Below the pieces are notes generated by a model. That model was not told the DNA's origin. It did not search any database and saw only the letters and a program-made list of their open reading frames with translations. Shown piece after piece: positions 1-44,383 of a stretch of DNA of 44,383 bases; position 1 is the stretch's first letter, and every line of letters starts with the position of its first letter. The stretch comes from Bacteroidota bacterium (GTDB lineage Bacteria > Bacteroidota > Bacteroidia > Chitinophagales > Chitinophagaceae), in NCBI GenBank assembly GCA_030706635.1, contig JAUZOD010000034.1, positions 1 to 44,383 of the forward strand, given 5' to 3'. Both the position numbers and the translations under genes were made by a program.

Positions 1-144
1 CTGTTTTACCTCTCCGGGAACCAGTTTATACAGTGAAGCCGCGATCGGGGAAGCCTGCTTCAGCCTGCTGCTGCTCTGGCGAAACCCTTTAAAGGCAGGG
101 TCCTTTCCGGTTCGCTCACCGTAAGCGAAGACCCCCGGCGCCAT
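1..144 (-). CDS. Partial ORF at left edge, hypothetical Bacteroidota protein
   Basis: On the minus strand an open frame runs from an ATG at 144 to the window edge (48 codons, no stop). It has the feel of a real protein: KDPAFKGFRQSSSRLKQ, then ASPIAASLYKLVPGE. I associate this pattern of basic residues followed by a short alanine-rich segment with small uncharacterised Bacteroidota proteins, but I cannot name a family and assign no function. The frame is also open upstream of this ATG, so the start is uncertain. The C-terminal part lies outside the window, and it could be a relic like several of its neighbours. Confidence 0.4.
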   Translation of the reverse strand, partial: MAPGVFAYGERTGKDPAFKGFRQSSSRLKQASPIAASLYKLVPGEVKQ

Positions 145-710
145 ATATTCTGACCAAAATAGGGAGAATAATAAAGACATATCCTGAGTCCGGGATCGTT
201 GCCGGTTATGATACTATATGATAATCATTTAGCCATTGGGACTATAGGAGGCAAAGCAAACCCGGTCTTTTTAATATGCAGCGGAAGAAAAAAATGTTTT
301 AACATCAACACTTATCCGTCAGAGCTGCGGTTCATCCGGCTTCTGACCATACACATAAAGGGCAGTTTTGCCTTTTTGCAATGCTGAACCACTCCTACGG
401 TGGCATGCTGGTTCTTCTCCAAACCAGGGGTTAATATGACGGGAGCTGCACATCGCCATAAAACGAGCTGAAAACACCCACTTGGTGCAGCCCGGCGGTA
501 TTGCTCAATACCAGCAGGCTGATGCGCATGGAAGAAGCCCCGCAATTGCCTGGGGAATTGATGGCCAGGGAAAGACAGCAATTGCATATGAAACGAGGCG
601 CCCGACGATCCAAAGGGTTCTTTCTGCCTGGCGCGGTGTCCACGACTGGTGCTCTGGCTATTTCATGCGGGCCGCGAAGTGGAGCATCCCGGAAACCAAA
701 AATACTCATT
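145..710. other. No convincing gene in this stretch
   Basis: Several short overlapping frames exist on both strands, but none shows a recognisable domain, signal peptide or clear start. Together with the broken DUF4242 gene that follows, this looks like decayed coding DNA. I see no RNA gene or repeat in it. Confidence 0.5.
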
Positions 711-977
711 ATGAAAAAAATTACGGAACACCTGATTGTACTTATTGCAACCATGCTCTTTACCGGCTTTACCGGTATCACCCAAAGCAAAGCGACACCT
801 GAAAATGCAAAAAAGAATACCAACGAAATGAAAACCTACGTGATTGAAAGAAACATGCCGGGGCTGGTGAATTCACGCCTGAAAAATTGAAATCCATTTC
901 AAAGGCTTCCTGCGCTGTGCTGAAAGATATGGGTTTATGAAGTCACTACGGTTATCAGTCCCGCAACAGCAAATTAA
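711..977 (+). pseudogene. Broken DUF4242 (SCO4226-type) secreted protein
   Basis: From the ATG at 711 the frame encodes a signal peptide (MKKITEHLIVLIATMLFTG) and then the DUF4242 N-terminal signature MKTYVIERNMPG. A single missing G in the run near 860-863 then shifts the frame. Reading +1 restores the family sequence (GEFTPEKLKSISKASCAVL, then KDMG) until a TGA at 938-940. A third frame from 933 gives VYEVTTVISPATAN and a stop at 975-977, matching the usual C-terminal end of the family. The gene therefore carries one frameshift plus an internal deletion of about 45-50 codons between KDMG and VYEV. DUF4242 proteins are small (about 90 aa) ferredoxin-like proteins; one has been described as nickel-binding. 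This copy cannot give a complete product. Confidence 0.75.
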
Positions 978-1221
978 ACAGTTTCCTGTGGCAGGCCGAC
1001 GCCGGCAGCACCCGTAAGAAGACCATATCTACCGGAGAGGATAAATGCGAATTTTCGTCATTTGTCCTCTTTTCAATTTCGCTGAAACCCTTGTCCGGCC
1101 TGTACATTCTTATGCTATCATTATACAGGTTTGGCATATCCCGGATAAAACTGGGCACGGATTTGCTGAAGATAAAACAGGAATTATCGCTATACAGGGA
1201 ATGTTTTAAATTTGAATCATT

Positions 1222-1995
1222 ATGAAAATCGCCACATACAATGTCAATGGTGTCAATGGCCGCCTGCCTGTGCTGCTTCGCTGGCTGGGTGAAAAAGCAC
1301 CAGACGTGGTTTGTCTGCAGGAGCTGAAAGCCCCCAATGAAAAGTTCCCGGTAAAAGCAATAAACGACGCGGGTTATCAGGCCATCTGGCATGGGCAGAA
1401 GAGCTGGAACGGGGTGGCCATTCTTTCCCGGTTAGGTACTCCTAAGGAAATGCGCCGTGTACTCCCCGGCGATCCGGAAGATTTGCATAGCCGCTACATC
1501 GAAGCCACGATCAATGATTTGCTCGTCGGATGCCTGTATCTACCCAACGGCAATCCGGCCCCCGGACCGAAATTCGATTATAAGCTGAACTGGTTCAAAC
1601 GATTCACGGAACATACCGCTTCCCTTATCGCTTCCGGCAAACCAGTTGTACTCACCGGCGACTTTAATGTGATGCCCACAGAACTGGATGTGTACAAGCC
1701 CGAACGCTGGGTGGAAGATGCGTTGTTCCGGCCGGAAGTGCGCGCAGCCTTCAAAAAAATAACGGACCAGGGCTGGACCGATGCCTTAAGAAAACTGCAT
1801 CCCCACGAAAAGATATATACATTCTGGGATTACTTCCGCAATGCCTACGGCCGGGATGCCGGTTTGCGCATCGACCATTTTTTGCTGAGTCCGAACATAG
1901 AAAAAAAACTGGTAGCCGCAGGCGTTGACCGCGAAATCAGGGGCTGGGAAAAGAGCAGCGACCATGCACCGGTTTGGATAGAACTGAAGGATTAA
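1222..1995 (+). CDS. xth: Exodeoxyribonuclease III / AP endonuclease
   Basis: The 257-aa product is a complete exonuclease III of the EEP (endonuclease/exonuclease/phosphatase) superfamily. It cleaves at abasic sites and degrades duplex DNA 3' to 5' in base excision repair. Motifs are in order and intact: the N-terminal metal-site region TYNVNG (residues 5-10), VCLQELK (31-37) with the metal-binding Glu, GDFNVMP near 145-151 with catalytic Asp and Asn, RIDHFLLS near 217-224, and the terminal SSDHAP with the catalytic Asp-His. The length matches the family. The ATG at 1222 begins directly with MKIATYNVNG, as is typical. The last 65 bp recur in degraded form at 11741-11806, so the genome once held or received a second copy. 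Confidence 0.95.
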   Translation: MKIATYNVNGVNGRLPVLLRWLGEKAPDVVCLQELKAPNEKFPVKAINDAGYQAIWHGQKSWNGVAILSRLGTPKEMRRVLPGDPEDLHSRYIEATINDLLVGCLYLPNGNPAPGPKFDYKLNWFKRFTEHTASLIASGKPVVLTGDFNVMPTELDVYKPERWVEDALFRPEVRAAFKKITDQGWTDALRKLHPHEKIYTFWDYFRNAYGRDAGLRIDHFLLSPNIEKKLVAAGVDREIRGWEKSSDHAPVWIELKD

Positions 1996-2031
1996 AAGAA
2001 AAGTGAAACCGTCTGTGGTCCGGATGGCTTC

Positions 2032-2326
2032 CTAGTTAACCAGGTCCATTGCCAGTCTTGCCGTCGTTTTGGAACGTGATGATGAATCACGAACAATGAT
2101 CGAACTTGCGACGACTATCTTTTCAAATTTGACTCCGGTATCGATGGTCCCGAGCGGTTTACTGATATGATTGAATAAATATTCGCTGCATCCTTACCCA
2201 GCTCTTTACTTTTCTGATCAACGGAGGACAGGGAAGGAGATATAAATCCGTCAAATGCTTCATTGGCAAATCCGATGATGCCGATTTCTTCAGGTACTTT
2301 TAAACCCATGGCCACAACAGATTTCT
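2032..2326 (-). pseudogene. C-terminal relic of a LacI-family regulator
   Basis: On the minus strand the frame starting near 2315 reads MGLKVPEEIGIIGFANEAF, then SPSLSSVDQKSKELGKDAA, the classic C-terminal part of the ligand-binding domain of LacI/GalR repressors. A one-base slip near 2175 changes frame. The sequence then continues with FNHISKPLGTIDTG and VVASSIIVRDSS to a stop at 2032-2034, again typical of LacI proteins. The DNA-binding domain and the first two thirds of the ligand domain are absent upstream. It lies between xth and the AraC gene, facing away from the latter. No functional product is expected. Confidence 0.8.
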
Positions 2327-2497
2327 TTTAAAAGTTGTTAACTAACTCGAATACAATAATTTAACTAAACCATTCCATCTCTGTTTTACATGGCCGGTTT
2401 TAAGGAAATCAAGAGTTCGTAACGTTAACCGGGAAATATACTATATTGGAAATCGATTGCCGCTAATCACTTGTTTTTAACCCGTCAAAGATCTGTT

Positions 2498-3388
2498 ATG
2501 ACAAATAATACAAAACCTTCATTTAAATACCTCAGCTGGAACACGCCTTATCGTTCAAATGTGAAAATTGACAACGGAGAAAATTTATCAAATACATGGC
2601 ATTATCATCCGGAAATCGAAATTATACTTTTAAAGAGGTCCAAGGGTACCCGAATTGTCGGTAACAGCGTTGAAACGTTTAAGGATAACGATCTCATCAT
2701 TATTGGAAAAAATCTCCCTCATGCTTTTCTGCATGAAGAAAAAAATATCAGTGACGCTCACTCGCCCGAGGCGATGGTGATCCATTTTTATGAAAATTTT
2801 CTTGGGAATGAATTTTTAAATCTGCCGGAATTTCGCGAGATCCACACGCTACTGATGAAAGCGAGGCTGGGTTTGTGTGTAACCGAAAAAGGCAAGGAAC
2901 AACTCATTCCTCTGGTCGAAAAAAGTTTTCATGCGTCTTCCATCGACAGGATTATACTGTTATTGGAGATATTGAAATCACTTACGGCCAGTGATTCTCA
3001 TCGCGTTCTTTCCAACGACGGGCAGCATTTACAGTCCAGAAATAACGATAAAAGATTCAACGGAATACTCGACTACACGTATTCGAACTACGATGAGCGT
3101 ATCAATATCCAGGATGTGGCTAAGATTGCCAACCTCACCAAGGAGTCCTTTTGCCGGTATTTTAAAGCACAGACGGGAAGAACCTATTTGGAATTCCTAA
3201 CTGAGTTCAGGATTAACCGGGCCTGCCAAATGATAAAAGATAATGACAAGTCGATCAAGGAAGTCGGCTATGCCTGTGGCTTTGACAGCCTGTCAAATTT
3301 TTATTATCAATTCAAGAAAATTACAAAATTGAATCCGCTTGAATTCAAAGGATACCGGAACAGGAATTCACAGGAACAATCATCTTAA
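2498..3388 (+). CDS. AraC-family transcriptional regulator with N-terminal cupin
   Basis: The product has 296 aa from the ATG at 2498; a TTG at 2471 in the same frame is less likely. The N-terminal part (about 15-95) is a cupin/AraC sensing domain with the WHYHPEIEIILL histidine motif. The C-terminal part (about 195-285) is the paired helix-turn-helix of AraC/XylS: INIQDVAKIANLTKESFCRYF, then SIKEVGYACGFDSLSNFYYQF and the closing NPLEFKGYR. Such proteins usually bind a small sugar or metabolite and act on nearby promoters. The convergent SusD-SusC pair and the VCBS gene that follow make control of glycan uptake the likely job, which is inference from position. The gene ends in a strong bidirectional hairpin shared with susD. 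Confidence 0.9.
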   Translation: MTNNTKPSFKYLSWNTPYRSNVKIDNGENLSNTWHYHPEIEIILLKRSKGTRIVGNSVETFKDNDLIIIGKNLPHAFLHEEKNISDAHSPEAMVIHFYENFLGNEFLNLPEFREIHTLLMKARLGLCVTEKGKEQLIPLVEKSFHASSIDRIILLLEILKSLTASDSHRVLSNDGQHLQSRNNDKRFNGILDYTYSNYDERINIQDVAKIANLTKESFCRYFKAQTGRTYLEFLTEFRINRACQMIKDNDKSIKEVGYACGFDSLSNFYYQFKKITKLNPLEFKGYRNRNSQEQSS

Positions 3389-3411
3389 AAAAATTCGAAA
3401 CAACGTATAAA

Positions 3412-3444
3412 GGAACAGGGGAAATGGTTCATTTCCCCTGTTCC
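3412..3444. terminator. Bidirectional hairpin between AraC gene and susD
   Basis: Positions 3412-3425 and 3431-3444 are perfect 14-bp complements around the 5-base loop GGTTC, and the stem is GC-rich in its middle. It sits between two convergent stops (3388 on plus, 3481 on minus), the expected place for a shared terminator. There is no clean U-run next to it in either direction, so Rho-independent efficiency is uncertain. Confidence 0.75.
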
Positions 3445-3480
3445 GCTTTAGCCTGATTTTCTTGTTACATCACCGTTTTT

Positions 3481-4968
3481 TCAATACCCGGGATTCTGCG
3501 TAATGGTTCCGCTACTTACATCGATTTCGTTCTGTACATAAGGCAACAAATTATTCTTTGGCGCTGTAAATGTACGAGCAGGTTTATAAGTTCCTTCAGC
3601 CGGAATGCTATTGTAAACTTGTGCTGCCAGTCCCCAGCGTACGAGATCAAAATGACGATCACCACCTTCAAAAGCCAGTTCTGCTTTACGTTCGTACATC
3701 AGGTCACTGAAAGTGGGAGCTGCAATTGGTGGCAGACCTGCCCTTACGCGTACAAGATTTAAAGGTTCCGCTGCAGCTGCAACCGGTGTTGACGGATTAG
3801 TCGGGCCACCGCCATTTAAATTCATAATAGCTTCTGCGTCCAGCAATAATACATCTGCATATCTTAAAATCGGAATATCCATTCCGGGGTTATAGAGAAT
3901 AGTTGGCCCTGCATAGGGTTGCATAAATTTTGTGCAGACTACGGGTGATCTGTTCTCGGGTATCTGTATGATATCAGTAAAACCTCCAAAAGAAACTACA
4001 TCCACGCCTCGTTTAGCGACCGTTGCCTTCTTTCTGATATCCTGAGGATCATAGGAATCATAAAAATTTTCAGTTGCACTAACCAGTCTCCAACCAGTAC
4101 CAATAGAAGGCTCATCATGAGTGCCTCCCCAGACATTGAATGGCAAATAAAGAGTAGAAGTTAAAACCCCATTATTAACTCGCCCTCCTAATACCCAGAG
4201 ATTCTCAAGCGCATTATCCTGAGCATGATCTAGTGACCACAAATTTGAATATACAGAAACCAGTCCGTGATTACCGGAATTGATCACCATTTCAGCAGCT
4301 GTTTTTGATTCAGGCCATTTTGATTCGTATGCATAAACCTTTGCCAGTAAGCCATAAACAGCACCTAATCCAGGACGACCTTCATCATGACTCCATTGAA
4401 GCTGCGTTGTGGCATTTGTCAGACAAGTTTCAATAACAGTCCATATTTGAGCTGCTGTCGCCCTTACGGTTGCGGATGCCACGTTGTTTGGGTCATATAA
4501 AGGTACCCCTCCATAAAGGCGCACTTCCCAGAAATAACCCCAGGCCAGTAAAAAATTGGCTTCGCCAAGAATTCTGTTCTTTTGGGCTGGATCCATGTCG
4601 ATATTTGGCACATTCGCCAGAACATCGGTAGCTCTTTTTATTGTCTGAAAATACTGCTGATAACCAAGCAGGGACATATCACCGTCCACATTCTGGTTCG
4701 CCCTAAACTCCGTCATAGCAATATAATCTGGAAATCCAACATCATTTACATATCCAATATCACTAAACGCTTCCATGCATGCCCATTCTTCACCACCCAA
4801 AGCTTCTTCCTGCTGAAGGGGGCTATATGCACCTGCGAGACCAGCTTCGGCCTGATCGGCCGTTTGCCAAAAAGCAGCACTGGTCAAATTATGAGGTTGC
4901 TGATCCAGGAACTTCGAACAGGAGTTCAGGATTAGTCCGATTGATAAGTATGCTATATATTTTTTCAT
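3481..4968 (-). CDS. SusD/RagB family glycan-binding outer-membrane lipoprotein
   Basis: The product has 495 aa. The N-terminus (MKKYIAYLSIGLILNSCSKF) is a lipoprotein signal with lipobox LNSC at residues 14-17. The rest shows SusD landmarks: DQQPHNLTSAAFWQT near the start, helical TPR-like segments with FLLAWGYFWEVRLYGGVPL (about 134-152), and the C-terminal signature LMYERKAELAFEGGDRHFDL plus VRWG. SusD proteins sit on the cell surface and deliver oligosaccharides to the paired SusC pore. The gene begins 12 bp after the stop of the SusC gene in the same direction, so they form one operon, in the usual order susC-susD. The substrate cannot be told from sequence. Confidence 0.97.
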   Translation of the reverse strand: MKKYIAYLSIGLILNSCSKFLDQQPHNLTSAAFWQTADQAEAGLAGAYSPLQQEEALGGEEWACMEAFSDIGYVNDVGFPDYIAMTEFRANQNVDGDMSLLGYQQYFQTIKRATDVLANVPNIDMDPAQKNRILGEANFLLAWGYFWEVRLYGGVPLYDPNNVASATVRATAAQIWTVIETCLTNATTQLQWSHDEGRPGLGAVYGLLAKVYAYESKWPESKTAAEMVINSGNHGLVSVYSNLWSLDHAQDNALENLWVLGGRVNNGVLTSTLYLPFNVWGGTHDEPSIGTGWRLVSATENFYDSYDPQDIRKKATVAKRGVDVVSFGGFTDIIQIPENRSPVVCTKFMQPYAGPTILYNPGMDIPILRYADVLLLDAEAIMNLNGGGPTNPSTPVAAAAEPLNLVRVRAGLPPIAAPTFSDLMYERKAELAFEGGDRHFDLVRWGLAAQVYNSIPAEGTYKPARTFTAPKNNLLPYVQNEIDVSSGTITQNPGY

Positions 4969-4980
4969 AAGTCGTTAATA

Positions 4981-7900
4981 TTAAAAATTTAGGTTAACTC
5001 CTACTATATAAGACTTGGCTTGTGGATATACACCACGGTCTACACCATACATATTGTTATAGGAGTTTGCGCCCACGTCTGCTCCGATCTCAGGATCGAA
5101 TCCTTTATAACCGGTGACCGTAATCAGGTTCTGAAGAGTTACAAATACGCGAAGTTTTGTTATCACGTGACCAATAGTGTTACTGTTAAAGGTATAGCCA
5201 AAGGTCAGATACTTCATTCTTAGAAAACTGCCATCTTCGATATACAAGGTGCTGTACACTTTATTGTTGTTTAAATCTGACAGAGTCACCCGTGGAACTG
5301 TTCCGCCTTTATTATCCGGTGTCCAACGATTTAGTATTTCGGGACTATTATTGTAAGCCAGCCCTTGCATAAACATACCGCCAAGTCTTAAACCATTAAA
5401 AATTTCGTTACCCTGACTTCCAACCCAGAGCATATTAAAATCAAACCCACCATAGCTTGCCGACGCATTGAATGAATAAGTGTATACAGGAAAACTATTT
5501 CCCGCATTTATACGGTCTTTGGCGTTAATAACCCCGTCTCCATTTGCGTCAAGGAATTTCTCATCTCCAGGTACTGCATTTGGCTGAATCAGGTTACCAG
5601 ATTTATCGGTATAACTGTTAATTTCATCCTGAGTTTGGAAAATTCCCAGGGCTTTTAATACATAAAAATGTCCGATCGGTTGTCCAACTGAAGTTCTTCC
5701 AACATATACGTTTTTATAATTTGAATTGTATATATCGGTTGCTCCAGGAACCCCCAGCGTCTCGAGATTATTTTTAATGTGCGAAATGTTAGCACTCACT
5801 TCGTAATTAAACTTTGTTGTTCCCGGACTTCTATAAGATACAGTAAATTCGTAACCCTTGTTCGTAACAACACCTGCGTTCTGATAGGGAGCATTGCCGA
5901 CACCATACGAGTTTAGCAGTGGCACTTGAACAAGTATTCCATCAGTCTTTTTATCGAAGTAATCTACCGTCACATTGAGTCGGTTTTGCATAAACCCCAT
6001 ATCCAGACCAATGTTTTTTTGTGTTGTCGTTTCCCAGTGTATGGTCGTGTTTGCCAAACTATTTTGTGCTACGGCAGTTGCAGCATTGCCACCGAGCGTT
6101 GGCTGATCCTGGCCAGTGATCTGGCTATAATATTGATAGTTGGGTATTTTGTCATTTCCTGACTGACCCCAGCTTGCCCTTAATTTCAAATCAGAAAAAA
6201 CATTGCTCAGGCCGGAAAAGAAATCTTCCTTTGAAATCCTCCAACCCGCAGAAACAGAAGGGAAATTACCCCAACGGTAATCTGGTGCAAATTTAGATGA
6301 ACCATCACGACGAATATTACCTGCAATCATATACCTACCAGCATACTCATAGGAAATTCTTCCAAAATAAGATTGCAGCGAATAGTCATCAGCCCCCCCT
6401 GTTGTGACATTGGTAAAACTTCCGGCATTGTTATAATAGCGAAGAGACGGGTCCTGATTACTGAAACCCGTTGCATTTTGAGGGTATGTGGAAGTATATG
6501 AACCGCTTTCCGCAGATATACCGGCCAGGGCAGCAATATGATGCTTGCCATAGGTTTTATCAAAACTAAGGGTATTGTTCCAAATCCATACTTCATTGGT
6601 TGAATATCCTTCGCTCAGACCGTTTGTAGTGAGGCCACGTCCACCACCTTGTTCGATTGAAGTCCAGTTCTTGGATTTGCCATAAGTCCAGTTATATCCA
6701 AAATCTGTTCTTGCAGTCAAAAAACCAAGAAATTTGTACTCCAGGTATAGATTACCACCCAGATTGTCGCTCGAATTTCTATTGTCGTGACCATTCACTG
6801 CTGCAACCGGATTCGGAAAATCTCCGGATGGTGATCCATAAATCTGATTTGCCCGATCAGCCCAGACAGGAGTAGTACGGAAATTAAACGCAGCAGAGTT
6901 TATTATACCGGTATAATCACCACGAATATCCTGCGTCTTCTGATCTCCTACAACGACGCCAATATTTTCGCCGAAAGTCAGGTTTTTGAGAATTTCATAC
7001 TGACTGTTAAAGCGAACATTATATCTTCTGTAAAATGTTCCTTCCACTATACCATTATTATTAAGATACCCCAGACTTAAAGAATAGTTTGACTTATCTG
7101 AACCGCCGCGAATTGCCAAATCATACGTAGAAATGTACCCTGTTTTAAAGATTTCCTTGAACCAATCAGTTCTGGTTGAATCGTTACTTGGGTCATTATA
7201 AAATGCCCAGGCCGGATCTGTTCCCGGAACGCCGTCATTTGTCAATGCCTCTTTATGAATCATATTCATTTGAGCAGCATCCAACCAATGAGGCATTCTC
7301 CAAGCCTCCTGAATACCCTGGGTAGTATTAAATGAAATGGTTTGTGCCTGTCCCCGCCTTCCCTTTTTTGTGGTTACAATAACGACCCCGTTTGCACCTC
7401 TTGCACCATAGATTGCAGCAGATGCCGCATCTTTAAGTATTGAGAAATTTTCGATATCTGCAGGATTAAGTCCTGATATTCCATTGGTTATAATTCCATC
7501 GACTACATATAATGGACTATTATCATTTAGCGAACCAACACCCCTGATTCTGATTTCCACATCAGCCCCTGGTTGCCCTGAGTTTTGTATTACAGTTACG
7601 CCTGTTGCCCGTCCCTGAAGCGCATGAGCCACATCATTATTGAACCCCTCCCTGACGTCTGCTCCCGAGACAACCGAAATTGCGCCTGTTACGTCGACTT
7701 TTTTCTGGGTTCCATAACCGACCACCACCACTTCATCGGCCACACTTGTTTTCCTGCTCATCAAAACGTTCATGGTGACTGATTTACCGACTGTAATCTC
7801 CTTGGTCTGAAAACCAACCGAAGAGAAAACCAGGACGGCTTTTTGATCGGGAACTGATATTCTGAATGCTCCTGAAGCATCCGTACTTGTGCCCGCTCCA

Positions 7901-8130
7901 CCACCTTTGACCACAACAGAAGCACCGGAAACCGGTTCTCCCGTTTCATCCGATACCCTTCCGGTGATTTCAATATCCGCAGGTTTCACTGTTTTGTTAG
8001 CCGTGTGCCTGACGCCGGCCAATAATTGTAATGTGAAACAGAAAATCAAAAAACCCGTGAAAGTCGAAACCCGGACTATTCGGGACAGCATTTTAAGACC
8101 TGGGCTAATAGGGAAACATGATAGGATCAT
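4981..8130 (-). CDS. SusC/RagA family TonB-dependent outer-membrane transporter
   Basis: The product has 1049 aa from the ATG at 8130; an internal ATG at 8091 (MLSRIVRVSTFTGFLIF) is an equally good start and would leave a cleaner signal peptide. After the signal comes a carboxypeptidase-regulatory-like domain (about 53-130; ITGRVSDETGEPVSGASVVV), then a TonB-box-like region (VVVGYGTQKKVDVTG) and a plug with the SusC hallmarks LYVVDGIITNG and SILKDAASAAIYGARGANG. A long 22-strand-type beta-barrel ends in aromatic NLNF. It imports oligosaccharides together with the SusD lipoprotein encoded just downstream. The reading frame is intact. No anti-sigma/ECF pair is nearby; the AraC gene is the nearest candidate regulator. 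Confidence 0.97.
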   Translation of the reverse strand: MILSCFPISPGLKMLSRIVRVSTFTGFLIFCFTLQLLAGVRHTANKTVKPADIEITGRVSDETGEPVSGASVVVKGGGAGTSTDASGAFRISVPDQKAVLVFSSVGFQTKEITVGKSVTMNVLMSRKTSVADEVVVVGYGTQKKVDVTGAISVVSGADVREGFNNDVAHALQGRATGVTVIQNSGQPGADVEIRIRGVGSLNDNSPLYVVDGIITNGISGLNPADIENFSILKDAASAAIYGARGANGVVIVTTKKGRRGQAQTISFNTTQGIQEAWRMPHWLDAAQMNMIHKEALTNDGVPGTDPAWAFYNDPSNDSTRTDWFKEIFKTGYISTYDLAIRGGSDKSNYSLSLGYLNNNGIVEGTFYRRYNVRFNSQYEILKNLTFGENIGVVVGDQKTQDIRGDYTGIINSAAFNFRTTPVWADRANQIYGSPSGDFPNPVAAVNGHDNRNSSDNLGGNLYLEYKFLGFLTARTDFGYNWTYGKSKNWTSIEQGGGRGLTTNGLSEGYSTNEVWIWNNTLSFDKTYGKHHIAALAGISAESGSYTSTYPQNATGFSNQDPSLRYYNNAGSFTNVTTGGADDYSLQSYFGRISYEYAGRYMIAGNIRRDGSSKFAPDYRWGNFPSVSAGWRISKEDFFSGLSNVFSDLKLRASWGQSGNDKIPNYQYYSQITGQDQPTLGGNAATAVAQNSLANTTIHWETTTQKNIGLDMGFMQNRLNVTVDYFDKKTDGILVQVPLLNSYGVGNAPYQNAGVVTNKGYEFTVSYRSPGTTKFNYEVSANISHIKNNLETLGVPGATDIYNSNYKNVYVGRTSVGQPIGHFYVLKALGIFQTQDEINSYTDKSGNLIQPNAVPGDEKFLDANGDGVINAKDRINAGNSFPVYTYSFNASASYGGFDFNMLWVGSQGNEIFNGLRLGGMFMQGLAYNNSPEILNRWTPDNKGGTVPRVTLSDLNNNKVYSTLYIEDGSFLRMKYLTFGYTFNSNTIGHVITKLRVFVTLQNLITVTGYKGFDPEIGADVGANSYNNMYGVDRGVYPQAKSYIVGVNLNF

Positions 8131-8319
8131 AATCTGTTAGTTTTGTTACTTTGTATGAAGAGGGAAATAGAACTGATTGCAAGTAACCCGTTTATGCGGT
8201 AAAAAGTATTCCAGATATTATCATTAACCTCATAAATTTTAGCATGAGTAGTTTTTTTCTAACCTATTCCCGAACCAGTAAAAATGTTTTAGCTTTCCGG
8301 CCTCTACTTGTATGTTAAC

Positions 8320-11300
8320 ATGACTATATCCCGGATTCGCGTTATTTGCTTTATCATTTTCGGCATTTACCAGCTTATTTCCTGCAAAAGCGAAAAAAAG
8401 CCAGAACCGCTGTTCAGCCAGGTGTCAGACGCCCATTCACATATTGATTTTCATAATACGATTACCGAAAATGAGGATTATAATATCGACACGTATGAAT
8501 ATTTATATAACGGCGGGGGCGTCGCGATCGGCGATTTAAACAATGACGGATTGCAGGACATCTTATTTACCGCCAATATGTCGCCCGACAAAATTTATCT
8601 TAATAAAGGTAATCTGGAATTCCAGGATATTACCAAAGAAACAGGTTTTACCAGTCGCAGCAAATGGAAAACAGGTGCCGTGATCGTCGATATCAACGGA
8701 GACGGCCTCCAGGATATCTATCTCTGTTATTCAGGCCCGGGTACAGACGAGGACAGAAGAAATGAACTTTATATTAATACCGGAATAGTCGATGGAATTC
8801 CTCATTTCAAAGAGTCAGCGAAGGAGTACGGACTGGATGCACCCGGTACATTTACGACAATGGTCAGTTTTTTTGATATGGACAACGATGGTGACCTGGA
8901 CATGTTTATGGTGAATCATGGCGACATGTTTTATAATCCATTTTTTAATTCTGAAAAACTTCGCAGGACAAGGCACCCAAGATTTGGCAATCGCCTTTAC
9001 AGGAATGATAATGGTCATTTTGTCGATGTAAGTGATGAAGCACATATTGATGGGAGCGGTTTGAATTTCGGACTGAGCGCTTCCATCAGCGATTTGAACA
9101 ACGATGGCTGGCCTGATATTTACGTAACCAACGATTACGATGAACGTGATTTTCTATACCTGAATAATCACGACGGCACGTTTAAAGAAGTTTTAAATAC
9201 AGCAGCCCGTCATATTTCCGAATTTTCGATGGGATCAGATATTGCCGATTACAATAACGACGGGAAAACCGACGTCATGGTACTGGACATGCTGCCGGAA
9301 GACAATTACCGGCAAAAAACATTGAAAGGACCGGATAACTATGACAAATACACGCTCCGGCAGAGTCTGGGATATCAGAGTCAGCAAATGCGCAATACCC
9401 TTCAATTAAATAATGGAAATGATAAAAACGGCATACCCATTTTTAGTGAAGTCGGACAAATGGCCGGTGTTTCAAACACAGACTGGAGCTGGTCTCCCCT
9501 GTTTGCGGATTTTGATAATGACGGCTGGAAAGATCTGTTTGTGTCAAACGGCGTTCTCCGGGATATGACGGATCTGGATTTCGTGAAATACGGACTGATG
9601 TATTCTTCCAAGTCAACCAGTAAAACAAAGGACAAGAAAAAGATGTGGGAACAGATCAGTCAGATGCGGACACCTGTTTTAAACAATTATATATTCAGAA
9701 ATAATCATAATCTCCGCTTTACGAATTCAACAAAGGACTGGGGAATCGTAAAAAATTCTGTGAGTAACGGCGCCGCATATGCCGATCTTGATAATGATGG
9801 AGATCTGGATCTGGTCATCAACAATCTTAACGACGAAGCAACGATTTACCGGAATAATACTTCCAACAATAAAAATGCGCATTATATCCGCATCCGGCTG
9901 ATTGGCGAAAACAAAAACACAGCGGGTATCGGCGCCAAAGTTACTGTCAAAACAAAGACAACCGATCAGATACAGGAAGAATATCTGACAAGAGGATTTC
10001 AATCCTCCGTCGATCCGGTCATGCATATCGGAACCGGACCGGACAGCATCATCAATTCTTTGATCGTCGAGTGGCCTGGCGGAAAACGCTCCGTATTGAA
10101 TCAATTAAAAACAGATACAGAAATTACCATTCAGCAAAAAAATGCATCGGCCTTAACGACACCGTCAATTCCCGAACAAAAGCCCATGTTTGTTGATATA
10201 ACAGCAAAAAGCGGCATCGACTATAAAAACCAGCCCTCGCCGTTTGTCGACTTCAAAGCAACGACACTGCTTCCTTTTCAATTGTCAAAAATCGGCCCCT
10301 GTCTTGCGAAAGCAGATGTAAACAAAGACGGCCTGGAAGATGTATTTATCGGTGCAACCTCTGGTCAGGAAAATGTTTTGTATCTGCAGACAAAAGACGG
10401 CCGGTTCGTTCGTTCTGCCAGTCAGCCATGGAATTCAAATTTAGATATAGATAATGCTGATGCTTTATTCTTTGATGCCGACGGCGATGGTGATCAGGAT
10501 CTTTACCTGGTCAGCGGTGGTGCAGAATTTATTTCAGATAGTAAAAATTATCAGGACAGAATTTTCGAAAACGATGGCAAAGGAAATTTCAAAGAAGTTC
10601 CCAATGCACTACCAACCGAAAACATCAGTAGTTCCTGTGCCAGGGCCGCTGATATCGATAAGGATGGATTACCCGATCTTTTTATCGGTGGCAGTTTTGT
10701 TCCCGGTCGTTTCCCCACAACGCCCGAAAGCTTTATCCTGAAAAACAGAAGCAAAAAAGGCAGAATACTTTTTGAAAAAGATAATGATATACGGGATACC
10801 GCAATAAAAAATATTGGAATGGTCACAGACGCAGTTTGGACTGATTTAAATAAAGACGGATGGCCCGATCTCATTGTTGTCGGTCAGTTTATGCCGATCA
10901 GAATATTTGAGAACAAAAAAGGAAAATTAAATGACGCCACATCTGCTTATGGTTTGAGCAATACCAACGGATGGTGGCGGCGGATCATTGCTGATGATTT
11001 TGACAATGACGGCAATGTCGATTTTATGATTGGAAATGTCGGTCTAAACACAGCATTTCATGCCAGTCAGCAGGAACCTTTGTCAATTATCTATGGCGAG
11101 TTTTATTACAAGGGGGTTATCGATCCCGTTCTCACTTATTATAATGGCGGAAAAAACTATCCATGGTATTCTAAGGATGAACTTGCGCGTGCCATTCCAA
11201 CGATACAAAAACAGTTTTTACGCTATGAAGATTATGCGCGCGCCACGGTCACGGATATTTTTTCAAAAGAACAACTGGCAAAGTCTTCAACGGTAAATGT

Positions 11301-11691
11301 CAATATGCTCCAATCCATTTTTTTGCGAAATAATGGGAATCACTCGTTTTCGATTATCCCTCTGCCGAATGATGCCCAGGTTAGTGCAATAAACGGAATT
11401 GTTGTTGCCGATTTAGATAAGGATGGCAACAAAGACGTGATCACCAGCGGCAATCTGTATCCCTTCCGTGTACAAATCGGTCCGCTTGATGCGTCCCTCG
11501 GGCTGGTGCTGAAAGGAAACGGAAAAGGAAACTTCTCGCCAATGGTTTATGATGCAACCGGTCTTTTTATCGACGGCGACGTCAGGAATATGATCAGCGT
11601 TAATAGTAAAAATGGTTTTCTCCTCATCGCCGCTAAAAATAATGGGTCGGTTCAGGTTGTGCAATATCCTGATTCCGGTGCTCTTCCATAG
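8320..11691 (+). CDS. Large VCBS/FG-GAP repeat lipoprotein with ASPIC/UnbV domain
   Basis: The product has 1123 aa from the ATG at 8320; an in-frame TTG at 8308 is unlikely. MTISRIRVICFIIFGIYQ is followed by LISC, a lipoprotein signal, so a surface-exposed lipoprotein is likely. I count about 13 FG-GAP/VCBS units with Ca2+-loop motifs such as DLNNDGLQD, DMDNDGDLD, DFDNDGWKD, DADGDGDQD and DLDKDGNKD, arranged as two beta-propellers. Between them (about residues 520-620) lies an ASPIC/UnbV domain: NTAGIGAKV, then LTRGFQSS and VEWPGG. Bacteroidota often carry such proteins next to SusC/SusD loci, where binding or processing of extracellular ligands is suspected but not established. It is divergent from susC and probably belongs to the same glycan island. 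Confidence 0.93.
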   Translation: MTISRIRVICFIIFGIYQLISCKSEKKPEPLFSQVSDAHSHIDFHNTITENEDYNIDTYEYLYNGGGVAIGDLNNDGLQDILFTANMSPDKIYLNKGNLEFQDITKETGFTSRSKWKTGAVIVDINGDGLQDIYLCYSGPGTDEDRRNELYINTGIVDGIPHFKESAKEYGLDAPGTFTTMVSFFDMDNDGDLDMFMVNHGDMFYNPFFNSEKLRRTRHPRFGNRLYRNDNGHFVDVSDEAHIDGSGLNFGLSASISDLNNDGWPDIYVTNDYDERDFLYLNNHDGTFKEVLNTAARHISEFSMGSDIADYNNDGKTDVMVLDMLPEDNYRQKTLKGPDNYDKYTLRQSLGYQSQQMRNTLQLNNGNDKNGIPIFSEVGQMAGVSNTDWSWSPLFADFDNDGWKDLFVSNGVLRDMTDLDFVKYGLMYSSKSTSKTKDKKKMWEQISQMRTPVLNNYIFRNNHNLRFTNSTKDWGIVKNSVSNGAAYADLDNDGDLDLVINNLNDEATIYRNNTSNNKNAHYIRIRLIGENKNTAGIGAKVTVKTKTTDQIQEEYLTRGFQSSVDPVMHIGTGPDSIINSLIVEWPGGKRSVLNQLKTDTEITIQQKNASALTTPSIPEQKPMFVDITAKSGIDYKNQPSPFVDFKATTLLPFQLSKIGPCLAKADVNKDGLEDVFIGATSGQENVLYLQTKDGRFVRSASQPWNSNLDIDNADALFFDADGDGDQDLYLVSGGAEFISDSKNYQDRIFENDGKGNFKEVPNALPTENISSSCARAADIDKDGLPDLFIGGSFVPGRFPTTPESFILKNRSKKGRILFEKDNDIRDTAIKNIGMVTDAVWTDLNKDGWPDLIVVGQFMPIRIFENKKGKLNDATSAYGLSNTNGWWRRIIADDFDNDGNVDFMIGNVGLNTAFHASQQEPLSIIYGEFYYKGVIDPVLTYYNGGKNYPWYSKDELARAIPTIQKQFLRYEDYARATVTDIFSKEQLAKSSTVNVNMLQSIFLRNNGNHSFSIIPLPNDAQVSAINGIVVADLDKDGNKDVITSGNLYPFRVQIGPLDASLGLVLKGNGKGNFSPMVYDATGLFIDGDVRNMISVNSKNGFLLIAAKNNGSVQVVQYPDSGALP

Positions 11692-11740
11692 ACCAGGGAG
11701 CAGGTGTCTGTTATTTCCATTTGATTGGGCCGGCATGCCG

Positions 11741-11806
11741 GGGCTTGGGAAAAGAGCAGCGATCTCGCACCGTCTGGATAGAACGGAAAGATCAAAAGAA
11801 AACCGG
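11741..11806 (+). pseudogene. Decayed 3' fragment of a second exonuclease III gene
   Basis: About 65 bp here closely match 1941-2004, the last codons and stop region of the intact xth gene (GWEKSSDHAPVWIELKD and beyond). The match includes the runs GGGAAAAGAGCAGCGA and CTGGATAGAAC/TTGGATAGAAC, with one inserted base, one deleted base and scattered substitutions, so it no longer encodes the protein. The original stop codon is also changed (TAA to CAA). The upstream part of the gene is absent. Its 3' end overlaps the stop of the minus-strand 81-aa gene. Confidence 0.75.
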
Positions 11807-12037
11807 AAAATCCGCAATCAGTTCTTTCAGATGCTCGCCCACCGAATGAGCATCATTGGTTTCAATGATCACCAGACTTTTGCCGTCGTCATAATAAATA
11901 TGAAATTTTTCATTGGAAATATCCAGAGAATTATCGGGATCGGTTGGAATCAGCTGATATTTTTCACTGAACCCGTCTATGATCCGGATAGCTTCTTCTT
12001 TATCTTTTACCGGGATCTCTTTTAATATTACAGCCAT
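11792..12037 (-). CDS. Small hypothetical protein, 81 aa
   Basis: The frame is open from 12115, but the ATG at 12037 (MAVILKEIPVKDKEEAIRII) gives the more natural start, because the preceding residues look untranslated. The product is about 81 aa, soluble and acidic, with an alpha-beta-beta-alpha look (helix EEAIRIIDGFSEKY, strands KFHIYYDDGKSLVIIE, helix SVGEHLKELIADFP). There is no signal peptide or membrane segment. I do not recognise the family. It sits alone amid gene relics, and its last codons overlap the decayed xth fragment on the other strand, so the C-terminus may be altered from its ancestral form. Confidence 0.5.
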   Translation of the reverse strand: MAVILKEIPVKDKEEAIRIIDGFSEKYQLIPTDPDNSLDISNEKFHIYYDDGKSLVIIETNDAHSVGEHLKELIADFPVFF

Positions 12038-12149
12038 GAGGTTTAATTTAGATACTGATATTTTGTAGTAAACGTCCGGATATTTTACCGCCGGCTGATG
12101 TAGCTCCAACAACAAAAATTCGCAACGCCGTCACACCCTTTAAAATTAC

Positions 12150-12326
12150 TTATAATTTACTGTAAAGGGACCGGCTAATTTCCCCTGCAATCACCACTCC
12201 TTTACGTTGTCCGAATAAAGTAATCCCCGCTTCCGCTTCCCGAAGGATTATATTCTGTATGAATGTTCCGGGAAAAGATAATGCTGCAGTCGGGGAAAGA
12301 CAAGGCAATGAAATCATTCTGGTCAT
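12150..12326 (-). CDS. Possible 58-aa ORF or gene relic
   Basis: A minus-strand frame from the ATG at 12326 to a TAA at 12150-12152 encodes 58 aa. The second half has real-protein character (REAEAGITLFGQRKGVV, then IAGEISRSLYSKL), while the first half (MTRMISLPCLSPTAAL) looks like random sequence. I read it as the surviving C-terminal part of a decayed gene, but a small functional protein cannot be excluded. The family is not recognised. It lies just downstream, in the same direction, of the TMEM175-like relic. Confidence 0.25.
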   Translation of the reverse strand: MTRMISLPCLSPTAALSFPGTFIQNIILREAEAGITLFGQRKGVVIAGEISRSLYSKL

Positions 12327-12364
12327 GTTGTGACATTTTACAGCTGCTGATCAATACTGTCCTC

Positions 12365-12517
12365 CTACCTGACCGCTTTACGGTTCACCCATACGATGGC
12401 GATAAACAGGTAGTTGACAATATAGCTGAGGAGTGTCGGCCACAAGGCGGCCAGAGCATGCCAGTTGGCGCCCGATGGCTTTTTCAGGTCCAGCACCATT
12501 ATGGCAATAGAGTTTTG
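12365..12517 (-). pseudogene. Fragment of a TMEM175-type potassium channel (DUF1211)
   Basis: On the minus strand 12517-12365 reads SIAIMVLDLKKPSGANWHAL, then AALWPTLLSYIVNYLFIAI and VWVNRKAVR followed by a stop. This matches the end of transmembrane helix 1 and helix 2 of bacterial TMEM175/DUF1211 proteins (the xxIMVLELKxP turn followed by LLPTxLSYxxSFxFIxIxWxNH). The FSDGVFAI start of helix 1 is not found upstream, where stop codons interrupt the frame, and all later helices are missing. The fragment is therefore non-functional. TMEM175 proteins are leak potassium channels of the inner membrane. Confidence 0.7.
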
Positions 12518-12635
12518 CTATTGAATGTAGTATTTATCCTACAATATTGATAACAAAAAGACGACTTCCGGTTCAGATTGTATTCTATTTTTCCTCGCCT
12601 GGAAAAGTGCTTACTTAGCCACCTCAACCACCGGG

Positions 12636-12986
12636 ATGAAAAAAGAAAAAAAGACAGTAATCATTGCTGATGATTCCGAGCTAAGCGTGGAAAGTGTGCT
12701 TTTCCTGCATCGGAAATTCGATCATATCCAAATCGTTTCTTATGCAGGATCCTGGAAACAAACACTGGACTTCGCAGAGGGAATCCGTCCGGATATGATA
12801 CTACAGGGTATCCGATTGCCTGATAAAAACGGTATCGGTCTGCTCGGCAAAATGATGGAAGCCAGTGACGTGATTATCGTGTTGATGATCAGGGAAAATA
12901 GTCTCCGCGACCACTATGGCTTCTGTAAAACACAAAGATATCCGATAGGCTTTCCTGATTTGAACCATAAAGAATCCATACCCTGA
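12636..12986 (+). CDS. Orphan receiver-like protein lacking the phospho-acceptor Asp
   Basis: The product has 116 aa. Residues 7-75 follow the CheY-like receiver pattern: the acidic pair D12-D13 in IIADDSE, then PDMILQGIRLPDKNGIGLL. In that motif receivers normally read PDxxLxDxxLPxxxG; here the phospho-accepting Asp is Gly58 (codon GGT, one base from GAT). From about residue 85 the sequence departs from the family (the helix 4 to strand 5 region with the conserved Lys is not visible), suggesting a frameshifted or eroded C-terminus. There is no output domain and no histidine kinase beside it. It is either an inactive relic or an atypical receiver; given the relics around it, I favour relic. 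Confidence 0.5.
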   Translation: MKKEKKTVIIADDSELSVESVLFLHRKFDHIQIVSYAGSWKQTLDFAEGIRPDMILQGIRLPDKNGIGLLGKMMEASDVIIVLMIRENSLRDHYGFCKTQRYPIGFPDLNHKESIP

Positions 12987-13020
12987 CAGCCCCCTTTCCG
13001 GTTACCGCTTATCCTCATGT

Positions 13021-13066
13021 CATTTAGTTACAGGCGGAACTTGCATTCCGCCCGGTAAACTAAATG
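13021..13066. terminator. Long inverted repeat between receiver-like gene and hsp20
   Basis: Arms 13021-13039 and 13046-13066 pair over about 19 bp with a two-base bulge, around a short loop. The outer part is CATTTAGTT/AACTAAATG and the inner part GGCGGAA/TTCCGCC. It lies between the plus-strand receiver-like ORF (stop 12986) and the end of the minus-strand hsp20 gene (stop 13078), so a shared terminator is the simplest reading. A small repetitive element is an alternative. Confidence 0.6.
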
Positions 13067-13077
13067 GATCCCATACC

Positions 13078-13551
13078 TTACTGAATATTGATCGTCCTGG
13101 ATATCCTGCGCGCGTTTTCTTTTTTCGGCAGTTCGAGATGCAGGACACCGTTTTCGTACCGGGCAGAGATCTTTGCCGTATCCACGGTATCGTCCAGGGA
13201 AAAACTTCGGCTGAAAGCCTGTTTGCGGTATTCCATTTTAAACCAGCCGTCTTCCTTCCGTTCTTCTTTCCCGGCTTCCGGCTGATAGGAAACCGTCAGC
13301 ATGTCCCCTTCAATGCCCAGTTTGAAATCGTCTTTCTTCAATCCGGGAGCAACGAGTTCCATTTCATAGGACCTATCCGTTTCCCGCACATTTGTCGGTG
13401 GCAGACTGGAATTTAAAGACCTGCCGAGGCCGGTGAATCCCCAGTTCTCATCGTCGAAAAACCGGTTCAGGTTATTCCGGAAGATCTGATCAACAACGCT
13501 TCCAAAAGTAGCCGGCTCCCGGTTATTTTCTTTTTTAACAATGTTGTTCAT
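13078..13551 (-). CDS. Hsp20/alpha-crystallin small heat-shock protein
   Basis: The product has 157 aa and is complete. The alpha-crystallin domain covers about residues 48-143: PTNVRETDRSYEMELVAPGL (strands 2-3), KDDFKLGIEGDMLTVSYQ, a charged loop, then FSRSFSLDDTVDTAKISARY and the signature ENGVLHLELPKKE. It ends with the ISRTINIQ tail containing the I-x-I motif that docks dimers. These ATP-independent chaperones hold unfolding proteins for later refolding. The ATG at 13551 is preceded by an A-rich leader. It appears to be a single-gene unit. A TTAGTTTG box at 13580-13587 (minus strand) could be its -7 element, but I see no FNR-type site at the matching distance. Confidence 0.95.
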   Translation of the reverse strand: MNNIVKKENNREPATFGSVVDQIFRNNLNRFFDDENWGFTGLGRSLNSSLPPTNVRETDRSYEMELVAPGLKKDDFKLGIEGDMLTVSYQPEAGKEERKEDGWFKMEYRKQAFSRSFSLDDTVDTAKISARYENGVLHLELPKKENARRISRTINIQ

Positions 13552-13774
13552 AACTAATGGTTTTTAGGATGAAAGAATACAAACTAACCCCGGACAACCT
13601 GCATGCCAGATCCGGAAAAATGAAAATTTGACAAGAATCCATTTAATGGGAACCCAGGGTGAAAAACTTTCATGAATTATTTTCAGGGAGTCCATTCTGC
13701 CTGGTACGAGATCCAACCCTCGCGGGTCTCAGGCCTGTCGAACTTAGCGGCGATAGGGCGCCGTTTCGCTTAGT

Positions 13775-14371
13775 TTAGTAATATGCTCCACCTACCGCAG
13801 TCCATCGACAGGCAACCGCCGATAAGGGTGTTCTGATTCTTAGATTGAAAGTTTTCGTAGTCCCATAAGGAACCGATTCATTCAATATAAATTCCTGTGT
13901 GCTCACGATCACTTTCGCCGGGTTCAGGAAACGCACCCTGATATGGACATCCCGGTAACTGGTGTGATGCGCATTATTGGTAATCGTTCCCCTGATCTGC
14001 TGTTTATCTGCCCAGTTATTCGGATTGTACCCACCATTAGCAATCAGGTATGACCCTGGGTTAGCATGCTCGGGATCGGTAAACGGACTCGTTGAGGCAT
14101 AAAAAGGCGCGTATATTTTCCGGTGATGATTGTATTGCAAAACCAGAATGATGGTTATAGCAAAGAAGGAAAGGATGCCCAGTAAGGATCTGTCATCCCG
14201 CTTCCGACCCTTATTCTTCGCAGTCTCCCGGTTATCCCCCGGCAGTTGGTGGTTTTTCAAGACGGATCTGATTTTCAACAAGAAAACCTGAAATCCCTCA
14301 TAAATATTGTCCTGAAGCCATAAAAAGAGCAAGAAATCGACTGTTCCGGGGCTAAAGTGTAACCTCCGCAT
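13775..14371 (-). CDS. Single-pass membrane protein with FxLYD-like exported domain
   Basis: The frame gives 198 aa, but the first 40-50 residues look untranslated. A TTG near residue 39 (LKNHQLPGDNRE) would be a better start, though no ATG supports it, so the start is uncertain. A charged cytoplasmic segment (KNKGRKRDDRS) leads into one transmembrane helix (LLGILSFFAITIILVLQY, about residues 63-80). A short linker is followed by a beta-rich domain (about 120-195): GTITNNAHHTSYRDVHIRV, then VSTQEFILNESVPYGTTKTF and NLRI, which resembles FxLYD (DUF3426-like) domains in its alternating pattern. The function is unknown. It is alone, with non-coding DNA on both sides. Confidence 0.6.
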   Translation of the reverse strand: MRRLHFSPGTVDFLLFLWLQDNIYEGFQVFLLKIRSVLKNHQLPGDNRETAKNKGRKRDDRSLLGILSFFAITIILVLQYNHHRKIYAPFYASTSPFTDPEHANPGSYLIANGGYNPNNWADKQQIRGTITNNAHHTSYRDVHIRVRFLNPAKVIVSTQEFILNESVPYGTTKTFNLRIRTPLSAVACRWTAVGGAYY

Positions 14372-14443
14372 GCAACAAATCGTCTCAGCCTTGTCATTAA
14401 CCCATCATAGTGCGGGTTTAATCTGCATTTTAAATCTGGAATC

Positions 14444-14662
14444 ATGAAATGGAATGCGATCATCACAAAGTCACAATACGCAAAAACCCTCCTGCGGGAA
14501 AAGGAGATATCTCAAGGCCCGGTCAGTTCACAGGACGAAGACGAATTGCAATTGCTGCGTATTCTGATCAAAGACTACGAGGAAAGACAGCTTGAAATGC
14601 AGTCAGCGGGTTTCCAGATAATGACGGTCATTACCCGTAGCGGCCGTCAGATATTCCGCTAA
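14444..14662 (+). CDS. Short protein like the N-terminus of HigA-type antitoxins
   Basis: The product has 72 aa. MKWNAIITKSQYAKTLLREKE, then EDELQLLRILIKDYEERQ, resembles the N-terminal region that precedes the helix-turn-helix in HigA-like antitoxins (pattern: W-x-x-I-x-T-x-x-x-Y, then E-x-x-x-L-x-x-L-I-x-x-Y-E). The helix-turn-helix is missing: after residue 50 the sequence (MQSAGFQIMTVITRSGRQIFR) does not match. No HigB-like toxin is found on either side. It is either a truncated relic or an independent small protein; resemblance rests on pattern only. Confidence 0.4.
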   Translation: MKWNAIITKSQYAKTLLREKEISQGPVSSQDEDELQLLRILIKDYEERQLEMQSAGFQIMTVITRSGRQIFR

Positions 14663-14734
14663 CGTAAACCGGGACAAATATACCCGTCCCGATCCGACCT
14701 TAAGAAGATTGGCTGGAATGCACTTTTTAATGCA

Positions 14735-15511
14735 TTATTCCCTTATCCAGATATTCCGAAAACTTATCGGAGCACTCTTATCCCCATGCGCCTGTAGCCT
14801 GAGGGGAGCAGGGCCATGCTTAACATATACATGCCGGGTATCCGTAGAGGTGCCTCCCTCTATGGCTACATTGTTTTGGACCAATACGCCGTTAAAAAAG
14901 ATCGTCACCCGGGCGGGCGTTTTGAGCGAACCATCATCATTAAACTGCGGATCTGTATAAGCAATATCATAAACATTCCATTCGCCCGGTTTTTTCTCAG
15001 GATTACACAATGGAATAGATTCACGGTATATACTGCCGGCCATCCCATTCACGTAGGTTTTGTTCTCGTTATTATAGTTATCCAGCACCTGAATTTCATA
15101 TCTTCCCGATAAGAATACACCGCTATTCCCTCTTGCCTGCCCGCTACCGGTTATATCTGCGGGAATTTTCCATTCGATATGTAGTTGATAGCTGGTAAAT
15201 TTTCTTTTGGTTTCTATATCGCCGGATGACTTGTCAACCGTAGCTGCACCATTGGCTACCGTCCATTTTGCCGGCGATTGATCTTTTTCAGATACCCACT
15301 CATCCAGATTCTTTCCGTTAAATAGTATAATGGCATCGGACGGCGGGCTGCTAAATGTTTCGCCCGGCACAACCACAGGGGGTATTGGTTCATATACCTG
15401 GGCATTTTCAGGATTCGAGGAACTGCTATTGGCTTCTTTAATTGTTTTTTGACCATGCACATTAGCCGTTACCCATAGTAACGCAGTGATCAGGACCAGG
15501 TTATGTTTCAT
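14735..15511 (-). CDS. Secreted DUF1080 (3-keto-disaccharide hydrolase family) protein
   Basis: The product has 258 aa with a cleavable signal peptide (MKHNLVLITALLWVTANVHG). After a Pro/Ser-rich linker, the DUF1080 concanavalin-like domain (about 58-257) shows its usual marks: IILFNGKNLDEWVS, WTVANGAATVD, then FTSYQLHIEWKIP, RGNSGVFLSGRYEIQVLD, YRESIPLCNPEKKPGEWN and the closing PISFRNIWIRE. Members of this family have been shown to hydrolyse 3-keto-glycosides; many remain uncharacterised. It is the last gene of the minus-strand operon that begins with a sugar transporter at 20953, so it probably acts on a glycoside in the periplasm. Confidence 0.9.
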   Translation of the reverse strand: MKHNLVLITALLWVTANVHGQKTIKEANSSSSNPENAQVYEPIPPVVVPGETFSSPPSDAIILFNGKNLDEWVSEKDQSPAKWTVANGAATVDKSSGDIETKRKFTSYQLHIEWKIPADITGSGQARGNSGVFLSGRYEIQVLDNYNNENKTYVNGMAGSIYRESIPLCNPEKKPGEWNVYDIAYTDPQFNDDGSLKTPARVTIFFNGVLVQNNVAIEGGTSTDTRHVYVKHGPAPLRLQAHGDKSAPISFRNIWIRE

Positions 15512-15630
15512 AAATTTAATTTCTTATTGATTGCTTTACAATGTATAAGAGAAGGGTCGCAATATAATAATTATTCAAGCATCGAAAAAAAGGATTGTTG
15601 TGGTGCAAAATTCGCATGAAATTACAATAG

Positions 15631-17811
15631 TTACTTTTTTAATACCTCATCCGGTATCATCTGGTCGCGTATACGCTCAAATGGTTTATTCACTTTACTG
15701 TTCCGGGATATATCCCAAAGATTTTTATTCAGTTGGCGCAGCGCAAGAACAGCAGGCACCCAGGCCTGGGTCCATCCCGCTTCTATGGACCAGGCTCCCC
15801 ACCCTGCATCTGCGTCTGAACCGATATAATCCCACTGCCGGTAATCAAATGCCCGGAACCAACCACCATCCAGCTCCCTGTGCTTTTTACTCCGCACCTG
15901 GATGCGAATAAGGAAATCCGCCAGCTTATCCGCCATTCTTTTATATTGCATATCCCGGGTTGCAGCGTATGCTTCGTGAAGCCCCAGAGCGGTAAAATTA
16001 CAGGTGTACAATAAGTCTGCCAGCGGATCGCCATTCTCCTGTATCAGAGGAGCCTCTCCTGTTCCATAGGCAGCATTTGACCCCGGAGGAGCCATATCTC
16101 CATGATCCAAAGCGCCGAGTTCTTCCCGGATCGCGCCGGAGCTACCCTGGCATTTTTCAATATCGGTGGCTATTTGTTTCAGCCACTCGCGATATTGGGG
16201 CTTGTCATCCACCCTGATCAACCAGGCCAGTGGAAGCAGCATCCGCCCCCGTTCCTGCTGGATTCCATTCGTCCACCGCCAGCCATTCGGATATGCCGCC
16301 ATCATCATACGGATGCCATTCCTGGTCTTCTCCAGAAGAGGTTTCCAGTGTGTCTTGTCATATAGCCACAGATAGGAAGCCCAGGTCCAGGCTTCGTAAT
16401 GCGGCTGCAACTGAATCGTATTCTTATTCCAATAATGCTGCCAGCCATCGCGAAGTAGATCGGGGTTTTCTATTCGCCAGCCCCGGAATCCATTGACCCC
16501 GGTCGTTCTGAAGTTTCCCAGGATATTTTTCACAAGCACTTCATTCCACCGGTCTGTATCCAGTATAGCTGAAGTTCCTATGCAACCGAGAATTGTCTTG
16601 ATGTCGTTATCCTGATAAAGCGCCTGGGCGTTTCCCGGCGCCCAAAAAAGAAGACCATAATTTGCTTTATTGCAATCATTTTGAAATAATCCGGAGCGGA
16701 AATAAACCCAGTCCAGCAGATTTCCGGCAATCAGCCGGCTGCGTTTGTCGCCATCCAATATTGACCGGAGTGCAAATGCCAGGGCGCTTTCCCCGTTAAC
16801 ATCACTGCGGAGCCACCAGCGGGTAAACTGACTTCCATCCAGATGAACCTGCGACGTTATTCCTTCCAAAACACCAAATGTTCCGTCGCCAGCCTGCCCT
16901 TTCGGTTGAGGCGCTGCATTATTTACTGAAGGCACGGTCGTGAGCCTGTTGGAATCATTCAGCTTCCACAAGTGTTTATATTCTTCCCAGCCCTGTTCAT
17001 TCAGCAGCATTTTGGCGTTGCTGTACCAGTCCATCCCCCTTTGAACGGCTAATAGCCCGGCATCCGGAGGAAGCTTCAGTTCACGGCCATAGGATGGAAG
17101 AACCGTCGGTGTCCAATTGAGTTGTTGCGCCGGGGCAGCGCGACCCTCCGCCCATTGCAGAATATACGACCATATAGCCTGTATGGCCTCCTTCGGCGCA
17201 TAACGTGCCGTAATAAACTGGCTTAGTTTGGTGGTTGAAACCAATAGATGATCAGCATTCATTTTGAATAATATCGCCCGAGCATGGGCAGCTGTGTCCA
17301 ATCCATATACCGCGCTGTCATACCCGGCTACTTTCGCCACAACAAGCAGCGGATCCTCTGCCTGAACGGGCAAATAGTTACAATCATGTAAAACCAATAT
17401 CTGCATCGGGAACAATTTCTTAATGGCCGTTGACGTAACCACTACCCGTTCCAATACGGCAGCGCGGGGAGGCCCCATTTCTACTCCAGGCAAATAAGAA
17501 GGATATTCTATATATAACCTGAGTTCTTTAGTGCGTGCTTTCGCCAGGATGGAGGCGGAGATGGCAGTCGTATTTGCCGGGTAGCCATCAGCCAGAATTA
17601 ATACGCCCGCTGCTTCCGCGGCATGATCAACCGCCTCCTCGGGCGTGTTATACCGTTGACAACCAAACCTGTTTTCTTTTAATGTGATGTACAGGTCATT
17701 ATCCGCCCTACAGGCAAGTACGATCCCGTTCCGGCTTTTTGCAGGTTGCGATTGAGTCGGGCAGGGCAACAACAGCACGAAACAAAAATAGAATGTTCTT
17801 AATGAATTCAT
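15631..17811 (-). CDS. Secreted 726-aa protein, probable (alpha/alpha) toroid enzyme, unknown
   Basis: The product has 726 aa with a signal peptide (MNSLRTFYFCFVLLLPCPTQS, cleavage near residue 22). Residues 28-230 form an alpha/beta region that resembles a flavodoxin- or glutamine-amidotransferase-like fold (IVLACRADNDLYITL, GVLILADGYPANT), as in trehalose-utilisation-like families. Residues 260-715 are helical and rich in Trp/Asp with spaced W-x-x-x-L helices (RWWLRSDVNGESALAF, EAWTWASYLWLYDKTHW, AGWGAWSIEAGWTQAWV), typical of (alpha/alpha)6 toroid glycosidases or lyases. I cannot assign a family. Position between an NPCBM fusion protein and a DUF1080 protein in one operon (gaps 78 and 119 bp) supports a carbohydrate role. 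Confidence 0.7.
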   Translation of the reverse strand: MNSLRTFYFCFVLLLPCPTQSQPAKSRNGIVLACRADNDLYITLKENRFGCQRYNTPEEAVDHAAEAAGVLILADGYPANTTAISASILAKARTKELRLYIEYPSYLPGVEMGPPRAAVLERVVVTSTAIKKLFPMQILVLHDCNYLPVQAEDPLLVVAKVAGYDSAVYGLDTAAHARAILFKMNADHLLVSTTKLSQFITARYAPKEAIQAIWSYILQWAEGRAAPAQQLNWTPTVLPSYGRELKLPPDAGLLAVQRGMDWYSNAKMLLNEQGWEEYKHLWKLNDSNRLTTVPSVNNAAPQPKGQAGDGTFGVLEGITSQVHLDGSQFTRWWLRSDVNGESALAFALRSILDGDKRSRLIAGNLLDWVYFRSGLFQNDCNKANYGLLFWAPGNAQALYQDNDIKTILGCIGTSAILDTDRWNEVLVKNILGNFRTTGVNGFRGWRIENPDLLRDGWQHYWNKNTIQLQPHYEAWTWASYLWLYDKTHWKPLLEKTRNGIRMMMAAYPNGWRWTNGIQQERGRMLLPLAWLIRVDDKPQYREWLKQIATDIEKCQGSSGAIREELGALDHGDMAPPGSNAAYGTGEAPLIQENGDPLADLLYTCNFTALGLHEAYAATRDMQYKRMADKLADFLIRIQVRSKKHRELDGGWFRAFDYRQWDYIGSDADAGWGAWSIEAGWTQAWVPAVLALRQLNKNLWDISRNSKVNKPFERIRDQMIPDEVLKK

Positions 17812-17889
17812 TTGTCTTCCGTTTATTTTCCCGCGGTTCTTGTGTACGCAGAATTCCCCGATATTATATTAAGATCTAAAATTCATTGT

Positions 17890-19506
17890 TTATTTTTTTT
17901 GTATGAACCCGGCATCAACGAGATTACCCAAATCATAGGGACTGGGGCTGCCCGCGTCCATGCAGGCTATCCGCATGGTGCGGCTGCCCGGCGGGATCTT
18001 CACATCAAAACGCCAGGGCTCCTGGGAGATCCGCATTACCGGGCTTTCCGCAAGCATCACCCCGTCAACAAAAACACGAAATACAACACTGCAATGCATG
18101 GCCCTGTTGCGTCCCATATCTTCCTTCACCATGTTATCTGCGATTCCTGCAAGGCCGACAAAACGATCGTATTCTGGCTTCAATTCATAGTGAACTCCGC
18201 CCGGCGCCACGAATCCCAGGCCTTTCTGATAACTTTTATCCCGGATCTGAAGCGGTTTTTTTTCGTAGGACTTTCCAACTTCAGGCATAAACAAACAAGC
18301 GGCATACACAGGTCCAAGCAGTGAATAGGGATCGGGGATGTTTTTGAGCTCATCAAGATAAATATCCGGCTTGGGGGGCATGGGTGGCAGGCGGACGAAA
18401 TAGGCGCTGGAAGGCAGGCTCACTTTCCGGCCATTTCGAAATGCCGCAGTTTTCAAATCGGTTGTTCTGGTAAAGATCAACGGCTTGTGATATACCGGTG
18501 AGCCCGCGTAGGGTTCAGTTCCGTCGGTTGTATAATGAATCTGGATATCCCGGAGAAGCCGTGACGTGAGGGAAACCGTTACTTCCTTTTCAAAAAAATA
18601 AGGGCGCAGGGGTTTACCCCATGGTGTAATGCGAACGGTTTCGACCATCCACTGATCGTTCCATACGCCGGCTTTCCTCCATTCATCCACAACATTGATC
18701 GTCGGTACGCCTGCCCGTTCCAGATCATCGTCTGTTTGCTGTGTGCCAGTGTCTGGCGTATAGCCCTTCGCAGGATCATAAATTGTAATGGCGTCGTTAA
18801 TGTCCCGCGCAAGCATACAGTTCAATCCGGCCTGAACCATGAATTTCAACGCGCCGGGCTTCCCGAACAGGCACACGTTCGTATGAAGTCCCGTATAAAT
18901 AATATGATCGATACCGCGATTTTTTAATAGCGTATACACTTCCTCCGTGCTGCTGGTGATAAAGTCTGTTTCCGCAATCTTCAAATCGGGAGCCATGCCA
19001 TCCCAGCCGTAGTCCATGATGCATTCAATACCGGGTCCGCACATACACATGCCACCAGGCGCAGTAAAATTTACCGGCGGCATCCCGTGCGCGTCAGGCA
19101 CCGGAATTAATTTTTGGCCAAGGAGTTTCTCCCGCTGCGGATACCCCGCATAATTACCAGCCACATCGCTGGGATCCCAGACGATGGTCATCCCCATTTT
19201 ACGCGCGCATTCCAGGGCGCGGTTCCAACGGGGTATCATAGCCACAACCCTTTCGGTAGCCGTCATACACCAATGAAAATTCCAGGAATCTATGATGATA
19301 ACAGCCACTTTCCTTGAATCCACTTTTTCCTGTCTGAAAATTTCGCGATTGGTTTTGGGATCTTTCGTGCGAAGGCTTAATGTTAACTGTTTGTATTCAC
19401 AGGACGTTTTATCCGTTGAAGGTCCGCTCTTCATTGAAACCGGCGTTTTCGGGTGAACATCCAACAGGAACAAGGGTAGTAAAAAAAGAATTGCATTTTT
19501 TCTCAT
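17890..19506 (-). CDS. Secreted isochorismatase-fold hydrolase fused to CHB_HEX_C and NPCBM domains
   Basis: The product has 538 aa with an N-terminal signal (MRKNAILFLLPLFLLDVHP). Residues about 65-285 are a cysteine-hydrolase (isochorismatase) fold: VAVIIIDSWNFHW with the acidic residue, and GLHTNVCLFGKPG with Cys212 at the nucleophile position. The usual catalytic Lys region reads ETDFITSS, so Lys is not obvious. Residues about 297-370 form a chitobiase C-terminal/Fn3-associated module (IHYTTDGTEPYAGSPVYHKP). Residues about 375-535 are an NPCBM carbohydrate-binding domain (SYQKGLGFVAPGGVHYEL, FVGLAGIADN, then VFRVFVDGVMLAESPVM). The arrangement points to a periplasmic or surface enzyme acting on a glycan-linked substrate; the reaction is unknown. 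Confidence 0.85.
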   Translation of the reverse strand: MRKNAILFLLPLFLLDVHPKTPVSMKSGPSTDKTSCEYKQLTLSLRTKDPKTNREIFRQEKVDSRKVAVIIIDSWNFHWCMTATERVVAMIPRWNRALECARKMGMTIVWDPSDVAGNYAGYPQREKLLGQKLIPVPDAHGMPPVNFTAPGGMCMCGPGIECIMDYGWDGMAPDLKIAETDFITSSTEEVYTLLKNRGIDHIIYTGLHTNVCLFGKPGALKFMVQAGLNCMLARDINDAITIYDPAKGYTPDTGTQQTDDDLERAGVPTINVVDEWRKAGVWNDQWMVETVRITPWGKPLRPYFFEKEVTVSLTSRLLRDIQIHYTTDGTEPYAGSPVYHKPLIFTRTTDLKTAAFRNGRKVSLPSSAYFVRLPPMPPKPDIYLDELKNIPDPYSLLGPVYAACLFMPEVGKSYEKKPLQIRDKSYQKGLGFVAPGGVHYELKPEYDRFVGLAGIADNMVKEDMGRNRAMHCSVVFRVFVDGVMLAESPVMRISQEPWRFDVKIPPGSRTMRIACMDAGSPSPYDLGNLVDAGFIQKK

Positions 19507-19606
19507 AACTTTTTTTTTTGACCCCGGAAAGATCCGGGTTTATGAACATGATCTCATCGCTATTGCCTTGCCGGGTAACCAGATCATAATCCTGTTCTGC
19601 TTTGCA

Positions 19607-20953
19607 TTAGCTAACGCCTGCATACAGGCCTTCGATTTTTTCCAGCGGCACGCCCTTTGTTTCAAATATATACCTGGCCACGAAAATAATGATCAATAAA
19701 TTTATTAAGCCGTAAGCCAGGAATGTTACCGGGGCGCCCAGGCCCGAAAGCATCACGGGGAAGGAATAAGAAATTATGGCATTTGCAACCCAGTTGCCAA
19801 AAACAGAAAAAGACGTTGCATTCCCTCTTATCTTATTGGGGAACATTTCGGCGACATATACCCAGAGTACGGCTCCCCAGGTGGAGGCGAACGCGGCAAT
19901 GTAAATAAATATGGTAATCAGAATCAACAGGCTGTCGAGCCGCCGGTTATAAAAGAACCAGCTGATCAAAAGCATACACAGACCCATAATGGCAGAACCG
20001 GCCAATAATAATTTCTTTCTGCCAATCCGGTCAATCAGGGCGAAGGCCAGTATGGTGAAGATCAGGTTGACGATGCCCGTGAGCATGGTCTGGAATAATG
20101 CGCTGCCACCGACATGTATTTTTTCAAAGATGAGCGGCGCATAATAAAAAATTATATTGATGCCGGTAAGCTGTGCTATGGATGCAAATACAATTCCGAT
20201 AAGGACTATTTTTTTATAGCGGGGAGAAAATATCTCCGCGAATCTTAGCCTGCCTGTGTCTTCTTTTATATCTTCTGAAATCAGCTGCAACTCGGCAGAC
20301 GCCTCCTGCGCTGAATATATATTACTGAATATTTTTTTTGCCTGATTCAGTTTGCCTTTTAATATCAGCCAGCGAGGGCTTTCAGGCACGAAAAAAAGCA
20401 GCAGGAGAAACAGCAGCGATGGAACCAGGGCCGCGCCCAGCATATAGCGCCAATGGTTGTTGTAAGTTAAAAATGAATATTTCGCGTTGGCGATGAGATA
20501 ATTGGAAACGAATGACAATAATATGCCCGTTACAATGGCCAGTTGCTGCAACATGCCCAGCCTTCCCCGGAACCCGGGCGGAGCGATCTCAGAAATATAA
20601 ATGGGCGTCAGGGCTGAAGCCATCCCGATGGCCATTCCGCCAATAAAACGATAGATGATCAGCCCGGCAAAATTGCCGGCAATCCCGCTTCCCAATGCCG
20701 CAATGCCATACAATATGGCCGTTACAATCATCATGTTTTTACGACCGGACCGGTCGGCCAGACGGCCCGCAAAAAAAGCACCCGGTATGCATCCTATGGA
20801 AGAAGAGGCTACAAGCAGGCCAATGGAAGCATCACCCAAATGAAAATAATCCTTCAGGGTAAATAATGCTCCGGCAATCACGGCCGTATCAAAACCAAAA
20901 AGCAAACCGCCCAGAGCAGCTACAACGGAAATCAGAATGCTGTATCGTTTCAT
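19607..20953 (-). CDS. MFS sugar transporter, sugar-porter (XylE/GLUT-like) family
   Basis: The product has 448 aa with 12 predicted transmembrane helices. Sugar-porter signatures are present: FDTAVIAGA in helix 1, GRLADRSGRKNMM in loop 2-3, YISEIAPPGFRGRLG after helix 4, PESPRWLILKGK before the central loop, DRIGRKKLL in loop 8-9, and the C-terminal FETKGVPLEKIE. These inner-membrane proteins import a monosaccharide or polyol by proton symport or facilitated diffusion. It is the first gene of the minus-strand operon that continues with the isochorismatase-NPCBM fusion, the 726-aa protein and the DUF1080 protein, so it probably imports the sugar they release. The 5' region (20954-21147) is shared with a divergent membrane-protein gene. 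Confidence 0.95.
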   Translation of the reverse strand: MKRYSILISVVAALGGLLFGFDTAVIAGALFTLKDYFHLGDASIGLLVASSSIGCIPGAFFAGRLADRSGRKNMMIVTAILYGIAALGSGIAGNFAGLIIYRFIGGMAIGMASALTPIYISEIAPPGFRGRLGMLQQLAIVTGILLSFVSNYLIANAKYSFLTYNNHWRYMLGAALVPSLLFLLLLFFVPESPRWLILKGKLNQAKKIFSNIYSAQEASAELQLISEDIKEDTGRLRFAEIFSPRYKKIVLIGIVFASIAQLTGINIIFYYAPLIFEKIHVGGSALFQTMLTGIVNLIFTILAFALIDRIGRKKLLLAGSAIMGLCMLLISWFFYNRRLDSLLILITIFIYIAAFASTWGAVLWVYVAEMFPNKIRGNATSFSVFGNWVANAIISYSFPVMLSGLGAPVTFLAYGLINLLIIIFVARYIFETKGVPLEKIEGLYAGVS

Positions 20954-21147
20954 GTTATTTCCTATGTAAAATCAGTAAGTGACCAATTCCCGTGTGCGGG
21001 AAGGCCAAACCGCAGAAAAAAGATAGGAATAAACCCTGGCATTGCGCGCAATCCGGATCATAAGTTTGGTGAAAGCCTATATTTCAACTGACTATATTAT
21101 AATTGCAAAGAAAAACAACCACCACGACACCCAACAACCCCCAACGC

Positions 21148-22497
21148 ATGAAATATCCCGCTTTCTTTTTCCAAAAAATGTTGCCGGTAGCTATTGCATT
21201 GGGTACGGCCTGGGCTGCCCGTGGCCAGATCGGTCATGAATATGGTGCCGCCTGGGCGGGAGCTATCGGCATACTGGTGGTGATCGTATTGTCGGGTCGC
21301 AGCGACTGGTTTGCACGGTTACCTGTAATCGTTGCCCTGGGTTCTATTTCCTGGGGTATCGGTGGCATCATGAGTTATGGGATCGTAGTGGGCTATGGAC
21401 ACGCGGGTGATTATCTGAACGTGAGTTATGGTTTGATGATGCTGCTGGTCATCGGCGGGCTGTACGGATTCCTTGGAGGCGGAATAACAGGCCTGGCGCT
21501 GGAGTCTTCTTCCGGAAAAAAAATCGACTGGGCAGCCCTGTTCACCCAGCTGTTTGTCGGTGGTTATTTGTGCTGGGGGCTTTTAATAAATGAGCTGGAA
21601 TGGCTGATGACGCCACCGAGATCCGAAATGTGGGCAGCCTGTTTAGGTGCTTCTTTGGCATTGGGCTGGTATCTGTTCCGCAATGGATATAAGCATGCAC
21701 TACGCACCGCATGTTTCAGCGCATTGGGCGCCGGATTTGGATTTGGAGCCGGTAATTTTTTTCAAAGAATGGGCGCCGCTTCGGGGGTCGATTTTAACTG
21801 GTGGAATGTGATGGAATATTCCATTGGTTTTTTTGGCGGACTGGGAATGGCTTATGGGGTATTCTCAGGTGGTCATTGGCCGAAGGGAAGGGAGGCGGAC
21901 AAAGGATCCAACATGGCCGGTTGGATTTTCCTGCTGATACTGCTCCCCTCAATTTGTCTGGTCGAGGGCGTGAATACCAAAACGATGACCGGAATGGGCA
22001 AGCGCCTGCTCGCCGATGACCCGGCTTCCTTTGCATTAAACTGGCAGTGGATCTCCTGGATTCTGTCTCTCGTCTGCATGATCCTGACCGGATGGATCGC
22101 ATATCGCTACCATTTCCGGGCGCGGGCTTCAGTCCAAAAACAAGGGACTTCTTTCAAAAAAATTGCCCTCACCATTACCATGCTGTACCTGGCCTGGTAT
22201 ATATTGATCAGCAATATTATTGGCGCGACCTGGTTAACAGCCCATTTCAGCTCACAGCATTTATATTGGGCAAACCTGCTCGTTTTGTATTTTCTGCTGC
22301 GTGGCAAAACAGCAGCTCCTGCGACTGATGGGCTCACTGCCGATATGGCCGCCGACGCTGATGATCACGGAAATGAAAGGCCCTATTGGCGCACTTTGTT
22401 AACATGGTGGGCATTCGCGATTCTGTCCATATTGTTGTTAAGTTATATTGCCATATCCTGCAGCCCGGCGAGCGCCCATGTGCAACTGCGGTTTTAA
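21148..22497 (+). CDS. Unknown multipass membrane protein, about 449 aa
   Basis: The ATG at 21148 (MKYPAFFFQKMLPVAIALG) is preferred over an in-frame TTG at 21103. The protein is very hydrophobic with about 11 transmembrane helices, many glycine-rich (GGLYGFLGGGITG, GAGFGFGAGNFFQ, YSIGFFGGLGMAYG). The conserved-looking patch GTAWAARGQIGHEYGAAWAG near residues 18-37 could line a substrate site. A Glu-Trp pair in NELEWLMTPP may be functional. I do not recognise the family. It is divergent from the MFS sugar-porter operon with a 194-bp shared upstream region, so it may belong to the same sugar pathway. Confidence 0.75.
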   Translation: MKYPAFFFQKMLPVAIALGTAWAARGQIGHEYGAAWAGAIGILVVIVLSGRSDWFARLPVIVALGSISWGIGGIMSYGIVVGYGHAGDYLNVSYGLMMLLVIGGLYGFLGGGITGLALESSSGKKIDWAALFTQLFVGGYLCWGLLINELEWLMTPPRSEMWAACLGASLALGWYLFRNGYKHALRTACFSALGAGFGFGAGNFFQRMGAASGVDFNWWNVMEYSIGFFGGLGMAYGVFSGGHWPKGREADKGSNMAGWIFLLILLPSICLVEGVNTKTMTGMGKRLLADDPASFALNWQWISWILSLVCMILTGWIAYRYHFRARASVQKQGTSFKKIALTITMLYLAWYILISNIIGATWLTAHFSSQHLYWANLLVLYFLLRGKTAAPATDGLTADMAADADDHGNERPYWRTLLTWWAFAILSILLLSYIAISCSPASAHVQLRF

Positions 22498-22530
22498 TAC
22501 CCGGGATTTATTGGCCATTGAGCAGCAAGC

Positions 22531-23568
22531 CTACACCGCGCATTTTGCGTGGTAATTGATCAGTTCGATCGGCAATTGAACCGCTTCATATCCTTTGTAG
22601 AAATGCAGGGCCTCTTCAAGAACAGCAGAGATCTCCACAAAAGTCGTCAGCAGCATCAGTCTTTTGGTAAACGCCGTGATACCGGGGAGCCCTTTCAGGT
22701 AGCCTGCGTATTTCCCGCGCATGGCATACATCCCTTTTTCTTTTCCTTTCCAGGCAATAGACCGGGCCAGGTGATCTTTACATACGGATATCCGTTCCTG
22801 CACCGTTGGAGGATTGGCCAACCCACCGGTTTTTATAAAATGTTTTATTTCCCTGAATATCCAGGGATGACCAATGGCGGCGCGACCGATCATGATGCCA
22901 TCGACGCCGTATTTGTTTTTATAATCAAGCGCTTTTTGCGGGCTGTTAATATCGCCATTCCCAAAAACGGGGATGTGTATACCCGGATTATTTTTTACTT
23001 CTCCGATCAGGTGCCAGTCGGCCATTCCCTTATACATCTGGCAGCGGGTGCGGCCATGAATGGTCAGCGCTTTGATACCCACATCCTGAAGGCGCAGGGC
23101 AACATCCATGATATTTTTGCTGTCATCATCCCATCCCAATCTTGTTTTGACGGTTACCGGAAGGCGGGTGGAGCGCACACAGGCGGAACTGAGGCGGACC
23201 ATCAGATCAATATCTTTGAGTACGCCTGCCCCGGCCCCCCTGGCAGCTACCTGCTTTACAGGGCAGCCGAAATTAATATCGAGCAGGTCGGGACGGACGA
23301 TATCAACGATCTCCGACGCCATGGCCAGGCTATCTTCATCCCCGCCAAAGATCTGTACGCCTACCGGCCTTTCTTCATCAAAAATATCCAGTTTCCTTTT
23401 GCAGGCTGTGGAATTCCTGATCAGTCCTTCACTCGAAATGAATTCCGTGTACAGCAGATCGGCACCCAGTTCCCTGCAGATCGCCCGGAAGGGCGGATCG
23501 CTTACGTCTTCCATCGGCGCGAGAAGCAGTGGGAAACCGGGTAGCAGGATATTGTCAATTCTTACCAA
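22531..23568 (-). CDS. dusB: tRNA-dihydrouridine synthase, DusB type
   Basis: The product has 345 aa and is complete. It reduces uridine to dihydrouridine in the tRNA D-loop with FMN and NADPH. TIM-barrel motifs are in order: LAPMEDVSDPPFR (about 16-28, FMN site), DINFGCPVKQV with the catalytic Cys near residue 100, TVKTRLGWDD, TIHGRTRCQMYKG, VFGNGDI and MIGRAAIGHPWIF. The C-terminal helical tRNA-binding part has MRGKYAGYLKGLPG. It is a single housekeeping gene convergent with the unknown membrane-protein gene (34-bp gap). Confidence 0.96.
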   Translation of the reverse strand: MVRIDNILLPGFPLLLAPMEDVSDPPFRAICRELGADLLYTEFISSEGLIRNSTACKRKLDIFDEERPVGVQIFGGDEDSLAMASEIVDIVRPDLLDINFGCPVKQVAARGAGAGVLKDIDLMVRLSSACVRSTRLPVTVKTRLGWDDDSKNIMDVALRLQDVGIKALTIHGRTRCQMYKGMADWHLIGEVKNNPGIHIPVFGNGDINSPQKALDYKNKYGVDGIMIGRAAIGHPWIFREIKHFIKTGGLANPPTVQERISVCKDHLARSIAWKGKEKGMYAMRGKYAGYLKGLPGITAFTKRLMLLTTFVEISAVLEEALHFYKGYEAVQLPIELINYHAKCAV

Positions 23569-23720
23569 AGGGATGTATCATTTTGGGGAAGCGTTTTGCA
23601 GATCAGAAATTTGCGGCTGGCCGGCTTCCCATATACAAATTTACATTACAGATGTCATGTGCTCAAAATAAGGCCCGTTAGCCCCGATGCCATCCGGGCT
23701 GAAAAGGTCATAGAACCGAC

Positions 23721-23732
23721 TGATATTGCTCA
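23721..23732 (+). promoter_or_regulatory. Weak candidate FNR-type site upstream of the ABC relic and P-type ATPase
   Basis: TGATATTGCTCA has the TGA-N6-TCA core but breaks the TGAY-N4-RTCA pattern at one base (C for R). At the 33-bp distance seen in the other promoters (23756-23763) the sequence is TATATTGT, only a partial -7 match. It could drive the ABC fragment and the ATPase gene at 24164. It is clearly weaker than the six sites listed below. Confidence 0.3.
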
Positions 23733-23813
23733 ACCGGCTTATATGGGCATCGGGATATATTGTATATTTTTAACAGCCAGGAACTAAATCACGCTTGATC
23801 TCTACGGTGCCGA

Positions 23814-24146
23814 ATGCGACAATACTTCCTTTTTTTTCATAAATACAGAAAGACGCTTCTGCTGGCTCCTCTTGCGCGGGCATCGGTGGCGAGGCCTTCC
23901 ATCCTGATCCTGGATGAGGCTACCAGTTCAATGGATACCCGCACTGAACAAATCATACAGGAAGGTATGGACCGGCTGATGCAGGGCCGCACCAGCTTTG
24001 TGATTGCCCATCGCCTGTCCACCGTCCGTAATGCTGATGAAATTATGGTTCTGGAAAATGGCGAAATCATAGAACGGGGAAATCATTTTGCTTTATTGAA
24101 GCAAAAAGGCAGGTACTATGAATTGTATACCGGTCAGTTTGATTAA
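23814..24146 (+). pseudogene. C-terminal relic of an MsbA-type ABC transporter
   Basis: The frame encodes 110 aa, of which residues 15-110 match the end of an ABC-exporter nucleotide-binding domain: Walker [13 protein letters not shown], the switch [20 protein letters not shown] and the closing tail [20 protein letters not shown]. The membrane domain, Walker A, Q-loop and the LSGGQ signature are missing. The first 14 residues are unrelated, and [14 protein letters not shown] looks like a mutated LLAIARAIVADP. It cannot hydrolyse ATP. It ends 17 bp before the P-type ATPase start, so it may be transcribed with it. Confidence 0.8.
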
Positions 24147-24163
24147 TTTAAAAAATTTCGCAA

Positions 24164-26692
24164 ATGGAGCCTTCAATAGAGAAATTCTGGAATCTTACCG
24201 CGGCGGACATCTGCAAAACCCTTTCCTGTTCTGAAAAAGGGTTGTCCGCTGCCGATGCGAACGCCCGGCTGCAGCAATACGGGCCTAATAATTTACGGGT
24301 AAGTTCCCGGTCATCTGCTTTTGTTCTTTTTCTCGGGCAGTTTAAAAGTCCCATCACCCTGTTACTTATTGCTGCCGCCCTGTTGTCCATGGGCCTGGGG
24401 GCTTATACCGATGCAGTCATTATACTGATCATTATTTTAATCAGCAGTTTCCTTGGATTCTGGCAGGAAAAAGGCGCCGCCAACGCCGTGCAGGAACTCC
24501 TGAAGATGGTGCAGATACGTTGCCGGATTGTCCGGGAAGGAGCAGAAAGCGAATGGCCCCTGGAGAAAGTGGTTCCCGGAGATGTCGTCATTCTTTCAGC
24601 CGGGGATGTTATTCCGGGAGATAGCCTGATCCTGGATTCCAGGGAACTATTTATAGATGAAGCGACTTTCACCGGGGAGACTTATCCCGTTGAAAAAAAT
24701 GCGGGCGTCCTTCCGGCCGATACGCCCTTATCCAAAAGGAGCAATACCCTGCTGATGGGCTCACACGTCATTAGCGGAAGAGCAAGGATTCTGGTTATCC
24801 GCACCGGTAAAAGCACGGAGTTCGGCAAAATATCAGACAGGCTGCGCATCAGGCCTTCCGAGACGGACTTTGAAAAAGGCATACGCCGCTTCGGGTATAT
24901 GCTGATGGAAATCACGCTGATACTGGTCATCGTGATCTTTGCCATTAATGTAGTATTGCACAAGCCGGCACTGGATTCATTTTTATTTTCCCTCGCGCTG
25001 GCCGTAGGCCTCACCCCCCAGTTGCTCCCGGCCATTATTTCGGTGAACCTGGCTACCGGAGCCAGGGCCATGGCCAGAAAGAAAGTTATTGTCAGGCGAT
25101 TGTCTTCCATCGAGAATTTTGGAAGCATGAATATCCTTTGCTCAGATAAAACAGGAACCATTACAGAAGGGAAAGTGACCATTAAAGATGCACTGGATAT
25201 AAACGGAGCCCATTCAGAAAAGACACTCCGTTTTGCCGGGTTGAATGCTTCCCTCCAGCAGGGATTTCGAAATCCCATTGACGAAGCCATCTGTGGAATT
25301 TGTCCGGCTTCACCAATCCCTTTCACCGTTCAATGCGAAATCCCCTATGATTTTATTCGTAAAAGACTCACCGTACAGGTAAGCCATGAGAAAGAAAATT
25401 TCGCCATTACAAAAGGCGCTCTGAATTCCATACTGGGAATATGTGACCGGGCTGAAATGGAAACGGGAGAACTCATACCCATTGCGGCCAAACAAACCGC
25501 TATTCTGGATCAGTACAGGCAGCTGAGCGCCGCAGGCTACCGGGTCCTGGGCGTTTGCTACAAGAATTCCGGTAAAGAACACGATTTTACGCGCGAAGAG
25601 GAAACCAACATGATTTTTTTGGGATTCATAACACTTTTTGATCCCCCGAAAAAAGACGTGCAGGAAGCTATTGGAACGTTGAAGAATTTAGGCGTGGTAT
25701 TAAAGCTAATTACCGGTGACAATGCCCTGGTGGCGGGTAGCATCGCCCGGGAAATCGGTTTCCCCAACCCGGTTGTGCTCACCGGCACGCAGATCCGTCA
25801 AATGAGTGACGGCGCGCTGATGCAGCAAGGCGTCAGAACGGATATTTTTGCGGAGGTCGAGCCCAACCAGAAAGAACGCATTATTCTTTGTCTTAAAAAA
25901 GCCGGCAATGTGGTCGGCTTTATGGGCGACGGGATAAATGATGCACCGGCGCTCCATACCGCCGATGTGGGCATTTCAGTTGATTCGGCTGTGGATGTAG
26001 CTAAAGAGGCCGCAGATATTGTTTTGCTGGACAAAGATCTGGCTGTTCTGAGTGATGGGATCCTCATCGGACGCAAAACATTTGCCAATACCATGAAATA
26101 TATCTTTATGGCCACCAGCGCCAATTTTGGCAATATGTTCAGCATGGCCGGAGCTTCCCTGTTTCTGTCTTTCCTGCCCCTGTTGCCAAAACAAATATTG
26201 TTAACCAATCTTTTGACAGATTTTCCCGAAATGACGATTGCGACAGACCGGGTTGATACGGCATCCGTAAGCAAACCACACCGGTGGGATCTTCGCTTTA
26301 TACAACGGTTCATGCTGATATTTGGCCTTTTAAGTTCTGTCTTTGACTATCTCACTTTCGCCGTACTGCTACTGATTATGAAGGCCGACGAAAAGGCCTT
26401 TCAGACAGGCTGGTTCGTAGAGTCGGTTGTATCTGCCGCATTAATTGTTCTGGTTGTACGTTCCAGGACTCCTTTCCTGAAAAGCCTGCCGGGTAAATAT
26501 CTGCTCATTGCCACGAGTCTCATTGTACTGGCAGTGATTGCGCTTCCCTTTACACCGCTGGCCGGACCATTTGGTTTTGTACGGATCCCCTTGCGATTCT
26601 ATGGCTGGATACTGCTCATTGTAGCAGGCTATATCAGTTCAGCGGAAGTGCTGAAGGGCTGGTTTTACCGGAGAGTTCAACAAAATAAATGA
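24164..26692 (+). CDS. mgtA: P-type ATPase of the magnesium-importing (MgtA/MgtB) type
   Basis: The product has 842 aa, slightly shorter than typical MgtA (about 900) because the N-terminal extension is short. Order of parts: N-terminal cation-ATPase domain (GLSAADANARLQQYGPNNL), two helices, actuator domain with DEATFTGETYPVEK, helices 3-4 with the LTPQLLPAIISVNLATGA stretch, phosphorylation motif CSDKTGTIT with Asp328, nucleotide domain (FAITKGA), GDNALVAG, the hinge MGDGINDAPALH (about 587-598), then six C-terminal helices including SANFGNMFSMAGAS and LLTNLLTDFPEM. These transmembrane features fit class IIIB Mg2+ ATPases of the inner membrane; cation specificity is not proven. Gene content makes it comparable with CtpF-type ATPases of dormancy loci. 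Confidence 0.9.
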   Translation: MEPSIEKFWNLTAADICKTLSCSEKGLSAADANARLQQYGPNNLRVSSRSSAFVLFLGQFKSPITLLLIAAALLSMGLGAYTDAVIILIIILISSFLGFWQEKGAANAVQELLKMVQIRCRIVREGAESEWPLEKVVPGDVVILSAGDVIPGDSLILDSRELFIDEATFTGETYPVEKNAGVLPADTPLSKRSNTLLMGSHVISGRARILVIRTGKSTEFGKISDRLRIRPSETDFEKGIRRFGYMLMEITLILVIVIFAINVVLHKPALDSFLFSLALAVGLTPQLLPAIISVNLATGARAMARKKVIVRRLSSIENFGSMNILCSDKTGTITEGKVTIKDALDINGAHSEKTLRFAGLNASLQQGFRNPIDEAICGICPASPIPFTVQCEIPYDFIRKRLTVQVSHEKENFAITKGALNSILGICDRAEMETGELIPIAAKQTAILDQYRQLSAAGYRVLGVCYKNSGKEHDFTREEETNMIFLGFITLFDPPKKDVQEAIGTLKNLGVVLKLITGDNALVAGSIAREIGFPNPVVLTGTQIRQMSDGALMQQGVRTDIFAEVEPNQKERIILCLKKAGNVVGFMGDGINDAPALHTADVGISVDSAVDVAKEAADIVLLDKDLAVLSDGILIGRKTFANTMKYIFMATSANFGNMFSMAGASLFLSFLPLLPKQILLTNLLTDFPEMTIATDRVDTASVSKPHRWDLRFIQRFMLIFGLLSSVFDYLTFAVLLLIMKADEKAFQTGWFVESVVSAALIVLVVRSRTPFLKSLPGKYLLIATSLIVLAVIALPFTPLAGPFGFVRIPLRFYGWILLIVAGYISSAEVLKGWFYRRVQQNK

Positions 26693-26736
26693 CCCTGAAA
26701 TCCGGAGCCGTTGCTGAGAACGATCATTATTTCAGG

Positions 26737-26780
26737 TGATAACAGTCAGTCAAAGGACACCGTTGATTGGCATATCTTCG
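26737..26780 (+). promoter_or_regulatory. FNR-type operator and -7 box of ackA-xfp
   Basis: TGATAACAGTCA at 26737-26748 fits TGAY-N4-RTCA. A -7-like box TATCTTCG (Bacteroidota consensus TAnnTTTG, 5 of 6 fixed bases) lies at 26773-26780; centre-to-centre distance is 34 bp. This is the geometry expected when a Crp/Fnr dimer binds next to RNA polymerase and replaces the -33 contact. The acetate kinase ATG follows about 130 bp later. Confidence 0.6.
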
Positions 26781-26909
26781 AAACTTGTATTGCCTAAAAG
26801 CGTTTATCCACCCTATAAATCAACCTGACAGGTAATCCTAGGCATTTTAATTGAAGAGGTTCGCCCGAGGACGGATAACGCACGGTGATTTATCCCGTAA
26901 AGTATCGGA

Positions 26910-28091
26910 ATGGAAAATGAAGTCAGAAATATTCTCACAATCAATGGCGGCTCTTCCAGCATCAAGTTTTCACTGTATAGCATGAATGGAGATTTAAAGC
27001 AACAACTTAAGGGTTCCATTACCCGGATTGGTTTGCAGGGCGCGGGATTAACAGTGACACGTCAAAATAAGGAGTGTGAGCGACAGTCAGCTAAGGCCCG
27101 GAACATGCAGGATGGAGCGGGGTTCTTGATGGACTGGCTTAAAAAAGAAAACCATCATGGTCAGTTGACAGCCATCGGGCACAGGATCGTGCACGGGATG
27201 AATCACACAAAGGCTGAACTGGTTACACCGGCGTTACTTAATGAGCTGCATCAGACCAGCGACTATGATCCCGATCACCTTCCAGGTGAAGTGGAATTGA
27301 TAAAAGCCTTTGCCAGGCAGTATCCTCAGATCTCACAGGTAGCCTGTTTTGATACGGTTTTTCATTCCACGCTTCCGGAAGTAGCCAGATTATTACCGAT
27401 ACCCGGGCGGTTTCGCCGGGCAGGCATCCGCCGGTATGGTTTTCACGGATTGTCCTATAGCTACCTGATGGAAGATCTTGCAGCAAAAGATCCCGGCGCC
27501 GCAAAGGGGAAAATCATATTGGCCCATTTGGGCAACGGAGCCAGCATGGCCGCCGTGAGGGATGGGTTGAGCATGGATACGAGTATGGGCTTTACTCCGG
27601 CCGGAGGTTTTCTTATGGGCACCAGACCAGGTGATCTTGATCCGGGCGTGACAGCCTATATGATAAATAAAGAGTCGTTAACGGGCCGTCAGTTCAATCA
27701 TCTGATCAATCATCAAAGCGGCCTCCTGGGCATTTCAGAAACAAGCCCGGATATGCTGGACCTGCTGCGCAAACAAAACAGCGATCCAAGGGCTGTCGAG
27801 GCCGTTGGGCTGTTTTGTTACCAGGCAAAAAAATGGATCGGATCATTTACTGCAGTTTTGGGCGGGCTGAATACCCTGGTCTTTAGCGGAGGTATCGGAG
27901 AAAATGCAGCACCTGTGCGCTCCGGAATTTGTGAAGGACTAAAATTCATGGGAATTGAGCTGGATCCGGAGCAGAATGAAAAGAATGCCCGGGTAATATC
28001 GGCAAAGGGCAGTCCCGTGACTGTTTATGTTATTCCGACAGACGAAGAACTAATGATCGCAAAAACGGTTTGCCTTGTTTTATCCCTGTGA
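26910..28091 (+). CDS. ackA: Acetate kinase
   Basis: The product has 393 aa, full length for the family. It interconverts acetyl phosphate + ADP and acetate + ATP in the cytoplasm. ASKHA-fold motifs are present: NGGSSSIKFSLY at the N-terminus, GHRIVHG with the catalytic Arg (about 91), CFDTVFH with the catalytic Asp (about 149), AHLGNGASMAAVRDG, DTSMGFTPAGG, MGTRPGDLDPG with the second Arg, and FSGGIGENA near the end. It is followed after 24 bp by phosphoketolase, whose product acetyl phosphate is its substrate, so the two form an ATP-yielding unit. No phosphotransacetylase gene is adjacent. An FNR-type site lies upstream. Confidence 0.97.
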   Translation: MENEVRNILTINGGSSSIKFSLYSMNGDLKQQLKGSITRIGLQGAGLTVTRQNKECERQSAKARNMQDGAGFLMDWLKKENHHGQLTAIGHRIVHGMNHTKAELVTPALLNELHQTSDYDPDHLPGEVELIKAFARQYPQISQVACFDTVFHSTLPEVARLLPIPGRFRRAGIRRYGFHGLSYSYLMEDLAAKDPGAAKGKIILAHLGNGASMAAVRDGLSMDTSMGFTPAGGFLMGTRPGDLDPGVTAYMINKESLTGRQFNHLINHQSGLLGISETSPDMLDLLRKQNSDPRAVEAVGLFCYQAKKWIGSFTAVLGGLNTLVFSGGIGENAAPVRSGICEGLKFMGIELDPEQNEKNARVISAKGSPVTVYVIPTDEELMIAKTVCLVLSL

Positions 28092-28115
28092 AGGCAAGCG
28101 AATAAAACAAAATAT

Positions 28116-30509
28116 ATGCAAGTAACAGAAAGTGATTTGACAGGTTATACATCCTCACAGGAGCTGTTTCATAAAATAGATGCTTACTGGCGTGCAGCGA
28201 ACTATCTTTCCGTGGGCCAAATCTATCTCTACGATAATCCGCTCTTAAAGGAGCCGTTGAAACCGGAACATATCAAACACATGCTGCTCGGTCACTGGGG
28301 TACAACGCCCGGGCAGAACTTTATCTATGTTCATCTGAACAGGGTAATTAAAAAATACGACCTGAACATGGTCTATATTTCGGGGCCGGGGCATGGCGGC
28401 CCCGCCCTTGTTGGCAATACCTACCTGGAAGGTACTTACAGTGAAGTCTATCCGCACATCAGCCAGGATGAAGCCGGACTGAAAAAACTTTTCACGCAAT
28501 TCTCATTTCCCGGGGGCATTCCGAGTCATGTTTCTCCGGAATGTCCGGGATCTATTCATGAAGGCGGTGAGCTCGGCTATTCCCTGAGCCATGCATTCGG
28601 TGCGGTTTTCGATAACCCCGGTCTGCTGACTGCCTGTGTGGTGGGTGACGGCGAGGCTGAAACAGGACCCCTGGCCACCGCATGGCATTCCAATAAGTTC
28701 CTTAACCCCGCTACGGATGGCGCCGTGCTTCCCATACTGCATCTCAATGGATACAAAATAGCGAATCCGACTATTTTGGCAAGGATCAGCCATCAGGAAC
28801 TCGAACAATTATTCAACGGCTATGGATGGGCACCTTGGTTTGTGGAGGGAGATGATCACGCCCGGATGCACCTGAAAATGGCGGCAACACTCGATAAAGT
28901 AATTGAGAAAATAAAAAATATACGGGACGATGCGCGTCATCATGGCAATATCTCGCGACCCCTGTGGCCTATGATCGTTTTAAGAACGCCAAAAGGGTGG
29001 ACCGGCCCCAAAGAAGTGGATGGGCTGCCGGTGGAGGGCTCGTTCCGGTCGCACCAGGTGCCTTTATCAGACCCGGCTAAAAACCCGGAGCACCTGAAAC
29101 AGCTGGAAGCATGGATGAAGAGTTACAAGCCGGAAGAACTTTTTGACGATAAAGGAAAACTGGTGCAGTCGATAGCCGAACTCGCGCCAGCGGGCGAAAG
29201 CAGAATGGGCGCGAATCCGCACGCCAACGGAGGCCTTTTACTGAAGGAGCTTAAAATGCCGGATTTCAGGAATTATGGGGTGAAGGTGCCGAAACCCGGT
29301 GCTGTGGAAGCTGCCGATACGCTGGTATTGGGTGGATTTTTAAAAGACGTCATATTGTTAAATCAGGAGGAGAGAAATTTCAGGATTTTCGGCCCTGACG
29401 AAACGCTTTCAAACCGCCTGGATGCTGTATTTCAATCCACAAACCGGCAGTGGGAAGGGGGAATCGAAAAAAACGATCAATTTTTAGATATTGATGGCCG
29501 GGTAATGGAGGTATTGAGCGAGCATCAGTGTGAAGGATGGCTGGAAGGATATCTGCTAACCGGAAGGCACGGGTTATTCAACAGCTATGAGGCATTCATT
29601 CACATAGTGGACTCCATGTTCAACCAACACGCCAAATGGCTGAAGGTTACCTCATGCCTTCCCTGGCGCAGGAAGATAGCTTCTCTTAATTATCTTCTGG
29701 CATCTCATGTGTGGCGGCAGGATCATAACGGATTTACGCACCAGGATCCCGGATTTATTGATCACGTCGTAAACAAAAAAGCGGAGATCGTGCGGGTTTA
29801 TCTTCCTCCAGACGCCAATTGCCTGCTTTCCGTAATGGACCATTGCCTGCGCAGCAAGCACTATGTAAATGTTGTGATTGCAGGTAAACATCCGGCGCCG
29901 CAATGGCTTCAGATGGAAGAGGCAGTGGTCCATTGTACGAAAGGAATAGGTATCTGGACCTGGGCCAGCAATGATGAAGACCTGGAACCTGATGTGGTAA
30001 TGGTTTGTGCCGGTGATGTGCCGACACTGGAAACCCTGGCAGCGGTTTCCATTCTCCGGCATAAAATACCCGCTCTTAAAATACGCGTGGTCAATGTGGT
30101 TGACCTCATGAAGTTGCAGATGCATACCGAGCATCCGCACGGATTAAGCGATCCGGATTTTGACTTACTATTTACAAAAAACAAACCGGTAATCTTCGCT
30201 TTTCACGGATATCCGTGGCTGGTGCACCGCTTAACCTACAAGCGGACGAATCACAAAAACATTCACGTTCGCGGATACAAGGAAGAGGGAACGATCACCA
30301 CGCCTTTCGACATGACGGTGTTGAATGACCTGGACCGGTTTCATCTTGTGCAGGACGTGATTGAACGGCTGCCCGAATTGGGAGATACCTGCGCTTATCT
30401 GAAACAGGAAATGCAGGATAAGCTGATAGAACACAAACATTATATCCGGAAAAATGGCGAGGATATGCCGGAGATAAGGAACTGGAAATGGGATATTCCC
30501 TCGAAATAA
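28116..30509 (+). CDS. xfp: Phosphoketolase (xylulose-5-P/fructose-6-P)
   Basis: The product has 797 aa, as usual for the XFP family. It is a thiamine-diphosphate enzyme that splits xylulose 5-phosphate and/or fructose 6-phosphate with phosphate into acetyl phosphate plus an aldose phosphate. Visible motifs are [20 protein letters not shown] (about 87-106), [20 protein letters not shown], the ThDP-binding [19 protein letters not shown], then [12 protein letters not shown], and in the second half [11 protein letters not shown] and [14 protein letters not shown]. It is the second gene of the ackA-xfp operon and lets the cell make ATP from pentose or hexose phosphates without further oxidation, which fits low-oxygen or energy-limited conditions. 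Confidence 0.97.
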
Positions 30510-30701
30510 CTGGTATTGGGTCGCCCGATCGGCGCGGTAACTTCAATATCTTCGAAAACGAACCAGGTGCAACTTTCCCCGTTTCACAAAACGGAAATTC
30601 ACTTGCATCACAAATTCTGATAAATCCGGTATTCCCCTTTTTCATGTGAATTGTATGTTCAGGGAAATGTTGTATGTTCAGGAAAATGGCCGATAATCTT
30701 T

Positions 30702-30893
30702 TTAAGTTGTTTTAATGTTTCGACAACCTTTCGCGCCACAGCAACCGGTATCCGACAAGGCCATCCAGGTAATAAGCAGCCCTGCTAATCCCAGCGGCCA
30801 TTCTCTTGCAGTTACCGCTTCCCAGCAAAAATATAATCCGATCAATAGACGGATGATCCGCATAAAGTACCAACCCTTCAACATTCTTTTCAT
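30702..30893 (-). CDS. Small membrane protein, DUF2892/YgaP-like
   Basis: The product has 63 aa with two hydrophobic helices (MRIIRLLIGLYFCWEAVTA and PLGLAGLLITWMALSDT) and a cysteine-rich end (GCCGAKGC). This is the build of DUF2892/YgaP-type transmembrane proteins that accompany rhodanese domains. Its ATG overlaps the stop of the rhodanese gene by four bases (ATGA at 30890-30893), which indicates translational coupling. It is the last gene of the persulfide operon. A membrane role in sulfur handling is inferred from this context. A second in-frame ATG ten codons later is a possible start, but the overlap favours the first. Confidence 0.7.
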   Translation of the reverse strand: MKRMLKGWYFMRIIRLLIGLYFCWEAVTAREWPLGLAGLLITWMALSDTGCCGAKGCRNIKTT

Positions 30894-31210
30894 GACTTTA
30901 TTTTATACTTTCTTTTAAACAAATACCAGGAGCCGCCGTTATAGGCAACAAGTCCGTTGGCCGTTAAAACTGATTTTGCCATTCTGCTCCGCGAGCCGCT
31001 GCGGCACACCGTAATCAGGGGCCTATTTAGTTTCTTAAGGTATCCAATCTTCGTATTCAATTCATCAAGTGGTATATTTTCCGAACCTTTGATATGACCG
31101 CTTTTGTATTCCGGGGCTGAGCATACATCAATGATTATTGATCCTTCCCGGATCAAACGCGTAAAATCTGCTTTGGTTTTGCTGAATAATCTTGTGAACA
31201 GGCCGATCAT
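30890..31210 (-). CDS. Single-domain rhodanese-like sulfurtransferase
   Basis: The product has 106 aa and is one rhodanese domain: IIIDVCSAPEYKSGHIKGSE, NIPLDELNTKIGYL, then the active loop TVCRSGSRSR with Cys69, and the terminal AKSVLTANGLVAYNGGSW. It transfers sulfane sulfur via a Cys persulfide. The start ATG at 31210 is preceded by a long A-run in the mRNA, the usual Bacteroidota leader. It begins 16 bp after the stop of the persulfide dioxygenase-rhodanese gene and overlaps the DUF2892 gene, so the three are one operon handling reactive sulfur. Confidence 0.92.
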   Translation of the reverse strand: MIGLFTRLFSKTKADFTRLIREGSIIIDVCSAPEYKSGHIKGSENIPLDELNTKIGYLKKLNRPLITVCRSGSRSRMAKSVLTANGLVAYNGGSWYLFKRKYKIKS

Positions 31211-31226
31211 ATTATTTTTTTTTTTG

Positions 31227-32645
31227 TTAAAGCATGGTTGTGGGCCGGACGTATTCTGTTAACTTAAACATTCCGGATTCCTTCAAGGCTCTGAAACCGC
31301 CATTTATATTCACCAGATTAGTGTACCCCCTCGCCTTGAGAATTGAAATGAAAATGACGGACCGGTATCCTCCGGCGCAATGCACGTAATAAGTTTTATC
31401 CTTGTTCACTTCTTGCATATTTCCATTCAGATAATCCAGTGGCACATTTTCCGCGCCCGGCAGATGCTCACTCTGGTATTCACTATTCTTACGGACGTCC
31501 AACAGGTTGATTTTTGCGTTCTTCATCTCCTGAGCCAGGGCGTTTGGCGTGATACAAGTAATTTGATCTGTTTCCAAACCGGCTTTTTTCCAGGCTTCAA
31601 ATCCTCCCTTCAGATAACCGATACTGTAATCATAACCGACCCTGGCCAGCCGCGTAATCACTTCCTCCTCACGCCCCACTTCTGAAATGATCAAAATCTT
31701 CTGATTAATACCCGGAATCAGTGCGCCGGCCCAGGGAGCAAAATTTCCGTCAATGCCTATATTGATTGAATTCGGAATATATCCTTTGCAAAAGGTATCG
31801 GGATCCCTGGTATCCAGGATGAGTGCACCCGTTTCGTTCGCTGCAGCTTCAAACCCTGCCGGTTCCAATGCGTGTTTTCCCCTTTCCATCACTTTTTCTA
31901 TGCTTTCATACCCTTTAATATTCATCAGTACATTCAACGGGAAATAAGCCGGAGGCGGGGTTAATCCGGACAGAACTTGCTTTATAAATGCTTCTTTCGA
32001 TAAGGCGGATCGCAGGGCATAATTTGTCGCCTTCTGATGCCCAAGCGTGTCGGTTGTTTCACTGCTCATATTCTTACCGCATGCGCTTCCTGCACCATGT
32101 GCAGGGTAAATGATAATTTCATCCGCCAGGGGTAAAATCTTTTTTCGCAGGGAATCGAACAACAGGGCCGCCAGCATTTCCGGCGTCAGGTCAGCTTTCA
32201 CTTTTTGAGCCAGGTCTGGCCTGCCGACATCACCGATAAATAAGGTGTCGCCCGTAAATAAGGCGGTTTCTTTCCCTGATTCATCAATGAGCAAAAAGCA
32301 GGAGCTTTCCATAGTATGGCCCGGTGTATGCAATAACCGGATCCTTATCTTTCCCAGCGGGAATTCCTGTCCGTCAGTTGCAATGAGGGCCTCAAATCCG
32401 GGAACGGCGGTTGGGCCATAAATGATGACCGCACCGGTTTGTCTGGCCAGATCAAGGTGACCCGAAACAAAATCAGCATGAAAATGCGTTTCGAACACAT
32501 ATTTTATTTTCGCCTTGTCCCGTTCAGCCTTTTCGATATAGGGCTTTACTTCCCGCAATGGATCAATAATCGCAGCCTCGCCATCACTTTCGATGTAATA
32601 AGCGCCCTGAGCAAGACAACCGGTATATATTTGTTCCAGAAACAT
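31227..32645 (-). CDS. CstB-like persulfide dioxygenase fused to two rhodanese domains
   Basis: The frame is open up to 32789, but the ATG at 32645 (MFLEQIYTGCLAQGAYYIES) is the right start: it gives 472 aa, begins the metallo-beta-lactamase domain, and leaves an operator upstream. Residues 1-235 are an MBL fold with THFHADFVSGH, LLHTPGHTMES and FTGDTLFIGDVGRPDL. The D-F in place of D-H suits the mono-iron persulfide dioxygenase group. Residues about 262-360 are a rhodanese-like domain whose active loop (ISEVGREEEV) has no Cys. Residues about 370-465 are an active rhodanese with VHCAGGYRS, Cys423. The same three-part layout is known from CstB of staphylococci, which oxidises persulfides and produces thiosulfate. 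Confidence 0.9.
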   Translation of the reverse strand: MFLEQIYTGCLAQGAYYIESDGEAAIIDPLREVKPYIEKAERDKAKIKYVFETHFHADFVSGHLDLARQTGAVIIYGPTAVPGFEALIATDGQEFPLGKIRIRLLHTPGHTMESSCFLLIDESGKETALFTGDTLFIGDVGRPDLAQKVKADLTPEMLAALLFDSLRKKILPLADEIIIYPAHGAGSACGKNMSSETTDTLGHQKATNYALRSALSKEAFIKQVLSGLTPPPAYFPLNVLMNIKGYESIEKVMERGKHALEPAGFEAAANETGALILDTRDPDTFCKGYIPNSINIGIDGNFAPWAGALIPGINQKILIISEVGREEEVITRLARVGYDYSIGYLKGGFEAWKKAGLETDQITCITPNALAQEMKNAKINLLDVRKNSEYQSEHLPGAENVPLDYLNGNMQEVNKDKTYYVHCAGGYRSVIFISILKARGYTNLVNINGGFRALKESGMFKLTEYVRPTTML

Positions 32646-32664
32646 AATGTTGGGTTTCTGCCTG

Positions 32665-32707
32665 TAAAATTCGGTTTTCAGAATTGCTTTATTCGTGACT
32701 ATGATCA
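32665..32707 (-). promoter_or_regulatory. FNR-type operator and -7 box of the persulfide operon
   Basis: TGACTATGATCA at 32696-32707 fits TGAY-N4-RTCA and extends to GTGA...TCAC. On the minus strand a -7-like box GAATTTTA occupies 32665-32672, centre 33 bp from the operator centre. The box is a weak match (4 of 6 fixed bases), as expected for an activator-dependent promoter. The coding start is 20 bp further, at 32645. Confidence 0.6.
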
Positions 32708-32776
32708 CGCCGGTTCCTGACTTCCTGATCCTCCAAAAGATAAAGCATCTTAGCCCCCGGATGATCATCAATGATC

Positions 32777-32790
32777 TGTGATACGTCACA
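32777..32790. promoter_or_regulatory. Perfect 14-bp palindrome behind the Crp/Fnr gene
   Basis: TGTGATACGTCACA is a perfect palindrome lying between the end of the Crp/Fnr gene (stop 32799) and the persulfide operon. Its half-site TGTGA is CRP-like, but the spacing between TGA and TCA is 4 rather than the 6 of true CRP/FNR sites. It may be an operator of another dimeric protein or chance. Confidence 0.35.
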
Positions 32791-32798
32791 AATTCCGG

Positions 32799-33440
32799 TT
32801 AATCCATATCCAGGCTGACGATCTCTATTTGCTGACCTTTTAGCAAACGAATATTCCCATTTTCGGCAAGCTTCTTCATTAACCGGGAAATGACTTCCCT
32901 CGAGGAGTTGAGTTCCTGCGCAATTTCAGTATTGCTGATGGCAAGTATATTCGTATTTAAAGTCCTCTGCTGCCGTTTCAGGTAGAAAAGTAGTCGCTCA
33001 TCCATGTTCCGGAATGCGATATGATCAATGGTGGATAACAGATCCTCAAAGCGGCTACGGTACGACCCCAGCACATAATAATACCAGGATTTGTATTTAG
33101 TAATCCATTTGTCCATGTATTCCAACGGGATAGCAAGTATCGTCGTATCCGTTACGGCTTTGCCCATAAGCTGACTTGCCTGTTGACGGATTGCACAGAT
33201 CATGGAAAGCGCACAGGCCTGACCAGGCTGCAGGTAATAAATAAAATATTCATTTCCTTCCTCATCTTCGCGGTAGACTTTCACTAATCCTTTGATCACC
33301 AGCATGGTGGACCGAAAATACTGGCCGGTCTTCATAAGCTGTTCACCGGCTCTTATCTCCTTTATTTGAGCATGCTCAGTGATGTCTTTCACCAGATCTG
33401 ATTCAAATTCGGGAAACAGCTGATGAATGAACTCTTCCAT
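32799..33440 (-). CDS. Crp/Fnr-family regulator with FNR-type recognition helix
   Basis: The product has 213 aa. The N-terminal cyclic-nucleotide-type beta-roll covers about 10-115 (GEQLMKTGQYFRSTMLVIKG, FIYYLQPGQACALSMIC), followed by a long dimer helix and a winged helix (about 145-207). The recognition helix reads NSSREVISRLMKKL: Glu182, Ser185 and Arg186 correspond to the E-x-x-S-R of E. coli FNR that reads the TGAT half-site; CRP has E-x-x-G-R. There is no N-terminal four-cysteine iron-sulfur motif. Cys76 and Cys82 are the only cysteines, a possible thiol switch. It lies directly upstream of the persulfide operon, and six TGAY-N4-RTCA sites in this island make it the likely regulator, which is inference. 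Confidence 0.92.
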   Translation of the reverse strand: MEEFIHQLFPEFESDLVKDITEHAQIKEIRAGEQLMKTGQYFRSTMLVIKGLVKVYREDEEGNEYFIYYLQPGQACALSMICAIRQQASQLMGKAVTDTTILAIPLEYMDKWITKYKSWYYYVLGSYRSRFEDLLSTIDHIAFRNMDERLLFYLKRQQRTLNTNILAISNTEIAQELNSSREVISRLMKKLAENGNIRLLKGQQIEIVSLDMD

Positions 33441-33553
33441 ACGAACGATTTAAAGCGAAGTTACAGATACCATATGCCGCAATTGCTTACCATAAACCGG
33501 CTGTAGCGAATGATTCCGGGCGGGGCGTAAAATAAATTTTCTCCTTTTCCAAC

Positions 33554-34567
33554 TCATGCAACACGGATTCTCTTCATATACCCATTCATTAGCTGAAGAT
33601 ATTTATCTGTTTCAACCAATGCCGATCTTCTATCCTGATCATTAGTGGCCGAGCGAGCCCGTAAGCTATTGACTTTTGCCCTGACATTTGCACGATAGCC
33701 TTTGTAATAAGTAAAAAGATCAAAACCCTGCTTGCCCTGCATGCACGGAAACAGCAGATTGTAGGTATTGATGAATAACCCGGAAAATTCAGGGCTCCCG
33801 AATGCCTCAAGATCCATGCATAGAAATGCAACTTCATTTAGCACATCGATCCGCCGGTAGTCGTCATTAAATTCTATGCAGTCAAAAGGCTCCGGTTCCG
33901 GTAAGAAGAATATATTCCTGGAATGCAGATCGCCATGACCATCACGGAAAAAGCCGGCATTCAATCTCTCATGCAAAAAATCCTTATTCCGAACCACAAA
34001 GACGTCAGAACCATCAATTGATTCTTGCATAACAGCCGCATAAGACGCACCCAGCTGGTTGCTTACGTACTCTTTTTGTTTCATCAAATCCCGGAAATCA
34101 TCCATTATTCTAAGGGGATCCGTATCGTAAATGATATCCGTTCTTTTATGAAAATCAGCGATGACTTTTGCCAGATTACAAATATCTGTTCGCGTTATTT
34201 TATTTTCTGATAACAAGATATCCATTTGCCTGCTTCTGTCGATTCTTTTCATCCTGACCGCATAGTCAATGATTTTCCCTGTCTGACTGTTTATAGACAG
34301 ATGCCCCGAATCCTCCCATATAGCTGCCACATCGAGATACAGGTCTGATGTCAGCCGCCGGTTTAATTCAATCTCTCTCTCACAATAATATTTTCTTTTT
34401 TCAATGGTTGAAAAGTCAATAAATGAATAGTGAACCGGCCTTTTTATTTTATATACGAATTGTTCGCCAATCAACACCCAGGAAATATGTGTCTCCACCA
34501 GATCCGGCCGCCCCTTGCAGGGAAACTGACCTTCTGATATCAGTTTATTGATTTGCTCTTTTGTCAT
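33554..34567 (-). CDS. APH-fold kinase, Rv2004c-type N-terminal half
   Basis: The product has 337 aa, an aminoglycoside-phosphotransferase-like (protein-kinase fold) enzyme. Visible are FVYKIKRPVHYSF with the ATP-binding Lys (about 40), EREIELNRRL, the catalytic loop DGHGDLHSRNIFF with Asp/His/Asn (about 207-219), and FDCIEFNDDYRRIDVL carrying the metal-binding Asp. In many bacteria, including mycobacterial Rv2004c, this domain (COG2187) and a P-loop kinase domain (COG0645) are fused in one protein. Here they are two genes overlapping by 23 bp with the P-loop gene first. The substrate is unknown. It belongs to the operon that begins with the universal stress protein at 36029. Confidence 0.85.
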   Translation of the reverse strand: MTKEQINKLISEGQFPCKGRPDLVETHISWVLIGEQFVYKIKRPVHYSFIDFSTIEKRKYYCEREIELNRRLTSDLYLDVAAIWEDSGHLSINSQTGKIIDYAVRMKRIDRSRQMDILLSENKITRTDICNLAKVIADFHKRTDIIYDTDPLRIMDDFRDLMKQKEYVSNQLGASYAAVMQESIDGSDVFVVRNKDFLHERLNAGFFRDGHGDLHSRNIFFLPEPEPFDCIEFNDDYRRIDVLNEVAFLCMDLEAFGSPEFSGLFINTYNLLFPCMQGKQGFDLFTYYKGYRANVRAKVNSLRARSATNDQDRRSALVETDKYLQLMNGYMKRIRVA

Positions 34568-35057
34568 TATGCAAATGCAGGTATGATGCAGCTTTATTTA
34601 GCATGTCACTAATATTGTTGTCAGTTGATTCAAGGGTTAAATGCCTTTCCTCCATTGGCTCCCATTCCGTTTTAATCTTTTGGTACACCTCAAAATCCGC
34701 ATCACTGTCAGCTCTTATTTGAGCCAGTCTTCTCCTTATGACTGGTTCTGCGGCCCAAATTTCAATAAAGAATATTTCATTCTGACGCCCGGCTTCATCA
34801 ACAAACTGTCTCCTGATATCATTTCTGTAGAAAGTCGCATCACAAACCAGATTTTTGCCTTGCCTGACATGCTCCCTCATTTCCATTAACATTTTTGAAT
34901 AGACTAAAAGCTTTTCCTTCTCCGAATAAATCGTTTCGGTGAATAAGCTCTTCCTCAGCTGGTCACTGCCTATATAATCGGCTCTTAGCCTGTCTGCAAG
35001 ATGATGAGCAAAATAACTTTTACCCGAACCCGGTAATCCAAATACGATAACAATCAT
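34545..35057 (-). CDS. P-loop (AAA/Zeta-toxin-like) small kinase
   Basis: The product has 170 aa, with Walker A GLPGSGKS at residues 7-14, a nucleoside-kinase-like DYIGSDQLRKSLF, the Walker B-like segment NLVCDATFYRND and the lid region RRRLAQIRADSD. It resembles the COG0645 domain that is normally fused behind the APH-fold domain. Its last 23 bp overlap the start of the APH-like gene in another frame, so translation is probably coupled and the proteins likely work together. It is 87 bp downstream of the universal stress protein gene. The substrate is unknown. Confidence 0.85.
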   Translation of the reverse strand: MIVIVFGLPGSGKSYFAHHLADRLRADYIGSDQLRKSLFTETIYSEKEKLLVYSKMLMEMREHVRQGKNLVCDATFYRNDIRRQFVDEAGRQNEIFFIEIWAAEPVIRRRLAQIRADSDADFEVYQKIKTEWEPMEERHLTLESTDNNISDMLNKAASYLHLHNDKRANQ

Positions 35058-35144
35058 AAAAAACCAGGTTTTTAAGCGCGGCCCGGAATCAATGCGGCAT
35101 TGTGCATCAAAGTCGCAGGGAAAAGCGTGTCAATTTTAACAATT

Positions 35145-36029
35145 CTACGTATGGGCGCTCTCTGCGGAATCCCGGGAGGTCGCCTGGGAAAATTCCTTTG
35201 ATGACTTGCTGGAATGAATGGCCAAAATAGGAATCTCCTGATGAAGAATAATTTCTTTAGAATGTTTTTTGTCAAATAATCCTAAAAAGCCATGATGCCT
35301 GGGAGCGACCATTAACAAATCCAGATTATGCTCCTTTGCATATTCATTCAATTTCTCCGCCAGGTTATCGCCGGTCAAATATTCAAAGCTGGGATGAAAC
35401 TTATGCAGATGGCTTTGCAACGATATTGCCTCGCCAATTTCTGAAGCTTTTTGAACCTTACGATTCCTGTTTACATGAATGATCTGCAGGGTTGATTTAA
35501 ATTCAGATACCCATTCACTGACTAATTTAAAGGGAATTGTCCCGGTGACGTCCTCAAGATCAGCGGCAAGCCCGATTTTATCTATGGGCCTGAAGCTGGC
35601 CTTTTCAGGAATAATTAATATTGGATTGGAAATTTTCTTAATGGCATAAAAAGTATTGCTTCCCATCAAAAATCTTGCAATGGGCTTACCTTCGGCAATA
35701 CCCATCACAATGGCAAATGGGCTGTATTTATCTGAAATCTGATCTATTTTATCGGCAAAGCTTCCCATTAGCGCTTCCGTCGAGATCTCAATCTTTCCTT
35801 TTGTTCTCAGGATCAGTTTATCCTTAAGCGCATCAAGTTCCCTGACGGCCCCGGTAAGCATATCTTCCAAATTTGCTTCAGGAACGGGAATTTCTGAAAT
35901 AGCTATAGGAACCGGCACTGCATTAAAAAGGATCAATTTTCCATTCATGGCTTTTGCCATATCAGCGGCATAATTCACAGCATTTACTGATGGCTGGGAA
36001 AAATCGGTGGCTGCAATGAGTGTTTTCAT
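35145..36029 (-). CDS. Universal stress protein with two USP domains
   Basis: The product has 294 aa with tandem USP domains. The first spans about 1-145: MKTLIAATDFSQPSVNAVNY, then VMGIAEGKPIARFLMGSN with a near-canonical G-x2-G-x9-G-S ATP loop. The second spans about 150-278: KIGLAADLEDVTG, and LLMVAPRHHGFLGLFDKKHS, where the nucleotide loop is altered. Such cytoplasmic proteins bind ATP or other adenine nucleotides and accumulate under starvation or hypoxia. It is probably the first gene of an operon with the two kinases downstream. The upstream region carries two tandem FNR-type sites (36146-36157 and 36163-36174). Confidence 0.93.
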   Translation of the reverse strand: MKTLIAATDFSQPSVNAVNYAADMAKAMNGKLILFNAVPVPIAISEIPVPEANLEDMLTGAVRELDALKDKLILRTKGKIEISTEALMGSFADKIDQISDKYSPFAIVMGIAEGKPIARFLMGSNTFYAIKKISNPILIIPEKASFRPIDKIGLAADLEDVTGTIPFKLVSEWVSEFKSTLQIIHVNRNRKVQKASEIGEAISLQSHLHKFHPSFEYLTGDNLAEKLNEYAKEHNLDLLMVAPRHHGFLGLFDKKHSKEIILHQEIPILAIHSSKSSKEFSQATSRDSAESAHT

Positions 36030-36114
36030 AATGAAAATTTTAAAGAAATGGTTATCGCTTCGTTACCATTTTATATAACACATGACTGTTTTGAAATCAA
36101 TTAACTTCCCTCAC

Positions 36115-36174
36115 CAAAATTCGGGTTTTAAAGGGGAAATTAATATGACGCTCATCAGGATCTGACCTGAGTCA
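36115..36174 (-). promoter_or_regulatory. Tandem FNR-type operators and -7 box of the USP-kinase operon
   Basis: TGACGCTCATCA (36146-36157) and TGACCTGAGTCA (36163-36174) both fit TGAY-N4-RTCA, with centres 17 bp apart. The first lies 33 bp, centre to centre, from the minus-strand -7 box GAATTTTG at 36115-36122 (5 of 6 fixed bases). The coding start is at 36029. Confidence 0.65.
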
Positions 36175-36261
36175 TCTCACTAGTGCAGTAACAATATAAT
36201 TATGCAACCACGTGTGGGCTAAAAACGCGCGGAACTACTTCAACGGGCAACTAAACCCATG

Positions 36262-36888
36262 CTATTTTAGAATTCCCCGTTTCGCCATATCAGCGACAAT
36301 TATCTCTCCATATTCATCGGCAAGACGCTCTGCCGACCTGGGATCAAAAGACTCTGTTTGGGCAGAATAAAGTAATTCCTTGTAATCCATCTCATAAAAA
36401 TTACTCTCCCAAAAATATTTTGTAAGCTCTGCATAATAGCCCGGTTCATAGATGCGATCGTACACTGAACTGTAATAGCCCCAGAAACGCCGTTGAAACA
36501 GAACATCCGGGGATTCTGACATCCTGTCGGTATTATAATAGACTTCGCTCTTCCTATCCAGCATAACTATTGTAATAATTCCGTCCACGCCGCTTTCATA
36601 CAATTTTCTTAATACGATAGCCTCTGTCAGGCCTTCAAAAGAATTTGGACCATATTCTTTAATTGAAGAAATAGCGTTATAACCCTTCTCTCTAAGATCA
36701 TCCACCAGGTGATTTTCCATTTTTTCCCTCAGAGCCTGGTCCGTGTCCCGCAAAAGGCCGACAACCAGTATTTTGTCGTACTTTTTTAATGGAAGGTTAG
36801 GTGATTGCCAGGAATGTATAATTCTGGATGTTGAGCAGCCGCTTAAAAGGAGGAATGAAAAGGCTGTTACCAGCTGTCTAACTTTCAT
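36262..36888 (-). CDS. Unknown lipoprotein, 208 aa
   Basis: The frame is open from 36963, but the ATG at 36888 starts a clear lipoprotein signal (MKVRQLVTAFSFLLLSGCST, lipobox LSGC) and leaves room for the FNR-type promoter at 36905-36947. The mature protein has an alpha/beta look with KILVVGLLRDTDQALREKME, then HLVDDLREKGYNAISSIKEY, and GVDGIITIVMLDRKSEVYY. This resembles the fold of CsgG/LpoB-like periplasmic lipoproteins that have a VxxLxxxxxxRxxxE start. It has no assigned family in my reading. The promoter architecture ties it to the stress island. Confidence 0.75.
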   Translation of the reverse strand: MKVRQLVTAFSFLLLSGCSTSRIIHSWQSPNLPLKKYDKILVVGLLRDTDQALREKMENHLVDDLREKGYNAISSIKEYGPNSFEGLTEAIVLRKLYESGVDGIITIVMLDRKSEVYYNTDRMSESPDVLFQRRFWGYYSSVYDRIYEPGYYAELTKYFWESNFYEMDYKELLYSAQTESFDPRSAERLADEYGEIIVADMAKRGILK

Positions 36889-36904
36889 AGCGCAATATTT
36901 TAAT

Positions 36905-36947
36905 GAAAGATAAATGATCAGGCCTGTTCCCGCTATGATAGCAATCA
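36905..36947 (-). promoter_or_regulatory. FNR-type operator and -7 box of the lipoprotein gene
   Basis: TGATAGCAATCA (36936-36947) fits TGAY-N4-RTCA. The minus-strand box TATCTTTC (36905-36912) matches TAnnTTTG at 5 of 6 fixed bases, and the centre distance is 33 bp. A transcription start near 36898 would leave a leader of only about 10 bases before the ATG at 36888. Confidence 0.65.
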
Positions 36948-37143
36948 GGGCTCCGGGGAACAATCGTCATATCGCTCCCCGACCTCGTATTAAGCTGTGT
37001 GGCAAGTAAGAAATACAAAGAGCCGGATAGAAATCCAGCCCGATTTTTGTTCCAATATCCTATGAAAAACCAGAACAAAAATAATATCCTGATTCAAAAG
37101 AGAAAATGATGTGAATCAATGACGACCCTGATTTTTACCGGCG

Positions 37144-38178
37144 CTACCGGGCAGTCGTCACCTGTTTTCCTTCCTGCTTCTTTTTGCTTTCGATCTTTCG
37201 AAAGTAGCCACGAAATAAGAAATTATGCTTTAAAGCCTCCATATTCTGATTAAATCCATCTGTTCCTTTCTGAACATTATCCAGGCTTTCATTTAATTTA
37301 ATCACCATTCCCGAGTCCTTTAATAATGCGTTTACGATGCCAGAACCATGATTCACGTCAGACTGAATGCCCGTTACCAAATGGCTGAGTTGAAGAGAGA
37401 GTGTATCGGCATGATCGCTTACCGTTTCTATTTTAGTAACAGCCATGTTCAGGTTGTATGCGAAGGCGGTGTCAGTAAGTATTGCGCCTAATGAACCGCC
37501 CCCATTTTTTACATTGCTGACAATGGCATACAGATCGTTGACGATACTATTTGCTTTTGCAGTGGCCAGGCGGATATGGTAAGCAGAGAGTTGAAGATTA
37601 TGGGGAAGGGCTTTATCATTTAGTATATTCCATAAGGCCGTACTATTATTAAGACGGCTAACGGTCGTTTTAAGATTTTCCGCAATAAAGGCGACATCGT
37701 TGTTTGTTCTGGAAAGGGTCCTGAGCATGTCGTCCGTGTCCAACGGCTTTTTTGACCTAAGCACATCACCGTCCTCCGCGAGAGCCGAGGCCTGCTTTGC
37801 CGAAGTTATGTTCACCACCTTGTTTCCTACAAGTCCATCTGTTGCTATGGAAGCAATGGCATTTTTACGTATGATGGTCTTTGCTTTATCGCCAATAGTC
37901 ATTATGACCTCCGTCACCGTATCGTTAATCAAATTGATTCGTTTCACGGTACCCACATCAATACCGGCATAGCGCACATTGTTTCCGGCTTTCAATCCCT
38001 GCACATTCTCAAATTCGACTTTCAATATAAAGTTGGATCCAAAGAGATTGCGGTTTCTGCCAATCATATATAAAATCAGAATCAGGAAAATCAATCCGGC
38101 CAGGACAAATATCCCTAACTTAATATTGTTTGCATTTTGCTTTATCATGATATCCTGTTCATTTGAATCATCATTCAA
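37144..38178 (-). CDS. mlaD: MlaD-type substrate-binding protein of a lipid ABC transporter
   Basis: The product has 344 aa. A single transmembrane helix (IKLGIFVLAGLIFLILILYM, about 19-38) is followed by one MCE/MlaD domain (about 48-125; FENVQGLKAGNNVRYAGIDV, then GTVKRINL and IATDGLVGNKVVNI) and a long helical C-terminal region. MlaD hexamers sit in the inner membrane with MlaE and MlaF and carry phospholipids between membranes. The start overlaps the stop of the MlaF gene by 8 bp; a second ATG at 38148 (MIKQNANNIKLG) is a possible alternative start. It is the last gene of the mlaEFD operon. No mlaA, mlaB or mlaC gene is adjacent. Confidence 0.93.
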   Translation of the reverse strand: MNDDSNEQDIMIKQNANNIKLGIFVLAGLIFLILILYMIGRNRNLFGSNFILKVEFENVQGLKAGNNVRYAGIDVGTVKRINLINDTVTEVIMTIGDKAKTIIRKNAIASIATDGLVGNKVVNITSAKQASALAEDGDVLRSKKPLDTDDMLRTLSRTNNDVAFIAENLKTTVSRLNNSTALWNILNDKALPHNLQLSAYHIRLATAKANSIVNDLYAIVSNVKNGGGSLGAILTDTAFAYNLNMAVTKIETVSDHADTLSLQLSHLVTGIQSDVNHGSGIVNALLKDSGMVIKLNESLDNVQKGTDGFNQNMEALKHNFLFRGYFRKIESKKKQEGKQVTTAR

Positions 38179-38947
38179 AAAACTGTTTCACTTTTGGATC
38201 CTGATTGTTAGTCAGCTCTTCATAATTGCCGTTCGCATAACAAATTCCATCCAGTAATACAACAATCCGGTCGCTGGCCATTCGCACACAATTCATATCG
38301 TGAGATATGATCAGGGATGAGGTATTATATTTTTTTTTTATTTCTACCATCAATCTGATGATCTCGCGCCCGGTAACCGGGTCCAGGCCGGTGGTAGGCT
38401 CATCATACAAAATGATCTCCGGCTTTAATATCAGCGTGCGGGCAAGAGCAATCCGCTTGCGCATACCACCGGAAAGCTCCTCAGGCATCATGTCAATGGT
38501 ATGTATCAATCCAACGTCGTTCAGCGCGTTCGTTACCATTGCATCCACCTCCTGCTGCGAGACTTTTATCCAATGTCTGCGCAAAGGAAATTCAAGATTT
38601 TGCCTTACGGTCATTGAATCATATAAGGCATTGCTCTGAAAAAGGAAACCGATTTTTGTTCTTATTTTGTCCAATTCCTCGTCATTCAAATCCGGGATAT
38701 TTTCACCAAAAACCTTAATCGTTCCTTCATCGGCTCTGAGCAGTCCGATAATGCATTTAATCAGAACTGATTTTCCAGAACCGGATTTGCCTAATACCAC
38801 CATATTCTCGCCCTTAAATAATTCAAGATTAAAGTCGGTCAATACATGATTATCTTCAAATGATTTGTACAGATGACATATACTCATCACTGGGGCGCCC
38901 TGGTTTTCTGTGTGTTCCTTAAATAGTATTGATTCCGCTGTTGCCAT
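38171..38947 (-). CDS. mlaF: MlaF-type ABC transporter ATP-binding protein
   Basis: The product has 258 aa with all ABC motifs: Walker A GKSGSGKS (about 53-60), Q-loop FLFQSNAL, signature LSGGMRKRIALART (the LSGGM variant typical of Mla/Ttg2 proteins), Walker B IILYDEPTTGLDP and switch His in ISHDMN. It powers phospholipid transfer by the MlaE permease. It lies 11 bp after the mlaE stop and overlaps the next gene, mlaD, so the three are translationally tight. Confidence 0.95.
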   Translation of the reverse strand: MATAESILFKEHTENQGAPVMSICHLYKSFEDNHVLTDFNLELFKGENMVVLGKSGSGKSVLIKCIIGLLRADEGTIKVFGENIPDLNDEELDKIRTKIGFLFQSNALYDSMTVRQNLEFPLRRHWIKVSQQEVDAMVTNALNDVGLIHTIDMMPEELSGGMRKRIALARTLILKPEIILYDEPTTGLDPVTGREIIRLMVEIKKKYNTSSLIISHDMNCVRMASDRIVVLLDGICYANGNYEELTNNQDPKVKQFFE

Positions 38948-38958
38948 TTTTACTTAAT

Positions 38959-39729
38959 TCAATAAAAACCAAGCAGGTCGGTGATTTGCACTGCCAGTAA
39001 ATCAAGCACGAAAATGATTATGGAAGAGACCACTACAGCGGAGTTTGCACTGCGGCCCACGCCCTCTGTTCCTTTGCGGCTGTTGTAACCTTTGTAACAA
39101 CCAATGATGCCGACTGCAAATCCAAAGAAAAATGTTTTCACAAACGCGGGGAGCACATCATAAAACGCCAGGTTGTCAAATACCTGGGTCCAGAATAAAT
39201 TAAAGCTGGTATCACCGCGTATGTTTACTCCGAGGTAACACCCATATAGTGCAATTGCATCACTTAACATAACCAGTACCGGCAACATACAGGTGGCCGC
39301 AAATACCCTGGTAACCACCAGGTATTTAAAGGGATTCGTACCACTTACCTCCATGGCGTCTATCTGTTCGGTTACGCGCATCGAACCCAGTTCGGCCCCA
39401 ATGCTTGATCCGATTTTCCCCGCAAATATCAGTGCTGTAATTACGGGTCCTATTTCCCTGATCAGGGCAATGCTGACAATGGCAGGCAATTGAGACTCTA
39501 CCCCATAGTCTACCATGGAAGGACGTAACTGCATGGTGAGGACCAAACCCATGATAAATCCGGTTAACCCCACCAGGGGTAAGGATTTATAACCGATAAT
39601 AAAACACTGGCGAAAGAATTCGGCTACTTCATAACGGGGCTTAAACCAATGTGAAAGAAAACGGCCTGTAAAGCGGGAAATATCACCCGCTTCATTCAAA
39701 GCGGCATTTAAGGAAGATATCTGTTTCAT
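38959..39729 (-). CDS. mlaE: MlaE-type lipid ABC transporter permease
   Basis: The product has 256 aa with five or six transmembrane helices. MlaE-family marks are visible: LVGLTGFIMGLVLTMQL, then LIREIGPVITALIFAGKIGS, IGAELGSMRVTEQIDAMEV and the C-terminal GIIGCYKGYNSRKGTEGVG. It is an inner-membrane permease and the first gene of the operon. Its promoter region is shared with a divergent universal stress protein gene and has an FNR-type site for each direction. Confidence 0.95.
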   Translation of the reverse strand: MKQISSLNAALNEAGDISRFTGRFLSHWFKPRYEVAEFFRQCFIIGYKSLPLVGLTGFIMGLVLTMQLRPSMVDYGVESQLPAIVSIALIREIGPVITALIFAGKIGSSIGAELGSMRVTEQIDAMEVSGTNPFKYLVVTRVFAATCMLPVLVMLSDAIALYGCYLGVNIRGDTSFNLFWTQVFDNLAFYDVLPAFVKTFFFGFAVGIIGCYKGYNSRKGTEGVGRSANSAVVVSSIIIFVLDLLAVQITDLLGFY

Positions 39730-39798
39730 TGCAAATAATTAACCCGTACGATCTTAGACCGACGGCCGGGGATATTTAACCCCATCTTCTTCTCCGGT

Positions 39799-39841
39799 CA
39801 AAATTTCTCATTTTATCCAATAAAGAATATGACGATCATCA
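39799..39841 (-). promoter_or_regulatory. FNR-type operator and -7 box of mlaEFD
   Basis: TGACGATCATCA (39830-39841) fits TGAY-N4-RTCA and is nearly identical to the site at 36146, including the AATA before it. On the minus strand the box AAATTTTG (39799-39806) matches 5 of 6 fixed bases of TAnnTTTG; centre distance is 33 bp. The mlaE ATG is at 39729, giving a leader of about 60 bases. Confidence 0.6.
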
Positions 39842-39851
39842 TCCATTGATT

Positions 39852-39894
39852 TGATATCGGTCATTGCAATGGTCAGCCGGCTGAAATAGGTTTG
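39852..39894 (+). promoter_or_regulatory. FNR-type operator and -7 box of the USP pair
   Basis: TGATATCGGTCA (39852-39863) fits TGAY-N4-RTCA and is preceded by T, as in the FNR half-site TTGAT. The box TAGGTTTG (39887-39894) is a full match to the Bacteroidota -7 element; centre distance is 33 bp. Two perfect 10-bp palindromes, CATTGCAATG (39862-39871) and CAGCCGGCTG (39874-39883), lie between them. Transcription would start near 39901, only a few bases before the ATG at 39907. Confidence 0.7.
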
Positions 39895-39906
39895 TACTAA
39901 AAATGT

Positions 39907-40731
39907 ATGAAAAAGATACTGTTGGCGTTTGACGGAACGAATTTTTCAGTTGGCGCTTTTGAGTTCGCACGGAGAATGAATGAAGTGAGCCCTATATTAC
40001 TAACGGGCATATTCCTTCCTCAGGCCGAATATGCCAATTTATGGAACTATGGCGATGCCATGGTCGGTCCGCTCCTCGTTCCGGTCGTTGAAAGTAGCGA
40101 GGAGGAAAAAATGGAAAAGAATAAGACAAGATTCAGGAAGCTTTGCCAGGACGAAGGCATTGATTACAGGGTGCACGAAGACAGTTTCGATTTTGCCCTG
40201 CCGGAGTTGAAAAAAGAGACCCGCTTTGCGGATTTGCTGATCATCGGCAGCGAGTCGTTTTATGAAAATATGGGAATAAAAGAACCGAATGAATATTTAG
40301 AGGACGGCTTGCACGGAGTGGAGTGTCCGGTTCTGGTGGTCCCCGAAAAGTTTGACTATCCCATGACGAATATACTTTCCTACGACGGCAGCGAATCATC
40401 TGTTTACGCCATCAAGCAATTTACCTACCTGTTTCCGGAGATGTCGCAAAATCCGACACTATTGGTTTATGTAAATAAGAAAACAGATGGCGAAATTCCG
40501 CAGGAGGTGAATATAGAAGAACTGACTGCAAGACATTTTGCTGATCTCACCGTGACAAAGATTGATAGCGGCTCTGCGAAATACTTCAGCGCCTGGATGA
40601 GTGAGAAGAAAAGCGCTATACTAATAAGCGGTTCCTTCGGCCGTTCACTATTTTCACGGATCTTCAGAAAAAGTTTCATTTCCGGTGTGATAAGAGATCA
40701 CCAATTGCCCGTCTTTATTGCCCATAAGTAA
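39907..40731 (+). CDS. Universal stress protein, tandem domain (first of a pair)
   Basis: The product has 274 aa and starts MKKILLAFDGTNFSVGAFEF. The first USP domain (about 1-145) has DLLIIGSESFYENMG in place of the ATP loop and ends CPVLVVPEKF. The second (about 148-274) has SYDGSESSVYAIKQF and ISGSFGRSLFSRIFRKSF, with the G-x2-G loop partly kept (SGSFGRS). It is 46 bp upstream of a paralogue with the same architecture, and they are probably co-transcribed from the promoter at 39852-39894. The long insert after strand 2 (EYANLWNYGDAMVGPL) is shared in position with the paralogue. Confidence 0.93.
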   Translation: MKKILLAFDGTNFSVGAFEFARRMNEVSPILLTGIFLPQAEYANLWNYGDAMVGPLLVPVVESSEEEKMEKNKTRFRKLCQDEGIDYRVHEDSFDFALPELKKETRFADLLIIGSESFYENMGIKEPNEYLEDGLHGVECPVLVVPEKFDYPMTNILSYDGSESSVYAIKQFTYLFPEMSQNPTLLVYVNKKTDGEIPQEVNIEELTARHFADLTVTKIDSGSAKYFSAWMSEKKSAILISGSFGRSLFSRIFRKSFISGVIRDHQLPVFIAHK

Positions 40732-40777
40732 AATACGCAGGCTATAACGCGTTAATAAGTCCATTCAAATATTCGGA

Positions 40778-41617
40778 ATGAAAAAAATCTTAGTCGCAAT
40801 TGATGGCTTAAAAATAAATCCAAAGACCCTGGATTTTGCGTGTCATATGGGAAGCCTCACCAGGTCGAAACTTACCGCGGTCTTTCTCGAGAATCTGGTT
40901 GCAGAAAACAGGTTGCTTGTAAAAGAGGGTTACGATGCCACATACCTGAACTGGGGAGTGGATGAAAATGCTCCGGAGCATCAGGCAAAAATGGAATTGA
41001 TCCGGAAAAACATCAATGTATTTAAAGATTATTGCGTAAAAAGAGAAATTCAATACGATGTTCTTTGCGAAGAAGGAACACCTGCAAAGGAAATAATCCG
41101 GCAAAGCCGTTTTGCTGATCTGTTGATAGCAGATGCTGAAATATGCTTTAATGAAAAGTTTAAAGGCGGGACGACCCACTTTGAAAGAGAAATATTGAAG
41201 AAAGCGGAATGCCCTGTTATCATTGCACCTGAAAGTTTTGACCGTATTAATGAGATTATATTTTGCTATGATGGCAGCCGCTCTGCTATTTATTCCATGA
41301 AACAATTCGATTATATCTTTCCCGAATTACGGCGGGCCAAAGTCATTTTAATTGAGGTAAGCAAGGGAATCAACGCTGTCGTTACGGAAATTGAAAAAGC
41401 AAAAGAATGGCTTTGCCGGCGTTACCATAATATTAAAGTTGAAATCCTGCATGGGACGCCAAAGGATGAATTATTTCAATATCTTCTGCAAAGGAAAAAT
41501 GCCATTTTCGTTATGGGAGCTTATGGCCGAAGCAGCTTCTCCCGGTTATTCAAAAGAAGTGCTGCAGAAAAAGTACTAAAAACAACCAATCTTCCGGTAT
41601 TTATTGCTCATCCTTAA
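40778..41617 (+). CDS. Universal stress protein, tandem domain (second of a pair)
   Basis: The product has 279 aa and is a paralogue of the preceding gene: MKKILVAIDGLKINPKTLDF, DLLIADAEICFNEKF, CPVIIAPESFDRINEIIF and the C-terminal ATP-type loop VMGAYGRSSFSRLFKRSAAE, closer to the canonical G-x2-G-x9 pattern than its neighbour. Both end in LPVFIAH, so they arose by duplication. Its TAA stop overlaps the stop of the convergent phosphorylase-like gene on the palindrome TTAA (41614-41617). Confidence 0.93.
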   Translation: MKKILVAIDGLKINPKTLDFACHMGSLTRSKLTAVFLENLVAENRLLVKEGYDATYLNWGVDENAPEHQAKMELIRKNINVFKDYCVKREIQYDVLCEEGTPAKEIIRQSRFADLLIADAEICFNEKFKGGTTHFEREILKKAECPVIIAPESFDRINEIIFCYDGSRSAIYSMKQFDYIFPELRRAKVILIEVSKGINAVVTEIEKAKEWLCRRYHNIKVEILHGTPKDELFQYLLQRKNAIFVMGAYGRSSFSRLFKRSAAEKVLKTTNLPVFIAHP

Positions 41618-43278
41618 GAAGGCGCCTGTGCCGTGGAATATAATTTCTCATAATATTCCTGCGCCATTCGTTTGCTGTCAAATCGGGGAATGATGTCATA
41701 CATCGCGTTTTTCATCATCTCAAGCCAGCGTTTCGGGTAATTGTAATACATGGGGAGCACTTCAGTTTCCAGGAGATGGAAGAGACTGGTTGCATCCAGA
41801 TCATCCTGAACATGATCCGGCTCCAATATACTGCAGGGAGGTACAATAAAAGAATTGATTTTATCCTTGGAAAATTCGGGAAACCAACCGTCCGGCAAAG
41901 AAACATTTATAGCGCCATTGAAGGCCGCCGACATACCACTGGTTCCGGAGGCTTCGTGGGTGAGCCGCGGAGTATTCAACCAGATATCGGCACCTGCTTT
42001 TAACAGTTTCGATAGTTTCAGCTCGTATCCAACCAGCATGGCGCAATTCGTGTACGTTTTACAGACATCCACTATCCTGTCAAATACGCCAATACCGGCG
42101 TAATCCATGGGATATGGCTTCCCGGCCCAGATAATTTGCACCGGCCATTGCGTATCGGTTACCAGGCGGTGAAACCGGTCCATATTACGCAATAATAAAT
42201 CCGGGCGCTTATAATCGGCAAACCGTTTGGCAAAAACGATCGTGCATATTTTACCGTCATAGATCTCCCCATTCTGATCGGCTACAATTTCAAACAGATC
42301 ATGCTTTCGCTGAAGTTTGACTTTTTGCATTTCCCCATCATCATTCCGCCCAAGCGCATTATACAACTCCTCATCATGCCAGTAAGCATAATCCTGTGCG
42401 TTGGTGATTGCAATTATTTCACAAATATTCTTATACCCGCCCCACATCTTGCGCAATGTTTTGAGATGCAGCTCAGATACGGCGTTAGCTACTTTTGCAA
42501 GCCGGAGTGCAGCCAGTGTGTGGTTAAGTTCATCGCCTTCCGTTTGCGTTATGGCCTTAATCTCTGTTTGGGGTATATTACAAAAGAACCCCATCTTATC
42601 CAGGAGGCTGATATTTGTTTTTTGGTTTCCGGATTCTTCCGGTGTGTGATTGGTAAATACCAGGCGCTTTTTTACTTCCCGAACGTCTTTGTATTTATCG
42701 TATAAATAAAATGCCAGCGGCAGTGCATGCGACTCGTTTAAATGATATATTTCGGGCTGCCAGTTCAACAATTCCATCAATTTCGCACCGCCCTGCCCCA
42801 GCAATATAGCGGCTGCGATTTTTGTTTCCGGGTTGACGTCATATAATTTTTGGGAAATGGTTCTGGACAAATAGTCGTTTTCGGGCAGGTCCGTAGACAG
42901 AAAAAAGACGGGCGCCGTATTAAATATTTCAGGAGGCAGATAATGGGCTGTTACCCACACGTCCTGTTTCGATACTCTTACCGTGAATTTAATACCCGTT
43001 TCCCGCAGGAAACCGTATTTTTTTTCCTGGTACAATACATCCATGGTCTGATCCGGCTTACGTACCTGATCGTAATATCCATATTTCCACAGAATCCCGA
43101 TTCCTACCATGTTTTGCTTCAGTTCATAGGCACTCCGCATATGGGAGCCGGCTAAGAAACCCAACCCTCCGGCGTATGTTTTCAAAGGCTGGTGTATGGC
43201 AAATTCCATACAAAAATAAGCCACCCGCTCCCGGAAGGCTGGGTTGATGATATAGGGGTGAGTAAAAGAGAAAGCCAT
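41614..43278 (-). CDS. Alpha-glucan phosphorylase-like protein without the PLP lysine
   Basis: The product has 554 aa, the short phosphorylase-like form (GT35-related, TIGR02094-like). It shows VAYFCMEFAIHQPLKTYAGG and LGFLAGSHMRSAYEL at the N-terminus, YHLNESHALPLAF, FTNHTPEESGNQ, IVFAKRFADYKRPDLLL, AGADIWLNTPRLTHEASGTS and LPDGWFPEFSKD. Phosphorylases form a Schiff base between pyridoxal phosphate and the Lys of EASGTSGMK; here that residue is Ser450 (EASGTSGMSAAFNGAINVS). The fold and glucan site look kept, but PLP-dependent phosphorolysis as usually drawn would not be possible. It may act on glycogen-like reserves in another way or be a related transferase. It begins 67 bp after the BON gene in the same direction. 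Confidence 0.85.
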   Translation of the reverse strand: MAFSFTHPYIINPAFRERVAYFCMEFAIHQPLKTYAGGLGFLAGSHMRSAYELKQNMVGIGILWKYGYYDQVRKPDQTMDVLYQEKKYGFLRETGIKFTVRVSKQDVWVTAHYLPPEIFNTAPVFFLSTDLPENDYLSRTISQKLYDVNPETKIAAAILLGQGGAKLMELLNWQPEIYHLNESHALPLAFYLYDKYKDVREVKKRLVFTNHTPEESGNQKTNISLLDKMGFFCNIPQTEIKAITQTEGDELNHTLAALRLAKVANAVSELHLKTLRKMWGGYKNICEIIAITNAQDYAYWHDEELYNALGRNDDGEMQKVKLQRKHDLFEIVADQNGEIYDGKICTIVFAKRFADYKRPDLLLRNMDRFHRLVTDTQWPVQIIWAGKPYPMDYAGIGVFDRIVDVCKTYTNCAMLVGYELKLSKLLKAGADIWLNTPRLTHEASGTSGMSAAFNGAINVSLPDGWFPEFSKDKINSFIVPPCSILEPDHVQDDLDATSLFHLLETEVLPMYYNYPKRWLEMMKNAMYDIIPRFDSKRMAQEYYEKLYSTAQAPS

Positions 43279-43294
43279 AACGATGTTGATATAA

Positions 43295-43314
43295 GAACTT
43301 CCGGCCTGAAGTTC
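43295..43314. other. Short hairpin between BON gene and phosphorylase-like gene
   Basis: GAACTTC (43295-43301) and GAAGTTC (43308-43314) form a 7-bp stem with loop CGGCCT, 17 bp before the phosphorylase-like ATG at 43278. It could be an mRNA hairpin affecting translation, or a dyad operator. No U-run follows on the minus strand, so a terminator is unlikely. Confidence 0.35.
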
Positions 43315-43345
43315 CTGCGTAAATTATTCAGCGTGATTTAATCTA

Positions 43346-44011
43346 TTATAGCACTTCAGGCTCTTCTATTTCCAGGGTGCTTTCAACAATCTGTACACCA
43401 GGTGCTGACCACGCGGCATTTTCCGCATCTTCCTTTTCCGCAAATGAGCGCACCTTACCCCGCAATGTTACCTTTCTTCCGGAAACCTCTGTATTAATCC
43501 TGGATGAATCAATGGTAGCACTGCGCTGAAAAGCGGCATTTATTTTCTCCTGAATATCTTTAGGCGTGAATATGGGCTTTACGGTAATTAAATTGGCAAC
43601 AGACCGAACCCCTGTTAAATTTTCAATAGCTGATTTGGCCTGGACACGCTGATATTCCCATTCCACTTCACCCTCCAGCTTGACATTTCCGTCTTCCACT
43701 CTTATTTTAATCCGGTCTTCGGGAATCATGGTATTCCACTTCAGGGAATCCAGAATGGCCTGCCCGATTTCCGCATCTGTCTTACGGTAGTCCGGGGAAA
43801 GACCAACCTGAATATCCTCCGCGATTACCCTCACACCAGCCACCTTTTTTGCCGCCTTTTCGGCGGTCCATTTTTTTGCATAGCTATCCACCTCTCCCGA
43901 CAGAGTGACTACACCCTTATGGACTGAAACGCCGATTTGCGATGCATTTAGAAATGGCTCCCATCTCAGTTGGTCCATTACCTCTTTTTGAATGGTTACA
44001 TCACTTTTCAT
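43346..44011 (-). CDS. Protein with three BON domains
   Basis: The product has 221 aa composed of three BON domains at about 3-68, 76-143 and 148-216. Each has the pattern of a helix, then VxxGxVTLxGxVxSxxxKxxAExAAxxVxGVxxVxxxI, for example [40 protein letters not shown] and [20 protein letters not shown]. There is no signal peptide, so it is probably cytoplasmic. BON domains bind lipid surfaces or other ligands (OsmY type) and are common in stress genes. It is likely the first gene of a unit with the phosphorylase-like gene. I see no FNR-type site in 44012-44109. Confidence 0.93.
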
Positions 44012-44109
44012 ATCTGGTCAATTTAGAAGATAAATGAATGTTTTTATCTTAAGGTCCGGTCTTAATCGAAGCCATCGTTTTCCCTGATCGCCGGACGCAT
44101 ATTGCTTTT

Positions 44110-44383
44110 TCATTTTCTTTCGAACCGGCCCGAGGTCCTACTGATCTTTATCCTGTACATAATATGTTTTATTCTGTTACTGTCGTCTAATTCTCCTGTC
44201 ACCTGATGCTCGTGTGAATGTATTGTACTACTGGTCATAAGCGTAAACACCCGGCTAAAAAGGAAATCCCTTGCTTTTTTTGATTCTTCCCCTTTTAGTT
44301 CTTCGAATTCTCCGAATACCAATACGCATTGCCAGTTGGCCATATCAGTCATCATATCCACCTCAAAGCATACATTTGGGTTC
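44110..44383 (-). CDS. Partial NimA-like/pyridoxamine-phosphate-oxidase-fold flavoprotein
   Basis: The frame is open to the right edge, so the N-terminus is outside the window. The visible 91 residues include NPNVCFEVDMMTDMANWQ, then CVLVFGEFEELKGEESKKA, a helix RDFLFSRVF, and the end YRIKISRTSGRFERK. This is the C-terminal part of split-barrel FMN proteins of the NimA (5-nitroimidazole reductase-like) family: NPxVCFEVD followed by W-x-x-V-x-x-x-G is typical, and the RISGRFE end fits. Such proteins reduce small molecules with a flavin. It is in the same direction as the BON gene, 98 bp upstream of it. Confidence 0.8.
   Translation of the reverse strand, partial: NPNVCFEVDMMTDMANWQCVLVFGEFEELKGEESKKARDFLFSRVFTLMTSSTIHSHEHQVTGELDDSNRIKHIMYRIKISRTSGRFERK

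Follow-up and report, generated by a model that had tools for sequence, protein, structure and literature searches.

Does a fixed distance between a palindromic site and a promoter box mark the genes of a single regulator? The question is raised by a 44,383-nucleotide stretch of a Chitinophagaceae contig (the window), for which a sequence-only reading had proposed one FNR regulon with a 33-bp spacing between TGAY-N4-RTCA sites and boxes resembling the Bacteroidota -7 element. The genes concerned encode acetate kinase and phosphoketolase, universal stress proteins (USPs), a lipoprotein, Mla proteins and an MBL-fold and rhodanese protein, presumably a persulfide dioxygenase (PDO), a function name taken from that reading. 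We consider it probable (about 0.65) that two regulons share a class II geometry of 33 bp, class A being read by the local Crp/Fnr protein and class B by a receiver-Crp fusion (REC-CRP) encoded elsewhere in the genome.

Sites and boxes in the window

All seven TGAY-N4-RTCA sites named in the sequence-only reading are present (Table 1). The window holds 15 such sites, compared with a mean of 3.53 and a maximum of 9 in 100 dinucleotide shuffles, and the 502 sites of the whole genome lead to an expectation of about 4.9 for a window-sized length. Of the 15 window sites, eight occupy promoter-like positions and seven are internal to long genes; 32696 and 36936 fall within the longest possible open reading frame (ORF), yet upstream of the start codon judged real. 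A TAnnTTTG match of at least 5/6, exactly 33 bp away and correctly oriented, accompanies five of the eight promoter-like sites (36146, 36936, 37107 and 39830 on the minus strand, 39852 on the plus strand); among the seven in-gene sites, boxes of at least 5/6 at 32-34 bp are absent. The spacing is 33 bp at five of the named sites (32696 with a 4/6 box) and 34 bp at 26737; at 36163, no box is found at 33 bp, and a 5/6 box at 32 bp is in plus orientation, facing away from the USP gene.

Table 1. Genes, operator sites and promoter boxes, in window coordinates
Feature	Position	Strand	Details
Site	26737..26748	+	Upstream of ackA-xfp; spacing to 5/6 box TATCTTCG is 34 instead of 33 bp
Acetate kinase gene ackA	26910..28091	+	Pfam Acetate_kinase
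Phosphoketolase gene xfp	28116..30509	+	Pfam XFP_N, XFP, XFP_C
MBL-fold and rhodanese gene, presumed persulfide dioxygenase type	31227..32645	-	Start ATG at 32645, placed by relatives
Class A operator GTGATCATAGTCAC	32696..32707	-	Box GAATTTTA, 4/6, at 33 bp
Crp/Fnr regulator, 213 aa	32799..33440	-	Cys76-x5-Cys82; recognition helix S-R-E-V-I-S-R; proposed class A reader
USP gene	35145..36029	-	Profile search
Class B site	36146..36157	-	Box GAATTTTG, 5/6, at 33 bp; -22 partner only 6/8
Extra site	36163..36174		17 bp from 36146 site
Lipoprotein-like gene	36262..36888	-	ATG at 36888, 208 aa
Site	36936..36947	-	Box TATCTTTC, 5/6, at 33 bp; leader would be ~12 nt
Class B site	37107..37118	-	Box TATTTTTG, 6/6, at 33 bp; absent from sequence-only reading
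mlaD, ABC ATPase (mlaF), mlaE	37144..39729	-	Pfam MlaD, ABC_tran, MlaE
Tandem site for mlaE	39830..39841	-	Box AAATTTTG, 5/6, at 33 bp; also putative -63.5 partner of divergent promoter
Tandem site for USP pair	39852..39863	+	Box TAGGTTTG, 6/6, at 33 bp; offset from 39830 site is exactly 22 bp
Two USP-like genes	39907..41617	+	Second, 44.1 bits

The ackA-xfp operon is the weakest member of the set: site 26737 has g..g flanks and is therefore not of the TCAT type, and its partner exactly 22 bp upstream, TGAGAACGATCA (26715-26726), is degenerate (7/8). The 37107 site is probably the main lipoprotein promoter, since a 58%-identical lipoprotein in a related genome (G015) has the same layout. A longer lipoprotein ORF (36262-36963) had no Pfam match, and the first gene of the USP pair scored 21.9 bits, slightly below the Pfam cut-off of 24.

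The 33-bp spacing beyond the window

Chance pairing of a palindrome as common as the 502 copies in this genome with a degenerate, AT-rich box could in principle produce such an arrangement. A box exactly 33 bp away is found at 13/32 sites in the window and contig C92, which was chosen for its three composite matches, versus 0/35 sites in 360 kb of other DNA of the same genome (18 background stretches, picked by hand). A genome scan with background, as the sequence-only reading had proposed, likewise showed the pairing to be enriched: the pattern site-N(8-38)-TAnnTTTG gave 17 matches, six of them at gap 23 (equal to 33 bp), and the reversed-pattern control gave none in the same genome. Where relatives carry an orthologue of the Crp/Fnr gene at 32799-33440 (77 usable of 80 named loci), the spacing is 33 bp at 101/144 adjacent sites, with every other distance represented four times at most. 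Across 58 genomes of relatives, which are not independent of one another, gap 23 accounts for 172/693 composite matches, where 22.4 would be expected if they were spread evenly, and at least one such composite occurs in 45/58 genomes; the variable-gap search can swap one overlapping match for another, as in one case (G013). The background, orthologue-locus and 58-genome counts together refute chance, to which we give practically no weight, and bear out the statement that the pairing is hard to explain in that way.

The PDO-linked Crp/Fnr regulator has a paralogue on contig C1. Gap-23 enrichment is highest in genomes bearing an orthologue of this regulator, and is also found in 25 genomes with neither the regulator nor its paralogue (34/254), which points to a general geometry with no single-regulator specificity; the PDO-linked regulator was therefore rejected as sole cause of the spacing. 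The observation is confirmed as real, and it is more general than had been claimed.

In Flavobacterium psychrophilum, the TAnnTTTG box is placed at -12 to -5 (PMC9723704). Taken with this position, a distance of 33 bp would centre the site at -41.5 and suggests class II activation, so that Crp/Fnr-fold activators bound directly upstream of the Bacteroidota sigma-A -7 box would replace the -33 element. A TTTG lies 19 nt from the box in only 2/77 class B and 0/105 class A promoters, in line with the proposal that no such element is needed; a Crp/Fnr-type activator and a fixed, probably class II geometry are likewise supported. To our knowledge, how activators are positioned at Bacteroidota promoters has been little explored. 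In Escherichia coli, class II promoters have the CRP site at -41.5, with a GTGA half-site and R-E..R contact residues. The present promoters resemble these in the predicted -41.5 position, the GTGA half-site of class A and R-E..R in the recognition helix, and differ in the TAnnTTTG box and in a Cys76-x5-Cys82 motif in the sensory domain.

Class A operator and the local Crp/Fnr protein

The class A operator is a single GTGAY-N4-RTCAC. A matrix (cut-off 9) was trained on 128 sites located beside Crp/Fnr orthologues in other genomes, of which 95% have G at -1 and 80% have C at +12. This matrix scores the PDO site (32696) at 31.0 and four USP and lipoprotein sites at 10.5-15.4; 26737 and 39830 fall under the cut-off. 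The score gap and the missed sites led to the split into two classes. The class A pattern has two matches in the genome under study, and among the 17 orthologue-bearing genomes 29/45 matches are no more than 5 kb away from the orthologous gene. The 32696 operator has no -22 partner (4/8).

The gene at 32799-33440 exceeds the Pfam cut-offs for cNMP_binding and a Crp-type HTH, which places its product in the Crp/Fnr superfamily, and is followed by an MBL-rhodanese-like ORF at the majority of the 80 named loci. Flavitalea sp. BT771 and Chitinophaga japonensis are among the relatives with an orthologue. FNR binds a [4Fe-4S] cluster through four cysteines, three of them N-terminal. The local regulator has just two, Cys76 and Cys82 (conserved in 77/77 and 75/77 orthologues, respectively), and none is N-terminal, so by its cysteines it is not an FNR. 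Recognition by FNR involves E209, S212 and R213 with a non-arginine at 208; the local regulator has E182, S185 and R186, but like CRP it carries an arginine (R181) where FNR has residue 208, and the FNR assignment was rejected on this ground too (R181, E182 and R186 in 77/77 orthologues, S185 in 72/77). Nor is the class A operator an FNR site, as it reads GTGAY-N4-RTCAC instead of TTGAT-N4-ATCAA.

Both cysteines belong to a C-A-L-S-M-I-C stretch, presumably within the general region of the phosphate-binding cassette. A structure model recovered the fold; because it was weakest at this stretch, with block means of 68 and 61, it was not used to measure a Cys-Cys distance. The closest solved sequence is 3dv8 (E 1.9e-15; rank 3 in the fold search with the regulator), which has C-x5-C in common with it and is titled only as a putative regulator; its source, Eubacterium rectale, belongs to a different phylum. 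The cysteine pair may act as a persulfide or redox switch, and the local protein, probably thiol-based, would bind one GTGAY-N4-RTCAC site to turn on the PDO operon. CstR, SqrR/BigR and FisR are persulfide sensors of persulfide and sulfide oxidation genes, some acting via a cysteine pair. They differ in belonging to other protein families, and we know of no persulfide sensor in the Crp/Fnr family.

Class B operators and the candidate REC-CRP reader

Class B operators are mostly TGAY-N4-RTCAT, with T after the site in 58/77 and, compared with the FNR site TTGAT-N4-ATCAA, a TGAY-N4-RTCA core with a mixed left flank (n = 77). In the window, they serve stress proteins, mlaEFD and a lipoprotein, and the USP, mla and lipoprotein sites carry T at +12. 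A second site lies exactly 22 bp upstream in 35/77 class B versus 2/105 class A promoters, with no other partner offset from 12 to 45 counted more than twice in either set; among site pairs with spacers of 1-30, 151/294 have spacer 10. The 22-bp partners of 36146, 36936 and 37107 match at only 6/8. Such pairs would occupy -41.5 and -63.5, and at 39830/39852 two divergent promoters would be driven from one shared pair, in which the site at -41.5 for one promoter is at -63.5 for the other. The partner rule, with tandem pairs in 38/58 genomes, and the exact 33-bp rule in 45/58 make regulons readable from sequence.

Class B sites with a box at 33 bp are also found upstream of hemN in G004, G011 and G023 (in the first two, the aligned starts are 41 and 50 bp past the first base of the sites) and before cbb3 ccoNO in G011, ric in G005 and USP genes in G033 and G004, all of these genomes lacking the Crp/Fnr orthologue. 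A single FNR regulon, as proposed earlier, is not supported, because these sites persist without the local regulator; flanks, tandem structure and local regulator differ between the PDO and the stress promoters. If the protein encoded at 32799-33440 were nevertheless the sole regulator, sulfide or low oxygen would induce PDO and stress genes together. Its gene sits inside the cluster, its orthologues keep class II sites alongside, orthologue-bearing genomes top the gap-23 enrichment (84/243) and the TGA core is common to both classes; the differing flanks and tandem structure, the class B sites of the same gene kinds in orthologue-less genomes, and the 69/151 tandem pairs in the 41 genomes without an orthologue make this quite improbable. 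With two regulators, as we prefer, class B would be a low-oxygen or respiratory-stress regulon of USPs, mlaEFD, the lipoprotein, possibly ackA-xfp and, in relatives, hemN, cbb3 and ric.

In PMC6588701, hemN, ccoN, ackA and adhA are named as targets of Anr of Pseudomonas, with the motif TTGATNNNNATCAA. The low-oxygen regulon of FNR and Anr resembles class B in its TGA-N6-TCA dyad core and its hemN, ccoN and ackA-type targets (PMC6588701). Here, however, no four-cysteine Fe-S FNR is implicated, the likely regulator is a fusion of receiver and Crp domains that is paired with a kinase, tandem sites are exactly 22 bp apart, and the box is the Bacteroidota -7 instead of -10.

The likeliest reader of class B, judged from sequence, is REC-CRP paired with a PAS histidine kinase. 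REC-CRP scores 104.8 bits for Response_reg and exceeds the Pfam cut-offs for cNMP_binding and a Crp-type HTH; the copy of this genome lies on contig C155 and is adjoined by a gene for a kinase with PAS, HisKA and HATPase_c domains. With a receiver domain and a neighbouring HisKA-type kinase, it classifies as a two-component response regulator. An exact tandem pair lies upstream at 11/20 REC-CRP loci and is absent at 9/20; 36 REC-CRP genomes hold 132 tandem pairs (spacer 10) and the 22 others 19; and 18/95 class B composites have a full-length REC-CRP gene no more than 15 kb away, versus 0.7 expected. The kinase would phosphorylate REC-CRP, which would then activate class B promoters.

Another stand-alone Crp/Fnr protein could be the class B reader instead, for example that of contig C123 (helix T-A-R-E-N-V-V-R), with REC-CRP a mere neighbour or target. 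A TGAY-N4-RTCA site adjoins the C123 gene (L157 6318), and genomes without full-length REC-CRP, G052 and G045 among them, have such stand-alone proteins and class B sites. A box of at least 5/6 at 33 bp from the nearer site, which had been expected in REC-CRP promoters, occurs in only 1/11 of the tandem-bearing ones; it is missing in 10/11, so the class II box rule is not shown there. These points are opposed by the tandem pairs directly upstream of REC-CRP genes at 11 of the 20 loci and by their concentration in REC-CRP genomes, and a stand-alone reader appears rather unlikely. Class B composites still occur in 9/22 genomes without full-length REC-CRP, where another protein must read them. 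On contig C155, a box of at least 5/6 at 33 bp is found at 0/4 sites, the hemN box being at 32; the REC-CRP gene follows the kinase gene, with no site within 350 bp upstream.

If the split between REC-CRP and the local regulator holds, two regulators would act at one distance, one on genes for low-oxygen stress and the other on the operon for sulfide detoxification. More tentatively, and with greater doubt than belief, phosphorylated REC-CRP and a FixL-like heme-PAS kinase might take the place of FNR in Chitinophagaceae and their relatives, through tandem operators at -41.5 and -63.5 firing two divergent promoters, and the C-x5-C Crp/Fnr protein might be the first persulfide sensor of its superfamily, using the same geometry for the sulfide operon. 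The two spacing rules make low-oxygen sensing in these Bacteroidota and possible persulfide sensing by a Crp/Fnr protein directly testable. A literature search, in which subscription journals were mostly outside coverage, recognised neither system as described among the matches listed.

FixL-FixJ-FixK is an oxygen cascade with separate FixJ and FixK. It resembles the present system in that a PAS kinase, nearest to heme PAS proteins, stands beside a Crp-type regulator and near denitrification-type genes; here, in contrast, receiver and Crp are fused in one protein, and heme binding is putative. The nearest PDB relatives of the kinase PAS domain are the heme oxygen sensors DosP and FixL. FixL-type heme PAS domains have an axial heme His and a distal Arg. 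Alignment suggests a heme PAS here too: His is found at the ligand position in 9/9 and Arg in 8/9 distinct kinases (13 rows representing nine distinct sequences). Counting against this reading, the Arg is absent from one of the nine and the ligand-position His is also present in 10jx.

Site-to-box distance

Within the window, which is the entire contig C91 of a 4.58-Mb genome, the site TGAY-N4-RTCA occurs 15 times, against 3.53 in shuffles (502 across the genome). Eight of the 15 have a promoter-like placement, and every site named in the sequence-only reading is found at its position (table). A TAnnTTTG-like -7 box scoring at least 5/6 at 32-34 bp, centre to centre, accompanies 0/7 of the window sites located within genes. 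In the window and contig C92 together, such a box lies at 33 bp from 13/32 sites, each of the remaining distances between 15 and 51 being seen for at most 2 sites, compared with 0/35 sites in 18 stretches of the same genome (360 kb) picked by hand (Fisher p 1.4e-5), the C92 score coming partly from selection because this contig was chosen for its three exact site-box composites.

Genome-wide, the pattern site-N(8-38)-TAnnTTTG gives 17 matches, 6 of them with the predicted gap, and its reversed control none. Over 58 genomes, the predicted gap is found in 172/693 matches, with 22.4 expected for 31 equal gaps. The claimed 33-bp spacing is correct and general. By gene content, the counts are 84/243 in the 17 genomes that encode an orthologue of the window regulator, the Crp/Fnr protein beside the persulfide dioxygenase (PDO) operon, 54/196 in 16 genomes with a paralogue only, and 34/254 in 25 genomes with neither; because the gap appears even in the last group, the geometry is not the mark of any single regulator.

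Sites in the window and related features of the same genome (box scores out of 6, partner scores out of 8)
Location	Target or content	Box score	Box distance (bp)	Partner 22 bp upstream
26737	ackA-xfp		34	7/8
32696	PDO operon	4/6	33	4/8
36146	USP	at least 5/6	33	6/8
36163		5/6, plus orientation	32 (none at 33)	
36936	lipoprotein	at least 5/6	33	6/8
37107	lipoprotein	at least 5/6	33	6/8
39830	mlaEFD	at least 5/6	33	exact
39852	USP pair	at least 5/6	33	exact
C1:143238 (L197 15238)	class A site ~0.4 kb upstream of 1-Cys-type peroxiredoxin gene		33	
C155:1-11887 (L162)	own REC-CRP cluster: ric-like, REC-CRP, PAS kinase, nitrous oxide reductase-like and hemN-like genes			

Two operator classes with a shared geometry

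The closest named relatives of the window regulator are proteins of Chitinophagaceae MAGs (79-80% identity), which makes it very probable that the source of the window belongs to this family too. Among 80 named orthologue loci, ORF calling retained the regulator gene in 77 (L021, L054 and L061 were dropped). It is usually followed by a ~270 aa ORF and then an MBL-rhodanese gene, and in most loci sites lie directly upstream of both. In the interval that opens 60 bp ahead of the regulator gene's end and closes 3.5 kb past it, 66/77 loci hold 144 sites and 11 hold none. A box of at least 5/6 lies at exactly 33 bp from 101 of the 144, the runner-up among 26 other distances reaching 4; as these loci share ancestry, a few being almost identical, this figure expresses conservation and not 144 independent trials.

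In a matrix of 128 sites from relatives (own genome left out, cut-off 9), G occupies -1 in 95% and C occupies +12 in 80%. The PDO site of the window, GTGATCATAGTCAC, is exactly of this type (score 31.0). Scores are 10.5-15.4 for sites 36146, 36936, 37107 and 39852 but under the cut-off for 39830 and 26737; +12 is T in all five of these that serve USP, lipoprotein or mla genes and G in 26737. Among distinct promoters with a box of at least 5/6 at 33 bp in the loci used, a partner site (at least 7/8) lies exactly 22 bp upstream in 35/77 non-GC-flanked (class B) versus 2/105 GC-flanked (class A) promoters (Fisher p 9e-14), two sets gathered differently, from mostly composite-pattern and mostly orthologue loci respectively, and a contrast possibly diluted because some of the 77 have G at left and may be class A. 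Each other partner offset from 12 to 45 occurs at most twice in either set, and in the 58 genomes spacer 10 accounts for 151/294 of the site pairs whose spacer is between 1 and 30. The single FNR regulon first proposed should give way to two regulons sharing one geometry, as flanks and tandem partner differ between the classes. What the sequences show are sites, distances, the tandem rule and association. The two full sites within 36146-36174 are spaced 17 bp, not 22, the second standing without a box at 33.

The TTTG -33 element customarily lies 19 nt from the box, and TTTG is found at that distance in 2/77 class B and 0/105 class A promoters. In Flavobacterium psychrophilum, TAnnTTTG is placed at -12 to -5 (PMC9723704); if this figure transfers, the site centre falls at -41.5, the class II position. 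The predicted mode of control is class II activation by Crp/Fnr-type proteins.

The window regulator and class A sites

GTGAY-N4-RTCAC-N23-ANNTTT has two matches in the genome, at the PDO promoter and on contig C1. In the 17 orthologue-bearing genomes, 29/45 matches to the class A pattern are no more than 5 kb away from it; the remaining 41 genomes hold 22 matches. R181, E182 and R186, which match the CRP residues contacting GTGA, are kept in 77/77 orthologues. Judged from sequence, the putative local control of the PDO operon by the window regulator is well supported, because class A sites cluster near orthologues and these residues are conserved. Cys76 is kept in 77/77 and Cys82 in 75/77; gene context and this cysteine pair suggest that the protein senses persulfide. 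A C-x5-C paralogue lies ~7 kb from the C1 site. The C-x5-C motif is also present in a Eubacterium rectale Crp/Fnr structure (PDB 3dv8), so it may extend outside Bacteroidota.

REC-CRP proteins and class B sites

A full-length REC-CRP (receiver-Crp fusion) gene, out of 52 in all, is no more than 15 kb away from 18/95 class B composites, with 0.7 expected if these were scattered. The 36 REC-CRP genomes hold 132 tandem pairs, the 22 others 19. Among the REC-CRP loci listed, the 350 bp upstream contain a tandem pair spaced exactly 22 bp in 11/20 and none in 9/20, the own copy included; the nearer site has a box of at least 5/6 at 33 in 1/11 of the tandem-bearing loci listed. Upstream of REC-CRP in L165, L172 and L177, a TAGTATT/TATTATT-like stretch, not TAnnTTTG, lies ~33-34 bp from the nearer site, and at several REC-CRP promoters it may be a variant box. 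Because composites also occur in 9/22 genomes without full-length REC-CRP, other Crp/Fnr proteins, such as the type on contig C123, presumably read the same sites.

The own REC-CRP gene is on the small contig C155, which looks like a low-oxygen/N2O-reduction cluster and has four sites, with a box at 33 in 0/4 and the hemN box at 32. The closest solved structures to the PAS domain of its kinase are DosP and FixL, and the His aligned to the heme ligand of DosP is kept in 9/9 distinct kinases. For binding, phosphorylation and signals, we infer that a REC-CRP dimer at -41.5, in many cases joined by another at -63.5, would activate class B promoters once the PAS kinase senses low oxygen or some other block of respiration, and that the sulfide operon would be activated from one site by the class A regulator. 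The single 39830/39852 pair could serve mlaEFD and USP genes alike.

In genomes without a window-regulator orthologue, class B sites with a box at 33 precede hemN-like genes (G004, G011, G023; Radical_SAM, with weak HemN_C in 1/2 scanned), a cbb3-type ccoNO fusion (G011; COX1 plus FixO), a ric-like gene (G005; the own-genome copy is ScdA_N plus Hemerythrin) and USP genes (G033, G004; the USP site in G029 has G next). Other composites there precede genes without an obvious link. Class B targets are similar to those of the Anr regulon, for which hemN, ccoN and ackA are among the genes predicted (PMC6588701).

C92 (L010-L012) is another stress island: its 43.8 kb hold 17 sites and genes, several named by eye, for USPs, P-type ATPases, HSP20, a COX1-type oxidase and alcohol dehydrogenases; at C92:43266 a site lies at a stand-alone receiver gene following a PAS kinase. 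In G015 and G018 (L129-L143), box-at-33 sites also precede an ADP-forming acyl-CoA synthetase-like gene (named by eye) and genes for secreted or membrane proteins with no known function, so class B control may extend beyond respiration.
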